From a virus: DNA of 52,615 nt. The DNA lies in the IMG/VR virus record IMGVR_UViG_3300025115_000016, positions 1 through 52,615 of that record. The stretch is one strand, 5' to 3'. Each line of letters starts with the position of its first letter. Within the stretch, counting starts at the first letter, position 1. Both the position numbers and the translations under genes were made by a program. This document shows positions 1-52,615 of this stretch, piece by piece. The notes beneath the pieces were generated by a model. That model searched no databases. It saw only the letters and a list, made by a program, of their open reading frames with translations, and was not told the origin of the DNA.

Positions 1-131
1 CGGCAATGTTCTGCACAAGGGCGCTCTTCCCAAGCCCGGTGTCTCCAAGTATTGTCACAAATTCTTCCCGGTAGACGTAGAAATTTTCCTCCAGCGGAAG
101 GACCTTCTTCATATCCAGGAGAATGTTCTTT
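1..131. repeat. Terminal overlap of a circular genome (left copy)
   Basis: These 131 bases recur at 52485-52615 with one difference (A at 5, G at 52489). The primase-helicase frame continues across the join, so this is most simply the overlap left when a circular or circularly permuted genome is linearised in assembly. The mismatch changes an Ile codon from ATT to ATC on the - strand and is silent, as expected for real strain variation. A true short direct terminal repeat is less likely because it would cut a coding gene. Confidence 0.9.
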
Positions 132-1177
132 GTATGCATTACGGAGAATATTCTGAGTTTCTCTTCAAGGCTCTGAGCGTCTTCCGGCTGTGCGGAGTTG
201 AATGACTTCTTCTTAAAGAACATACAGCGGTCGTCGCACCACTGATGCATGATCTCGTCGTGGCACGAATAGGTGTAGTTCTTTTTGAAGACGTCTCCGA
301 CCTTCTTGCGTATCTCTCCGACTTCCAGTTGACCCCTCGTCCATTCTCTCATCATCACTTCAATTCCAGACTGAGGAATTCCCGCACGTTTGAACGCGCT
401 GATCATCCTGAGCATGGAAATGTGTCTGGTTCCTATCTTTGGATCGGACGTATAGAGTTTCTGCATACAGGTTACGATCGGAGAGAAGCCGTCCGCTGCC
501 ATCGGATTGGTGTCCGTCAGGACTTCTTTCGGCCTGCGTTTAAGCCTTTCAAGTGGAAACCCATCAAACTCAAATGGCGGGAATGTGAAGTTGTTTCTCG
601 GCTGCTGCGACGCTTCGATGATTTCGCTGATGCTTGAGTTCATGAGTTCGCCGTTCTCAAGCGGTATCTTGTATCTTCCCGTTTTGTAGTTGACGGTATT
701 GGCCACTCTGATGAGTCTTGCCTTGTCGTAGATAGTATCGCATTCGGGGAACATATTCACGAGGGTTTCTTTGACCTCTTCATGCGATTCGAAGTTCCAT
801 AGGTTCGGAAGAACGAAGTGAAATCCGCTTCCGGAATAGTACGAACGAATATTTATTTCGTCGATGTCGTGCATCTCTTTGAGTTGAATGAACAGGTTCT
901 TTGCCCTTCGATGCACCATTTCGTCGCTGTCGCCTTTCTTGTCGACGTCCAGCGTAATGATTTCAATGATGGGCTTTCCGAGGTATCCTTTGACGGTCTT
1001 GAATGCACGCAGGTGATCTTTGAGGGTTTCGTCGAACAGATAGTAAGAGCGGTACAGTTCCATATTGCTTTTTTGTGCATCGAGTTGATGCCGTCCTATT
1101 TCAGACAGCGCAATTGGAATTCCCCTGTGAGAGAGGCTTCCTTTGGCGAGTTCAATGTACCGCACTTGGTTTGCCAT
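1..1177 (-). CDS. Primase-helicase, N-terminal part (continues at 52484)
   Basis: The frame starts at ATG 1177 after an AAGGGG ribosome site and is open to the window edge. Joined to 52484-51748 it gives a 637-residue protein. The N-terminal domain is an archaeo-eukaryotic-type primase: acidic pair D77-x-D79, the SGSGFH motif at 115-120, and an arginine/lysine stretch R154-R157 to KTGR 165-168. A cysteine cluster (CHDEIMHQWC, CDDRC) follows near residues 320-340, then a RecA/DnaB-like helicase domain begins with Walker A GDTGLGKS at 378-385. The protein should prime and unwind DNA at the phage fork. It heads the replication cluster together with the Sak4-like ATPase downstream of 2591. Confidence 0.92.
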   Translation of the reverse strand, partial: MANQVRYIELAKGSLSHRGIPIALSEIGRHQLDAQKSNMELYRSYYLFDETLKDHLRAFKTVKGYLGKPIIEIITLDVDKKGDSDEMVHRRAKNLFIQLKEMHDIDEINIRSYYSGSGFHFVLPNLWNFESHEEVKETLVNMFPECDTIYDKARLIRVANTVNYKTGRYKIPLENGELMNSSISEIIEASQQPRNNFTFPPFEFDGFPLERLKRRPKEVLTDTNPMAADGFSPIVTCMQKLYTSDPKIGTRHISMLRMISAFKRAGIPQSGIEVMMREWTRGQLEVGEIRKKVGDVFKKNYTYSCHDEIMHQWCDDRCMFFKKKSFNSAQPEDAQSLEEKLRIFSVMHTKNILLDMKKVLPLEENFYVYREEFVTILGDTGLGKSALVQNIA

Positions 1178-1242
1178 GCTTTACCCCTTTATTGTAAATT
1201 GTTGAATTTGATTTTTATAGGAACGAATTTTTTTAGGCACCG

Positions 1243-1276
1243 CACAAGGGGAGAGGACTTCCCCTCCCCTTATGTG
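1243..1276 (-). terminator. Strong hairpin between the SSB-like gene and the primase-helicase
   Basis: An AAGGGGAG / CTCCCCTT stem is extended by CAC/GTG past a two-base bulge. It lies between the stop at 1287 and the next start at 1177. On the - strand it is followed by an A-rich rather than a T-rich tract, so it may attenuate or protect RNA rather than act as a classic intrinsic terminator. The left arm resembles that of the hairpin at 8430-8460. Confidence 0.5.
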
Positions 1277-1286
1277 GAATTATGCC

Positions 1287-1880
1287 TTAAAATGACTTCG
1301 GCGCTTCAGCCTCTTCGTGAGGCGTCGGGAACGACAGGTCGTCCTCGATCGGCTTCACGTAGCCTGCTGCAACGTCGCTGTCGTACTTCGCACGAATGAC
1401 GTCCCTGACCGAGCGTCCGTCCTTGTCCTTCCAGTTAACCGGGAAGACCTCTCTGTACGTACGGTACTTGTTCTTTCCCGTCTCCTCGTTCTTTGCGTAG
1501 GGATATTGAAGACGAACGATCTTCTTTCCGACCAACTGCGACAGAACGTCGTCCGGAATGGAGTTGTCGGGATTCAGATGTTTCCACGAGACCTTCAAGC
1601 GGTTCAAGAGGATCTTCACGCTCGTTGCCGAGGACCACTGAAGTTTTCCGTTCTCGTCGCGTTTGAGATTTCCGGCGATGGTGAATTTCGGTTTGAAGTT
1701 CTGTCCGACTTCGAGTTCCATTTCGATGCCGACGTCAACCGGCTTTCCGTTCTTGTAGATGTCCTCATTCGATACGCTGCGTGCCGACACAATTTCCGCT
1801 TCTCCGATGAAGATTCCGTTGAAGTTGGAATCGTTGCTCAGAAGGTTTTCATCGTGCGATTGTCCGTTTGTTGCTGACAT
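1287..1880 (-). CDS. Putative single-stranded DNA-binding or recombination accessory protein
   Basis: The 197-residue product has a strong ribosome site (AAAGGAG) before the ATG. A flexible N-terminus is followed by a beta-rich middle (about 22-160: short alternating hydrophobic strands, many Lys, Tyr and Trp) and an acidic C-terminal tail rich in Glu and Pro ending in Phe. The acidic tail ending in an aromatic is typical of single-strand-binding proteins. Its position directly downstream of a Sak4-like ATPase and upstream of the primase-helicase fits that role, since Sak4 recombinases often sit beside an SSB. No diagnostic motif was seen, so the function is inferred from layout and tail chemistry. 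Confidence 0.55.
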   Translation of the reverse strand: MSATNGQSHDENLLSNDSNFNGIFIGEAEIVSARSVSNEDIYKNGKPVDVGIEMELEVGQNFKPKFTIAGNLKRDENGKLQWSSATSVKILLNRLKVSWKHLNPDNSIPDDVLSQLVGKKIVRLQYPYAKNEETGKNKYRTYREVFPVNWKDKDGRSVRDVIRAKYDSDVAAGYVKPIEDDLSFPTPHEEAEAPKSF

Positions 1881-1892
1881 GGTGCTTCTCCT

Positions 1893-2591
1893 TTAAGATT
1901 GATAGTTGATGATTGATTGACGTACAAGTCCAAGATCGTTTGGTATCCTGTTTTCCTTGAACATTCCGTACGGTGATTTTGCGGTACATGTGCCGTCCGC
2001 ATTGGTGATGAAGTAGTACTTTGTGGTTCCGTTGACGTTATTTCGTTCTGCTCCTGCAAATAATACGACAGTGAAGAGTCCTTCCATTGTGATGGTATTG
2101 TCCAGCATCTTCCCAAGCGTCTTTATCTTGCGTTCTCCGTTGTCTCCGAGTTCGTCGTGGTAGAGAAAGAAGATGTACAGTTCCCTTTTGAGTTCCCTGG
2201 CTTTGTCGATGGGCTTGAACCCTATCTCTGCAAGTTCGGAAAACTTGTCGTATCCTTTCACCCTGGCTTTGTCCATGTAGGCGAATGCCATGATGTACTG
2301 TGCGTCATCGATGACGATGTTCTCTATTTCCGGTCTTGACTTGTCGATGAATTCAAGCACGTCCACGATGGTCTTCATGTCGTCCGTTTCAATGTAGTTT
2401 CCTCCTTTCGAAATCGGCATAGTGGTATCAAAATGTTTCTTCCATCCCTTTGTCGGCAAGGCTTTGTTTGCGACGTTGATGATCGCCGTCTTCTTTGGAT
2501 CGAGACCGGTGATGTTGAGTTCTGGGAACGGAAGAATTGCGGTGGACTTTCCTTTGCCGGACGGGCCGACGATTGCAATGACTTGACTCAA
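1893..2591 (-). CDS. Sak4-like RecA-fold ATPase (recombinase)
   Basis: The 232-residue protein has a Walker A motif near the N-terminus (GPSGKGKST, 9-17) and a Walker B motif (NIVIDDAQYIM) near residues 90-100. This compact single-domain layout is that of phage Sak4 / AAA_24 proteins, which anneal or exchange single strands during replication-linked recombination. The start appears to be TTG at 2591, preceded by TAGGAG; no in-frame ATG lies near. It forms a likely operon with the SSB-like gene 12 bp downstream. A DNA-packaging or helicase-loader ATPase is possible but less likely given the size and neighbours. Confidence 0.75.
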   Translation of the reverse strand: MSQVIAIVGPSGKGKSTAILPFPELNITGLDPKKTAIINVANKALPTKGWKKHFDTTMPISKGGNYIETDDMKTIVDVLEFIDKSRPEIENIVIDDAQYIMAFAYMDKARVKGYDKFSELAEIGFKPIDKARELKRELYIFFLYHDELGDNGERKIKTLGKMLDNTITMEGLFTVVLFAGAERNNVNGTTKYYFITNADGTCTAKSPYGMFKENRIPNDLGLVRQSIINYQS

Positions 2592-2635
2592 GATATGCTC
2601 CTATAAGTTAGTGATGGGAATGAAATGTAGGTAAT

Positions 2636-2809
2636 TTAAGAGAAGTGGTCAATAGTCATTTCGTACAATAAAATCCGCACTTTTTCGCCGTCGTCGCCCG
2701 GTGCAAAGGTCATCTGCTCAATTTCGTTGAGCATCACATAGACGCTAAGTTCCCGCTTCAAGAGCGCCTGGAATATCTTCCTGGCTCTTTCCTGAGAGTC
2801 CCCAAACAT
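2636..2809 (-). CDS. Small hypothetical protein
   Basis: This is a 57-residue, mostly helical protein with a conserved-looking body (SQERARKIFQALLKREL). The ATG at 2809 is chosen because AGAGG precedes it; an earlier in-frame start at 2860 would lengthen the overlap with the winged-helix gene. It overlaps that gene's 3' end by 65 bp in another frame, so the two are probably translationally linked. No known family was recognised. Confidence 0.6.
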   Translation of the reverse strand: MFGDSQERARKIFQALLKRELSVYVMLNEIEQMTFAPGDDGEKVRILLYEMTIDHFS

Positions 2810-3062
2810 GGACAAGCCTCTGAGTGAGAGAGCAGTGGCGTCTGCCTTTTGAACAGACAAGTCCTGCTTCTCTGAGTTCGAACATTCGTCCGGTGACGAC
2901 GTTGATGGGAAGACCCGATGCCCTTGATATTTCCATATTGCTCAAGGCGTGGTCGGGATGCTGCATGAGGAAGGAAAGAATTTGTTTCTGTCTGCCATGC
3001 ACCTTTCCTTCTGCGTGGGTCAGTTCATACGACTGATCTCTGGTGTCGGTTGCTGTTTCCAT
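2745..3062 (-). CDS. Winged helix-turn-helix DNA-binding protein
   Basis: In this 105-residue protein, residues about 22-70 read as a classic winged helix: GRQKQILSFL helix, ISRASGLP helix, VVTGRMFELREAGLV recognition helix, then a short wing (SKGRRHCSLT). This architecture is common in phage and plasmid regulators that sense little and simply bind DNA. An AAGGAG site precedes ATG 3062. It may control early phage genes or alter host transcription. The C-terminal 20 residues overlap the next gene and look unstructured. Confidence 0.7.
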   Translation of the reverse strand: METATDTRDQSYELTHAEGKVHGRQKQILSFLMQHPDHALSNMEISRASGLPINVVTGRMFELREAGLVCSKGRRHCSLTQRLVHVWGLSGKSQEDIPGALEAGT

Positions 3063-3066
3063 TTGG

Positions 3067-3447
3067 CTACTCCTTCGATAGTTTGCCCGTTACATTTTTG
3101 ATGAGTTCGTTTACATCCTTTGCGTTGAGCGTTCCAAGCACAATTTCCGATCTGATTTTGTTCTTCACATCGTAAGATACCCCGCGACAATACCCAAGTT
3201 TTAGCAATATCTTATTTGCCAAAATTTCCGCCACCTCTGTATTGGTATAACTCTTTTTACCATAGTTTGCGATCATTTCATTGGGGATCAGTCGATATGC
3301 TTTGCGTATTTCTGCGGCTTTTGCTGCAAGACCGAGATTCATTATACATTCCGAGACCTTTTTGTCGTACTTCTTTTCCTTCTTCGCACTGAGGTCGTCG
3401 TATATCTTGTCAATAAGCGCTTCGACTTGCTGTTGGTTGAGTTTCAT
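3067..3447 (-). CDS. Hypothetical helical protein
   Basis: The 126-residue, Lys-rich, almost wholly helical protein has no signal peptide or cysteine motif. A clear AAAGGAG site precedes ATG 3447. It ends 4 bp before the winged-helix gene and so shares its transcript. The pattern of spaced Leu/Ile with Lys/Glu suggests a small DNA- or protein-binding bundle, but no family was recognised. Confidence 0.7.
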   Translation of the reverse strand: MKLNQQQVEALIDKIYDDLSAKKEKKYDKKVSECIMNLGLAAKAAEIRKAYRLIPNEMIANYGKKSYTNTEVAEILANKILLKLGYCRGVSYDVKNKIRSEIVLGTLNAKDVNELIKNVTGKLSKE

Positions 3448-3476
3448 TTACTTCTCCTTTGATAGTTGTTGAAAGA

Positions 3477-3545
3477 AATTTGAGATGTCGCTCGAGGTAA
3501 GTGAGTCCTCACGAGCAACCGTTGCCTCACTCCCGTTCTCAAATT
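3477..3545 (-). other. Structured intergenic RNA or DNA element
   Basis: A perfect 9-bp stem (AATTTGAGA 3477-3485 with TCTCAAATT 3537-3545) closes a loop that holds more pairing options, including GCTCG/CGAGC (3490-3494, 3512-3516) and GCAAC/GTTGC (3515-3525). It fills the only sizeable gap between small leftward genes in this stretch. It could be an attenuator, processing site, small RNA or protein-binding site. No terminator-like T run follows. Confidence 0.45.
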
Positions 3546-3546
3546 G

Positions 3547-3756
3547 TTATTTGGACACCGGGAAGCTCTTCTGATTGAACATCGCCACCGCATCGAAGAG
3601 TTCTTCGAAGGTCACCTCAAGACGTACGCCTTTTCGGTCTATCCTTACGATGTCGGTATCGAGGTAGATATTGATTTGAATGTTTGCTTCAACGTCAACA
3701 GCTTCAATCAAAGAGCCTTCGATACGCGTCTGTTTGTACAGCGTTGCTATTGCCAT
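3547..3756 (-). CDS. Small hypothetical protein
   Basis: The 69-residue acidic protein is built mainly of predicted beta strands (VEANIQINIYLDTDIVRI, GVRLEVTFEELF). An AAGGGGG site precedes the ATG at 3756. It lies 10 bp after a coiled-coil gene and just upstream of the structured gap at 3477-3545. No family was recognised. Confidence 0.65.
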   Translation of the reverse strand: MAIATLYKQTRIEGSLIEAVDVEANIQINIYLDTDIVRIDRKGVRLEVTFEELFDAVAMFNQKSFPVSK

Positions 3757-3766
3757 CTATTCCCCC

Positions 3767-4060
3767 TTAAGAGAACAGTTCGCTCAGCGTTGCCGAGAGG
3801 TTCTCTTTGGTCAGGTGAAGGACCATCAGATCGTTCCGGCGTTCCACAAGGTCCGAAATGTTCAGCGGATATTTCCCGGCTGTTTCATTCAAAGCGACCT
3901 CAGCCTGGGCGATCTCGATGTTGACCTTTGCGATCTCGAGTTGCAGCGACTGTTTGACTTCTGCTGCACGCAGGGGGGCCAATTCCTTTTCGCTCTCTTT
4001 TTTGGTTTGACTGAGCAGATCGATGTACTTCTTTGAGAAAGAAAACAGTTTGGTTGGCAT
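3767..4060 (-). CDS. Small coiled-coil protein
   Basis: In the 97-residue protein, residues 13-60 are rich in Glu, Lys, Ala and Leu with heptad spacing (SQTKKESEKEL to IAKVNIEIAQAEVAL), so a coiled coil is likely. AAAGGAG precedes ATG 4060. There is no membrane segment. The function is unknown; the neighbours are small early-type genes. Confidence 0.7.
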   Translation of the reverse strand: MPTKLFSFSKKYIDLLSQTKKESEKELAPLRAAEVKQSLQLEIAKVNIEIAQAEVALNETAGKYPLNISDLVERRNDLMVLHLTKENLSATLSELFS

Positions 4061-4087
4061 AACTACTCCTTTTGTTTATTGGTTAAT

Positions 4088-4471
4088 TTATTTGGACAGT
4101 ACCCTTTGTGCTACCAAAAGTTTTGTTGCGGGCGAACGGTTGAAGGCCGAAAGGGCAAAGAACTCCTTGTACTTATCGGGAACGGTTGCTTGTTCCAAAA
4201 TGAGACGTAACGCATCGCAACCGTTATTGTTCTCCGTTAATATGTTCGCTGTTTGCCAGAAACTTCGACTTAACGTACCCGACCATAGGAAGAATTGATC
4301 GATGAGATCTGAAATAGAATCATCGGTCGTCTTTGTATTACATTTCACATTTCTTTCGAAAATTTCATAGTGGGCACATTTCCATATCGGATGCAGTCCT
4401 TCTTCTATGAATCTCTTTTCGAGACTCAAAAACAGATTGTCCCGATCGGTATATTCGCTTTGTTTTTTCAT
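4088..4471 (-). CDS. Hypothetical protein
   Basis: The 127-residue soluble protein starts at ATG 4471 after AAAGGAATAAACC. Aromatic and cysteine residues cluster between 30 and 45 (WKCAHYEIFERNVKC), followed by helical segments. Spacing to both neighbours is short, so it belongs to the leftward operon. No known domain was recognised. Confidence 0.7.
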   Translation of the reverse strand: MKKQSEYTDRDNLFLSLEKRFIEEGLHPIWKCAHYEIFERNVKCNTKTTDDSISDLIDQFFLWSGTLSRSFWQTANILTENNNGCDALRLILEQATVPDKYKEFFALSAFNRSPATKLLVAQRVLSK

Positions 4472-4475
4472 TGGT

Positions 4476-4832
4476 TTATTCCTTTGGTTTAACGACTTGA
4501 CGTTCCCACGAAGTAAGTCCCCTGATTTTGCTCACGGAGACTCTTCGCGCGATGTGGCCGGTTGATTCGTTCTCGAGGTCGAACCTCAGTCCGAGCTTGG
4601 TGCTCTTTCTGATTTTGATGATGCGATAGACGTTTGATTTGATGTCGTTCTCAAACACGATGGGAGTGTGGAACAGCACGAGTGCTGTCCTCGAATAGGG
4701 ATCGTGTGCTCCGAAGTCCGGGATGAGCATGTTGTCGGTGACGAGAACGTCTTTGGCATCAATCTCTTTTTCAAACAGACTGAACCAAAACAATTTGAGT
4801 GCTTCGATGAATTTATACCATATCTTCTTCAT
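4476..4832 (-). CDS. Hypothetical protein with amphipathic N-terminus
   Basis: The 118-residue product starts with an aromatic helix (IWYKFIEALKLFWFSLFEKEI) that could lie on a membrane. The remainder is beta-rich, with basic stretches (YRIIKIRKSTKLGLRF). AAAGGAATGAAC precedes ATG 4832. It overlaps the end of the upstream cysteine-rich gene by 20 bp. The function is unknown. Confidence 0.65.
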   Translation of the reverse strand: MKKIWYKFIEALKLFWFSLFEKEIDAKDVLVTDNMLIPDFGAHDPYSRTALVLFHTPIVFENDIKSNVYRIIKIRKSTKLGLRFDLENESTGHIARRVSVSKIRGLTSWERQVVKPKE

Positions 4833-5274
4833 TGTTCATTCCTTTCGTTTTAATTTTTTGTTTTGAAAGATGCCGTTCCAGTTTGCGAATGTGGCCTTCG
4901 AGTTCTTTAATTCGAAGCATGATTGCCGATGCAAGTTCGTGTCCACTTGCATCTGCCATTCTTCCGAGAGTACCTGTATCATCGGAAAAACAAGGATACA
5001 AGCCATCCTCGTCTGGTGTTTTTATTCCTTTGACAAATCCCCAAATGCAATTTGTGCAGTCTGGATACACCCCTAATTTTTTTAATTCTTCTTTACCGTT
5101 GGGAATAGTAGCAATACAAAGACTGCATGTTTTTATAGTGCCAAAGCCGGTCAATTTGGGTAAGACATCCCGGCCAGAACCACGACTGAGTTGTCCGAGA
5201 GTAATGGACTTGTATCTTTTCAAGAGGTTCTTTGCAGCTACCAGACCATATTTCAATCGAGATTTTGCTTTCAT
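4813..5274 (-). CDS. Putative zinc-binding hypothetical protein
   Basis: The 153-residue protein carries two CxxC pairs (TCSLC and DCTNC) about 25 residues apart in its centre, with a further Cys downstream, suggesting a zinc knuckle. The C-terminal 40 residues (LRIKELEGHIRKLERHLSKQ) form a coiled coil. ATG 5274 is preferred: it follows AAAGGAAC and sits in an ATGA overlap with the upstream membrane peptide, while longer forms would run through that gene. Confidence 0.72.
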   Translation of the reverse strand: MKAKSRLKYGLVAAKNLLKRYKSITLGQLSRGSGRDVLPKLTGFGTIKTCSLCIATIPNGKEELKKLGVYPDCTNCIWGFVKGIKTPDEDGLYPCFSDDTGTLGRMADASGHELASAIMLRIKELEGHIRKLERHLSKQKIKTKGMNNEEDMV

Positions 5275-5402
5275 TTGCTGTTCCTTTCTTTGTCTTCTTG
5301 TTCCTGTTCTATATCGATAACGCTGTTCATCGCCATCAGCGCCCATATTGCCAAATAGACGACGATGACGACAGCGCCTATGACGAGTGTGATTTCTACC
5401 AT
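5271..5402 (-). CDS. 43-residue single-span membrane peptide
   Basis: The short frame starts at ATG 5402 (AAGGAG upstream) and stops in an ATGA overlap with the next gene at 5274. It encodes one strongly hydrophobic helix at about residues 4-25 (LVIGAVVIVVYLAIWALMA), followed by a charged Glu/Gln/Lys tail facing the cytoplasm or periplasm. Coupling on both sides supports translation. The role is unknown; small early phage membrane peptides often alter host envelope or exclusion functions. Confidence 0.65.
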   Translation of the reverse strand: MVEITLVIGAVVIVVYLAIWALMAMNSVIDIEQEQEDKERNSK

Positions 5403-5554
5403 ATATTATCCTTCTCCTTCCATCCGAGGTTTTTCCTCCAATGCCTTCCGAAGAAGTGCCTCATCAGTCCTTCCAGAATGTACGACATTCCAAGATAGAC
5501 GAAGAAGGCAAGGATGAGGTAGAACACAAGGTCGAGGTATTCAGTCCATTCCAT
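5396..5554 (-). CDS. 52-residue single-span membrane peptide
   Basis: ATG 5554 follows GGAGGAATAA immediately after the upstream stop. Residues 9-30 form one transmembrane helix rich in Leu, Phe and Tyr; the rest is basic and aromatic (MRHFFGRHWRKNLGWK), matching the positive-inside rule for an N-out protein. The last codons overlap the start of the next membrane peptide by 7 bp, so the two are probably made as a coupled pair. No family was recognised. Confidence 0.65.
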   Translation of the reverse strand: MEWTEYLDLVFYLILAFFVYLGMSYILEGLMRHFFGRHWRKNLGWKEKDNIW

Positions 5555-5809
5555 TTATTCCTCCAAATTGAAGTCTTCAATGCGTTCGCACAACAGAAGA
5601 AGTTGATAGAAGATATGTTCTTTCATGACCGGTCTTGCTTCGCATACCTGGATCCACGTTTGATATGAGTCGTTGCTGCTTGGCGGCTCAATCTCAAATA
5701 TTTCGCAGAAGTGCTTCATTTCATCGTTGAACATATAGTTAATGACCTTCTTCAACGCCTCGGTTGGTACATTGGTCGTTTCGATTTGCATATCTAATGT
5801 GATACTCAT
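5555..5809 (-). CDS. Small hypothetical protein
   Basis: The 84-residue acidic protein starts at ATG 5809 after TAAGGAGG, in an ATGA overlap with the upstream gene. A short N-terminal strand is followed by helices with two cysteines (FCEIFEIE, VCEARP) and an acidic C-terminus. The stop directly abuts the next start (TAAATG). No known domain was seen. Confidence 0.68.
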   Translation of the reverse strand: MSITLDMQIETTNVPTEALKKVINYMFNDEMKHFCEIFEIEPPSSNDSYQTWIQVCEARPVMKEHIFYQLLLLCERIEDFNLEE

Positions 5810-6033
5810 ATATCCTCCTTAAATCTTACATCGAATGTATCGTTAAATAGTTCCCACATTGGGGTTGATACCCGATTTTCAATGCGGCGATGATGCGCGT
5901 ATTCGTTCTTTCTGTCAAAGTAATCCCGCATCCCCACATTCAACCTATGCCACATCACTATCGCCTCTTCCTCTGTTTCAAGCGTTATCGTGATTGGCTG
6001 AAATGGCTTTACATCTTTCTGTTCTACTTTCAT
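5806..6033 (-). CDS. Small hypothetical protein
   Basis: The 75-residue protein starts at ATG 6033, chosen for its GGGAGG site. An in-frame GTG at 6171 would add 46 residues of poorly ordered sequence and is less likely. A beta strand (FQPITITLETEEEA) is followed by a helix rich in Arg, His and Tyr (MRDYFDRKNEYAHHRRIENR). It ends in an ATGA overlap with the following gene. The function is unknown. Confidence 0.6.
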   Translation of the reverse strand: MKVEQKDVKPFQPITITLETEEEAIVMWHRLNVGMRDYFDRKNEYAHHRRIENRVSTPMWELFNDTFDVRFKEDI

Positions 6034-6205
6034 ATTACCTCCCTTGTTTGTTTTAAAGTTATTAAACCGCCGGATGCAATCTTGCCCCCTCTCGTGTATT
6101 GAAGACAAGTTCCCACCCGGTTCATGCTGTTCGAGAGATGCACGCCTGTATTCGATAAATGGGTTATCCACCTAAGCGTACACGTCCCTTTCGCATTCGG
6201 TCTTT

Positions 6206-6427
6206 TTATATCGATAGTTTTTGTGACAGTTGTTTGCGGTATTCAACTTCCCGTTCCGCTTCAAAGAGAACGTCGTCGGAGACCTCGACGGCATCGCAGA
6301 GGTTGTCTTTGAGCCAGAGGAAGTATCCGGGTTCGAATTCAAGGACCTCGGAGACCTTAAAGCCCTTGTGCTTTCCGAAGTTTAGCATGCTGAATTTCTT
6401 CAGCACGCACTTTTCGTTCTCGAGCAT
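6206..6427 (-). CDS. ExoX C-terminal-like / DUF3820-type small protein
   Basis: The core of this 73-residue protein reads MLNFGKHKG, then KVSEVLEFEPGYFLWL. This matches the pattern 'FGKHKGk ... YLxWL' seen at the end of exonuclease X and in stand-alone DUF3820 proteins, thought to contact DNA or a partner. AAAGGTG lies about 10 bp before ATG 6427. It overlaps the preceding gene by 71 bp in another frame. A role in nucleic-acid processing is inferred from the family only. Confidence 0.65.
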   Translation of the reverse strand: MLENEKCVLKKFSMLNFGKHKGFKVSEVLEFEPGYFLWLKDNLCDAVEVSDDVLFEAEREVEYRKQLSQKLSI

Positions 6428-6518
6428 TGTCGGACACCTTTCTGAGTTTGCGGACAGTTCGTATCATGGACTGCTGGATTTGCTGCATTGTGCGGACTTC
6501 GGGGCTAACCTTGTTCAT
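6357..6518 (-). CDS. 53-residue basic helical protein
   Basis: The frame runs from ATG 6518, preceded by a strong GGAGG at ideal spacing, to TAA at 6357. The product is a single long basic helix with many Arg, Lys and Gln, so nucleic-acid binding is plausible. It overlaps the upstream gene by 14 bp and the downstream ExoX_C-like gene by 71 bp. The good ribosome site and placement support it; the long overlap is the main doubt. Confidence 0.5.
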   Translation of the reverse strand: MNKVSPEVRTMQQIQQSMIRTVRKLRKVSDNARERKVRAEEIQHAKLRKAQGL

Positions 6519-6696
6519 AGGCGGCCTCCATCATTTCGCGTTCAAACATCTTTTCGATCGTTCGTGCTTCGTGCTTCTGATGTGTCGGGGTAAACCGCAC
6601 ACGCTCAGAAATTCTTAACAACGGCAAGGACAGCCTTATTTGTCGATTTATTTCGACCTGTACGGCTTGCCTTGTTTGTCTTTCGCGGATAGTCAT
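6505..6696 (-). CDS. 63-residue basic hypothetical protein
   Basis: ATG 6696 follows AAGGAGGATCGAA, which decides the start against an upstream in-frame ATG at 6744. The protein is Arg-rich throughout (RERQTRQAVQVEINRQIRL, LLRISERVRF) with a Glu/Met-rich helical end. It probably binds nucleic acid or ribosomes. It overlaps the genes on both sides (92 bp upstream, 14 bp downstream). Confidence 0.6.
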   Translation of the reverse strand: MTIRERQTRQAVQVEINRQIRLSLPLLRISERVRFTPTHQKHEARTIEKMFEREMMEAAYEQG

Positions 6697-6796
6697 TTCG
6701 ATCCTCCTTTTTGATTTCCGGTTGGTAGATGTATGACGGTGCAACTTTGAATTGATTGTAGAACTGTCTCCGAAGAGAGTTTCCGATTACAGCCAT
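6605..6796 (-). CDS. 63-residue basic hypothetical protein
   Basis: ATG 6796 has a near-perfect site (AAGGAGGTACACA). The first 30 residues look folded (VIGNSLRRQFYNQFKVAPSY); the remainder is Lys/Arg/Asn-rich and overlaps the next gene by 92 bp. The strong start supports translation, but the C-terminal half may be a low-constraint overlap. No family was recognised. Confidence 0.5.
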   Translation of the reverse strand: MAVIGNSLRRQFYNQFKVAPSYIYQPEIKKEDRNDYPRKTNKASRTGRNKSTNKAVLAVVKNF

Positions 6797-6823
6797 TGTG
6801 TACCTCCTTGTTTGTTTGAGAGT

Positions 6824-7228
6824 TTACTCCAATTCCATCAACGGTTTTATTTTCCACAGTCTTCCATTGCGGACGTAGATTGCAGAGTCATATCGAGCGG
6901 GCGTGATATATGTTTTGCCGAACATCTGCATATTAAAATGTGGATAAAAAATTCTGGGTATATATTCATCATTTTTTTGTTTGAAAGAAATTCGCATTAC
7001 GTTATTGGTAATCTTTATATATCCAAGAGAGTCCCAGATGATAGATACGTATGCAATATCAACTTTGGTATAGTTTTGGGTTCCAACCCACCCAACACTA
7101 TCGACGATAAATATTGTCCCGCGATATGTAGATGTGGATGATGTATCAAAATACAGGTTATTTACCTGTCCATATCCGACAGAGCCGATTAGCAACAGTC
7201 CGGTAAGTAACAAGAGTGTTAGTTTCAT
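6824..7228 (-). CDS. Secreted hypothetical protein with Sec signal peptide
   Basis: Residues 1-20 of this 134-residue protein form a textbook signal peptide (basic start, Leu-rich core, GYG then Gln21), giving an exported protein whose mature N-terminus would be Gln, as is common in Bacteroidota. The mature part is beta-rich with many Tyr, Ile and Asn and no cysteine. The start at 7228 overlaps the upstream stop as ATGA. An early secreted phage protein might act in the host periplasm, for example in superinfection exclusion or surface change; that is inference. Confidence 0.72.
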   Translation of the reverse strand: MKLTLLLLTGLLLIGSVGYGQVNNLYFDTSSTSTYRGTIFIVDSVGWVGTQNYTKVDIAYVSIIWDSLGYIKITNNVMRISFKQKNDEYIPRIFYPHFNMQMFGKTYITPARYDSAIYVRNGRLWKIKPLMELE

Positions 7229-7461
7229 TTTCCACCTTCGATTAGTTTGTCAATGTCGGATTTAATTGCGTATGGAAGCGGGTTTGATAAATCTTCAACA
7301 TCGCTGAATAGGTAATAACGCAACCCCTTCATTCCCTCTTTAATCCTGTTGAGTTCGGATTTCAATGCCTTAATTTCTGCGGATTGGTCATCAATCTTCT
7401 TTTGGAACACAGAAGCAATCGCATCCTCTCTGTATGTTTCCATCTTCGTTTGTTCTGTCAT
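7225..7461 (-). CDS. Coiled-coil protein, short paralogue of the upstream gene
   Basis: The 78-residue protein starts at ATG 7461 (GGAAGGAG upstream; ATGA overlap). It begins MTEQTKME like its upstream neighbour and shares the phrases AEIKALKSEL and NRIKEGMK with that protein's AEIEALKAEL and DRIKEGVK. It therefore looks like a shortened tandem duplicate. Its middle is a coiled coil and it ends with DKLIEGGK, resembling NKLIEGKE in the paralogue. The function is unknown. Confidence 0.68.
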   Translation of the reverse strand: MTEQTKMETYREDAIASVFQKKIDDQSAEIKALKSELNRIKEGMKGLRYYLFSDVEDLSNPLPYAIKSDIDKLIEGGK

Positions 7462-8045
7462 TGGGAGTCTCCTTCCGATGTATGACCGCAAGCCCTTGCC
7501 AGTCGTTCCTTACCTTCGATTAGTTTATTTGCAAACGCCCTTAATACCGCTCCACGTGCGGGGTATGTATATCGTGCATCATCTTCATAACTTCCCTCAA
7601 AATGAATATCGGAATTGGTTACTTTCCCTCCCCTTGATTCTACGTCTGGAACACACAACAACATTTCATCATAACTATCTGCTGCAATCAGTTTCACCCC
7701 CTCTTTAATCCTGTCGAGTTCGTCAGCCAGCGTTTTTATTTTGGCTCGTAATGACGGGCTTTCAAGTCTTACTAAATTATCACAGAATGATAGGTCGATG
7801 ATTTTGCAATCCCAAAATTCAAACGGCTCGTCAATCGCCAGTACTATCGAGTATTGTTGCCGAGTAATTTCTTTTGATAATTCCGCTTTCAACGCTTCGA
7901 TTTCTGCGGCTTGGGATTGAGTGGCTTCGGTGATTGCTTTAATGAAATTGTCCTTTGTAAGGCATAGCCACGTTCGCCCATAAGAATCTAAAAACCCTTC
8001 CGAGTATTTATTCCAAAGTTCTTCCATCTTCGTTTGTTCGGTCAT
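7458..8045 (-). CDS. Coiled-coil protein, long paralogue
   Basis: The 195-residue protein starts at ATG 8045 after AAGGAGG. It has a helical N-terminus, a coiled-coil segment (ATQSQAAEIEALKAEL), a beta-rich middle (IVLAIDEPFEFWDCKIIDLS), a second coiled coil and a mixed C-terminus. The DNA around its start (8022-8045) matches 7438-7461 at the downstream gene with one mismatch. Several related phages carry such repeated small coiled-coil genes, but no function can be assigned. Confidence 0.68.
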   Translation of the reverse strand: MTEQTKMEELWNKYSEGFLDSYGRTWLCLTKDNFIKAITEATQSQAAEIEALKAELSKEITRQQYSIVLAIDEPFEFWDCKIIDLSFCDNLVRLESPSLRAKIKTLADELDRIKEGVKLIAADSYDEMLLCVPDVESRGGKVTNSDIHFEGSYEDDARYTYPARGAVLRAFANKLIEGKERLARACGHTSEGDSQ

Positions 8046-8063
8046 TTCATCCTCCTTGTTGAT

Positions 8064-8375
8064 TTATTCTTCGACCTCGATCATTGTTTCTTTGATGGGA
8101 GAAATAAGGCGTTCGGCACTTGCACCGTTTCTTGCTTCATAATCAAATTGGTTTTTATAGAGTTCTGACGTTACGCCATACTCCATATAATTTGACCTTA
8201 CCCCATAAACCCACCTCCACTTTTTTACCTTCTTCTTCGGCTGTTCTTCAATAAAGCCCATATCGGCATACCCGAAGAAAATAAACTCTGGATCAACGAT
8301 TCCCCGCCCAAATTCGCAAAATCTCATCTCTCCGTATCCGTTTTTGTAAATAGCCACTCTAATCATTGCACTCAT
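8064..8375 (-). CDS. Hypothetical protein
   Basis: The 103-residue protein starts at ATG 8375 after AAGGAGG. It is rich in aromatic residues and Gly in its first half (NGYGEMRFCEFGRG, FIFFGYADMGF), then has a basic stretch (KKKVKKWRWVYG) and a charged C-terminus. It is probably soluble. It follows a terminator hairpin at 8430-8460 and may start a transcription unit. No family was recognised. Confidence 0.65.
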   Translation of the reverse strand: MSAMIRVAIYKNGYGEMRFCEFGRGIVDPEFIFFGYADMGFIEEQPKKKVKKWRWVYGVRSNYMEYGVTSELYKNQFDYEARNGASAERLISPIKETMIEVEE

Positions 8376-8429
8376 ATTGCCTCCTTGTTATTTTTTATAT
8401 AGGGTAACTCGTATTTAGAAAAACACCAA

Positions 8430-8460
8430 AACACAAGGGGGACAAAAGTCCCCCCGTGTT
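8430..8460 (-). terminator. Intrinsic terminator-like hairpin
   Basis: AACAC..GGGGGAC and GTCCCCC..GTGTT pair around an AAAA loop: two helices separated by a small internal bulge. On the - strand the stem is followed by GGTGTTTTTC, a short T run. It would end transcription from the gene at 8582-8905 and separate it from the rest of the leftward block. Confidence 0.65.
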
Positions 8461-8581
8461 CACTCATGTTCAGGTCGCTCCGTAATTGCGACAAGCGTCT
8501 ACTTGCTGTCACTTTTGCCAATATTGCTGACACGGGTGCCCGCCCCTAACGTACCCTCAATGCACGAGTAAAGATTGGCAC

Positions 8582-8905
8582 TCACTCCAACGTAGCATGT
8601 CCACGTTCACCTTCAGGCTGTCCGACAAGGTACGACACTTTCCCCTTGCCGAAGGCACTTGTGAATGGGCCGTACAACGCCTTTCCCTTCTTCACCACTG
8701 CGTCACGGAGCATCTCTTCCGTGATACCGTCACCCTCATCCGGGACTGCACGCAAGGTCACACGTGCACCCGCCATGCTACCGAACTGCTGACGCAGTGC
8801 ATCGTGTTTCCCGATTGCCTCAGTCAACGTTGCACATTGCGTAACGGGAGCCAGAGACATCGAATTGTTCCCGACTTTCAGCGAAGCGGATACTGACAGT
8901 TTCAT
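8582..8905 (-). CDS. First gene of the leftward block, hypothetical
   Basis: The 107-residue product starts at ATG 8905 after GGAG. The N-terminal half alternates strands and small residues (LKVGNNSMSLAPVTQCATL); the C-terminal half has GDGITEEMLRDAVVKKGKALYGPF, giving a small alpha/beta fold. It stands alone between the divergent promoter region and a terminator, so it could be the first phage product made. No family was recognised. The 205-bp gap after it (8376-8581) holds only the hairpin listed above as far as I can see. Confidence 0.65.
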   Translation of the reverse strand: MKLSVSASLKVGNNSMSLAPVTQCATLTEAIGKHDALRQQFGSMAGARVTLRAVPDEGDGITEEMLRDAVVKKGKALYGPFTSAFGKGKVSYLVGQPEGERGHATLE

Positions 8906-9075
8906 ACAAACTCCATAGATTGTTATTGAGGACGGCGGTACGCTGACGAAAACTCTACCGTAAAGTTTTCATCAACCCTTTCTCAAAGGTCGCCCCGTAA
9001 ATCAAAGGGGGTGCCATTGAGATATAACTCCCGCATAAATTACAATATAATTTTGGAATTTTGTCGACAGGGTAT

Positions 9076-9106
9076 TGACAAGTCTTCAGAATTTGTTTAA
9101 TTTTGC
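9076..9106 (+). promoter_or_regulatory. Bacteroidota-type promoter for the rightward block
   Basis: TTGACA (9076-9081) and TAATTTTG (9099-9106) are 17 bp apart, matching the TTG / TAnnTTTG promoter of Bacteroidota primary sigma factors. It faces the terminase genes and leaves a leader of about 290 nt. Confidence 0.8.
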
Positions 9107-9400
9107 ATCAGTCAGGATCGACTAATAGTGTAGCGAATCAAGGGTCCTATCCTGCTCGAGAGAGTTTAAGGTTGGCAGTCTGCCCATCTCGTATGGACAC
9201 GGGGTACGAGAGAGCCGCTCCGAGCGTTTGCTGGTTTCGTGAAAGCCAGTCATACTAGTAATAATACTTATCTTAATAAGTACACGGGTTAATACCATAA
9301 GTGTGCCTTTTCTTCTCAAACAAGTCACGTCGAATATATGTATAGTCTCCATAGGTAGATTTGAACCGCGGGTAAAGGACACTTCACCAAAGGGGAGAGA
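9107..9400 (+). other. Long structured 5' leader before the packaging genes
   Basis: This noncoding stretch holds three consecutive hairpins: 9188-9212 (7-bp stem TCTCGTA/TACGAGA), 9232-9250 (7-bp stem with a 5-nt loop) and 9266-9283 (perfect TACTTAT/ATAAGTA with a CTTA loop). No open frame with a ribosome site, no tRNA shape and no T-run terminator was found. It may be a regulatory leader, a small RNA or a replication or packaging recognition region. Confidence 0.5.
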
Positions 9401-10213
9401 ATGGCTTCTTTCAAGACCAAGATGGGTTTGGAGATTGAATACTATGAGAGGGGGGAGTTCAAGGGGGTATATAAGTATTGGAAGCAGGCAAGGCCCGGGG
9501 ATCTGTGGCTGCTCTCGGACGACGGATATGTAGTGAAGGCAAGGCAGGTCAAGGAGCTCGTGGAGGTCAGAGGGAAGTCTTCAAGGACGAGGTACAGAGT
9601 CTGGTTCCAGATGGGAAAGAGATACACGCACGGCAGGAGCGTGTACAACTTCATGGAGCACGTTGCCAAGAAGGATACCATCGGATACTCTCCGAGGACA
9701 TGGTGGGAGGCTCTTGCAAGCGCAAACCCGCATCTGGTAAAGATGCTCGCAAGACTGGTTATCTCCAAGAGACTCAACATGAACAAGACCAGGAAGTACA
9801 GCCGGATGGAATACGGATACTTCGACAAAGTTGCTCTTGCGTTCTACGGGGAAGTGTCCGATCAGAAGAATTGGTACAAGATCAGGACGTTCTACAATCA
9901 CGAAGGAGTGCGTATGCTCATACAGGACGAGATCGACAAGATGCTCAAGGAGTTCGACATCACCGCTCAGAAGACTATGGAGCTGTATCAGAAGGCGGAG
10001 AGAGCGGCTGTCGCAAGCGGGAACGGAAAACTCATGCTCGCCGTCGCCCAGGAGTACAGAGACCTGCTCGGAATAAACTTGAGAAGGGCCGGAGCGCAGT
10101 CCAAGTCTCTGCCGCCCGGAACTTCGGACGCTCCGGATGAGAGACTGCTGGAAGCAATCAACAACGCTCCCGAAAGAAAGGAAATACAGGATGCCACCAT
10201 CGTCGAGTCTTAA
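9401..10213 (+). CDS. Putative terminase small subunit
   Basis: The 270-residue protein starts after GGGGAGAG. It lies directly upstream of, and overlaps, the large terminase. The N-terminal half is basic and aromatic (YRVWFQMGKRY, RTWWEAL), suited to DNA contact; the C-terminal part is helical and ends a conserved-looking segment with AVAQEYRDLLG, a pattern common near the end of small terminases, before a disordered tail. It should bind the packaging site and load the large subunit. Assignment rests mainly on position and this C-terminal pattern. Confidence 0.68.
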   Translation: MASFKTKMGLEIEYYERGEFKGVYKYWKQARPGDLWLLSDDGYVVKARQVKELVEVRGKSSRTRYRVWFQMGKRYTHGRSVYNFMEHVAKKDTIGYSPRTWWEALASANPHLVKMLARLVISKRLNMNKTRKYSRMEYGYFDKVALAFYGEVSDQKNWYKIRTFYNHEGVRMLIQDEIDKMLKEFDITAQKTMELYQKAERAAVASGNGKLMLAVAQEYRDLLGINLRRAGAQSKSLPPGTSDAPDERLLEAINNAPERKEIQDATIVES

Positions 10214-11705
10214 AAAGGCTCTCTCTCGGCTCGCTTCAGACGTCGTTCTGTTCGGAAAGACAATTGCTCCTCATACCTTTGAATTCGACTCGCCGCCGAT
10301 ACACTACCAGATCACCGGACTGCTGCTCGACAAGACTCTGAAGCTTCTGAACATCATCGCTCCTCGCGGCATAGCCAAGACCACCCTTGCGACCATTTAT
10401 ATCCTTCATCATCTGTTCTTCGACGATCCGGGCAAGAAGAAGTTCGTCGTCATCATCTCCAAGACTCAGCCTCATGCCAAGAGCATCCTTGCTACCGTCA
10501 AGAACATCCTCGAGTACTCAAGGGGATTCCGCCAGCTCTTCGGCTATCACGGGGAACACAATGCAAAGACTTGGAGAGAAGACACCATTGTGCTCGATAC
10601 GGGAGACGGCATCGTCACCAGAGGTACGGGACAGCCTGTACGCGGACTGAACCTTCTGTCTCAGCGTCCGACGCTCATCATCATCGATGATCCGGAGGAC
10701 GAGAACAACACCAAGACCATCGAGATGATGGACAAGAACCTTACGTGGCTCTTGAACGGAGTCGTTCCTTCGGTCGATGCGATGCGCGGAAGAGTCATCT
10801 GCATCGGAACTCCGCTTCACGAGAAGTGCATCGTCTCCATGCTCTCGCAGATGAGGAACTGGACGACCTTCCACTACGGGAACGACATCGAAGCAGGCGT
10901 CGCCCTGTGGCCGGAAACAAGGTCGCTTGAGTGGCTCACGCTTGAACTCGAAGCAAAGCGCGACGTCGGACTTGAAAGACAGTACTATCAGGAGTACGAA
11001 TGTAAACTCATTCCGGGATCCGATGCGATGTTCAAGCCGGACTACATCCGCTACTACGACGAAGAGATGAAACTCGTCGGGGATCCGATGGAACGATACC
11101 TTGAATTCTCCGGAGTGAGGATTCCCGTCAACGTGTATATGGGGATCGATCCCGCTTCCCGCGTAGAGAAGAGCGCGGACTATTCGGTCATCATGCCCGT
11201 CGCGGTGGACAAAGACTTCAACATCTACGTCCTTCCGTACTTCCGCGCAAGAGTCACTCCGCTGGACCTCGCCAATGCGATCGAAGACTACTACAAGACG
11301 TACATGCCGGCTCTGACACTCATCGAGTCGACAGGGTATCAGGAGATGCTCCGCCAGTACATGCGCACGAAGATGTTCATTCCCGGTCTTGAGATCAAAG
11401 AGAATCCCAGGGACAAGAAGTCCGTCAGGCTTGAGATGCTTCAGCCGTTCTTCGCTCAGGGAAAAGTCTTCATCTCCAAGAGGATGGAAGACCTGCGAAT
11501 GGAACTCATTATGTATCCGAAGTCAAAACACGACGACCTTCTCGACGCACTGTTCTATGCGGTCAAGAGGGCCAGGGCGGCGGCTCACGTGGTCTATGAA
11601 CAGCCGGAGCAACTGCCTGAACATCATCAGGTCCTGATCGAGTACTACAAACAGGAAGAACCCCTGGACGACTTCTTTGCAGCCGACGACGAGGATTTCA
11701 TTTGA
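10191..11705 (+). CDS. terL: Terminase large subunit
   Basis: The 504-residue packaging motor and nuclease has an ATPase domain with a Walker A variant PRGIAKTT (58-65), Walker B LIIIDDPED (D166, D167) and a coupling motif (VICIGTP). The RNase H-fold nuclease follows with acidic residues D320 (MGIDPAS), E379 (LIEST) and H447-DD-LLD452. It translocates DNA into the prohead and cuts it. The start at 10191 is chosen because AGGAAATACAGG precedes it; an in-frame ATG at 10137 has a longer overlap with the small subunit. Length and motif order are normal for the family. Confidence 0.96.
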   Translation: MPPSSSLKKALSRLASDVVLFGKTIAPHTFEFDSPPIHYQITGLLLDKTLKLLNIIAPRGIAKTTLATIYILHHLFFDDPGKKKFVVIISKTQPHAKSILATVKNILEYSRGFRQLFGYHGEHNAKTWREDTIVLDTGDGIVTRGTGQPVRGLNLLSQRPTLIIIDDPEDENNTKTIEMMDKNLTWLLNGVVPSVDAMRGRVICIGTPLHEKCIVSMLSQMRNWTTFHYGNDIEAGVALWPETRSLEWLTLELEAKRDVGLERQYYQEYECKLIPGSDAMFKPDYIRYYDEEMKLVGDPMERYLEFSGVRIPVNVYMGIDPASRVEKSADYSVIMPVAVDKDFNIYVLPYFRARVTPLDLANAIEDYYKTYMPALTLIESTGYQEMLRQYMRTKMFIPGLEIKENPRDKKSVRLEMLQPFFAQGKVFISKRMEDLRMELIMYPKSKHDDLLDALFYAVKRARAAAHVVYEQPEQLPEHHQVLIEYYKQEEPLDDFFAADDEDFI

Positions 11706-11732
11706 CACAATCAAACTAATCGCGTATCTTTG
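11702..11732 (+). promoter_or_regulatory. Bacteroidota-type promoter
   Basis: TTGACA (11702-11707) and TATCTTTG (11725-11732) have 17-bp spacing, an almost ideal match. It overlaps the terL stop and drives the exonuclease, winged-helix and portal genes. Confidence 0.85.
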
Positions 11733-11746
11733 CGAAAGGTGAACTT

Positions 11747-12304
11747 ATGGAAATAGGCATATTCGACTTCGAAACGTCCGGCTTCTACGCCGACAATTCA
11801 ATCATCTTATGCTGTTCCTCCAAAGCATACAAACTGCCGACGATCACCACAATTCGCGCAGACAGATACAAAACGTGGAAGACCAATAAGACCAACGAGA
11901 AACTTGTCGTGGAAGCGATCTCGAAGGAACTCGACAAGTACGACATCCTCATCGCGCACAACGGACAGTGGTTCGACAAGGGCTTCTTCAATGCGAAGTG
12001 CCTTGAGTACGGAGTCAAGCCCGTTCTGAGATGGAAGAAACTCATCGATCCTGTTCTCATCGCACGAAGGCACATGAGGCTCGGAAGGAACTCGCTCACG
12101 GCGATCATCGACTACCTTCAAGTGCCGACTCACAAGACACCCATCGAACTCAACGAGTGGCGAAAAGCCAGCCACAACTCGGATATAAAAAGTATGAACA
12201 AGATCGTTCTGCATTGCGAGAAGGACATCATTGCGCTGGAAGAAGTCTATGCAAAGATGCGCCTGCTTGTTGACAGAATCGACAATCAAGGGAGCAGCCG
12301 ATGA
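11747..12304 (+). CDS. RNase H-fold 3'-5' exonuclease (DEDD family)
   Basis: The 185-residue protein has the four acidic residues of DnaQ/RNase_H_2-like nucleases: D7 and E9 (DFET), D77 in IAHNGQWFD (with N72), and D160 in HCEKD. No polymerase domain is attached, so it acts alone or with host polymerase, trimming 3' ends during replication, repair or packaging. GAAAGG precedes ATG 11747. It ends in an ATGA overlap with the winged-helix gene, inside the packaging cluster, so a role in end processing is plausible. Confidence 0.85.
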   Translation: MEIGIFDFETSGFYADNSIILCCSSKAYKLPTITTIRADRYKTWKTNKTNEKLVVEAISKELDKYDILIAHNGQWFDKGFFNAKCLEYGVKPVLRWKKLIDPVLIARRHMRLGRNSLTAIIDYLQVPTHKTPIELNEWRKASHNSDIKSMNKIVLHCEKDIIALEEVYAKMRLLVDRIDNQGSSR

Positions 12305-12540
12305 GTATCGCAAATCTTATTAGGAAGCAAACAGAAATTGGATTATATTCTGGCAAGGATGCCGAGACAATACGGGACATCTCCGAGCAACTCGGATACA
12401 GCCTCCAGCGCACCAGAGAAGTCGTCAACACCTTCGTTCATAACGGAGTGCTCGAGAGAGTGTACATCAGGGTTCCCGGTTGCAGAGTTCCGGTACCTGC
12501 ATACATCAAAGTGAAGAAACCTAAACGAGGTAAAAAATGA
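12301..12540 (+). CDS. Small winged-helix-like protein
   Basis: Residues 20-60 of this 79-residue basic protein form a helix-turn-helix (AETIRDISEQLGYSLQRTREVVNTFVHNGVLERVY), followed by a wing and a Pro/Lys-rich tail. It starts in an ATGA overlap with the exonuclease and ends in another with the portal gene. It may be a transcription regulator, a packaging accessory or a true small terminase, since small terminases also use HTH folds; the gene at 9401 is favoured for that role by position. Confidence 0.65.
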   Translation: MSIANLIRKQTEIGLYSGKDAETIRDISEQLGYSLQRTREVVNTFVHNGVLERVYIRVPGCRVPVPAYIKVKKPKRGKK

Positions 12541-14783
12541 GTATCACCGAGCAATCATACGATGTCTTCGGACACTCTCCGACAGAGAGCGCTCCGCAGT
12601 CCGAACCTCAAGAGCAGGACACCTCTCCGCAGAACGAGGCTCTGTACTCCAAGAAACTTCTCGAAAGCGCAAAGAGCACGCAGCAGGAGTGGCGCAATCA
12701 AATGGTCGAAGACCAGGACTTCTACGACGCGGCCCAGACGTCGCAGAAGGAAAAGGAAGTCGATACAAAGCGCCGGCAGAAGACCTACAACGTGGACATC
12801 ATCTACGAGGTGGTTGAACAGGCGATCAGTTTGCTCACCGCAAACAGACCGAAGTTCACCGCCACCGGAACCGAAGACAGCGACACCAAGATCGCTCAGG
12901 TGCACTCGTTCATCATGCAGCACGTGTGGAAGCGTTCCAAGGCGACCATGAAACTCAAGCAGTCCATCAGAGAGTACTATGTGAAGTCGGTGGGCTGGCT
13001 TCATCTGTACTGGGACGAACTTGCCTGCTATTCGAAGGGAGACTTTACGATCGATTCTCTTCCTCCGGAAAGAGTGTTCGTCATCGGAGAAGGAGAGATG
13101 GACTTCTTCTTCCTCAACGCTCCGCACATGATCATACAGTCCTTCCTGTCAACCGAACAACTTCAGATCGAGTACGGGTACGACCTCGAGCAGATCGCAT
13201 CGTTCCAGCAAAGCCAGAGAGACATCGATACGTCCACGCGTTCGAGCGAGATCAGCTCCGCTTCGTCCGACAATCAGTATTCGACCGAACCCGTCTATGA
13301 ACGGCTTGACCGCTATTCAAGGGTGAAGTCTCAGGTCCTGTTTCTTGAGAAGGAAGACGAACGCTACGAGCAGGTGCTCGACATCGAATATGCGATGGAG
13401 CGCATGCGTTCAACGACGACCATTGTGTCCCGCCGCGGAAACATCACGACGCATTTTGCGCATCCAAGGAACGTCAACTCGGTCGGCAATCTCCTCCGGC
13501 AATTCGGGAGCGTCTTCCATGAGATCATCGATCCGGACGGTCAAACACAGATCGTCTCGGGTGTGGAAGGTCAGATCACCTATCCGGAAGGCGTTCAGTT
13601 CGTGGAAGGCTCAACGACATATCTTGAGCTGTCAACTCTCTACGACTTCGTAAAGAAGGGAAGGGTCTCCGTCCGCAAGGTGTGGGCAGACAGAATCAAG
13701 CACGTTGCATCGATCGAAAACCAGGTGCTGTTCGAAAAGATCGTTCCGACCAACAACTTCCCGCTGGTACCGATCATCAACAACTTCAACAGGAAGATTC
13801 AGTCCATTTCCGACGTACGCCGCGTCAAGCGGGAACAGGAATTCATCAATTCGATCAGAAGGATCGTCGTCAGCCATGCGGCCCGTACGACAAACTACAA
13901 GATCGCATATCCGGGCGGACGGTACAATCAGAAGCAGCTCGCAGAGATATGGGGAAGCAGCACCGATCCGTTCATTCCGTACGATCAGGAAGTGGGGACA
14001 AGCGGTCTTCAGGTAATCGCTCCTCCTCCGCTTCCAAACCATCTCTATACGCTCGAACAGCAGGCGCGTCAGAACATCCGCGAACGGCTTGGCATCTTCC
14101 AGATGATGCAGGGTTCTCCGCAGGACTCTCCCAATACGTACAAAGGTACGGTTGCATTGGACGAATACGGACAGCGCAGGATCCGTTCGAAGAGAGAGGA
14201 CATCGAAGAGGCCATCAATCAACTTGGTGCCGTTCTCGAAGATCTTCTGCCGTACTACTACACCGATACGAGAGTATTGGACATCGTGGGACCAAACGAC
14301 AAGCCGCTCTCGATTACTCTCAGGAACGACTCGTCCTTCACGAACCTGTACGAAGGAAACGAGTACAGAATTCAGGACATCACCGTTTCCAAGTACGACA
14401 TTCAGATCGTCTCCGGTTCGACGCTCCCCTCAAACAGATGGGCGCTTCTGGATTCATACATGGCTCTCTACGAAAAGGGCATCATCGACCAGGAAGAAGT
14501 CCTTCGCAAGACCGAGGTTGCGGATACCGAGAAGGTGCTCGAAAGGACGTCTCTGATCAACCGTCTTCAGAGTATGCTTGCCGAAGCACAAGAGAAGATC
14601 AAAATGCTCTCCGGCGACATGCAGACCGCTCAGCGCGAAGTCATCAGCGCACGGCGCGACACAGAGGTTGAACGCATGAAGATCGGACTCAAGGAGCAGG
14701 AGATCAAGGCAACGGCCGCAAGGATGGTCTACGAGAAGAACCTTGAGGTACTCAAACAATTGCAAACAGTGAAAGGAAAATGA
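12537..14783 (+). CDS. Portal protein
   Basis: The 748-residue protein lies between the terminase and scaffold/capsid genes. An N-terminal low-complexity region (1-40) precedes a body with portal-like phrases: an early helical segment (DIIYEVVEQAISLLTANRPKF), KSVGWLHLYWD, a central wing and stem (FPLVPIINNF, IRRIVVSHAARTTNYKIAYPGG), then a long coiled-coil C-terminal barrel (630-745). Twelve copies would form the ring that joins head and tail and through which DNA passes. Its length fits podovirus-type portals. No single motif is diagnostic; size, order and pattern together make this strong. Confidence 0.88.
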   Translation: MSITEQSYDVFGHSPTESAPQSEPQEQDTSPQNEALYSKKLLESAKSTQQEWRNQMVEDQDFYDAAQTSQKEKEVDTKRRQKTYNVDIIYEVVEQAISLLTANRPKFTATGTEDSDTKIAQVHSFIMQHVWKRSKATMKLKQSIREYYVKSVGWLHLYWDELACYSKGDFTIDSLPPERVFVIGEGEMDFFFLNAPHMIIQSFLSTEQLQIEYGYDLEQIASFQQSQRDIDTSTRSSEISSASSDNQYSTEPVYERLDRYSRVKSQVLFLEKEDERYEQVLDIEYAMERMRSTTTIVSRRGNITTHFAHPRNVNSVGNLLRQFGSVFHEIIDPDGQTQIVSGVEGQITYPEGVQFVEGSTTYLELSTLYDFVKKGRVSVRKVWADRIKHVASIENQVLFEKIVPTNNFPLVPIINNFNRKIQSISDVRRVKREQEFINSIRRIVVSHAARTTNYKIAYPGGRYNQKQLAEIWGSSTDPFIPYDQEVGTSGLQVIAPPPLPNHLYTLEQQARQNIRERLGIFQMMQGSPQDSPNTYKGTVALDEYGQRRIRSKREDIEEAINQLGAVLEDLLPYYYTDTRVLDIVGPNDKPLSITLRNDSSFTNLYEGNEYRIQDITVSKYDIQIVSGSTLPSNRWALLDSYMALYEKGIIDQEEVLRKTEVADTEKVLERTSLINRLQSMLAEAQEKIKMLSGDMQTAQREVISARRDTEVERMKIGLKEQEIKATAARMVYEKNLEVLKQLQTVKGK

Positions 14784-15379
14784 TCATGGACTTCCTGAAA
14801 GAAGCGGTGCAGGCGCGAAGCGATGAACTTGGATTCCAATACGTCCCGTCCCAATCGGAGATCATGGAGTCCATACAAGCCGACAGCAACCGGCGATTCA
14901 GCGAACCGACTCTGTTCGAAGAAGCGACCGGAGGCAGTACGCAAAGCGAAACCCAAGAGAGATTTCCCGAAGAGGGATTCTCCAGTGTGCCGCAGGCACG
15001 CATCGAGATATTAGGTAAGCAGTTCCTCTCCGCAAAGAAGCAGGACAGAAGGGCTCTGTTCAACGAGGCGTTCAAAGAAGCGCGAAGAGCGGGGATGCAG
15101 GAGTTCTCGTTTGCAGGCAGGCGCTATACAACCGAACTTGCCGTGCCGGCCCCTAAGCCGAAGATCATTCCTGTTCCAATCCCGGTCGAGGACGCTCGCG
15201 GGAAAGCCCAAATGACGGATGCCACAAAGGCAGAGTTCGATCGGTTCCACGGACTCGGAATGACTCCACCGAAAGAAGTTAATCTTCGCCAAAATAATTC
15301 CAGATTGGAATATGGGGTGAACAAAGAGCAGGTTGGCAGGATGCTTCAGGGATTATTCGGAACTAAACTATGGTATTGA
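14780..15379 (+). CDS. Hypothetical head-region protein
   Basis: The 199-residue protein begins in an ATGA overlap with the portal stop after GAAAGGAAA; a second ATG at 14786 is possible. It is rich in Glu, Gln and Pro. A central patch QDRRALFNEAFKEARRAGMQEFSFAGRRYTTEL resembles short segments found in phage and structural proteins that mark a folded helix-strand unit. The flanks look disordered. It could be a minor head or internal protein. Confidence 0.65.
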   Translation: MIMDFLKEAVQARSDELGFQYVPSQSEIMESIQADSNRRFSEPTLFEEATGGSTQSETQERFPEEGFSSVPQARIEILGKQFLSAKKQDRRALFNEAFKEARRAGMQEFSFAGRRYTTELAVPAPKPKIIPVPIPVEDARGKAQMTDATKAEFDRFHGLGMTPPKEVNLRQNNSRLEYGVNKEQVGRMLQGLFGTKLWY

Positions 15380-15407
15380 CTTTGCTTCACTAAATCACTT
15401 ATATTTG
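15376..15407 (+). promoter_or_regulatory. Bacteroidota-type promoter before scaffold and capsid
   Basis: TTGACT (15376-15381) and TATATTTG (15400-15407) are 18 bp apart. It overlaps the preceding stop and serves the scaffold and major capsid genes, which must be highly expressed. Confidence 0.8.
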
Positions 15408-15438
15408 TACCGTACTATATACAGAAAGGATACTCACA

Positions 15439-16296
15439 ATGAGTACCAATGCAAACAGAGCAGGCGTTGCTGATCCGACATATCCAGGGACTGTGTTGGA
15501 CCCAAACGATGTTCATGACGCAGCAGATGAACCGGGACAAGATGTGCTGTCTCAATTCGGCGAACAGATCACTCCTCCGGCGAAGCCCGCCGCAAAGCCG
15601 AATGCTGAGCAAGACATCGATGTTGATGAACACGGTGTTCCTGTCGATCCCAAACTTCGGGGACGATATGAATATCATCAATCCCGCGCAGGCAAGGCGG
15701 AAGCCCGGATCAAAGAACTCGAAGAACAACTCAGCGGAGTTAAACCTATTCTGCCCCTGATCGAAGCAATGAGGCGAGACGAATCGTTGCTGCGAGATGT
15801 ACAAACTCGTCTTACGGGTACTAAGCCGTTGGAAGCGCCACAGAGGCCGGACAATTACAGCGAGGCCGAAGCGTACTCCAATCCTGAGTCCACATCCTTC
15901 AAGTATCGCGTCGAGTACGACAAGTACCGCGATGCAAAGATCGCGCAGGTCGAAAATGCTCTTGCGAAGCGTGCCGAAGCAGATCGCCAGCAGTACGAAA
16001 TGGCGAGACAGCAGCAGGCCGAACAGCAGAGGCTCCTTGAATTCCAGAATGAGATGGTCAAACTCGGACTGCCTCAGGAAGAGTTCAATGAGTTCTTCAC
16101 GACCATCGACAAAGCGTCGCCTGAAGAGATGTTAGAGTTCTACAATCTCAAAAAATCAAGGGCCAGTTCACGATCACAGACTCCGAGATTTAACGGCCGT
16201 CCCGGACAAGGCAGCGCTCCCAGGAGACCTGTCGCGTACGACGAGGATCCGAATGTCTTCGGAGACCAGCTTGTGAATCTGGCTAAACTCCTCTAA
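15439..16296 (+). CDS. Scaffolding protein
   Basis: The 285-residue acidic protein lies immediately upstream of the major capsid gene. A disordered Pro/Ala/Asp-rich N-terminus (1-80) is followed by coiled coils (AGKAEARIKELEEQL; long Gln/Glu/Ala stretch 170-210) and a C-terminal Arg/Ser-rich segment that would bind the capsid shell. This composition and order are typical of scaffolds, which guide prohead assembly and leave before maturation. AGAAAGG precedes the ATG. Confidence 0.82.
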   Translation: MSTNANRAGVADPTYPGTVLDPNDVHDAADEPGQDVLSQFGEQITPPAKPAAKPNAEQDIDVDEHGVPVDPKLRGRYEYHQSRAGKAEARIKELEEQLSGVKPILPLIEAMRRDESLLRDVQTRLTGTKPLEAPQRPDNYSEAEAYSNPESTSFKYRVEYDKYRDAKIAQVENALAKRAEADRQQYEMARQQQAEQQRLLEFQNEMVKLGLPQEEFNEFFTTIDKASPEEMLEFYNLKKSRASSRSQTPRFNGRPGQGSAPRRPVAYDEDPNVFGDQLVNLAKLL

Positions 16297-16313
16297 CAGA
16301 AAGGGTATAAGTT

Positions 16314-17699
16314 ATGGCAACCATCACCGAACCTCGGACCCTGAGCAGAGGGCTTGACGATTCCACCGGCTTATCCGGGATTCTATTCACAGATCAGCGG
16401 CAATTCTACGTCAACCCTTTTCAGTATTCCGAACTCTGGCAATCAGCCACACCTTTCATCTCGGCAATGATCGAGCGGGCAAAGGTCATCACAAACCTTC
16501 CCGATCCGCTCTTCAAAATGTTCGAGCATGAAAATCCGTGGCGCAAACAGGAACTTGTCGTCGGAACAGGCGGCACGATTCCTAATGACGACACCGGTCT
16601 TGTCAATACGATCATCTTCGCATCGGCAACCGGACTGTTCTCAACCCAACACGTTTCCCTGAAGAACCTCATGTTCGAAGTATGGGATGCGACCAAGACG
16701 ACCAAGCGCGGCGTCGCTCTCTGTACGGGAGTCGGCTCAACCACAACGATGAACTTCAAGTCGATGAAAGCAGCGACCATCGCAGTGGAAACAGGCGACA
16801 TCTTCGTATGCATCGGCAGCGCGTATGGAACCGGCTCGGAAGCAGGCGAAGCGTGGGCGGACGATCTGAAGGTCGTATGGGGTTCCACGGGCATCCATCG
16901 TACTCCGGTGGAGATCGAAGGAACGCTTCTGGAAGCATCGCTTCGCGGTGCGAACAAGGAGCTTTCCCGTCTGCGTCTTCAGAAGTTGTACGAACACAAG
17001 ATCAACGAAAACCGGCGCCTCATGCGTTCGGTCAACCTGATCGGAACGAACCTGAAGAACAACGAATCGTTCACGGATAAAACCCGTACGGGCGCAACGA
17101 ACGGTTTGGGCGGGACATTCACACCGGCCAACCGCGTACGTACCCCTTACGGTCTGATACCGATGATCGAAGACTACGGGTCTGAAAGCGAAGACGACGA
17201 CACGCAAAATGTGTTCAATCGGAGCGGCGGACTTCAGTGGAATCAGTTCGTTGACGACGCCGAGAAGGTCATGCAGTACCAGAACTACGACGGTATGCGC
17301 GACTTCTTCGTCGGTCCGAAAGCAATGTCCTACTTCTCGAAGATCGATACTCAGGCGACCAACACCCGTCTGAAACTCGGCTTCGACATCAAGATGTCGG
17401 AAATGAGAAACAGCAAGCCCAACAGCCAGGGCTACAACTTCCGGTATCTCGAAACTCCGTTCGGCATCTGGCGCTTGATCCTCGATCCTTCGATGAAGTT
17501 CGAGTACAGCAACTACATGGTTTCTCCCACGTGGAACAACCTGTACTATGCTGTCTATCGCAGCTTCGTCTGGAAGACCGCCATCAAGGACAGCAAGTTC
17601 AATGGCTACGATGGAGTTAAGGACGAATATTTCAACGACACCGGTGTCGGTGCGACTCTCATCAAGTCACACTGCATCTACAAAGTGCCTACGGCATAA
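16314..17699 (+). CDS. Major capsid protein
   Basis: The 461-residue protein follows the scaffold gene by 17 bp, with AAAGGG before the ATG. The sequence has the feel of the HK97-fold SU10/DUF5309 group: an N-terminal arm, SATPFISAMIERAKV, a segment VEIEGTLLEASLRGANKELSRLRLQKLYEHKINENRRLM that would be the spine helix, and a beta-rich axial/periphery C-terminal half (FVGPKAMSYFSKI, YMVSPTWNNLYYAVYRSFV). It forms the icosahedral shell. Assignment rests on length, position and these patterns. Confidence 0.88.
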   Translation: MATITEPRTLSRGLDDSTGLSGILFTDQRQFYVNPFQYSELWQSATPFISAMIERAKVITNLPDPLFKMFEHENPWRKQELVVGTGGTIPNDDTGLVNTIIFASATGLFSTQHVSLKNLMFEVWDATKTTKRGVALCTGVGSTTTMNFKSMKAATIAVETGDIFVCIGSAYGTGSEAGEAWADDLKVVWGSTGIHRTPVEIEGTLLEASLRGANKELSRLRLQKLYEHKINENRRLMRSVNLIGTNLKNNESFTDKTRTGATNGLGGTFTPANRVRTPYGLIPMIEDYGSESEDDDTQNVFNRSGGLQWNQFVDDAEKVMQYQNYDGMRDFFVGPKAMSYFSKIDTQATNTRLKLGFDIKMSEMRNSKPNSQGYNFRYLETPFGIWRLILDPSMKFEYSNYMVSPTWNNLYYAVYRSFVWKTAIKDSKFNGYDGVKDEYFNDTGVGATLIKSHCIYKVPTA

Positions 17700-17716
17700 G
17701 AAAGGAAAACACCACT

Positions 17717-18271
17717 ATGAAGAAGCTATTAACAGTAATCCTTCTTGTGCTTGTTGCGTTCTCTTTCGCACAGGCACAGAAACCTTGGGTTGAAGGGAAC
17801 ATCGTCGGCGTCAAAGCATTCATGACCGGAAAGGTCTCGCTTGCTCTGGCCGACACCGCGACCTGCGACACGACCAAGGGAACAAGCGCCATCAACAGCG
17901 CCACGCTCTCCGGAGCAGCGATCAACCGAAAGAACATCCTCGTCGGATGGCAGGTGGTTGATACTGCAATCGCCGGAACGACAACGACCAATCCTACCGC
18001 ACGCATCGACGTTCAGGCGTCGTTCAACGGTACGTACTGGTTTCCTGTCAAAGACAGCGCAGTGACGAGCAAGGCGTTCAACAGCAAGGCCGCAACAGGG
18101 ATCCGCGGAGGCGGGTTCTTGACAGAGGTCGATGCAACGAGCTGGCAGTATCCGTACTACCGGCTGGTGCTGACGCCCACAAACGGCACTCTTGGAACTC
18201 AATCGACCGGCATCACTTCCGCCATTTGGAAGGTCGGACGGTTCCGTTTCGTAGTTGTACCGAAGTTCTAA
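17717..18271 (+). CDS. Beta-rich protein after the capsid gene, with Sec signal peptide
   Basis: The 184-residue protein starts with a strong signal peptide (1-20, AFSFAQA then Gln21). The mature part is Thr/Ala/Ser-rich with short strands (ARIDVQASFNGTYWFPV, GRFRFVVVPKF), like a jelly roll or Ig-type head-decoration protein. Position right after the major capsid gene favours a capsid decoration or head protein, but an N-terminal export signal conflicts with cytoplasmic assembly. Either the segment anchors it, or the protein is exported for another job. AGAAAGGAAA precedes the ATG. Confidence 0.7.
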   Translation: MKKLLTVILLVLVAFSFAQAQKPWVEGNIVGVKAFMTGKVSLALADTATCDTTKGTSAINSATLSGAAINRKNILVGWQVVDTAIAGTTTTNPTARIDVQASFNGTYWFPVKDSAVTSKAFNSKAATGIRGGGFLTEVDATSWQYPYYRLVLTPTNGTLGTQSTGITSAIWKVGRFRFVVVPKF

Positions 18272-18298
18272 GGGGGTGGGGAGGGTAACCTCCCCCTT
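18272..18298 (+). terminator. G/C-rich hairpin after the decoration-like gene
   Basis: GGGGAGG (18278-18284) pairs with CCTCCCC (18289-18295) across a GTAA tetraloop, and an alternative AAGGGGG/CCCCCTT pairing encloses it. CTTCTCTCT follows. It probably ends or trims the abundant capsid transcript before the tail genes. Confidence 0.6.
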
Positions 18299-18325
18299 CT
18301 CTCTACCTAAACAAACGAGGTTCCT

Positions 18326-19132
18326 ATGGCAGAAGTTATGTGGAGAACGCACGTTGAATCGCTTATTCAAACGGACCTTTCCCCCTTGAACGATCAGGCA
18401 AGCCTGTGGCTGAATCAATCCGCGCGTAAACTCCTGAACGTGGCACGCATCGACGATCCTGAACTCAAGCCGACAAAGAATACCGATAGTGGGACCGGAG
18501 TATCCATTGCGTACGACAACCGGGTTCTGTTTGCGGAAAAGAACGGACGCAGATGTTTGGTCGCACCGCAGGCAGACTATGGGAAATATGCCGATACAAA
18601 CAGCCTGATGCAGGCTCACGCATACACACCCGTTCTCGTCGTCAAGGACGACGGCAAGGCGTATGTATTGCCGTTGGGCGGCAACGTCTATACGATCAGC
18701 GCAGCAGCATACGACGACATTACCGATACAAACAATGCAGGGCTGTGGGGATCGTCCTCTCTTGGCAATCTTGCTATTATCGACGCCGCATTGCAGGCAA
18801 TGGGATACCTTATTGGAGTGCTTGAGGCAGACAGCCTCGACACCCAGTACGGCGCCCTGGACAGCGAGTACGCATCCTTATTAACGCAATATACCGCTCT
18901 GGCAACCGACCTCGACACCCAGGAAGACGTTGAACTTGCAACAGCCAAACTTAACGAGATCGGAACGAGACTTCAGGAAATGAAGGTCCGGCTGGATGCG
19001 CGTCTTGCCGACATCAAGAGCCGCATGGAGCTCTCAGGAATGAGCGTCGCCGGATACAAGGAGAAACTCGGAATGCTCAAACTGCGCTTCGACGAAGAAC
19101 TCAAACTTTATCTTATGAGGTCAATACAATGA
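18326..19132 (+). CDS. Putative head-tail connector protein
   Basis: In this 268-residue protein, residues 1-110 are mixed with polar loops, 110-150 are beta-rich (AYVLPLGGNVYTI), and 160-268 are helical with coiled-coil character (LDTQEDVELATAKLNEIGTRLQEMKVRL). It follows the capsid genes and overlaps the next gene (ATGA), the usual place for adaptor or neck proteins that extend the portal. No motif is diagnostic, so this is a positional call. A minor head protein is the alternative. Confidence 0.55.
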   Translation: MAEVMWRTHVESLIQTDLSPLNDQASLWLNQSARKLLNVARIDDPELKPTKNTDSGTGVSIAYDNRVLFAEKNGRRCLVAPQADYGKYADTNSLMQAHAYTPVLVVKDDGKAYVLPLGGNVYTISAAAYDDITDTNNAGLWGSSSLGNLAIIDAALQAMGYLIGVLEADSLDTQYGALDSEYASLLTQYTALATDLDTQEDVELATAKLNEIGTRLQEMKVRLDARLADIKSRMELSGMSVAGYKEKLGMLKLRFDEELKLYLMRSIQ

Positions 19133-19833
19133 CGACTCAACACATCATCGACCTTGTACACATTCATCATCCCAACCTCGGCGTAAGCCTTCTCGTTTCT
19201 TTGATCAACGCTTCTCAGAGGCGCTTTGTAAAGGAGTCCTACTGCCTTCCGGTAACCCAGCAGCTTCTCATCGGAGCGGGCAACGTGATCTTAAGCGGTT
19301 CAACCAGACTAAACCTCATTGAACTGAACAACTCAGACAGCTCCTTTACTCTTGAAGCCTATAAGGACGATACAGCTGATACCATCACGATAATTCCTTC
19401 GACATTGGTACTGTTCTATACGGGATTCACTCAGAGGGCCGCTGACGGACACATTATCAACGTCATATCGGTAATGATCAATGAGGACGGTACGGTGTAC
19501 TTCTACGATCAGTACGGCAACGGCATCAGCGAATTTCCAAGCGACCTTGCCTACCTGGACGTACACTATGTGGCGGTTCCTACGACGTTGACCACTACGA
19601 CGTTGACAACTGCATTGGACATCGATCAAGACTATCGGGAAGCGATCGCCAACGAGATCATCGGGAACTACTATGTCGGTAAACAGGGAATGCCTGCGCT
19701 GGATCAACTGACGACTGCCAAGCACTTCAAGAACCTGTATCTCGAGCAACTCAACAAGGCGCGTTCATACTATCGCAAGAGTAAGAGTACGATCAGTGTG
19801 ACGGTGCCTGCATCAGAGGAATTCTCCTCGTGA
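19129..19833 (+). CDS. Putative adaptor or tail-tube-type protein
   Basis: The 234-residue protein begins with a helical segment, has a beta-rich centre (VILSGSTRLNLIEL, TVYFYDQYGNGI), then a helix pattern ALDIDQDYREAIANEIIGNYYVGKQGMPALDQ found near the C-terminus of many podovirus adaptor proteins (the acidic/Tyr stretch packs on the portal). It overlaps both neighbours by four bases, giving tight coupling. It is likely part of the head-tail joint. Confidence 0.6.
   Translation: MTTQHIIDLVHIHHPNLGVSLLVSLINASQRRFVKESYCLPVTQQLLIGAGNVILSGSTRLNLIELNNSDSSFTLEAYKDDTADTITIIPSTLVLFYTGFTQRAADGHIINVISVMINEDGTVYFYDQYGNGISEFPSDLAYLDVHYVAVPTTLTTTTLTTALDIDQDYREAIANEIIGNYYVGKQGMPALDQLTTAKHFKNLYLEQLNKARSYYRKSKSTISVTVPASEEFSS
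19816..19832 (+). promoter_or_regulatory. Ribosome site buried in a hairpin before a GTG start
   Basis: GAGGA (19816-19820) pairs with TCCTC (19825-19829) over an ATTC loop, directly before the GTG start at 19830. The stem hides the ribosome site, so this gene may be translated only when ribosomes finish the upstream gene, whose stop overlaps the GTG. Confidence 0.55.
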
Positions 19834-21011
19834 CGAGACTCGGAAGAACAATCGATGAACTCGACGAACTTTCTCTCGGAAGCATCTCCGATGCGTCGCT
19901 GCTTGCCATGCGCGACATGTCCTTGCCGAAGACTCACCCAAACGCCACAAAGTACTTCTCTGTCGCCGCACTCAAGTCCCTGATCGCTGCTATCGGGGAC
20001 TCCGCACTCCGCAAGGGGACGGTCTCGCTGACAGCGAACACTCCGACGTCGGTAGTCTTCTCTCAGCCGTTTACGAATCCATACTTCCTTGCCGTCAAAC
20101 GAGGTGAAGACTCCGCCGGCAGTCAGATAGGATGCGTTGTCAGCGAAGAAGGACAGGGCGGCTTCACGGTCACAGCAATGGAAGACTGCACGTTCTACTA
20201 CCTTGCCGTACAGAACATCGTGGGGATCGATCTTGAAGACATCATCTCTCCGGTTGACATTACCGACGTTCAGGACGACGACATACTTCGATATGATGCA
20301 TCGGAGGGAGTATGGAAGAATGTTCAACTTGAATCCGGCGACGCCAATGATCCTGGCGATATTTTTTTTATCAGAGATGACTTTGCTATTGGCAACGCAA
20401 CTTCCGGCAACGTCGGAGAACTCAGGTGGAGCTGGGCTACATCCATTGGCGGCAATGCGGTGCGACTCATTGATGAGATTGGTGCGATCGGACTATTTCA
20501 ACTGCAAACAGGGGCACAGCTCGCAAGCAATATAAGACTGTACTCTTTAGGCACAGGGCTTACGTTGAAATTTATACCTACTCAGCCGAATCAAACGCTG
20601 AAATGGAGAATTAAACTTGGACAGGCATCGGGAGCTCTGTTCAATGCGTACATCGGACTCGCTCAGGATTACGATACTCCCACGGGTGGAGGCAAAGACT
20701 TTGTTGGATTTCAATACTCTGCAAACAATGCAAATTGGCTATGTGTTTGTACGACGAGTTTCAGCGGTACAGAGCATACCAACAGCGGTGTTCCCGTTTC
20801 TACCGATTGGGTCACACTTGAGATCAGAACGAATTCGGATGCAACAGCGTACCAATTTTATATCAATGGCAATCTCGTTGTTACCCGCACAACCGATCTT
20901 CCATCTGCGACGTCCTGTTCTCCGCTTGTATGGCTTGGGAATACAGAGACAGCCGGAAAGACGCTCACGGTAGATTATTTCTACTATAAAATTACAGGGC
21001 TAACAAGATGA
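19830..21011 (+). CDS. Tail/receptor-binding protein with lectin-like C-terminus
   Basis: The 393-residue protein has a GTG start overlapping the upstream stop. The N-terminus (1-60) includes a segment KYFSVAALKSLI that recurs in tail fibres and baseplate proteins; 60-150 is beta-rich with many Gly and Thr. Residues 180-393 read as a jelly-roll lectin/LamG-like domain: DDFAIGNATSGNVGELRWSW, KDFVGFQYSANN, DWVTLEIRTNSDATAYQFYINGNLV, then a final strand YFYYKITG. It is probably a virion protein that binds host surface glycan. It ends in an ATGA overlap with the giant fibre gene. Confidence 0.7.
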   Translation: MTRLGRTIDELDELSLGSISDASLLAMRDMSLPKTHPNATKYFSVAALKSLIAAIGDSALRKGTVSLTANTPTSVVFSQPFTNPYFLAVKRGEDSAGSQIGCVVSEEGQGGFTVTAMEDCTFYYLAVQNIVGIDLEDIISPVDITDVQDDDILRYDASEGVWKNVQLESGDANDPGDIFFIRDDFAIGNATSGNVGELRWSWATSIGGNAVRLIDEIGAIGLFQLQTGAQLASNIRLYSLGTGLTLKFIPTQPNQTLKWRIKLGQASGALFNAYIGLAQDYDTPTGGGKDFVGFQYSANNANWLCVCTTSFSGTEHTNSGVPVSTDWVTLEIRTNSDATAYQFYINGNLVVTRTTDLPSATSCSPLVWLGNTETAGKTLTVDYFYYKITGLTR

Positions 21012-24000
21012 AAAATAAATTAGCATTGATATTTATACTGCTTTGTTCGATTTCCTATTCGCAGACGACGATCAAGATCAAAGCTCTGTACACCGACACT
21101 CTTCGCTCGAATATGGATACGGTACGCGTACAGTCGTATACGAGGTTCTATCGTCCTGCGTTCTTCGACTCGACGGTCAGGTTTCTTCCTTCGGCTTTAT
21201 TCAGATCTTCTTCCGACACCCTGGCAACGAGAGCATACGCGCGTTCTATTTCCGGTTCCGGCAGTGGGAGCGACGCACTTTTAGACTCGCTCCAAAGGCA
21301 CACAGACACACTGCTTGCTCACAACATCAGGATCAACGCAAAGCAAGATGCAAGCCAGAACCTAACGGACATCTCTTCCGCATCTACCGGGGATGACTTT
21401 CTACTTCAGTATGTTTCCGGAGCGGGAGCATGGGTCGGAAGAACTCCCGCGCAAGTAGCGTCTACAATGGGATTGAACTCTGCTTCGTACGTTGACTCTC
21501 TTCGTCTGATGACGCTCGATAAGACAGAGACCGCAACCGGACTAAAGACATTCGTCGAAGGAATTCTTGTCGGGGTGGCTGCTAACGATCAGGGCTATGT
21601 ATCGTTCTCAAATCCTACGACGACGAACCGTGTGGTACTTCAGTCTGCCACTGCAACAGCAACGAGGACGCAGACTCTTCAGAACAAATCCGGGACAGTG
21701 ATGCTCACCTCAGACACAACGTCTCTTTCCAACAGGATCAACGCTGTTCCCGATTCTTCTTACTACGTCACCAAGGGCACAACACAGGTTCTTACCGCTA
21801 CGAAGTATTTTACAAGGGGCATAAATACTGATACAATACGTTCTACCAACCCATCAGTAGGAATAAAAATGGATGGTTACTTTGATACACAAGATGCACC
21901 TGTAAAATTTGGAAGAACGAGCGTATATGGTGGAAGTATTGAATTGATAAGTGGTAGTCTCACATCCAAATCTTCGGTGATTGATTTTCAGGGCGTTGGA
22001 AATCAAGCACATACATTTCCAGACGCAAGCGGAACGCTGGCGCTTGTTGCCGATTCTGCCATAGTAGCCGCAGGTTACGGTCTTGACCTATCTCAATCGT
22101 TGCACACGTTCACGTTGACCGTTGACACTACGAATGAGATAGCGACGCTGTATGATGTATCGCAGAAACTCAACTCTGCCGACACCACATCATTGTCTAA
22201 TCGCATAAACCTAAAACTCACAGCATCCGATACAGCGTATTTCGTTTCGGTGGCAAAGCAAAATGCAACAACGCGGTTTGACTCTGTTCAGATCGGATTG
22301 GCTACCGCATACGGTGGGGTTATCAGAATGACGGACGGTGCAAGCGGGGTGCTTCGGATTGTTTCACCGCTAATATATTCTGGCGATTACATTGATACCC
22401 TTCCCAATGCAAGCGGAACATTTATGCTTCGGGGTGATACTTTGTCCTTGTCAAACAGGATCAACACGAAACTTAATGCATCCGATACAGCGTATTTCGT
22501 ATCAGTGGCAAAACAAAACGCCTCGACACGGTTTGACTCTGTTAGAGTCGGTAAAGAGCAAGAGGTTGAGGGTTCTATTCTTTTTAGCGACGGCGGTAAC
22601 GATTGGGGTAAATTGTATATTGGGAATTTATCTTCAGATAAAACATGGAGATTGCCCGATTCAACGGGAACGGTTGCGTTACTATCAAATCTACAACCGA
22701 TACCAAATCCCCTGTATCTTGGAAACGGCTCAGAGGCAGGTGAAATTATATTAAATTCTGGAACTGGTGAAGCACCGCAATCTTATACTCGCATAAGTTC
22801 TACACATAATACGGGCGATACAATCTTTATATCGTTCCCAATAGAATCAGGCGATCTGATGTTGCGGAGCGATACAACTTCATTAAATGACAGGATAAAC
22901 TTAAAACTTAACTCTTCTGACACAACTTATTTTGTCTCAAGAGGAAAGCAGAACAACAATACTTCCTTTGACACTGTTCTTGTTGGTATTTCATCTGCAC
23001 AAACAGGCGGTGTGAAATTCTCCGACGGTGCATCTGGCTATGGTATTTTAACAAACAAGAACGGTGCTAACGGGAAGGTGTGGACGTTACCCGACAGCAG
23101 CGGAACTCTTGCACTCAAAGAATATACGCTTAATCCGACACAGGTCGGAACTGCCTCTTACATGGATTCCAACCGTGTAGTAACAAACGATGAACAGAAC
23201 ACAAGAACACGCTTCGACTCGATACAGGTCGGACTTGCAACGGCACATCGTGGCTCTGTTGTGTTTACCGATGGTGCAAGTGGTAGTGGAAGGGTTGTTG
23301 CGCCGCTTATTTGGACTGCCTATCACACACAGACACTTCAAGATAAGTCTGGAAATATAATGCTGACTTCCGATACCGTATCTTTATCAAATCGCATTGA
23401 TACAAAATTTGCGAAATCAGATACGACATATCTTCACGCCTTAAAATTTGCAAACATTACTGATTCATTGTTGGCACATAGAAATTATATGGGGGCAAAC
23501 AGAGACTCGATTAAAAGGCACACGGATAGTTTGCTGTCTCACAACACAAGAATTAACGCAAAACAAAATACGATCCCGAACCTTGCGGATACGTCAAAAT
23601 ATATCGAATATGCCGACACAACGCTGTCGATCGCTATGCAATGGGAACTCAATAGAAAGTTGTGGATTACTGATACAACAGGTAAGTGGGCACCGAAAGG
23701 GATTTATATATTTCCTTCCGATACCGTATCTTTGTCTAATCGCATAAACCTGAAACTTAACGCAAGCGATACAGCGTCTCTTTCCAATAGAATAAATCTG
23801 AAACTTAACGCAAGCGATACAGCGTCTCTTTCCAATAGAATAAATCTGAAACTCAACGCATCTGACACAACTTATTTTGTCTCAAGAGGAAAGCAGAACA
23901 ACAGAACACGCTTCGACTCGATACAGGTCGGACTTGAAACGGCACATCGTGGCTCTGTTGTGTTTACCGACGGTGCAAGTGGTAGTGGAAGAGTTGTTGC

Positions 24001-27000
24001 ACCGATTACTTGGAGTGCCTATCACACACAGACGCTTCAAGATAAGTCTGGAAATATAATGCTGACTTCCGATACCGTATCTTTGTCTAATCGCATAAAT
24101 CTGAAACTCAACGCAAGCGATACAGCGTCTCTTTCCAATAGAATAAATCTGAAACTTAACGCAAGCGATACCAACAGAATTGTAACCATTGACAAAGACC
24201 AATTAAGCATATCTGGCAAAAAGGGATTCTCCGACTCAATTTATGTCGGAACAGAACAGATTAGTGCTGGTGTGGTATATTTCTCTGATGGCGGGCAAAA
24301 TTGGGGTAGGCTGACACCTGGAAATCTAACCGCAGACAGAACGTGGAAACTTCCCAATGGCGATGGAACTCTTGCATTTACCGCCGATACTTCTTTGATG
24401 CTTCAAAACCCGTTGTATCTTGGTAATGGCGGTGAAGCAGGTGAAATTATTTTGAACAGTGGAACAGGAGAACCGCAACAGTCGTGGACAAGAATAACAC
24501 CGACCAATGGTGGTGCAAACGATACCGCATATATTCTTTTGCCGTCAAGCGATGGAACTCTTGCGCTTGTCGCCGACTCTGCCGAAGTAGCGGCAGGTTA
24601 CGGTATCTCTGTAAGCCAATCCAATCATACGGCTACGGTGTCGGCGGATTCATCTGTTCTCGTCACCAAAGGCACGACACAGGTTATTACCGCTCCGAAG
24701 CACTATACTCAACCGCAGTTTATCACAACATCATCAGACTCGGCTTTAATCTTATCGCACACAGGAACTACGTCGGCAGGACCGATAATCCCGCTGAGGA
24801 TTGCGATAGCAGGCTCACAGACGGCTTACCCTGAAATCAAGGCAATCAACTACACGCCTACGGGGAATTGGGGGAATATTGGTAATCACTACGGCATCTA
24901 CTCTGACTTGTCTGGTGTTAGTTACGATGATTTATTGGGTGATGAAGGCGCAATTTACGGTAACTCACCGAGTGGTATCGGTGTTCAAGGCGTTTCAACA
25001 AACAATTACGGTGTTTACGGTTCTTCGGTAGGCAGTATCGGTGTTGCTGGTCTTTCAACAAACAGTTATGGTGTTGTTGGTAACTCAGGAAATAACTACG
25101 ACGGCTACTTTATAGATTCAGTCTACGTCGGAAAGAGAATAACCGTTCCAACTGGTTTTGTGGAAGCGGACTCGTTCAGAAGCAATTATGTAACTCGTCT
25201 GACCTCCGGCTCTTGGCACGCTGGACTCGGTGCATCGTCTTTAGGAAACATATCTACTGGTTCAATTACCGGAACGGGTGCAACGGCTGGCGAAGTATTG
25301 TATGAATTTAATAACTCACAGGCAAGGGCGGCAAACAATCGCTCGGCTATTGCATTAAGGTTATCGAACAATTCAAATTCTCGTTTTAGGATTCGGCACG
25401 TTCAGGCATCTGCGACAGACGACGATTCTTACCTTGATTTTCAACAGCCGAACGGTTCAACGATTGCCGTTTTGACAAGGGCGGGGGTATTTACACTCGG
25501 CTCTGTTTCGGGGACTGGCTCAACGGCGTTCAATGCAGGTGCTATCTCTGGCACTACGGGGACGTTTAGTCAGACAAGCGATGGTTTAGAAATAACCCCA
25601 CTAACATTACAAAATAATGCTAATTCCTATGCAACGGCAAGCAGGATAATCATAGCATCTACGAATAACATTGGTGCAAATCAAAATGGGCGGATTGACC
25701 TATTATCGTTTCGCCATACTTCGGGTGCGATGAGTCTTAACTTTTTGTTATCGCCAGGTTCTTCTGTTGCCCCAACATCAAGACTATACATTGACAGTCT
25801 TGGAAATGTGGGAATTGGAACGACAACGCCAAATTCAAAATTACAGGTCAACGGCACACTCTCCGCCACTACGGGGACGTTTACAGGAAATATGCTGTTT
25901 AACAAATCGTCTGGCGATTTAACAACAACGCTTCGAGTGCCAAACCTAACAGATGATAATTACATTGTATTTCAAAAGGCGGGATTATCAAAGTGGGCAT
26001 TGTGGCATCGTGCAAATCAGTTTAGAATTTGGAACTACTCAACAGGAACTACGGCATTAGCAATAGATTCAACTGATAACAGTGTAACGCTGACAGGCGG
26101 ACTCTCCGCCACTACGGGGACGTTCAGCGGTGCTGTATCTATTACTCCATCACCAACAACAAATCCGCACCTAATTGTTCGCTCAAATGTAACTGGTTCG
26201 GGGGCAAACATACAATTAAACAACGCCGAAAACGGGAAATACTATGAGTTTCGTGTTGGCGGTTCATTATCTTCTCTGGGTAATGGGATCTTGGGCGTCA
26301 CAACGCTTGGTGCTGCTGCAACCGTTGTAAAGTGGGACACGTTGGGCAATCAAACTTTAACAGGCGGACTCTCTGGCACTACGGGGACGTTTAGTTCTAC
26401 TGTCCGTGTATCAACCGATGGACAGGGATTTTTGGCATCCGCGTCGTTGACCTCTATGCCCTCTGGAATCAGCAACATTTTCAACAACTTTAACAATAAT
26501 AAGGGGCTGGTGTTACGCAGAACTGGTGCTGGAACGGGTGACTTTATTGATATGCAGAATAGTTCGTCTCTTACCGTTGCTTCTATAAATTCAAGTGGTG
26601 ATTATACGGGCGGTTCTGGTTCGTTCACTACGGGGACGTTCAGCGGTAAAACTCAATCTGGCGGTCTTACTTCCGTCGGTGCTTTCGGTATGGCGAACAT
26701 CGTTGACACAGTTACCTACGCAGGCGTTAACAGCAGTATAGCCGCTAAAAATCTCACATCAACCGCTGGTATGTATCGGCTGACCTACACAATGGCGACA
26801 ACTACGGCGGGGACGGGTGGGACGGTTACGGTTACTCTATCGCACAACAACGGAGCGGCGCAAACATTAACATCGGTTATACAACTTAATTCAACGTCGG
26901 CTGCGTCTGGCGGCGTATCATCGGGACAGTTTGTTTATTACGTCGCAAGCGGGACTCCGACAATATCTACAACTGTCGCGGGTGCATCCGGTTCACCCGT

Positions 27001-27037
27001 TTATCGTCTGGACGCAATATCGGAGAGAATAAAATGA
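21008..27037 (+). CDS. Giant repetitive tail fibre with signal peptide
   Basis: The 2009-residue protein has a Sec-type signal (1-18, SYS then Gln19). It then carries many repeats: SDTTSLSNRI-NLKLNA linkers, DSIQVG..RGSV.FTDGASG...TLQDKSGNIML modules, a YGVYG-type block at about residues 1320-1365, and several TTGTFSG units after about residue 1500. The C-terminal 90 residues form a beta sandwich ending in the pattern YRLDAISERIK, common at fibre tips. The repeats suggest a trimeric beta fibre with a receptor-binding end. From about 21,800 on it is more AT-rich than the first part, a sign of mosaic growth. Confidence 0.85.
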   Translation: MKNKLALIFILLCSISYSQTTIKIKALYTDTLRSNMDTVRVQSYTRFYRPAFFDSTVRFLPSALFRSSSDTLATRAYARSISGSGSGSDALLDSLQRHTDTLLAHNIRINAKQDASQNLTDISSASTGDDFLLQYVSGAGAWVGRTPAQVASTMGLNSASYVDSLRLMTLDKTETATGLKTFVEGILVGVAANDQGYVSFSNPTTTNRVVLQSATATATRTQTLQNKSGTVMLTSDTTSLSNRINAVPDSSYYVTKGTTQVLTATKYFTRGINTDTIRSTNPSVGIKMDGYFDTQDAPVKFGRTSVYGGSIELISGSLTSKSSVIDFQGVGNQAHTFPDASGTLALVADSAIVAAGYGLDLSQSLHTFTLTVDTTNEIATLYDVSQKLNSADTTSLSNRINLKLTASDTAYFVSVAKQNATTRFDSVQIGLATAYGGVIRMTDGASGVLRIVSPLIYSGDYIDTLPNASGTFMLRGDTLSLSNRINTKLNASDTAYFVSVAKQNASTRFDSVRVGKEQEVEGSILFSDGGNDWGKLYIGNLSSDKTWRLPDSTGTVALLSNLQPIPNPLYLGNGSEAGEIILNSGTGEAPQSYTRISSTHNTGDTIFISFPIESGDLMLRSDTTSLNDRINLKLNSSDTTYFVSRGKQNNNTSFDTVLVGISSAQTGGVKFSDGASGYGILTNKNGANGKVWTLPDSSGTLALKEYTLNPTQVGTASYMDSNRVVTNDEQNTRTRFDSIQVGLATAHRGSVVFTDGASGSGRVVAPLIWTAYHTQTLQDKSGNIMLTSDTVSLSNRIDTKFAKSDTTYLHALKFANITDSLLAHRNYMGANRDSIKRHTDSLLSHNTRINAKQNTIPNLADTSKYIEYADTTLSIAMQWELNRKLWITDTTGKWAPKGIYIFPSDTVSLSNRINLKLNASDTASLSNRINLKLNASDTASLSNRINLKLNASDTTYFVSRGKQNNRTRFDSIQVGLETAHRGSVVFTDGASGSGRVVAPITWSAYHTQTLQDKSGNIMLTSDTVSLSNRINLKLNASDTASLSNRINLKLNASDTNRIVTIDKDQLSISGKKGFSDSIYVGTEQISAGVVYFSDGGQNWGRLTPGNLTADRTWKLPNGDGTLAFTADTSLMLQNPLYLGNGGEAGEIILNSGTGEPQQSWTRITPTNGGANDTAYILLPSSDGTLALVADSAEVAAGYGISVSQSNHTATVSADSSVLVTKGTTQVITAPKHYTQPQFITTSSDSALILSHTGTTSAGPIIPLRIAIAGSQTAYPEIKAINYTPTGNWGNIGNHYGIYSDLSGVSYDDLLGDEGAIYGNSPSGIGVQGVSTNNYGVYGSSVGSIGVAGLSTNSYGVVGNSGNNYDGYFIDSVYVGKRITVPTGFVEADSFRSNYVTRLTSGSWHAGLGASSLGNISTGSITGTGATAGEVLYEFNNSQARAANNRSAIALRLSNNSNSRFRIRHVQASATDDDSYLDFQQPNGSTIAVLTRAGVFTLGSVSGTGSTAFNAGAISGTTGTFSQTSDGLEITPLTLQNNANSYATASRIIIASTNNIGANQNGRIDLLSFRHTSGAMSLNFLLSPGSSVAPTSRLYIDSLGNVGIGTTTPNSKLQVNGTLSATTGTFTGNMLFNKSSGDLTTTLRVPNLTDDNYIVFQKAGLSKWALWHRANQFRIWNYSTGTTALAIDSTDNSVTLTGGLSATTGTFSGAVSITPSPTTNPHLIVRSNVTGSGANIQLNNAENGKYYEFRVGGSLSSLGNGILGVTTLGAAATVVKWDTLGNQTLTGGLSGTTGTFSSTVRVSTDGQGFLASASLTSMPSGISNIFNNFNNNKGLVLRRTGAGTGDFIDMQNSSSLTVASINSSGDYTGGSGSFTTGTFSGKTQSGGLTSVGAFGMANIVDTVTYAGVNSSIAAKNLTSTAGMYRLTYTMATTTAGTGGTVTVTLSHNNGAAQTLTSVIQLNSTSAASGGVSSGQFVYYVASGTPTISTTVAGASGSPVYRLDAISERIK
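23203..23397 (+). repeat. Long direct repeat in the fibre gene, copy 1
   Basis: About 195 bp, nearly the same as 23904-24097 with scattered single-base differences. The unit encodes RFDSIQVGL-TAHRGSVVFTDGASGSGRVVAP and the following TLQDKSGNIML segment. Recombination between copies would delete or duplicate about 700 bp in frame and so change fibre length. Confidence 0.8.
23762..23857 (+). repeat. 48-bp tandem repeat in the fibre gene
   Basis: Two 48-bp units (23762-23809 and 23810-23857) differ at one base and encode ASDTASLSNRINLKLN. More diverged copies flank them, and another copy lies near 24113-24160. Slippage here would alter the fibre shaft in 16-residue steps. Confidence 0.85.
23904..24097 (+). 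repeat. Long direct repeat in the fibre gene, copy 2
   Basis: Second copy of the 23203-23397 unit. It is followed by the same ACTTCCGATACCGTATCTTT linker, so the duplication included the linker to the next shaft unit. Confidence 0.8.
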
Positions 27038-28056
27038 AAAACATAATTTTACTTTTACTATTTGTTACTGTCGCATATTCTCAGCCATTCTCCCCACGTT
27101 TGAAAGGTTCAAACGGCATTGACTATAAACTCGTCAATCAGACAGCCGTAGGCGACAGTATCATGATAACAGCCGCAGATACCAACAGAATTGTAATGGT
27201 TGATAAAGATCAATACATCGGGGGATTCAAGACATTCTACGATTCCATTGAAGTGGGTGAGCCGCTTAATGTTGTTGGTGTTGTCCGTTTTTCTGACGGT
27301 GATCAGGGAACGGGAAGACTTCTTGGTGCATTGGGTGGAAGCTATAATTGGCGACTTCCCGTCGGTGATGGCACGCTTGCGAGAACATCTGATATTCCAG
27401 TGGTTATTACAGACACCAATCGAATTGTTGATACAGATCAAGCACAGACTATAACTGGTGCAAAGACGTTTAACGCTCGTCCATATCTTTTTGACGGCCT
27501 GAAATTCTACGGCGACTTGAATGACGGTTCATTGGTTTCTCCATCGCTAACCGATATTAGAACTTGGACGCTTCCCAACACAACGGGAACTATTGCTTTG
27601 ACGGACGGAAATCAGAACTTCAACGATGTTGCAAATATCACGGCAGACTCAATAAAAGTATCTGGCGGTATAAACGCAGATAAAATGTCCGACTTTGACT
27701 CCATTCAGGTTGGAATAGCGACGGCGGAGGTTGGTGTTATTCGTCTGTCTGACGGTGCGAGTGGTTATGCAAGAATTTACAATAGTGCAAACTCGGCACA
27801 TATATCCCTTCCATCCGAGAGCGGTGAAATGCTTGTTTCTTCAAGGTCTGGCATAGCAACCGTTGGTGGTGGTGATAGTGTTCAGGTTTCATACACGGGG
27901 TTCACCACTGATGGTATAGTTATGTTGACATACGAGGGTGGTAATATTGCATATACAAAGATTCCCGTCGTTGGATATAAAAGGACTGATGGATTCACAA
28001 TTTACGCAGACGCTTCTTTCAATGTTGCTTGGTTCGTGGTAAAAAAGGGGGATTAA
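27034..28056 (+). CDS. Short fibre protein, paralogue of the giant fibre
   Basis: The 340-residue protein starts in an ATGA overlap with the giant fibre. A signal peptide (1-16, AYS then Gln17) is followed by two modules of the same kind as the big fibre (DSIEVG...VRFSDGDQGTGRLLG...LPVGDGTLA; DSIQVGIATAEVGVIRLSDGASG...LPSESGEM). The C-terminal 70 residues (TVGGGDSVQVSYTGFTTDGIVMLTYEG) differ and may form the binding tip. It is probably a second fibre or a tip that joins the large one. Confidence 0.75.
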   Translation: MKNIILLLLFVTVAYSQPFSPRLKGSNGIDYKLVNQTAVGDSIMITAADTNRIVMVDKDQYIGGFKTFYDSIEVGEPLNVVGVVRFSDGDQGTGRLLGALGGSYNWRLPVGDGTLARTSDIPVVITDTNRIVDTDQAQTITGAKTFNARPYLFDGLKFYGDLNDGSLVSPSLTDIRTWTLPNTTGTIALTDGNQNFNDVANITADSIKVSGGINADKMSDFDSIQVGIATAEVGVIRLSDGASGYARIYNSANSAHISLPSESGEMLVSSRSGIATVGGGDSVQVSYTGFTTDGIVMLTYEGGNIAYTKIPVVGYKRTDGFTIYADASFNVAWFVVKKGD

Positions 28057-28297
28057 GTGAGTGAGAAGGAGAATTGATTGATATATGGTTTGAGATTGAA
28101 ATATATGTTTGGGATAGTGGATAAAATAATTGGTATTGAGAAAGATATGATGTATTGGAAATGATTTATGTATGGAAAATATTTTGAGTAGATAATGAGT
28201 TGATTTGAGTATATTTGTGGGAGTATTTATATGTGATTGTTCGTTGGAAAATATGTGTGGAAATATGTGAGGATAGAATGAATTGAAAAGAAATATA
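28036..28297. other. Cytosine-depleted stretch, mostly noncoding
   Basis: Only one C (28242) occurs in 262 nt of the + strand, against abundant A, T and G. The first 21 nt are the end of the short fibre gene; the rest (28057-28359) holds no convincing gene. The - strand frame of 148 codons here is open simply because a strand without G cannot spell TAG or TGA. Short A/G/T phrases such as TGGAAATATGTG recur. The cause is unknown. Confidence 0.9.
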
Positions 28298-28302
28298 CTG
28301 AT
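28278..28302 (+). repeat. 25-bp direct repeat flanking the membrane-protein gene, copy 1
   Basis: The 25-bp unit starting AATGAATTG and ending AAATATACTGA matches 28895-28919 with two mismatches. Copy 2 lies in the 46-residue gene (coding NELERNIL). Copy 1 is directly followed by a shortened repeat of the next gene's start (28301-28318). Confidence 0.8.
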
Positions 28303-28325
28303 GATATACCTATTCTGGCTAATGT

Positions 28326-28361
28326 GAGGGAGCAAATAAGGGAGTAAATGAGGGAGTAAAT
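28326..28361 (+). repeat. Triplicated 12-bp ribosome-site repeat
   Basis: Three tandem units (GAGGGAGCAAAT, AAGGGAGTAAAT, GAGGGAGTAAAT) run into the ATG at 28360. Each contains an AGGGAG ribosome site; the last two also create start codons at 28348 (stopping after three codons) and 28360. Slippage here could tune translation of the membrane protein. Confidence 0.8.
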
Positions 28362-28782
28362 GATTTACCTATTTTGGTTCATACATCTTGTCTGCGGTGC
28401 GTTGACTGACGCTCGTATGTGGGGCAAGAAAGAGGACGATCCTGAATGGGTTGCGGAATACACGGATGCCTTTTGGCTTGGATATTTCACATTAAGCCCG
28501 TTCTTGATTGCGTGGCTTGTGTCAATGGGTGTTCCGATACTCTCGTGGGAATCGCTGGCAATCGGTTTCGGTATGTCGGTGTTTTGGGACTTGACGTTCA
28601 CGAAGATTGAACAGGGCAAATGGGTTGCACCGATACCGTTGTGGCTCATCATACCCAATCCCTTCTCAAAAGCGGACACTTGGTATGGACGCAGGATTGT
28701 AATAGGTTTCAACACGGTCAACGGTATGATTGACTTCAACTTGTTCAGGATATTGATTTTATTACTAACACTTATCTTTTAA
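28360..28782 (+). CDS. Multi-span membrane protein
   Basis: The 140-residue protein has hydrophobic segments at about 1-15, 43-62, 66-85, 93-101 and 124-140, with a conserved-looking charged loop DARMWGKKEDDPEWVAEY. It sits between the fibres and the lysis cassette, so it could be a lysis helper or a membrane channel used at infection. The ribosome site is the last unit of the 12-bp repeat, three bases from the ATG, which is unusually close. No family was recognised with confidence. Confidence 0.7.
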   Translation: MIYLFWFIHLVCGALTDARMWGKKEDDPEWVAEYTDAFWLGYFTLSPFLIAWLVSMGVPILSWESLAIGFGMSVFWDLTFTKIEQGKWVAPIPLWLIIPNPFSKADTWYGRRIVIGFNTVNGMIDFNLFRILILLLTLIF

Positions 28783-28804
28783 CGCAATGCAACAGGGGAA
28801 GAAA

Positions 28805-28945
28805 ATGCCACGCCAAAGTTCACAACAGATGATCGTCGAAGAACTGCGAATAATCCAGAATGACGTGAAGGGTTTATCAGGTTTCAGGGGCGACAATGAA
28901 TTGGAGAGAAATATACTGAGCGCGGTTACTAATATAATCTATTGA
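28805..28945 (+). CDS. 46-residue hypothetical protein
   Basis: ATG 28805 follows AGGGGAAG. The product is a single helical, amphipathic chain (QMIVEELRIIQNDVKGL, ELERNILSAVTNIIY). Its stop overlaps the -33 box of the promoter at 28942. Part of its 3' end (28895-28919) is duplicated at 28278-28302. Too short for family recognition; the good ribosome site and spacing support it. Confidence 0.55.
   Translation: MPRQSSQQMIVEELRIIQNDVKGLSGFRGDNELERNILSAVTNIIY
28895..28919 (+). repeat. 25-bp direct repeat flanking the membrane-protein gene, copy 2
   Basis: Partner of 28278-28302 (two mismatches). Here it is coding (NELERNIL). The pair brackets about 600 bp that include the whole membrane-protein gene. 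Confidence 0.8.
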
Positions 28946-28972
28946 CTGTACGGATGCTTTTGTCTAACTTTG
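28942..28972 (+). promoter_or_regulatory. Bacteroidota-type promoter for the lysis and tail genes
   Basis: TTGACT (28942-28947) and TAACTTTG (28965-28972) are 17 bp apart. The next gene begins at 28999, so the leader is short. It gives the lysis, nozzle and internal-protein genes their own start. Confidence 0.85.
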
Positions 28973-28998
28973 CATAACGAAACGAAAGGATGATCGAA

Positions 28999-29304
28999 AT
29001 GTCTTCTTCTAACGGTACTCAGAACTTGCCAACGTGGGCGAAGGTAGCACTCGCTCTCCTGGGAGTAGCCATGACAGCAGGGGGGACATTGGCGACATTC
29101 GCAACGAAAACAGAAGTCTCGGAAGCAAAGATCGAGATGGAACGAAAGATCCTCATTGAAAAGTCGGACCGGCTGGATTGGCAGAAAGACTTCAAGAAGG
29201 ACTATCGTGAGGACATGGATAAAGTACAGAAGAAACTCGACGACATTATTCACGCTCTTGCAGACAAGCAAGATCGGAAAGAAACTCAACGTAACACAAA
29301 ATAA
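28999..29304 (+). CDS. Single-span membrane protein with coiled coil (lysis region)
   Basis: The 101-residue protein has one transmembrane helix at about 12-34 (WAKVALALLGVAMTAGGTLATFA), then a charged coiled coil to the end. The ATG at 28999 is preferred over 28990 because AAAGGA then lies about 8 bp upstream. This layout resembles inner-membrane spanins or small holin-associated proteins, and it opens the lysis cassette. Confidence 0.68.
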   Translation: MSSSNGTQNLPTWAKVALALLGVAMTAGGTLATFATKTEVSEAKIEMERKILIEKSDRLDWQKDFKKDYREDMDKVQKKLDDIIHALADKQDRKETQRNTK

Positions 29305-29316
29305 AAGGAGCAATAC

Positions 29317-29712
29317 ATGGATTACCAACAGATGTTCATCTCTCTTGCCAAACTCGGCATCTTCGCGGCGTTCATCGCCGCCACAATCGAAGTAATAAAG
29401 GTAGTCGCTGCGAAAGGACTACTCCTTCTGGTCAAAGAGGTCGTTGTCTCTCTCTGGAGGAATACGGAACTGTCCGCTGAGAGCGTGAAGGTTCTGAACT
29501 TCGTCATCGCCCTGATATACTGCAAGGTCTTCCACTACGGAGTCATGCAGGACATTCTCGGACTCACCTTCAACATGGACAACGGTGGAAGCATGCAGTA
29601 CTTCCTTGACTATGTAGGAACTTCATCCGTCGTCTTCATGGGGGCCGGCTGGTTCTACGACAAGATCATGGAGATCAAAAAGAAAATTGAAACCCCCGTG
29701 GTGAAGAAATGA
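29317..29712 (+). CDS. Putative holin
   Basis: The 131-residue protein has three to four hydrophobic helices (about 8-30, 33-47, 57-76, 98-118) and a basic C-terminal tail (EIKKKIETPVVKK), a usual holin shape. It lies directly before, and overlaps (ATGA), the endolysin gene. It would form lesions in the inner membrane that release the endolysin at the end of infection. AAAAGGAG precedes the ATG. Confidence 0.75.
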   Translation: MDYQQMFISLAKLGIFAAFIAATIEVIKVVAAKGLLLLVKEVVVSLWRNTELSAESVKVLNFVIALIYCKVFHYGVMQDILGLTFNMDNGGSMQYFLDYVGTSSVVFMGAGWFYDKIMEIKKKIETPVVKK

Positions 29713-30032
29713 TATATCTTAAAGACACGGTACGGTTCAAGATCCTTCTGCCGGAGATATGGATTCTCTTTCCGATCATCGACGAGGTGTGGAGAGTGCT
29801 GGCCGGAAAGAATCCTACGATCACCTCTGCGAACGACAGCAGACACGGCACAAAGAGTCTTCATTTCAAAGATCAGGCAATCGACATTCGGTCAAAAGAC
29901 CTGAACGAAGACCAGAAAGACCTCATATTTTCAGAACTCAAGAAGCGTCTCAATCCGATCGGATACGACGTTCTGCTTGAGTATCGAGGACAAGACAATG
30001 AGCATTTTCACGTTGAGTACGATCCCAAATGA
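29709..30032 (+). CDS. M15-type peptidase endolysin
   Basis: The 107-residue compact zinc peptidase has the VanY/M15 signature S50-x-H52-x-x-D-x-A57-x-D59 (usually with Gly at the sixth position, here Asp) and the second motif H99-F-H101. H52, D59 and H101 should bind zinc. It would cut the peptide cross-bridge of peptidoglycan. No signal peptide or wall-binding domain is present, so it needs the holin upstream. The size is near the lower limit for the family. Confidence 0.85.
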   Translation: MIYLKDTVRFKILLPEIWILFPIIDEVWRVLAGKNPTITSANDSRHGTKSLHFKDQAIDIRSKDLNEDQKDLIFSELKKRLNPIGYDVLLEYRGQDNEHFHVEYDPK

Positions 30033-30140
30033 TTACCACACGGAGGACCATGTGGACAGCGGTACCTCCCCCCTTCCACCTTCGTTGAATGAGGGGCCGG
30101 AAGTATTCCGGAACGTAATGGTCCAATACGGAGAACAGCC

Positions 30141-30632
30141 ATGCAGCGTACAACCATAGTCCTCATAATCCTGTGCATAGTATTGGCGCTGTGCACGGGA
30201 TACCTATATCGCAACCAGGGACGCCAAAGTACATCTGTCGTAGGACATGTCATCGAGATACCGGTCGATCTTCCTCCGGTGTACATACAGGGCCCTGCTG
30301 TCCCTTATCCGGTCAAAGACACAACTGATTTTCAAAAGTACTTGGATAGCCTGCTTCGTCAGACTGAGGATCAGAAGGACTCTGCGATCACGAGTTTGTC
30401 TCAGCCATTCAACATCAACGGCGAACAGGGAATCATCAAATACGACATCACTGCGTTTCCTCAACTCAACATGAGAACGATCGAAGCAATCTTCGACGTC
30501 AATCCGTTTAAGGTCGATACGACGTTAATGGACACAACGCTGATCGTAAAGAACAACAGCGATTGGTACGTCTTCACCCTGATCGGTTCGGTAGTGACAT
30601 TCATACTATTGGCAATTACCGGAGGCCTCTAA
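30141..30632 (+). CDS. Two-anchor membrane protein, possible spanin
   Basis: The 163-residue protein has hydrophobic segments at both ends (5-24 and about 142-161) with a 115-residue polar region between, rich in Asp, Thr and Pro. The N-terminal segment contains LALC18, a weak lipobox. A lipoprotein start plus a C-terminal inner-membrane anchor is the plan of a single-protein spanin that fuses inner and outer membranes. The poor lipobox (-1 Leu) makes this uncertain. The 108-bp gap before it (30033-30140) holds only a small CCGGAA/TTCCGG hairpin at 30097-30111. Confidence 0.6.
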   Translation: MQRTTIVLIILCIVLALCTGYLYRNQGRQSTSVVGHVIEIPVDLPPVYIQGPAVPYPVKDTTDFQKYLDSLLRQTEDQKDSAITSLSQPFNINGEQGIIKYDITAFPQLNMRTIEAIFDVNPFKVDTTLMDTTLIVKNNSDWYVFTLIGSVVTFILLAITGGL

Positions 30633-33600
30633 TGCCGAGAGAAGCATATACCATAGGTAGATTTGACAGAGGCATCATCTCTGCGGTCGAAGGAGCAGAC
30701 CTTCCGAAGGAGTCTTCTCCGTGGAGCATCGATCAGGACTGCGAAGGCCCGCTTGGAGTCCTTCGCGGAAGGAACAACGACGAAGCGTTCGTCTCCCATG
30801 CCTCAAGGGGAAACAACGCTCAGGCATACGGATGGATCGTAAGGGAAGACGGAAAGCGCGACCTGATATACTACGACGCTGCAAACGGAGACGTAAAGTA
30901 CATCACCGACTTCCACGGCACAAAAGGATATGGCACCTCATTCAGTCCGGGAACAGGCAAGACAGTCTCGATTGAATCTGTCAACAGAGGCGTGCGCGTG
31001 GCCGTAGGAGACGCAGACGTAAAGTTTATCGGCTACATCGACCACGAGCAGTTCGGCGGGAGCGTTCCGAGCGGACTTCAATGCGTCGATGCAAAACTGT
31101 CCAACCAAACCTCTTTTCCCTACGTTCACAAGATGGTCGGACAAGACAGTCTATATGGATATGCGATTGAATGGCAGGGAAAGAAAGTCTTCAAAGTTAC
31201 TCTCTCAAGCGGAGCGTTCGTTCTCTCTGAACGATCCTTTGGCTCTCTCCAGGGGATTTGCGAAGACGGCACGTATATCTACGTCTACGATGCATCGATA
31301 GGAACATATGGCACTCTCTACAAACTGAATCAGTCTCTTGAGGTGGAAACAAGCTATCCTCTTTCCGGCTTTGGAAGCGTAGGAAATGAATTCGGCGGCA
31401 CTCAGGCTGGAATTGTCACCGACATCGAACTAAGCGCCGACAACTCCACTGTATGGTTTACGGGAGTGCCGAGCATCCCTATCACCGCGGCATCTTCGTG
31501 GAACGAGGCTGGTTCAAAATTCATCTTCTCTCAAGACATATCGTCTCTCAACGACGGTCAGTCAATAGTTCCCGTCGATAGAACGCCGTCGATGGCGCTG
31601 GATGTTTCAGAGGGAAGATTCAAGTCAACCGGAATAGTTCGTCCCGCAATGCGCGGCTTTGTCAAACTTACCACCGGAACCGAGATCGGAATATTCTGCT
31701 CCATCGAACAGAACGTGTACTACGACGGAACGGCTTCGGATGGAAAGCCGTATCTTGGCATATTGATTCTCAACACATCGTTTGTGGTTTCTTCCGGTTT
31801 CAACTCTGCGAATTCAAGGTTCATTGCCGTCGATGCTACAAACATGGTTCCGTCTCCCAGCGCTCCCGACAGTTGGTCTCCGATCAACGCCATCTACTGT
31901 CCGAATGGATCGGGGGAAGACGTTCTTGTCATCGCGGACAACGCAAACCTCTTGACTGAAGAGTGCGCTCTTGCAGACAATAAAAATCTTACGATTGGCG
32001 CAGCCGGCTCGGCGTTCGCCTGGGATGCGTCGGGATGGAAAACAATCTCGGTTGATGACGACAGCGAGGCTATTGACGACGAGCTCACAAATGCATCGAT
32101 CATGTTCAACAAGTACGACGGAGTCTCGGAGCTGAACGAATGCTACGTCTTTCCAGCCTATCAGTACCATGATGATCCCCTTACTGTCAACGTCGATCAG
32201 TCTCCGAGAATGTACAAACTATTCATCGGCGACGACGCATCTTTCTCGGCGGAACCTCATGTATATGTCAAGAGAAGCGATGCATGGATAACAGCGGAGA
32301 TCAACAACAATGAACCGGGAAGTCTTGGCGGGAAAGTTTACTTCTACAAATATGCGTTCATCTACGATGGATACCAATATTCTCCGCTTGAGAATTTCAA
32401 CGAACCGTTTAGGATCATCATTGGCAGCGGAAGTTACTCAACAAGGGTAACGGTTACGCTTAGAGACAATGTATTGAATGCGAGAATTACCGATGTTGCA
32501 ATATTCAGGGCCGAGGCGGCATCAAGCACATCTCTTCGTCCGACGACATCCTATCGTCTCATCAACACGATCAGTCTCAGGCAGAAGTGGGCGTTGAACA
32601 GCAGCGGCAAGTTCTCCGACTTCTATCAGGAGAGCGTCTACGATACGGGAAACTTCGGCGGTGCGTATGAAACAGAGTCCGGCATCGATGCGTCCAATCC
32701 GAACAACTTCATGCGCTATTCAATATCCGCTCAGGGGAACGGATACTTTTTTGTCGGTCAGTGTTTCAACGAAGAGTTCGACGACAACTCTCTTGCAAAC
32801 TTCCTGTTCCGTTCAAAGCAGAACGCTCCCGATACGTACGACTGGTCAACAGACTTCCTCGTGCTTCCGACCAAGCCCGTCGCACTTCACTTCTTCAGAG
32901 GGCTTCTGTACGCCTTTGACGTAGCCAGAATGTACGTGATCGATCCGAACAACTTCCAGATCATCCAGGTAGTCGAAGGGATGGGCGTTGAGGACCAGCG
33001 ATGCGTCGTGTCAAATGAAACGGCGATGTTCTTCGGAAACAGGAACAATGCGTACATGCACGACGGAAAGACTCCGACGATCATCTCCACGCCGGTGAAT
33101 GTCTCTTCCGATTCGACCATAGGTGGAACGGCAATCATTTCGTATAGGGCTACATTTGTAAATTCATACGAAATGTCCATTGCTATTCACTCAAAGAGAA
33201 ACCTTGTCTTGTTCTGTTTTTCGAAGACGGGAGCATCAACGTATATCCTTGGATTTCACTATCCGACCGGCTCATGGTACTTCTGGCAATTTGCCTCAAG
33301 TATCGATGGAACGATCCTGCCAAACGGTACCGGTAAAAAGATGGTTCTTGTCGATGGATATGGACAGGCATATCTTTCGACCGCCGGTGGCCTTCTCAGC
33401 ATCAACTCTGCTGCTACCTATAAAGCATGTACATGGTACAGCCACATCATCGACGGCGGGACTGTCAACGCCATCAAGAAGTTCTACATGATCATCCTGG
33501 ACGGTACGGCAGGAACGACCAAGCAGGTGGCATACAACGGAAGCACGACGTTCTCCACAGACTTCACTTCCGGAACATATCTTGATACGACGACCAAGAG

Positions 33601-33694
33601 GTCTTCGATGTGGATAAAACTTGTCCTTACCACGACGGATACTATTCGCGGGCTTACCGTACTATACAGAAAGATGATTGGAGAGCGGGCATGA
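30632..33694 (+). CDS. Tail nozzle / tail tubular protein B-like
   Basis: The 1020-residue protein starts at ATG 30632 in a TAATG overlap after GGAGG; a start at 30563 lies inside the previous gene. The N-terminus (IGRFDRGIISAVEGADLPKESSPWSIDQDCEGPLGVLRGR) has the 'offset, pass through, load the rest from zero' plan of podovirus nozzle proteins. Repeated beta blades fill 80-950, with a fibronectin-like segment RVTVTLRDNVLNARITDVAIFRAE at about 610-640. It would form the distal tube below the adaptor. The assignment rests on size, beta content and the N-terminal pattern. Confidence 0.72.
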   Translation: MPREAYTIGRFDRGIISAVEGADLPKESSPWSIDQDCEGPLGVLRGRNNDEAFVSHASRGNNAQAYGWIVREDGKRDLIYYDAANGDVKYITDFHGTKGYGTSFSPGTGKTVSIESVNRGVRVAVGDADVKFIGYIDHEQFGGSVPSGLQCVDAKLSNQTSFPYVHKMVGQDSLYGYAIEWQGKKVFKVTLSSGAFVLSERSFGSLQGICEDGTYIYVYDASIGTYGTLYKLNQSLEVETSYPLSGFGSVGNEFGGTQAGIVTDIELSADNSTVWFTGVPSIPITAASSWNEAGSKFIFSQDISSLNDGQSIVPVDRTPSMALDVSEGRFKSTGIVRPAMRGFVKLTTGTEIGIFCSIEQNVYYDGTASDGKPYLGILILNTSFVVSSGFNSANSRFIAVDATNMVPSPSAPDSWSPINAIYCPNGSGEDVLVIADNANLLTEECALADNKNLTIGAAGSAFAWDASGWKTISVDDDSEAIDDELTNASIMFNKYDGVSELNECYVFPAYQYHDDPLTVNVDQSPRMYKLFIGDDASFSAEPHVYVKRSDAWITAEINNNEPGSLGGKVYFYKYAFIYDGYQYSPLENFNEPFRIIIGSGSYSTRVTVTLRDNVLNARITDVAIFRAEAASSTSLRPTTSYRLINTISLRQKWALNSSGKFSDFYQESVYDTGNFGGAYETESGIDASNPNNFMRYSISAQGNGYFFVGQCFNEEFDDNSLANFLFRSKQNAPDTYDWSTDFLVLPTKPVALHFFRGLLYAFDVARMYVIDPNNFQIIQVVEGMGVEDQRCVVSNETAMFFGNRNNAYMHDGKTPTIISTPVNVSSDSTIGGTAIISYRATFVNSYEMSIAIHSKRNLVLFCFSKTGASTYILGFHYPTGSWYFWQFASSIDGTILPNGTGKKMVLVDGYGQAYLSTAGGLLSINSAATYKACTWYSHIIDGGTVNAIKKFYMIILDGTAGTTKQVAYNGSTTFSTDFTSGTYLDTTTKRSSMWIKLVLTTTDTIRGLTVLYRKMIGERA

Positions 33695-33939
33695 TAAAGG
33701 GGACAACGGGCGATCCAAAGACAGACTCAATCCTGAGAGACCTCGACGCTCAGATCGAGGCGCTGAAAGAGAAACTTCAAGCGGTCTCCGGAAGCGCACC
33801 TTCGAACACTCAGGGAAGCGAAGGAAGCATACGTATTGTAAATATGGGAAACGATTTGTATGTTGTTGCAGTGAAGTCTAAGGACGGCTGGCTTGTTTCC
33901 GATACAACGACATTCACATTCAAAACAAAACTCGATTAG
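33691..33939 (+). CDS. Small structural protein, coiled coil plus beta tail
   Basis: The 82-residue protein starts at ATG 33691 in an ATGA overlap after GGAGAGCGGG. Residues 10-30 (DSILRDLDAQIEALKEKLQAV) form a coiled coil; 45-82 are strands (SIRIVNMGNDLYVVAVKSKDGWLVS). It looks like a small trimeric tail or fibre-attachment protein. The function is inferred from shape and place. Confidence 0.65.
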   Translation: MIKGTTGDPKTDSILRDLDAQIEALKEKLQAVSGSAPSNTQGSEGSIRIVNMGNDLYVVAVKSKDGWLVSDTTTFTFKTKLD

Positions 33940-33948
33940 AGGCGCACT

Positions 33949-34782
33949 ATGGATCCACTTACTATCGGACTGATCATGGGCGGGGGAAGCATCCTTGGCA
34001 AGATGTTCAGCAAGACCCCCGACTTCCAGCGTCTGGACAGAGCAAACTACATGCTCGGTTCAGACTACGAATACGATCCCGAAACCGACTTCGGACAATC
34101 TACTGCTGCCGACAACATGTCCAGATACGGCATGGGCGGCGCGTACAACTCCTACATCAAGGGAGAAACAGAAGCCCTTCGCAAGTCTGAGATGAACCGC
34201 ATACTCAAGATGGCTACCAGCATGGTCCCGGGAATGGCTTCCTTGAGGGGCGGAGTGTCTGCCCAGGGAGCAGGGGGAAGCGTCTCGAACGTCATTGCAA
34301 GACAGCAAAGAGAGCAGATGCAGGGACGCGCCCTTGACGCGGCAGACTCGATGTACGAGAAGTCTGTCGGAGGCATCAACATGGCTGAACTGAACATGCT
34401 CTCGGACAGCGAGAAGATGCGATATAGCTCTTCGCAAGACTACATGAAGGCGGTAGGAATGGGAACAGAGGCGAAGAACCAAGCCCTCAGATTCAACGTC
34501 GGCAACCGCTTTGAACGAGACCGGCTCAACATGTCGAATGCCCTTAGCATTGAACAGTTCAACCGCACCGGACAAATGAAGGCAGATGAAATGCGCTTCG
34601 GCAAATGGAACAGCATCTTCGACGACCTTGGAGGCATGGGAGGCACGATGCTCGGACATTGGGCGGGAAGCTATGATTTTAATGGAGAAAGCGACCTGGA
34701 CTATTTTAAGAAACCAATAACTATTGACCAAAGGAAAGAAGTTGATTGGAATAAATTTGGATTTGGTGGAAGGAAAAGGTGA
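33949..34782 (+). CDS. Putative internal virion protein
   Basis: The 277-residue protein has a glycine-rich hydrophobic start (LTIGLIMGGGSILGKMF), then long helices rich in Met, Ala, Gln and Ser (KMATSMVPGMASLRGG, VSNVIARQQREQMQGRALDAADSM), a composition typical of podovirus internal or ejection proteins that enter the cell with DNA. It is followed by another helical protein and the giant RNA-polymerase-like protein, as in ejection-protein clusters. Confidence 0.65.
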   Translation: MDPLTIGLIMGGGSILGKMFSKTPDFQRLDRANYMLGSDYEYDPETDFGQSTAADNMSRYGMGGAYNSYIKGETEALRKSEMNRILKMATSMVPGMASLRGGVSAQGAGGSVSNVIARQQREQMQGRALDAADSMYEKSVGGINMAELNMLSDSEKMRYSSSQDYMKAVGMGTEAKNQALRFNVGNRFERDRLNMSNALSIEQFNRTGQMKADEMRFGKWNSIFDDLGGMGGTMLGHWAGSYDFNGESDLDYFKKPITIDQRKEVDWNKFGFGGRKR

Positions 34783-34787
34783 CTAAT

Positions 34788-35810
34788 ATGGGAGCACTTT
34801 CAGAGAACTTCGCACGAGCATTCTCTCAGTCCTTTGCACAACGTAAGGAAGACGAGAAGCTCGAAGAGTCTGTTCGTATGCAGGAGATCAGAGAGAAGAA
34901 CGAACAGGACTATCGCAACGAGCAGATCAATCTATCCCTGCAACAGCTTCGAATGACCGAACAGAACAACATCCAGAACAACAACCGGATGATGCTCTCT
35001 GAGGCCAATCGTCAGTTTGTTACAACCGGGGAGAATGATCCCATTCTAAGATTTGGAGGACTCAAACCTCAAAACTCCGAGTATCTAAATGCTGCCGGAC
35101 CGCTGGCAAAACTGGATACAGGAAATGTCGCTGTCGATAGATCGGTATATGAGAAAATGGCTTTTGCGTATATCGAACAAATGAGGCAGGATTCCCGTGG
35201 AAGCGAAGTCTCAAAGATGCAGGAAAATCTCATGTCTCTTGAGAATGCGGCCAACAGCATGTCTCCGACATTCACATCGAAGGGTTCTCTTCCGACAATA
35301 GCGCTTCGCAAGTCGGTTACGAATCAGCAAAGACTTGTTATGGGCGATGCCGGCAGATGGGCTGCCAACTACGGCATTGCTGTCTATGACGATCCGAACC
35401 GTCCTATGACAATCGAGGGTACGAAGCAGGTGTCTCAAGAGGTTCTCGATCCTAACTATCTTGAGAATGTTGCAAAAATAATCGAGCGTATGCGTGGAGA
35501 GGGACTTCGCGCCAACAACCGTCAGCTTGGAATAAATGTGGACGAATACATCAGACCTGTCGAACGCTCATGGTTTGACAACGTGATGAAACACTACAAC
35601 ACGATCGATGCGGAAAAAGTCAGCCCTGCCGTTCGCGCGTTATTCAATCGTCTCCAAAGAACAAACATGATGGAGGCAAACGCACAGCAGATGCAGAGGA
35701 TGAAAGAAGTCTCGAGTATCCTATCAATGATGAAGGCTGCCGGAGATGTATCCAGCGAGTACAAAGAACCGGCTAAATCAATGGTCTCACCATATATCGG
35801 CGGACAATAA
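34788..35810 (+). CDS. Putative internal virion protein, coiled coil
   Basis: The 340-residue protein starts at ATG 34788, chosen for its AGGTG site; a GTG at 34779 overlaps the preceding stop. The first 80 residues are charged and Gln-rich coiled coil; the remainder is helical with Asn/Met-rich loops. It resembles the middle-sized ejection proteins that form the trans-envelope channel with a giant partner encoded next to them. It has no enzyme motifs. Confidence 0.62.
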   Translation: MGALSENFARAFSQSFAQRKEDEKLEESVRMQEIREKNEQDYRNEQINLSLQQLRMTEQNNIQNNNRMMLSEANRQFVTTGENDPILRFGGLKPQNSEYLNAAGPLAKLDTGNVAVDRSVYEKMAFAYIEQMRQDSRGSEVSKMQENLMSLENAANSMSPTFTSKGSLPTIALRKSVTNQQRLVMGDAGRWAANYGIAVYDDPNRPMTIEGTKQVSQEVLDPNYLENVAKIIERMRGEGLRANNRQLGINVDEYIRPVERSWFDNVMKHYNTIDAEKVSPAVRALFNRLQRTNMMEANAQQMQRMKEVSSILSMMKAAGDVSSEYKEPAKSMVSPYIGGQ

Positions 35811-35814
35811 TCTT

Positions 35815-38800
35815 ATGGCAAAACTTCAACTGCTATACGGGACGCAGGCCCCGCAAGAAACCTCAACGGAGCGTCCTTCATGGGACGCTTCGTCGTTTAT
35901 CGGACAGTTCATGGCCGGATACGTGGAAGGACTCACGACATTCGACGTATTGGACAACTACGACATCGTAAAGAACAACGCCGACACCGAGGCAGAATAC
36001 ATCGCCAGAAGTCTCGGAAGCGTTCTTGGGTTCATCGGATTCCTGCCGTTTCCCGGAACAGGCACGTTCACACGACTCGGCTTTTCCACTGCCGCCAAGG
36101 CAATGAAGCTCGTCGGACAGGCAGACAAAGCAAAGAGCCTTGCCGCAGAAGCCAGGGCTGTCAAGATGACCATGACCTCTATCCCGATGATTACCGGAAG
36201 AGTGATGAGCGGAGGAGTAATGAGGATGCTTGAGTCCGGAGCCGCCAAGTCTGCGCTTCAGTTCGGAGAGCAGGCGATAGGAAGAAGTCTTTCTGCCGGA
36301 GCGAAAGCAAGAATATCCTCTTATACCGAAACGGGTTTGTTTATGGGTTTTGCCTCAGCCGCAGCTGCTCGCCCAATGAATCCTATGGACATCTTCAGCG
36401 AAGGATGGGACGAGCGATGGGAAGCAGCGAAGTACGGCATGGCATACGGCGTAGGACAGCAGGCGATCGCATCGTTCTTCTCTCCGAAACTCATGGAGAA
36501 ACTTGGAGCGAAGAACTTCAAGGAGCTCATGCAGAAGGAGCCGGACAAAGCCGAATTCATGCTCAAGTCTCTTCGCGGAGTTTCTACCGGCCTTGTGATG
36601 GGCGGATATGCGGCAGCCGAAGGGTTCCCAAACGAACTTGTGCTGTACGAAACTCTTGTCAACGGTGTCTTCGGATACAGAGAGCTTCCCTGGTACAACA
36701 AGCAGGCGATGAAACTGATGAACAAGCACCTTCGTGAAGAGAAGGTTGCGGACTATCTGCTCATGCAGAAGACTCCCGAGAAGTACCTTGAGTCTGTCGG
36801 AGAGACCGATCTTCCGCCCGAGGTCATCAACTCGTTCTCAATAGCCGCCACCGCTCACTTTGGGAACACCGTCAAAACCGCATCTGCCTACATCGAAGCG
36901 ATGAAAAAGACCGAAGCCGCACGCAGAGGCGTGGACGTGGAATCTCTCGGAGACGAATTCATATCTGAAATGATACAGTCCGGAGACATCACCAAGGCGA
37001 AGGCATGGCAATCCCTTCTTGAGTACGATCAGATCATGAAGATGGAGACCGACAAGGCGGTCAACACATTCGAAGAGGTTCACAAGAGAAAGCCCAGCGA
37101 AGAGGAGATGCACGACATCTCGGATGCTGCCAAAGACAATGCGGACGCCATCAGCGTCGATCTCTGGTACAACAACGACGACGCGATCAGGATCATCAAG
37201 GACGTCGCCAAGAGGGTGCACTACGAACAGGAGATGACTCAGCAGACTCCCGATCAGCTTCTCAAGGTGGCTTCCTCGATGAGAGAGGCGGGCATCTCGA
37301 TGCAGGCGGCCGAATTCGTCACGACGCTCAGCGACGTCCTCGGCAAGGAACATCGCGGCTTTGAGACCTTGCGCACGATCAACGAGATCATTCGTACCAA
37401 CAAGCGCGACGGACAAAAGAACTACATTCCCGTCAGGGATCAACTTACCGGAAAGTTCGGCATCACGTTGACCAAAGAGCAGGACAATGCGTTCAGGCAT
37501 CTGTGGGCCATGTACTCCAACAGCAAGACCAGAAAGATGCTCAAGGTCAACCTGTCCGACTACGACGTCTTCAGGCCGACAGAGCACCTTGCAGACGGCA
37601 CGTTCAAGGCGGAGATCGACAACGTGACTCCGATCGAAAAGATGACCGGTCTCGAAGCAATGTATCTGAAGACAGCGGTGGATAAAAAGACGGACGTTCC
37701 GATCCACTCTTCGAAGGTCAACGCTTCCCGGCTGATGGTGGAGTCCTTCAAGAAGAACTGGTGGTATTTCTCCGGCAAGAAGGACAATCACCACATGGTC
37801 TTCTTCGACATGACAGAGGCCAAATTTGAGCCAGGAGACTTCAATTTAGCCAAGGAGGCCTTAGCCATAGATGCGGTCTTAAAACCGCTCCAAGACCCCT
37901 CTAAAGGCGATTATGTGCCATTTTTAGAGCAGTATGCGAAGGACAAAGCCCTTTTTGTGGCTGAAGCCCTGAGAGACGTCCCTGAAGGCAAGGCAATAGG
38001 CGAAAAGATAGCCGCAGAGAAGGCATACGACGCCCTGTACAGCTTCAACGCTGTCCAGTGGAAGAAGTTCAACCATGCGGAGACCCTTGCTGAACTGTTT
38101 GCAGACAGGGATGCGTTCTCGATTACCGATGTGACGAAGTTCAACAAGCGTACTCAGTTGATGTTCGACGTCGGCATTCCGATGGATCCGAGCGTCGTCG
38201 GAAGGGAGAAGCTCAGCGCCAGGGTGGCAGAGTGGACCCCGGAGTCTCTCGGTCTGTTCAAGACTGAGTTCGGTCGAATGTTCGGAGGAAAGAACCCCTT
38301 GCAGTACGACGGCGTTGCGTGGGTGCGAAGAGAGGCCGCCAAGGCATTCGGCTCGTACTCCGGAAACGAAGAGGGGGGATTTCACAAGATCGCTGCCGTT
38401 CACTCCGACGACCTTGGAGGACTCTTAGGCAAGCAAGGCTTCCACGTAATGACTGCGAAGGAAGAGTCGATGCTCGATAAGTCCGGCATCAGCGACGACA
38501 TCGTGTTCTTTGAGAGCGCCACAAAACTCAAAGGGAAGCGTCCTGTAACCAAACTGACCTTATCCAAAGAAGGCATCACTCACGACGCTACTGAAGTGAT
38601 CAACCCGGAAGACCCGCTCGGCAAGAGGACAGGCGGCTCGTTCGAGATTCCCGTAGAGTCGATACGTCTGAACCTGTCGGCAGCGGAAGATCCGACGATC
38701 AAGCCTGCTCACATCGCCAAACCGCTCTTGAACCACTTTGAAGAGTCTCCCGAACTCTCAAGGCTCATCATGGAGAAGTACGTGCTTCCGGGATTTGAAG

Positions 38801-41800
38801 GGGATGCGTTGCCGGAGAACTCTCCTGCTGAAGCGATTGCAAAGACCAACACCGGAGTCTTCAGGGCGGGCAAAGATCAGCCAATGACCAAAGAGCTCGG
38901 CGTTGACATCGACAAGGTTCCGCTGAAGGACCTGTTTGAAGTGATGAAGGACATGCCGAACGACGCACGTCTGAACACTCTTGCAAGGAAGTTGATGCGC
39001 TATCAGTTTGAACGTGGAGACGAGATCGAGTCGGATGAGATGGGCGAGTGGAAGCAGATCGAAGACCTCATTTCAGACAGGAGTAACATTGCCAAGAAGA
39101 TGTCGATGATGGGCGAACTCGATCCTGCGTTTTTGGCTCAGGCAGACATCCATCGGTATATGGAGCAAGCCCTGTACAAGTATGCTTTGGACAGAGTGCA
39201 TCGTCCGAAGGCGCCGAACTCATTCAAGGCAAAGCTCGGCTATCTGTCTCCGATTGAACTGATGGAATACGAGTCTTCAGGCAAGCAGTTTAAGCCCGGA
39301 GACATTCTCCTTGAGGGCGGTCTGAAGAAGACGCCCATTGAACTTCCTGCTGAATTCAGAGGGCTGTTCGATGGAAAAGAAAAAACGACGCTTGGAGAGA
39401 TGTGGGAGAGGTTGCAGGCAGAGAGCAATCAGTCTCTTCAGGACTTCTTCGACAATGCGGTGGCGGTGCGCGTTCCTTTGTCCGATCTGTCCGGAGCAAG
39501 GGCGATGAAGATGGCGGGATTTACCAAGGGAAAGGGATTCAGAACCTACGTTCATCCGTACGACATGCAGTACATGGACGGAGCGGACCTTGACGGAGAT
39601 TCGATGTTCATGTACTTCGGTCTTGAGCGTCCCCTGGTCGATCATCTCAAGAAGACCGATGTGAAGCACCGGTTCACTCATTGGAGCGACAAGTCGGGAA
39701 GAGACCTCTACGATGCGTACAGCGTGCCGCCTGAACTCGTGGACTCTCCCTTGCTGGAGAAGCGCTTCACGATGGACAAAGCGGGCAACGAGGCGCTGCT
39801 GGCCGGCGATCAGGCTCAGTACGACTTCCTGAAGAACCCTGCATCGATGTTTTCTCCGTATGCAAGGAACCTCGTGAACAGGATCGCCACTATGGGCAAA
39901 GGCAACCTCGGGCCCGGACTCGTCGCTGCTCTTCGCGGAAAGCAGTTGTACAAGTACGCCAACGGAAAGCCGATCGTCACTCAGATCGAGGACGTAGGAG
40001 AGGTCACTCTCGTGCCGAAGGGACTCAGAGCGCAGAGGATGACTCAGGCTCAGACGGTGAACCTTTCGGCAGACGCAGCGGACGGACATGCAATGGCGGA
40101 CGTAAACCACATCAGGGCGGCCAACGTGCTGTCTCCGTTCAGAGTATTCGTTGACGGGAAAGAGCTCTCTCCCAAAGAGTACGTGCCGCTGTTCTCCAAG
40201 TCGAAGACCTTCTACATCAAAGGCAGAGAGGTCAAGTCTCCCTATCTGAACAGGCTTCCTTTGATCAAGACGCTGGCCGAGTTCGACGGCGCTCTTCGCA
40301 ACAGGGACTTCGAAGGCAACCTGAGAAACCTTCAGGACATCATGGCGAAGATCAGGAACGTCTCCACGAGGGTAGAGGACATCAACTTCGACAACACATG
40401 GTACAATACGTCGAAACTCCTTGCCACGCTGGATTACAGACCGCATCCCGCATCGTTCATGAATTACCTGTCGAGAAAGGTCGTCTTTGAGTCGCTGGAT
40501 ACGTTCTTCAAGTCGTTCAAGCGCGTACTGGGAGCGGAGAAAGAGCGCGCGGTCGGAGAATTCATCATGTCGCTGATGGGACGCAGGGGGCTGTCGTTCA
40601 CGAAGTCGAAGATAACAGATACCAATGAGTGGAAGATCCTCGAAAGAGAACTCGACGTATACCACAAGAACGATCTCAAGAGCGCCAAGGGATACACCGG
40701 CTCGAAGGCATATCTGGACGACTTTATCAACAGCGAAGACTTCCGCTTGAGCAAGTTGTGGGAGATCTCGAAGAACTTTCCTTCTGCGGACAGGAAGTCC
40801 ACGACGGACAGGACTCCGTTTTTGATGAAGGAGCTCGCCGAGCTCTCGCTGTACGCAGACAACGATCTGGTGAAGTACAACATGGAGAAGGTCGTCGCTC
40901 ACTATACGAATGAAGGCGGCAAGCCGGGATGGCTGACATTCGACCGATTCAACAACTTCGATCAGAATGTCAAAGACCTCGAAGCCACGATGGAAGCCAA
41001 GGGCATCAACAAGTACGAAGTGTCCTATCTGCCAAGAACGGAAGGAGAGCAGGTCATTGAAGCCAGATCGCTGTTTGTGAAGGACCTTCACGACGTCGCA
41101 TCGCTGAAGATGATGAACGAGGTGCTCTCGAAGTACGTTGCGGACAGCAATCCGAAGGATGTCAGGGAATTCCTTGACAAAGACCTTCATCCGTTTCTCC
41201 GGACGATCTCCACATACAGGAGCCAGCTCATCGAGTCTCAGCAGGACGTCTTCTCTTCCTACGGTCCGAACAGGGCGGGCAAGAGCAAGGCTTATCAGGC
41301 AAAACTCAAGGAGATTAGAGCGTACAGAGCCAGACTCTCCGACGACAAACGCCCGGTCTTCGACGCTCAGTTTCTCTCTTCGTTCCAGCCCGATCCGATC
41401 GGAGACGAGGCAACAGAGAGATATAACGCTCTGTATTCAAAGGAGTATGCCAGGGCGAATGCGAAGACGCTCGCAATGTACGCGGGCAAGAAATTGCCGA
41501 TGGAGAAACTCAAGGAGATCGTTTCAAAGAACACTCTGAACAGGTGGCTGTATGCAAGCAAGTTCGCTCAGACTCCGATGTTCGCAGGCGTCGTTTCGGA
41601 CGGCATGCTCAGGAAGTACTACGACGGATTCTCTGAGGTCTCGAAGATCATCGAGACTCCGCTCGACCAACTGAACATAAGAACGGTGAAGGACGACCTG
41701 AACATCGATACCGGGCGCATGCTTCCTGCGTATCTTGCAGCCGATCCTGAGGTGCAGATCATGGAGACCAAGCAGCCGACCAAAACGAGGGTGAGTAAGA

Positions 41801-44800
41801 TGGCCGGCCCCTTGAAGAAACTCGTTGCAGATGCATCCGAAGGTCTCGACAAGAAAGGACGCCTGAAGAACCTTCAGGAGGACGCGGAGTACTCTCAGAT
41901 CACCAAAGACCTGACAGACATCTTCCTTCGTCACAAGGACGTTGCAGACCAGATCGCGTGGATATTCCCGACCATCGTTGCCGAGCGCACCGGAGGAAAG
42001 GTGCACCGAACGATGGACCTTGCCACAAAGAGGGATTGGCAGGACTTCATCAGAATGTTCAAGACCGCGGACGGACGGATGAAGCAGGATGTCGGAGAGC
42101 CGATCGCAGTGAAGAATTCGTGGTTCTTCAAGTTCTTCTCCCGCGTGGCGAAGGAGAACAGGATGAAGTCCGTTGATAAGGACGGCAATCTGAACATCTT
42201 TACCCTTGAGTATCCGGCCCACGTAAACACTCCCGACGGGAAGGTCGATCTGAACGTGCGCAGGATCGTCGGAGCGCTTGAGATAGCAGGCATCCACGGA
42301 GAGGCTCTTACTGCGACCAAGAACGCCATCGACGGAATGCTCAAGGCAACATTGGCGGACAGGTTCGACCTCTACGAGAAACTCAACAAGATCGACGGCC
42401 TTGGACTGAAGATGTTTGAAGCGGTTGTCGGCGTCATCGAAGGACCGCTTGGCGATCCGCAGGTCACTCCGAAGGGATGGGAGCTGTACCAGAGGAACGG
42501 CAGAGAGGCAATGCAGACGATCGCCTCGATGAAGAAGAAGTATGCCAATGGCGTACTGGTTCAGGACGCCAAAGGGAAGACCATAAAGATGAGCATCGAC
42601 AACATCGTGATGGAGATGAAGAACAAAGTGGGTGAGTATCTCGACGACATCTACCGGAGACTTGAAGCGATGGAAGACGACGCCGTGCTCTCTGTGTACT
42701 ATACCGGAGAGACATACGGAAAAGTGAAGTTTCCGATGCTCAACGTCGACGCTCTCTCGGACAAGGCGATGGGCATCGAGGCAGAGAAAGGTCTTCTGAT
42801 GACTCCATCGAAGAAGTTCAGTTCAATTGTAGCGGTCAACGACATGCTGAAGTCTCACAAGATAAAGTACTATGTGACGAAGACTCAGGATGTGATCTTT
42901 GCCGACGAGATGAGCAAGGCGAAGAACAGGGCGATCGAGGAAGCGCTCTCCAAGGGAAACGAGGACATCAGGCAGGAAGAGAAGTTCTTCCACGAACTCA
43001 GCGAACCGATGAGGCACAAGTTCATCGACAAGATGACCTTGGATGGTTACGTGATGGGATTCCCCTTCACGGCAGACCTTCAGCCCTTAAAGCAGATGTG
43101 GTTTCCACACATGCACCTTTCGGAGAAGGAGGTCACCGCGCAATTGCAGGAGCGCGTCGCCAAACTCGTGCCGAAGTTGCCGGAGTCTCAGGTGAAGGAG
43201 CTCTCCCTTGAGACGATCAGGATCCTTCTTGGCTACAAGGACCAACTGTACTCCCAGAACGAAGGACAGAACATCTTCAATCGCATTAACGGAAGAGCCG
43301 ACGTGTTGACTACCTTGCGCTATGAGAACAAGCATCTCAAGGGAAGAGACCATTCGTTCTTCGGTCCGCTGGACGGATGGGACAGAAGTCCCCTGGCTCT
43401 GCACAGCGCGTACGAGAAGATTGCCAAGGAGAACGCAGACATGTTCTTCGCCGTCGTTGCAAAGAACATACTCCGCAGGCAGACAGAGAAGCAGGTTTAT
43501 GGAGACAACACTCTCCACATTGCAAGGTTCACCGAACGCTACTTCAGGCAGGCTCTCGGATATGCCGACACTATTCCGCAGGAGTGGCTCGCTCCCGGCG
43601 AAGATGCGTATAAATACGGGATGAAGAACAACATGTGGAAGTTTCACTCCGATCAGTACTGGATGAACAAGATTCAAGAGGTCGGCAACACGTACTTTGG
43701 AGGCAAGATCACCGGAGACTTCAAATCGATCGACAACATCGCCAACGCCCTTGAGTTCGACGATCCGAAGACCAAGCAGGCGTGGATCAACGAAGGCAAG
43801 AGAGTCCTTGCCGAAAGGAAGCTCTCGTGGTTCTCGCAGATGGAGGCGAAGTATTCGCTGCTGTCCTTGCTAACCTCCACAAAGACCTTCACGACCAACG
43901 TGGCGTCGGCAGGCATCATGACGCTCATCAACACCTCCACGGATGACTTCAGGAGAGCGTTCTCGTTAAAGGCGATGCAGGACGAGGCGGGAAGCCACAA
44001 CATCAAGTCTTCGGGAGACATCGACAAGATGGTTGCGGCAGGAGGCGGTCTGGAAGGAATGTTCCAGCAGGAGATCAACATGCACGGAGCCTTGGGATAC
44101 GTCGGTAAAGAGACGGTGGGAAGGCTTCTGACTGAGATCAAGCGCAAGGGCGTCGATGCAGACGTCAAGGGAATACTCGTCAAGCAGGGAGTCTTCAGCC
44201 GGCTCGTGGATGCCGGCGCGTACATGATGAAGAAGTCGGAGATGATCGCCAGAAAGCACTCGTATCTTGCTCACTACATGAACGCCAGAAGGAGTTTCAG
44301 GATGCAGGGCTTCGAGCTCGAGTACGACGATCCGTGGATTACCAAGATAGCCAGAGACGGAGTTGCTGCAAGCCAGTACCTGTACTCCAATGCAAACCGT
44401 CCCGCGTTCATGGGTTCCCTGATAGGGAAAGTGTTCCATCGGTTCCAACTATTTGCCTACAACTCGGTCGAGTTCCGTCTGAATGCGATGGAAAGAGCCA
44501 GACAGATAGGAGTTCTTCCCGGAAGCGACGACTACCGGAAGTTCGAGAGGATGATGGCTGCGGACATGTTCATGTTCGGCATGGCGTCCGTCCTTCCGTT
44601 CTCGATATTCAACACCATGTTGCCTCCGCCATACAACTATCTGACGGACTATACTCAGTTCTTCTTCGGAGGAAGCATTGAAGACAGGCAGAACGCGTTC
44701 TATACGGGCTTGCCGTATCCCCTGAACATCACTCAGCCGTTGACTCCGGCAAGCGCCAGGATCTTCGTCTCGCTTCTTGGGTATGCCTACGACAAGGATG

Positions 44801-45087
44801 CGGAGAAACTCACCAAGGGCGTCGTATCGCTTGCTCCGGGACATCGTTTGATACGGGACGTCTATCGTTCGTACGATCAAATATCCAAAGGAAGGAATCC
44901 CGCGATCATCATCGACAACATGACGGGCATTCCTTTGGTGAACTCGGGAAGCGTCATCAAGAAGCTCAACAAGGAGGGCGGGATCGATCTCTACCTGAAG
45001 CGGTATGAACACGGGCCTTATTTAGAAGACATGAAAAAAAACGAGGAAGAGATCGACGAATTTCTCCGTCAATATTCTTCCCCGTAA
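35815..45087 (+). CDS. Giant virion protein with beta-prime-like RNA polymerase core
   Basis: The 3090-residue protein starts at ATG 35815 (the in-frame ATG at 35746 lies inside the previous gene). The N-terminal 300 residues are hydrophobic/glycine-rich. Catalytic core: R1219-x-P1221, S1226-G1227, GKGFR 1239-1243, H1247-P1248, then GADLDGDSM with D1258, D1260 and D1262. This order matches the NADFDGD barrel of RNA polymerase beta-prime and of QDE-1/crAss-phage single-chain enzymes. SATKLKGKRP (901-910) is a candidate lysine-bearing barrel partner. The C-terminal 500 residues include membrane-prone helices (AAGIMTL..., MFMFGMASVLPFSIFNTML). It is likely packaged and injected to transcribe early genes. 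A purely structural role is the alternative. Confidence 0.82.
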   Translation: MAKLQLLYGTQAPQETSTERPSWDASSFIGQFMAGYVEGLTTFDVLDNYDIVKNNADTEAEYIARSLGSVLGFIGFLPFPGTGTFTRLGFSTAAKAMKLVGQADKAKSLAAEARAVKMTMTSIPMITGRVMSGGVMRMLESGAAKSALQFGEQAIGRSLSAGAKARISSYTETGLFMGFASAAAARPMNPMDIFSEGWDERWEAAKYGMAYGVGQQAIASFFSPKLMEKLGAKNFKELMQKEPDKAEFMLKSLRGVSTGLVMGGYAAAEGFPNELVLYETLVNGVFGYRELPWYNKQAMKLMNKHLREEKVADYLLMQKTPEKYLESVGETDLPPEVINSFSIAATAHFGNTVKTASAYIEAMKKTEAARRGVDVESLGDEFISEMIQSGDITKAKAWQSLLEYDQIMKMETDKAVNTFEEVHKRKPSEEEMHDISDAAKDNADAISVDLWYNNDDAIRIIKDVAKRVHYEQEMTQQTPDQLLKVASSMREAGISMQAAEFVTTLSDVLGKEHRGFETLRTINEIIRTNKRDGQKNYIPVRDQLTGKFGITLTKEQDNAFRHLWAMYSNSKTRKMLKVNLSDYDVFRPTEHLADGTFKAEIDNVTPIEKMTGLEAMYLKTAVDKKTDVPIHSSKVNASRLMVESFKKNWWYFSGKKDNHHMVFFDMTEAKFEPGDFNLAKEALAIDAVLKPLQDPSKGDYVPFLEQYAKDKALFVAEALRDVPEGKAIGEKIAAEKAYDALYSFNAVQWKKFNHAETLAELFADRDAFSITDVTKFNKRTQLMFDVGIPMDPSVVGREKLSARVAEWTPESLGLFKTEFGRMFGGKNPLQYDGVAWVRREAAKAFGSYSGNEEGGFHKIAAVHSDDLGGLLGKQGFHVMTAKEESMLDKSGISDDIVFFESATKLKGKRPVTKLTLSKEGITHDATEVINPEDPLGKRTGGSFEIPVESIRLNLSAAEDPTIKPAHIAKPLLNHFEESPELSRLIMEKYVLPGFEGDALPENSPAEAIAKTNTGVFRAGKDQPMTKELGVDIDKVPLKDLFEVMKDMPNDARLNTLARKLMRYQFERGDEIESDEMGEWKQIEDLISDRSNIAKKMSMMGELDPAFLAQADIHRYMEQALYKYALDRVHRPKAPNSFKAKLGYLSPIELMEYESSGKQFKPGDILLEGGLKKTPIELPAEFRGLFDGKEKTTLGEMWERLQAESNQSLQDFFDNAVAVRVPLSDLSGARAMKMAGFTKGKGFRTYVHPYDMQYMDGADLDGDSMFMYFGLERPLVDHLKKTDVKHRFTHWSDKSGRDLYDAYSVPPELVDSPLLEKRFTMDKAGNEALLAGDQAQYDFLKNPASMFSPYARNLVNRIATMGKGNLGPGLVAALRGKQLYKYANGKPIVTQIEDVGEVTLVPKGLRAQRMTQAQTVNLSADAADGHAMADVNHIRAANVLSPFRVFVDGKELSPKEYVPLFSKSKTFYIKGREVKSPYLNRLPLIKTLAEFDGALRNRDFEGNLRNLQDIMAKIRNVSTRVEDINFDNTWYNTSKLLATLDYRPHPASFMNYLSRKVVFESLDTFFKSFKRVLGAEKERAVGEFIMSLMGRRGLSFTKSKITDTNEWKILERELDVYHKNDLKSAKGYTGSKAYLDDFINSEDFRLSKLWEISKNFPSADRKSTTDRTPFLMKELAELSLYADNDLVKYNMEKVVAHYTNEGGKPGWLTFDRFNNFDQNVKDLEATMEAKGINKYEVSYLPRTEGEQVIEARSLFVKDLHDVASLKMMNEVLSKYVADSNPKDVREFLDKDLHPFLRTISTYRSQLIESQQDVFSSYGPNRAGKSKAYQAKLKEIRAYRARLSDDKRPVFDAQFLSSFQPDPIGDEATERYNALYSKEYARANAKTLAMYAGKKLPMEKLKEIVSKNTLNRWLYASKFAQTPMFAGVVSDGMLRKYYDGFSEVSKIIETPLDQLNIRTVKDDLNIDTGRMLPAYLAADPEVQIMETKQPTKTRVSKMAGPLKKLVADASEGLDKKGRLKNLQEDAEYSQITKDLTDIFLRHKDVADQIAWIFPTIVAERTGGKVHRTMDLATKRDWQDFIRMFKTADGRMKQDVGEPIAVKNSWFFKFFSRVAKENRMKSVDKDGNLNIFTLEYPAHVNTPDGKVDLNVRRIVGALEIAGIHGEALTATKNAIDGMLKATLADRFDLYEKLNKIDGLGLKMFEAVVGVIEGPLGDPQVTPKGWELYQRNGREAMQTIASMKKKYANGVLVQDAKGKTIKMSIDNIVMEMKNKVGEYLDDIYRRLEAMEDDAVLSVYYTGETYGKVKFPMLNVDALSDKAMGIEAEKGLLMTPSKKFSSIVAVNDMLKSHKIKYYVTKTQDVIFADEMSKAKNRAIEEALSKGNEDIRQEEKFFHELSEPMRHKFIDKMTLDGYVMGFPFTADLQPLKQMWFPHMHLSEKEVTAQLQERVAKLVPKLPESQVKELSLETIRILLGYKDQLYSQNEGQNIFNRINGRADVLTTLRYENKHLKGRDHSFFGPLDGWDRSPLALHSAYEKIAKENADMFFAVVAKNILRRQTEKQVYGDNTLHIARFTERYFRQALGYADTIPQEWLAPGEDAYKYGMKNNMWKFHSDQYWMNKIQEVGNTYFGGKITGDFKSIDNIANALEFDDPKTKQAWINEGKRVLAERKLSWFSQMEAKYSLLSLLTSTKTFTTNVASAGIMTLINTSTDDFRRAFSLKAMQDEAGSHNIKSSGDIDKMVAAGGGLEGMFQQEINMHGALGYVGKETVGRLLTEIKRKGVDADVKGILVKQGVFSRLVDAGAYMMKKSEMIARKHSYLAHYMNARRSFRMQGFELEYDDPWITKIARDGVAASQYLYSNANRPAFMGSLIGKVFHRFQLFAYNSVEFRLNAMERARQIGVLPGSDDYRKFERMMAADMFMFGMASVLPFSIFNTMLPPPYNYLTDYTQFFFGGSIEDRQNAFYTGLPYPLNITQPLTPASARIFVSLLGYAYDKDAEKLTKGVVSLAPGHRLIRDVYRSYDQISKGRNPAIIIDNMTGIPLVNSGSVIKKLNKEGGIDLYLKRYEHGPYLEDMKKNEEEIDEFLRQYSSP

Positions 45088-45134
45088 GGTTTCACTTTTA
45101 ATGCTCGCTGATTTTACTCTTTCAAGTTTTCACG

Positions 45135-45455
45135 TCACTCTCCTAATTTGGTTAGTATATCTTTGTGGAGAAGGTCGAGTCTTTCCCTGAACTTCTCCTT
45201 TGTAGATTTAAACTCTGGATTTAAAAATATCATGTCGTTGTATTTCCTCGATACGTTTATCATGTCGCCGTTCTGGATTTCCAATGTAAGAATGTCTCTT
45301 CCTTTGACCTCTGTTACAAGGATAAAGAAGTCCATTCCCTTCACATGAAAGACCTCGCCGACGAGCGATTTGTACTGCTTGATGAGTTCCCTGTCAAGAT
45401 TCTTCCTTAGAGCCTTGATCTGGTCCTCGATCTCTTTTGATTTCGTAGACTCCAT
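45135..45455 (-). CDS. Hypothetical protein at the end of the leftward block
   Basis: The 106-residue protein starts at ATG 45455; a TTG two codons upstream is also possible. Two charged helices (KEIEDQIKALRKNLDRELIKQY; KSTKEKFRERLDLLHKDIL) flank a beta-rich centre (VFHVKGMDFFILVTEVKGRDILTLEI). It overlaps the upstream membrane protein by 62 bp. It converges on the giant gene with only 47 bp between them. No family was recognised. Confidence 0.65.
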   Translation of the reverse strand: MESTKSKEIEDQIKALRKNLDRELIKQYKSLVGEVFHVKGMDFFILVTEVKGRDILTLEIQNGDMINVSRKYNDMIFLNPEFKSTKEKFRERLDLLHKDILTKLGE

Positions 45456-45639
45456 AGGCAAATATCATTCCGGAGGCAAACAGTGTCAGGAGTGGAAGTG
45501 CGATCTGTTCATGCAAGAACCTTGCAAGGTCTCCATACGGAATTCCCCCGAATATGAGGTTGCTGATGACCGATGTGGACACTGAGAACAGGAACATTCC
45601 GACTCCAAGAGCGATGACTCCAAATGTTTTATGACTCAT
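45394..45639 (-). CDS. Two-span membrane protein
   Basis: The 81-residue protein has hydrophobic helices at about 7-30 and 46-66, joined by a short loop with Gly and Pro, and a charged C-terminus (KRDRGPDQGSKEES). AAGGAG precedes ATG 45639. It lies just beyond the terminator of the ParB-like gene. The function is unknown; an early inner-membrane protein such as an exclusion factor is possible. Confidence 0.68.
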   Translation of the reverse strand: MSHKTFGVIALGVGMFLFSVSTSVISNLIFGGIPYGDLARFLHEQIALPLLTLFASGMIFAYGVYEIKRDRGPDQGSKEES

Positions 45640-45650
45640 TTTTCTCCTTA

Positions 45651-45701
45651 AAAATTAAGCCGGGGAAGCGGCAAGATGCTCGGTATGCATCTTTCCCCGG
45701 C
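45651..45701 (-). terminator. Terminator of the ParB-like gene
   Basis: A long hairpin has an outer stem GCCGGGGA/TCCCCGGC and an inner stem AGATGC/GCATCT. On the - strand it is followed by TTAATTTTT. It lies between the stop at 45719 and the next start at 45639. Confidence 0.8.
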
Positions 45702-45718
45702 GCGTTGGAGGTTGCCAA

Positions 45719-47224
45719 CTATTTCTTTTTGTTTCTCTTTGCTGCGGCTTTCGCGTCTGACTGACGTTTGATCCTTTCGGCTTCCTTCTCCTGCTGCTCT
45801 TTCTTCTTGGCTTCGACCATCGTCTTGCGGACACTTGCGCTGATTGCATCGACGTTTACCGACACGAGTTTGGCAAGTTGCGTATGGTCTGATGCGATCT
45901 GCCGGGACAACAGCAGTTTCAGGAGCGCGTTCAGCGGCTCATCTTTCGAGAAGTGCTTCAGCACGACTTCCTGCGCCTTTCCAAATCCGACCTTTGAGTA
46001 CTCTTCTTTGGACAGAATCCGACGAAGGTATCCGCTGATGAACGAATAGGGAACGATTTCGTTGACGATGTACGTGAGCATTCCTCTGTCGAAGTTCTTC
46101 ACAAGGTCTGCTTCCATGACCTTCTGTCCGAACTGACGAACAGTCTCGTTGGTCACTTTGTTTTCGAATATCTTCGCCGATCGTTCCGCTTTATCTTTCT
46201 CCTTCTGTTTGGGCGTGCGGTTGTCTGCTTTCTTCTGAGCGTTCGGATTCACCTTGATGTACTGTACGAGCATTCCCGCTTTGGGGCCGTCGATCATAAC
46301 TCCCTCTTTGATGGACTTCTCGTCGTCTTCATCGTCTGCCGCCCTCCACTGCTGAACTCCGAGAATGTCTCCGCTGTATACATTGGAAACAGACAATTGC
46401 TGCACCTCTTTGATGACTCGCAGCGTCTTTTTGATCTCCTTCAGTTTGTCTTCGGAGACCGCTACTCGTATTCCAAGCGTATTGGACTTCTCATCCAGAT
46501 ATTTGTCGATGGCTTTGTCAAGTGCGACCTGTCCAAGTTTGTCGTTGACAACCTTGAATGCATCTTCCGGGCTGATTGTCCCTTCGAAGAATGCATCGCT
46601 CATTGCGTTGCGAACCCTTGATTCCAATTGGTCCTCTGTCCACGAAACGAACACAGTCGGCTTTCCGTCCACCGTTTCTTTTGTCACACAAAGTTTCCAA
46701 AGTTGCTTCTGCATCGTCTTGGGTATGCGTGCAAAGATGAAGACCATTCTTTCGCTCAAGCCAACGGCGGTTCCTTGAATGGCTTCGACGATCTCTTCCG
46801 TCAGATTGCTCAGGTTCATCCTTCGTACGACGTAGTTTGTCGACTTGTTCAGTTTCTTCGCAACGGCTCCGGTGTCCATCGTTTTGAGCAATTCGCTGAT
46901 GACCTGATATTCCTCGTACATGTTCATGTTCTTGCGATGGATGTTGTCCACCAGCAGCAGCGCATTTGACGTCTGTTCGTCGATGCCCTCCTGAACGATG
47001 ACCGGAACCTTTGCCAGCTTCAGTTGTTTTGCGGCTTCAAAGCGTCGTTCTCCCGAGATGATGATGTATTTGTCGGACGCTCCGTTGGTCTTGACGAGCA
47101 GCGGATTCTTAATTCCAAATTCCTTAATTGAGCTGACGAGTTCTGCATCGGGTGTTCTGCTCTGCGGATTCAGTGGGTTTCTCTCCAATTGAGAGAGTTG
47201 TACTTCGATGAGTTGTTGACTCAT
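45719..47224 (-). CDS. ParB-like nuclease-domain protein
   Basis: The 501-residue protein starts at ATG 47224 after AAAGGAG; a longer frame to 47326 lacks a site. The N-terminal ParB/Srx domain has GERR (in IISGERRFEAAKQL) and the DNIHRKNMN motif matching ENxxR, followed by an HTH (GAVAKKLNKSTNYVVRRMNL, about 135-155). The C-terminal half is helical and basic, ending in a Lys/Glu/Ala tail. No ParA partner is encoded. It may bind phage DNA as a clamp for segregation, replication or silencing, perhaps using CTP as ParB proteins do. Confidence 0.85.
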   Translation of the reverse strand: MSQQLIEVQLSQLERNPLNPQSRTPDAELVSSIKEFGIKNPLLVKTNGASDKYIIISGERRFEAAKQLKLAKVPVIVQEGIDEQTSNALLLVDNIHRKNMNMYEEYQVISELLKTMDTGAVAKKLNKSTNYVVRRMNLSNLTEEIVEAIQGTAVGLSERMVFIFARIPKTMQKQLWKLCVTKETVDGKPTVFVSWTEDQLESRVRNAMSDAFFEGTISPEDAFKVVNDKLGQVALDKAIDKYLDEKSNTLGIRVAVSEDKLKEIKKTLRVIKEVQQLSVSNVYSGDILGVQQWRAADDEDDEKSIKEGVMIDGPKAGMLVQYIKVNPNAQKKADNRTPKQKEKDKAERSAKIFENKVTNETVRQFGQKVMEADLVKNFDRGMLTYIVNEIVPYSFISGYLRRILSKEEYSKVGFGKAQEVVLKHFSKDEPLNALLKLLLSRQIASDHTQLAKLVSVNVDAISASVRKTMVEAKKKEQQEKEAERIKRQSDAKAAAKRNKKK

Positions 47225-47245
47225 GATGAGTGCTCCTTTTAGATG

Positions 47246-47274
47246 AATAAAAACACCCGCCCTTTCGAGCGGGT
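47246..47274 (-). terminator. Intrinsic terminator
   Basis: ACCCGC/GCGGGT (47255-47260 and 47269-47274) with an 8-nt loop, followed on the - strand by GTTTTTATT, a classic form. It ends the transcript of the gene at 47283-47498 just before the ParB-like gene. Confidence 0.88.
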
Positions 47275-47282
47275 ATATGTGA

Positions 47283-47498
47283 TTACCTTCTTCGTGAACA
47301 GTAGGTACTGTAGAATTTCTCTCCAAGTTCTCTTGCCTGCTTTATGTTTCGTGCGTAGATGGTTTTGACGAGTATCATTGTGGCGTGGTATCGTTCCTCT
47401 TTGTACCCTGTGTACATCGTGCAGTTGTGTATTCTCCACTGTCGCGCGGTGTTCGGATACGGAGGAAAGTAGATTTCGAGTGTATATTCCTTTTTCAT
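47283..47498 (-). CDS. Small basic hypothetical protein
   Basis: The 71-residue protein starts in an ATGA overlap with the GHKL-like gene. It is rich in Tyr, Arg and Thr, with a strand-helix pattern (EYTLEIYFPPYP, HATMILVKTIYARNIKQARELGEKFYSTY) similar in shape to small phage proteins that sit on nucleic acid. It is followed at once by a terminator. Confidence 0.65.
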   Translation of the reverse strand: MKKEYTLEIYFPPYPNTARQWRIHNCTMYTGYKEERYHATMILVKTIYARNIKQARELGEKFYSTYCSRRR

Positions 47499-48865
47499 AG
47501 CGGATAGGCGTTGATGGTCTTCATGTATCCGACGAATTCTTCGATGATTGCAGTCTGCATCTCCCTGGTCTTATCTGTGGTGCTGTATTTCAGGTGTATG
47601 TACTCTTCGATGATGGTAGCGACCATTTCGTTGACTCCTTTGTTCTCCAATATCTCGGACAAATAGATCGACATGTCGTCCTCATTGGCAAATCCATACA
47701 GATCCGACTTCGGAGAATTGAAGAACTTGATTGGATACGAGATGTGGGGAAATTTGCATTCCTGAAGAAAGTGCATCGCGTTCTTGAGCATTGCCTTCAT
47801 TAGCGGCGTTCCTTCGACAACCTTGTAGGCAAATTCTCCCTTTCTCTTGATCGTTCTGAACGGCGTGTTTTCTTCCGGTATCCACTTTGCATTGTAGAAT
47901 TCGTCGAATATCGAAGTGTCCAGGAAGCAGTACATCTTCACTTCGTCTTCGTCCATTTGGCTGAGCATTGAGCGTGGGGCAAGTTTATAGGTTGAAAGGA
48001 GTTCCCTGAATTCCTTCGAAGCATATAGCGTCAGGTTTGAATACGACGTTATTGTCGGGACATCCGTTTCCACGGTTCTTCCCCACATCTGATAAGAATG
48101 ATCGAGGAAGAGTTTCTGCAACACCTCTTTTGAAGTGCAACTCACGAGCAGTTCCCATATATGCTGACCGATCTTCCACGAGTACATCACTCTTCGATTT
48201 TCATCCAGCGTCGCATCAGGAATATCGTAATCAAACATGCTCTTAATGTGTCCGTCGAAACATCTGATGCCCTTGCGATATAGATTGACGGTATCGGTGA
48301 TCTTGGGATATATCTTTCCGTGTATGCCTTCGAACAGAGGTTTGCGCCTCTCATTGAAGTACAGGTCGAATTTTTCGAACATGGTGTACAGCGGATCATT
48401 CTCCTTGAGTTCAATGTACACGTAAGTTTTTCCCACATACGGCTTGATTTCGTTGGTCATCTGTATCAGAGCGCCCCCTTCGTCGATTGCATTGGAGTAC
48501 AGTTCTCTAACCGCTTCCCACAACTGCCAGTTCGGTCCCATGTCCGTGGTCAGCGACGTCTCCTTGCCGTCAACGGTGATCATGTTGAACGACCTGTCCT
48601 TGAACACAACCTCTTTCGTTCCCACTTCGATCTCTTTTCCGTCGCTGAATATTCTGATCTTGTATCCATTGCGTATGAAGTATGCCAATGCGTATTTGTT
48701 TCCGCTTCCGAACATTCCGATCTTCGTTGCATCGCCCCGCTTGGTGGACGCGCCCATGAGCGTCAATGCTCCTGATTCGATCGCACCCTCGTTGACGACA
48801 CAAAGGTATTTATGCATCGTTAAAGCATCTGCCTTGCTGAATGAATTTTCCGTATAAGATGTCAT
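47495..48865 (-). CDS. GHKL-like ATPase with degenerate metallopeptidase-like end
   Basis: In the 456-residue protein, residues 33-60 (LTLMGASTKRG ... IGMFGSGNKYAL) resemble the G motifs of the GHKL ATP-binding fold. REL-YSNAIDEGG (120-131) resembles the N box, with E121, N125 and D128. The N box therefore lies after the G motif, the reverse of Hsp90, MutL and histidine kinases. Near the C-terminus, EEYIH (420-424) with a later acidic residue looks like an HExxH zinc site whose first His is lost. The role is unknown; a chaperone-, topoisomerase- or defence-related ATPase is possible. The start at 48865 is an ATG without a strong ribosome site. Confidence 0.65.
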   Translation of the reverse strand: MTSYTENSFSKADALTMHKYLCVVNEGAIESGALTLMGASTKRGDATKIGMFGSGNKYALAYFIRNGYKIRIFSDGKEIEVGTKEVVFKDRSFNMITVDGKETSLTTDMGPNWQLWEAVRELYSNAIDEGGALIQMTNEIKPYVGKTYVYIELKENDPLYTMFEKFDLYFNERRKPLFEGIHGKIYPKITDTVNLYRKGIRCFDGHIKSMFDYDIPDATLDENRRVMYSWKIGQHIWELLVSCTSKEVLQKLFLDHSYQMWGRTVETDVPTITSYSNLTLYASKEFRELLSTYKLAPRSMLSQMDEDEVKMYCFLDTSIFDEFYNAKWIPEENTPFRTIKRKGEFAYKVVEGTPLMKAMLKNAMHFLQECKFPHISYPIKFFNSPKSDLYGFANEDDMSIYLSEILENKGVNEMVATIIEEYIHLKYSTTDKTREMQTAIIEEFVGYMKTINAYPL

Positions 48866-49136
48866 TGAAATATTTCCTCATTGATTGGTATGTTGTGGAA
48901 GAATCGTCGACAAGCGAATGATCGATCAGTCTTCCGTTTTCTGTTAGTGTAAGGTGGTGACGCGATATAATCAGCGGATTCAAGACGAATATTACTTCAA
49001 TCTCTTTGTTCGTCGACAGGATCTTCCGGATACTCGTCTGGGTTAAAGGTGTCCTCGGGGAATTCGCAGTCGCACCCGCATTTCCCGCATTTTGAGCAGG
49101 AGAGGTACTGTTTTGCTTCTTCAATTTCTCTGTCAT
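48810..49136 (-). CDS. Hypothetical overlapping protein (start uncertain)
   Basis: The 108-codon frame runs from ATG 49136 (AGGAAC upstream) to 48810. Its first 45 codons overlap the cysteine-rich gene in another frame and look unordered (Asn, Ser, Thr, Pro). The remainder (VIFVLNPLIISRHHLTLTENGRLIDHSLVDDSSTTYQSMRKYF) fills the 131-bp gap at 48866-48996 and looks like true protein. A TTG within that part could be the real start. It overlaps the GHKL-like start by 56 bp. Confidence 0.45.
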   Translation of the reverse strand: MTEKLKKQNSTSPAQNAGNAGATANSPRTPLTQTSIRKILSTNKEIEVIFVLNPLIISRHHLTLTENGRLIDHSLVDDSSTTYQSMRKYFNDILYGKFIQQGRCFNDA

Positions 49137-49278
49137 ATTGTTCCTGAGTTATATAAAGACAATAATCCCCACAACGGGAGCATAGACCGAGATCTTCGTC
49201 ATCGCAGTCCACGCCCCCATGGGGATCCATGTGTGGCTTTGCTCCTGCGCCACAGCAGTTACTTACGTTTCTTGACAT
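48997..49278 (-). CDS. Cysteine-rich zinc-binding protein
   Basis: The 93-residue protein starts at ATG 49278 after AAAAGGAAG, preferred to 49305. Two cysteine groups (CC at 8-9, C25, CSRCGDYC 33-40; CSKCGKCGCDC 61-71) suggest two zinc sites. The first half (CCGAG ... VDCDDEDLGLCSRCGDYC) reads like a small zinc ribbon seen in many phage proteins of unknown role. The tail is acidic and Pro-rich. Confidence 0.72.
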   Translation of the reverse strand: MSRNVSNCCGAGAKPHMDPHGGVDCDDEDLGLCSRCGDYCLYITQEQYDREIEEAKQYLSCSKCGKCGCDCEFPEDTFNPDEYPEDPVDEQRD

Positions 49279-49508
49279 TGTGCTTCCTTTTGTTTTTCCC
49301 ACCATGCCTCATTCATTGCTTTGCTGCTTTGGTAAAAATTCACCTTCAGTTTGTTGAATTGAGAATATGTCAATGATTTACTTCCATAGGGAGAGCCATC
49401 TATCCAACTAAAATAAAACAGTTGAACACTATGTTTTAAGAATTCAATTCGGCATTGATTTTCAATGTTTCCATTCTCATCCATTATATGTGCAAATGGC
49501 ATTGTCAT
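49263..49508 (-). CDS. Hypothetical protein
   Basis: The 81-residue protein starts at ATG 49508 after AAAGGAAC. It is rich in aromatic residues (VQLFYFSWIDGSPYGS, QFNKLKVNFYQSS) with a helical end (KAMNEAWWEKQKEAQ). It overlaps the cysteine-rich gene by 16 bp. No family was recognised. Confidence 0.65.
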   Translation of the reverse strand: MTMPFAHIMDENGNIENQCRIEFLKHSVQLFYFSWIDGSPYGSKSLTYSQFNKLKVNFYQSSKAMNEAWWEKQKEAQCQET

Positions 49509-49527
49509 AATTATGTTCCTTTTGTGA

Positions 49528-50046
49528 TTATAGATTGCTTCGTCTTGCCCACTCAGCGATGAGTATTCCGTCCATGTCCGCGTGCCTTCCGATTGCCTGC
49601 GGAAACAGACGGCTTCCTACTTCCCTGGAAGCAAGTTTCAGTTGATCTGCTCCTTTGAGTCCTTTGGGAAGAAGCAACTTCTGCCAGGACTTCGAGTCGC
49701 AGTATTCGTACGCATATCCAAGATCTTCAATCGCAATGAGTGTTGCTTCCAACGCGGCAGACGCCGAGATCGACGCCTGAAAGCGGAACGAGTTGATCAT
49801 CGGTCGTTCGAGCAGCACCTTGACCTCAAGTTGCTGGAAGTCCGGAACGTCAAAGTTGATCGCCTTGCCGAGGACAGCAACAAGTTTCGGAAAGTCAACC
49901 CTCGTTCTATAACGAACGAGAGTCTTCGTATAAGACAGTTTACTGACCGTGGGCATGCTTGCGAAGTGAATGAGAGTTCCCTTGTCGGTAAGCATCCCTA
50001 TTGAGCCGGTAACACCATTGTCAATTCCGATATAGACTTTATTCAT
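49528..50046 (-). CDS. RuvC-like Holliday junction resolvase
   Basis: The 172-residue protein has an RNase H fold with the RuvC acidic set: D9 in YIGIDNGVTG, E80 in VLLERP, and D157/D159 in HADMDG. Such phage enzymes resolve branched replication and recombination intermediates before packaging. ATG 50046 is chosen since the family begins just before the IGIDNG strand; the upstream extension to 50112 overlaps the neighbour. The ribosome site is weak and the start overlaps the preceding stop by 8 bp, so coupling is likely. Confidence 0.85.
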   Translation of the reverse strand: MNKVYIGIDNGVTGSIGMLTDKGTLIHFASMPTVSKLSYTKTLVRYRTRVDFPKLVAVLGKAINFDVPDFQQLEVKVLLERPMINSFRFQASISASAALEATLIAIEDLGYAYEYCDSKSWQKLLLPKGLKGADQLKLASREVGSRLFPQAIGRHADMDGILIAEWARRSNL

Positions 50047-50521
50047 ATGTTTCTTTTGCTTCAATTGCTTTGTATTTTGTATTCCAGCATTCATTACAAT
50101 AAACGCCCGCAAAATATCGCTGAGTGTTTATCAAACGATACTCTTGTTGTTTTCCGCATCCGGAACAATTGATGAATCCTCGGGTAAAGTCTTCCGTCGT
50201 CTTTGCCAAGAGATGATAATTTTCATCTGTCAATCTTTCGTCTCTGATGTCTTGCGAAAGAGATACAATAGCCGTATTACCGGCTGCATTCCACAACGTG
50301 ATCAACCACTCGGTTGAAGAACAATAATTTACACTGAAGCAAAATATATCTCCAAAGAGATTAGACCACTTCAGTATTGAATTATCCCAAGTATATCCTG
50401 TTGCCTTCTTGAGTTTCTTTCTGATTTCATTGTAAGAATCTTCTTCGGGGCTGCCGTCAATAAACCATTTCAATGGTCTAAGCATAACTTCTTGCTGTTC
50501 GATAATTAGTGCTGGTTTCAT
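50039..50521 (-). CDS. Hypothetical protein with C-terminal zinc ribbon
   Basis: The 160-residue protein starts at ATG 50521 in an ATGA overlap, with AAAGGA upstream. The N-terminal 100 residues are mixed alpha/beta with many Trp and Tyr. A late zinc ribbon pairs CSGC and CNEC about 25 residues apart. A nucleic-acid-linked role is plausible but not shown. It precedes and overlaps the resolvase gene. Confidence 0.68.
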   Translation of the reverse strand: MKPALIIEQQEVMLRPLKWFIDGSPEEDSYNEIRKKLKKATGYTWDNSILKWSNLFGDIFCFSVNYCSSTEWLITLWNAAGNTAIVSLSQDIRDERLTDENYHLLAKTTEDFTRGFINCSGCGKQQEYRLINTQRYFAGVYCNECWNTKYKAIEAKETYE

Positions 50522-51348
50522 ACGTCCTTTCCTTTCTGAAGTATTTTGAATTGTTTTTCGTTGAAACAAACTCCGACCAGTTTATTCCTCTTTAGGAACT
50601 TCGCATATCGTTTTACGAATTCCACCACCTTTTCTTCTTCGATGTTCCTGGTCAATCGCATCATCGGACCTTCTTTGTGAGTGTGTTCTGAGAAAAGCAG
50701 ATTGCAACCTTTCATTCCACACAACGGCCCATGCTGTCTTTCCATCCTTTCTATTTCGTATTCAGACAGCATTCCGCTGTCAGAATATTTAAGATGTTTA
50801 CCTGTTATCATGTACAGATGAGGATCAAATTCATACGATTGAATGGCTTCAAAGATCAAGCCGTAGGTTTCTTCAACTTTCGTTCTCTTGAAGAAGTTCA
50901 TAATGAATTCTTCTTTCGAACCCTTCGGCCACTCCATGAACTGCTCATAGACATCCCAACTTATTCTATCTCCCTTGGGGAACAATCCTGAAACTTCCAT
51001 TCGGTCTTCCCTGGTGGCAATTTCCTGATTGCATACGTTCTCGATCTTCCAGCCGATGCCTATCCATTCAAACTTATCAAGACCGTCTCTTTTCTCTTTC
51101 CCTGGTTTCAGATCCGTATAGTCGTGACACAATTTCCCAATGCGAAAGAGCTGTTCCGTGCTGAGTTGTTCGAGAAGTTCTGCTTCCGGTTTGTCGATCT
51201 TGATGTTGAGGTTGTGTTCTTGATGCTTGTCTTTGAGTGATACTGCCAATAAGGTAACGATGGTTCGTTCTGTTTCAGTGAACTTTGCTATTTTTGGCAC
51301 GACAAACTCTTTCCATGCCCGTTCATAGTTGAATTCTTTACTGCTCAT
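50518..51348 (-). CDS. Hypothetical protein of the replication cluster
   Basis: The 276-residue protein starts at ATG 51348 after AAAGGA. The first half is helical and acidic (ERTIVTLLAVSLKDKHQEHNLNIKIDKPEAELLEQL); a later part has CGMKGCNLLFSEHTH, a possible Cys/Cys/His/His metal site near residue 220. It sits within the primase-helicase-to-resolvase run, so a DNA-related role is likely. No known family was recognised. Confidence 0.68.
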   Translation of the reverse strand: MSSKEFNYERAWKEFVVPKIAKFTETERTIVTLLAVSLKDKHQEHNLNIKIDKPEAELLEQLSTEQLFRIGKLCHDYTDLKPGKEKRDGLDKFEWIGIGWKIENVCNQEIATREDRMEVSGLFPKGDRISWDVYEQFMEWPKGSKEEFIMNFFKRTKVEETYGLIFEAIQSYEFDPHLYMITGKHLKYSDSGMLSEYEIERMERQHGPLCGMKGCNLLFSEHTHKEGPMMRLTRNIEEEKVVEFVKRYAKFLKRNKLVGVCFNEKQFKILQKGKDV

Positions 51349-51683
51349 ATTTTCCTTTCTGTTGATTTGTATGCATCGTAGAGTTCAAATGGATAGTAGT
51401 AAACGGGTTTCCCTATCTTCTTCGCAAACTCAACCTCCTTGTCTGCTCCGCTGCTTTCGCCGTCAAGACGAAGAACGCAGTCACATACCTTTATCCATTC
51501 CAAATCTATTTCCAGCCATTGTTGATACGGCCTTGGATGCACCATGTGTTGAAAGTGGCTGTACAGAGGTGCGAACGGCGCAAATCCCTTCTCCATCAAT
51601 CTGTCAGCCATGTCGATCTGCCTCTTTACGTTGACAGCAACGTCCCCGATCGTGTATGGGCTTGCTATGTAAACTTTAATCAT
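51345..51683 (-). CDS. DUF4406 / nucleoside 2-deoxyribosyltransferase-like protein
   Basis: The 112-residue protein has a Rossmann-like fold with family marks: VYIASPYTIGD at the start, GFAPFAPLYSHF, WLEIDLEWIKVCDCVLRLDGESSGADKEVEFA and GKPVYYYP at the end. Related enzymes exchange or cleave bases on deoxynucleosides; phage copies may salvage or alter nucleotides. D58/D67-type acids and the E in GADKEVE would line the pocket. It starts in an ATGA overlap with the hidden frame at 51680-51874, in support of that frame being a gene. Confidence 0.8.
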   Translation of the reverse strand: MIKVYIASPYTIGDVAVNVKRQIDMADRLMEKGFAPFAPLYSHFQHMVHPRPYQQWLEIDLEWIKVCDCVLRLDGESSGADKEVEFAKKIGKPVYYYPFELYDAYKSTERKI

Positions 51684-51874
51684 TCCACTCTCTCGTATAT
51701 TGTAATTGTGCCTGCTATCTGTCCATAGAGGATCCTTATGCCCAGACTCAACGAATGAGTCCCGTTGCCGGGTTCGTCTTGCCCGAAGACGACAAAGATC
51801 GCAATTGACCGCCAGAGGAGATCAAGACTTGCTCCGGTCGGTCCGTAGTAGAAGTTGACGATTCGTCGTTTGAT
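51680..51874 (-). pseudogene. Hidden 64-codon gene whose ATG appears mutated to ATC
   Basis: An open frame overlaps the 3' end of the helicase in another frame. From ATC at 51874 it reads IKRRIVNFYYGPTG, then SLDLLWRSIAIFVVFGQ and a hydrophobic beta-like end (GIRILYGQIAGTITIYERVE). A GGAAGG site lies six bases before the ATC. Its stop forms ATGA with the start of the DUF4406 gene. If base 51872 were C instead of G on the + strand, ATC would be ATG and the helicase would stop at the same ATGA. It may use ATC, be inactive, or reflect a base error. Confidence 0.6.
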
Positions 51875-52615
51875 AGTGTTCCTTCCTTTCTCAGCGGTGT
51901 GAATTTGAATGTTGTTTCTGCCTCATAGTTCATCCACACTTCGAACGGAGACTCGTCTCTTGCCTTCGCGCTCGCAATCTTCCTCAAGGGCTTTTTGATG
52001 TCTCCCTCGAAGACGATGACCTTATCGGACTGATCCTCAACCGCCTTGGCTCCTTTGCCTGAGTGCATGTTGAGCGCCTTTCTCTTTCCCATCGGGTCCT
52101 GCGCCGCATGTTTCGAAACGTGGTGAACGACGATGTTGGCAAGTTTATATTTCTTGGCGATGCGTTTCATTTCGTGAGCAAGGAATTCTGTTCGAGGGGT
52201 AATCTCGGTGATTCCGGGGGTTGTAAAACATTCCAGCGTGTCGATGATAACGATGTCGTAGATCTCAGATGATAAGACGTGTTCCAATGCATGCGTTGTC
52301 ATTCTTTCGGAGACCATCTTAATATGTTCAATCTTGCCCGTCAGGTTCGACGGACTCTTCGTTTGATAGTGCTCCATTACTTCGCTCTTGGTCATGTCGT
52401 TGGCGATCTGCACAAAGCGTCTGTACATGAGGATCTCGCCTATTTCAAAGTTCAGGTAGAGTATTTTTCGTTCGGGGTATGCAACGGCGATGTTCTGCAC
52501 AAGGGCGCTCTTCCCAAGCCCGGTGTCTCCAAGTATTGTCACAAATTCTTCCCGGTAGACGTAGAAATTTTCCTCCAGCGGAAGGACCTTCTTCATATCC
52601 AGGAGAATGTTCTTT
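51748..52615 (-). CDS. Primase-helicase, C-terminal helicase part
   Basis: This is the continuation of the gene that begins at 1177 (fragment here: residues 350-637, with residues 350-393 duplicated by the terminal overlap). RecA-like helicase marks: Walker A GDTGLGKS (378-385), Walker B IVIID (470-474), and an HHVSKH segment at 513-518 that senses nucleotide state. It belongs to the DnaB/RepA superfamily IV type and unwinds the fork. The last 41 codons (Ser/Thr-rich, after residue 596) look like readthrough of a lost stop: see the frame at 51680-51874. Confidence 0.92.
   Translation of the reverse strand, partial: KNILLDMKKVLPLEENFYVYREEFVTILGDTGLGKSALVQNIAVAYPERKILYLNFEIGEILMYRRFVQIANDMTKSEVMEHYQTKSPSNLTGKIEHIKMVSERMTTHALEHVLSSEIYDIVIIDTLECFTTPGITEITPRTEFLAHEMKRIAKKYKLANIVVHHVSKHAAQDPMGKRKALNMHSGKGAKAVEDQSDKVIVFEGDIKKPLRKIASAKARDESPFEVWMNYEAETTFKFTPLRKEGTLSNDESSTSTTDRPEQVLISSGGQLRSLSSSGKTNPATGLIR
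52485..52615. repeat. Terminal overlap of a circular genome (right copy)
   Basis: Same 131 bases as 1-131, with G at 52489 where the left copy has A. Removing one copy gives a 52,484-bp circle in which the primase-helicase is uninterrupted. Confidence 0.9.

Follow-up and report, generated by a model that had tools for sequence, protein, structure and literature searches.

A modelled fold, profile similarity and invariant residues together predict that the middle third of a giant protein encoded in the viral DNA analysed here (the window, meaning this whole stretch of 52,615 nt) is a single-chain RNA polymerase. The best explanation, which we consider probable with good confidence, is that the giant protein is a two-barrel DNA-dependent RNA polymerase that is packaged in the virion and ejected to start early transcription, in a podovirus with a P22-like portal.

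The open reading frame (35746..45087, +) belongs to a family of ORFs of about 3,000 aa. It encodes 3,113 aa, or 3,090 aa if the start is the next Met, 35815 (an offset of 23); either start is possible. An earlier note on this DNA gave a length of 3,090 residues and numbered the catalytic Asp as 1258, 1260 and 1262, both of which fit the second Met; counted from the first Met, as here, they are D1281, D1283 and D1285. The same note listed the elements R-x-P, SG, GKGFR, HP and GADLDGDSM in that order, and they are seen exactly so between residues 1242 and 1287: RVP at 1242-1244, SG at 1249-1250, GKGF at 1262-1265, HP at 1270-1271 and GADLDGDSM at 1279-1287. The active-site motif, R1242-x-P ... 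GAD1281-L-D1283-G-D1285-SM, thus occupies 39469..39606 (+). It is well above the chance level, and some 100 giant homologous ORFs repeat its order and spacing. The rest of the window held no second candidate for a polymerase motif. The giant protein itself gave no match in Pfam, PHROGs (hmmscan), PDB sequences or INPHARED (tblastn).

Relatives were first sought in viral contigs with a degenerate DNA pattern for HP-x7-G-x-D-x-D-G-D, which brought out two kinds of protein, one of 850-1,100 aa (phrog_4291, considered below) and the other comprising giant ORFs of about 2,800-3,400 aa. The latter align with the window protein across the N-terminal, core and C-terminal regions (blastp). In viral contigs, a core profile of the giant ORFs matched 202 relatives, of which 80 were kept, and a profile of the C-terminal domain matched 412. 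Searches with the window protein alone, with terminase patterns or with a two-sequence alignment gave no matches. The nearest relative, designated L203, has 35% identity over 2,192 residues and lies on a contig in a Ca. Peregrinibacteria bin.

The core alignment contains 71 diverse sequences that share about 20% identity with the window protein. Even so diverse a set has R1242, P1244, G1258, F1259, G1279, A1280, D1281, D1283, D1285 and D1443 in 71/71 sequences. In the region read as the first barrel, three Lys are equally invariant: K881 (38386..38388, +; 69/69), K896 (38431..38433, +; 70/70) and K927 (38524..38526, +; 70/70). The motif elements listed beforehand fare differently, in that R-x-P and the Asp triad are conserved whereas HP and GKGFR in their full form are not: H is found in 67/71 and P in 41/71, and GKGFR shrinks to two glycine positions.

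The 71 core sequences were fetched with patterns containing DLDGD or RxP..SG. Because this carries a risk of circularity, conservation was retested on relatives fetched by the C-terminal domain only. This sample comprises 80 ORFs, of which 63 have the core, the 17 others being fragments of 442-1,657 aa. All three Asp are kept in each of the 56 ORFs that span the motif, and in 54 of the ORFs fetched in this way R-x-P and DxDxD stand at exactly equal spacing; L233 and L254 keep DxDxD at slightly different spacing. The earlier note had staked its proposal on conservation of the three Asp in homologues, and they are indeed kept in all that cover the site, while their neighbours vary, as in GADIDID, GMDLDID, GADNDGD, GADKDSD, GADADGD and GGMDQDGD. 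One subgroup (L171, L151, L164 and L173) has GGADKDSD, with N in place of H; it has lost the Gly and Leu of DLDGD but keeps the three Asp, and in this resembles the DFDID of crAss polymerases.

A structure for residues 640-1700, the polymerase core as modelled (37663..40845, +), was predicted by AlphaFold2 with templates off and with an alignment that contained this family only and no known RNA polymerase. The model has a pTM of 0.77. Structure prediction had been suggested in the earlier note as a check, and the outcome agrees with it: the best PDB match by Foldseek (E 2.2e-10, probability 1.00) is 6vr4_A, a virion RNA polymerase from the crAss-like phage phi14:2, and the next 49 PDB matches listed are all RNA polymerases or their subunits, although individually weak (E 5e-3 or worse). 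The global TM between 6VR4 and the model is 0.39, with a high rmsd. Against a viral library, the best matches are mostly unnamed phage proteins, giant proteins of crAss-like phages and viral RNA polymerases, and A7XX94, a protein of the Thermus phage P23-45, gives a marginal match to the window core (E 0.02). The Foldseek match and the strand pattern suggest that the modelled core contains two double-psi barrels, the strand-rich region at residues 822-976 (38209..38673, +) being read as the first, DPBB-A, and that at residues 1159-1340 (39220..39765, +) as the second, DPBB-B.

Profile-profile comparison by hhalign with gp66 of phi14:2 and 15 further crAss-like polymerases (16 in total) leads to the same place. 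The two profiles are colinear over 462 columns, covering window residues of about 762-1291, with a score of 70.3 and E 1.3e-6; the reversed profile scored 21.1, and 60 column-shuffles scored at most 24.9. Residues 740-1060 alone, which hold the first-barrel region, score 50.6 (E 2.9e-5, controls below 20), and the second-barrel region aligns ungapped and in register over 62 columns with a score of 39 (controls below 18). No profile similarity to the crAss polymerases was found beyond the two barrels, and the region 3' of the motif, where the bridge helix and trigger loop would be expected, gave no alignment to them (score 24, in the wrong place). In gp66 the corresponding motifs are YRIP and DFDID (RIP..SDFDID), and 39 residues separate the Arg from the first Asp, the same number as in the window protein. 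K1027 and K1065 of gp66, invariant in 14/14 crAss sequences with a residue there, pair with K896 and K927, which makes the latter two candidate catalytic residues. The similarity is visible at the level of families: hhalign against gp66 as a single sequence gave no match, and neither single-sequence comparisons nor hmmsearch of PDB sequences with the family profile found anything. With a gapless PSSM the active site of gp66 is the best-scoring place, yet not significantly so against shuffles. The idea that the protein is a distant relative of the crAss-type polymerase is thus upheld by profile homology over both barrel regions.

The polymerase core is flanked on both sides by conserved sequence. 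A conserved N-terminal region, residues 52-340 (35899..36765, +), was defined by blastp to relatives and contains one hydrophobic segment (residues 86-108, by hydropathy). At the other end is the conserved all-helical C-terminal domain, residues 2440-3090 (43063..45015, +), which is the one shared with the 412 relatives; for its low-confidence model no solved relative was found. A search of the giant protein with Pfam gave no match to a tape-measure or peptidase family. It is worth adding that some relatives carry inserted domains. By eye, an ASCH-like domain is present in L203 (residues about 1085-1180) and in L093 (1295-1391), inserted at different places and 42% identical to one in a giant protein of the crAss-like phage cr272_1, and a cpYpsA (SLOG) domain is inserted in two other relatives. 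The window protein has neither insert.

The window begins and ends with a direct repeat of 131 bases (1-131 and 52485-52615, one mismatch), and the contig therefore closes on itself at about 52,484 bases, within a primase-helicase gene. The phage genome is probably complete, though recorded as 'linear'. It encodes a terminase large subunit (phrog_38; 10137..11705, +), a P22-like portal protein (phrog_156, PF16510; 12537..14783, +) and an SU10-type major capsid protein (16314..17699, +), and also carries a ParB gene. A P22-like portal is found in 35/43 related records (34/42 virus records and the L203 bin), and the records that have it are mostly of 35-55 kb. The lineage to which the phage belongs has P22-like portals and genomes of about 45-55 kb, and the portal suggests a short-tailed phage. 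Crassvirales genomes are about 90-105 kb. The portal and terminase of phi14:2 belong to phrog_6547 and phrog_6681, different families from those of the window, so that by these markers the phage is not one of the Crassvirales; membership of that group was rejected on this ground and on genome size (about 52.5 kb).

Some further features of the genome may be recorded here. A ParB-like protein of 535 aa (45719-47326, -) shares 35% identity with one whose gene adjoins the giant gene of L203. Two tail-type proteins of 2,009 and 340 aa (21008-27037 and 27034-28056) start with signal-peptide-like sequences, which are unusual in phage structural proteins; these end in YSQ and, as far as the sequence goes, are reminiscent of Bacteroidota secreted proteins. 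Shine-Dalgarno-like GGAG, GAGG or AGGA is present upstream of 32/44 gene starts checked in the window, and frequent sites of this kind are not typical of Bacteroidota hosts. The Bacteroidota-like host put forward in the earlier note is thus at most tentative: the two signal peptides would fit it, but not these sites or the Ca. Peregrinibacteria bin of L203. A search of the window for a repeated early promoter motif recovered mainly ribosome-binding sites.

Within the rightward late block the giant gene comes last, following a conserved tail protein of about 1,000 aa (30563..33694, +), which also precedes the giant gene in relatives, and two small genes. The first of these (277 aa; 33949..34782, +) has a glycine-rich N-terminus and is a candidate small ejection protein by position and by the look of its sequence, standing in what we take to be the place of T7 gp14 or N4 gp52. 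The second (343 aa; 34779..35810, +), immediately upstream of the giant gene, is a candidate ejection protein by position and size, and L203 has a gene of 348 aa at the equivalent place. Podoviruses keep their ejection proteins at the place of these two small genes. The arrangement recalls the cargo genes of a crassvirus, whose packaged proteins include two channel proteins and others associated with RNA polymerase (PMC10172136). It is also that of the N4 cassette gp50-51-52, whose products, including the virion RNA polymerase gp50, are ejected together (PMC12633501). Gene position and architecture therefore point to the virion as the probable location of the giant protein. It would be packed in the capsid head and, at the start of infection, threaded in unfolded form together with the small ejection proteins through the portal and the short tail, to refold inside the cell. 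There the metal site formed by D1281, D1283 and D1285 in the second barrel, together with the conserved Lys of the first, could polymerise RNA on a DNA template, transcribing from early phage promoters while the genome is still entering.

The alternative that survives best, though we regard it as unlikely, is a two-barrel polymerase that is encoded in the late block but made and used in the infected cell rather than carried in the virion, the remaining chain serving as a scaffold or regulator. A non-virion two-barrel polymerase is also present in P23-45 (PMC10770324). What speaks against this is the place of the gene at the end of the structural block, right behind the candidate ejection proteins, and the presence of some 2,000 conserved residues on top of the polymerase core, with a hydrophobic segment in the N-terminal part and a helical C-terminus; moreover, its relatives are virion cargo, both phi14:2 gp66 and crAss001 gp47/49/50 (the latter in PMC10172136). 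Loss of catalysis, leaving a polymerase-derived fold with only a structural or DNA-binding role in an ejection protein, is considerably less probable still. Sequence divergence is extreme and the trigger-loop elements are not recognised, as such a history might produce, but the three Asp, R1242, P1244 and the three Lys stay invariant across dozens of sequences that are about 20% identical and in which other positions of the motif do change. We give the same low weight to a two-barrel enzyme with a different function, for example a DNA polymerase resembling PolD, a primase or a polymerase that copies RNA. Two-barrel enzymes do include PolD and QDE-1 (PMC10770324), and phrog_4291, labelled 'RNA-dependent RNA polymerase' in PHROGs, shares the DPBB-B motif; however, phrog_4291 aligns over 25 columns only, the window encodes a primase/helicase in a gene of its own, and a DNA-dependent virion RNA polymerase is the nearest homologue in both fold and profile. 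That an unrelated structural protein shows the motif by chance, as the lack of a polymerase match in the Pfam, PHROGs and PDB sequence searches might have suggested, is refuted by the fold and profile results, with the invariant residues also against it, and is now scarcely credible. A virion-packaged, ejected polymerase is accordingly the reading we retain.

Injected RNA polymerases of cellular type are already known from crAss-like phages, from jumbo phages and from a Thermus siphophage. Fusion of a virion RNA polymerase into a giant protein is likewise known, from P23-45 (PMC10770324), from crAss-like phages and, in an enzyme of unrelated fold, from N4. For the giant family itself, no description was found in the open-licence literature, and no members were found in the phage genome records searched, in Pfam or in PHROGs. 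To the known cases it adds a family that numbers, in viral contigs, at least 200 relatives by the core and 412 by the C-terminal domain; active sites such as DIDID, DLDGD and DKDSD are intermediate and connect the crAss type with the DxDGD type. If the enzyme is active, these phages, whose genomes are half as large as those of crAss phages, would start transcription without relying on the host polymerase. On balance we lean towards the view that these phages form a widespread, undescribed P22-portal lineage of about 50 kb with an injected two-barrel RNA polymerase inside a giant ejection protein, a major sister branch of the crAss virion polymerases, and that the strategy is common beyond crAss-like and jumbo phages.

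Several known systems resemble the giant protein in part. Proteins of the phrog_4291 type (850-1,100 aa; L003, L008, L025 and many others) are very common in phages. The 900-980 aa proteins of phrog_4291 have the same succession R-x-P ... HP ... GADFDGD as the window protein, and the two families align over 25 columns round the motif (hhalign P 57%), but phrog_4291 has HTH domains at both ends and lacks the giant flanks. An assignment of the giant protein to this family was rejected, there being no full-length homology over about 900 aa and no PHROG found by hmmscan. For the phrog_4291 proteins themselves we regard a DNA template as no less likely than the RNA-dependent activity of the PHROG label.

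The virion RNA polymerase of N4 is of the T7-like single-subunit type, with an unrelated fold. An N4-type enzyme was rejected for the giant protein, which gave no PF00940 match and has a two-barrel predicted fold; PF00940 (T7-like RNA polymerase) gave no match in 27 records either, an absence that carries little weight since control genomes were also silent. The likeness to gp50 of N4 (Schitoviridae) is one of architecture: about 3,000-3,500 residues, a polymerase in mid-chain, the last place in a three-gene ejection cassette, and a podovirus (PMC12633501). In P23-45, gp96 is a tail-tape-fused virion RNA polymerase, a two-barrel enzyme within a giant virion protein, as proposed for the window, and with a DxDGD motif; P23-45, however, is a long-tailed siphovirus, and its polymerase is N-terminal in a tape measure with a metallopeptidase (PMC10770324).

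The closest system is that of phi14:2, whose gp66 (PDB 6VR4) shares with its Crassvirales homologues, and with the fold predicted for the window protein, a single-chain two-barrel architecture. The spacing from R-x-P to DxDxD is identical and two invariant Lys are aligned. Both phages are podoviruses, and gp66 is annotated as a virion protein from MS/MS. They differ in genome size (about 52 kb against about 100 kb for Crassvirales) and in the active site, DLDGD in the window and DFDID in gp66, with DIDID in some window relatives; and the window protein, unlike the crAss polymerases, has a C-terminal domain of its own.
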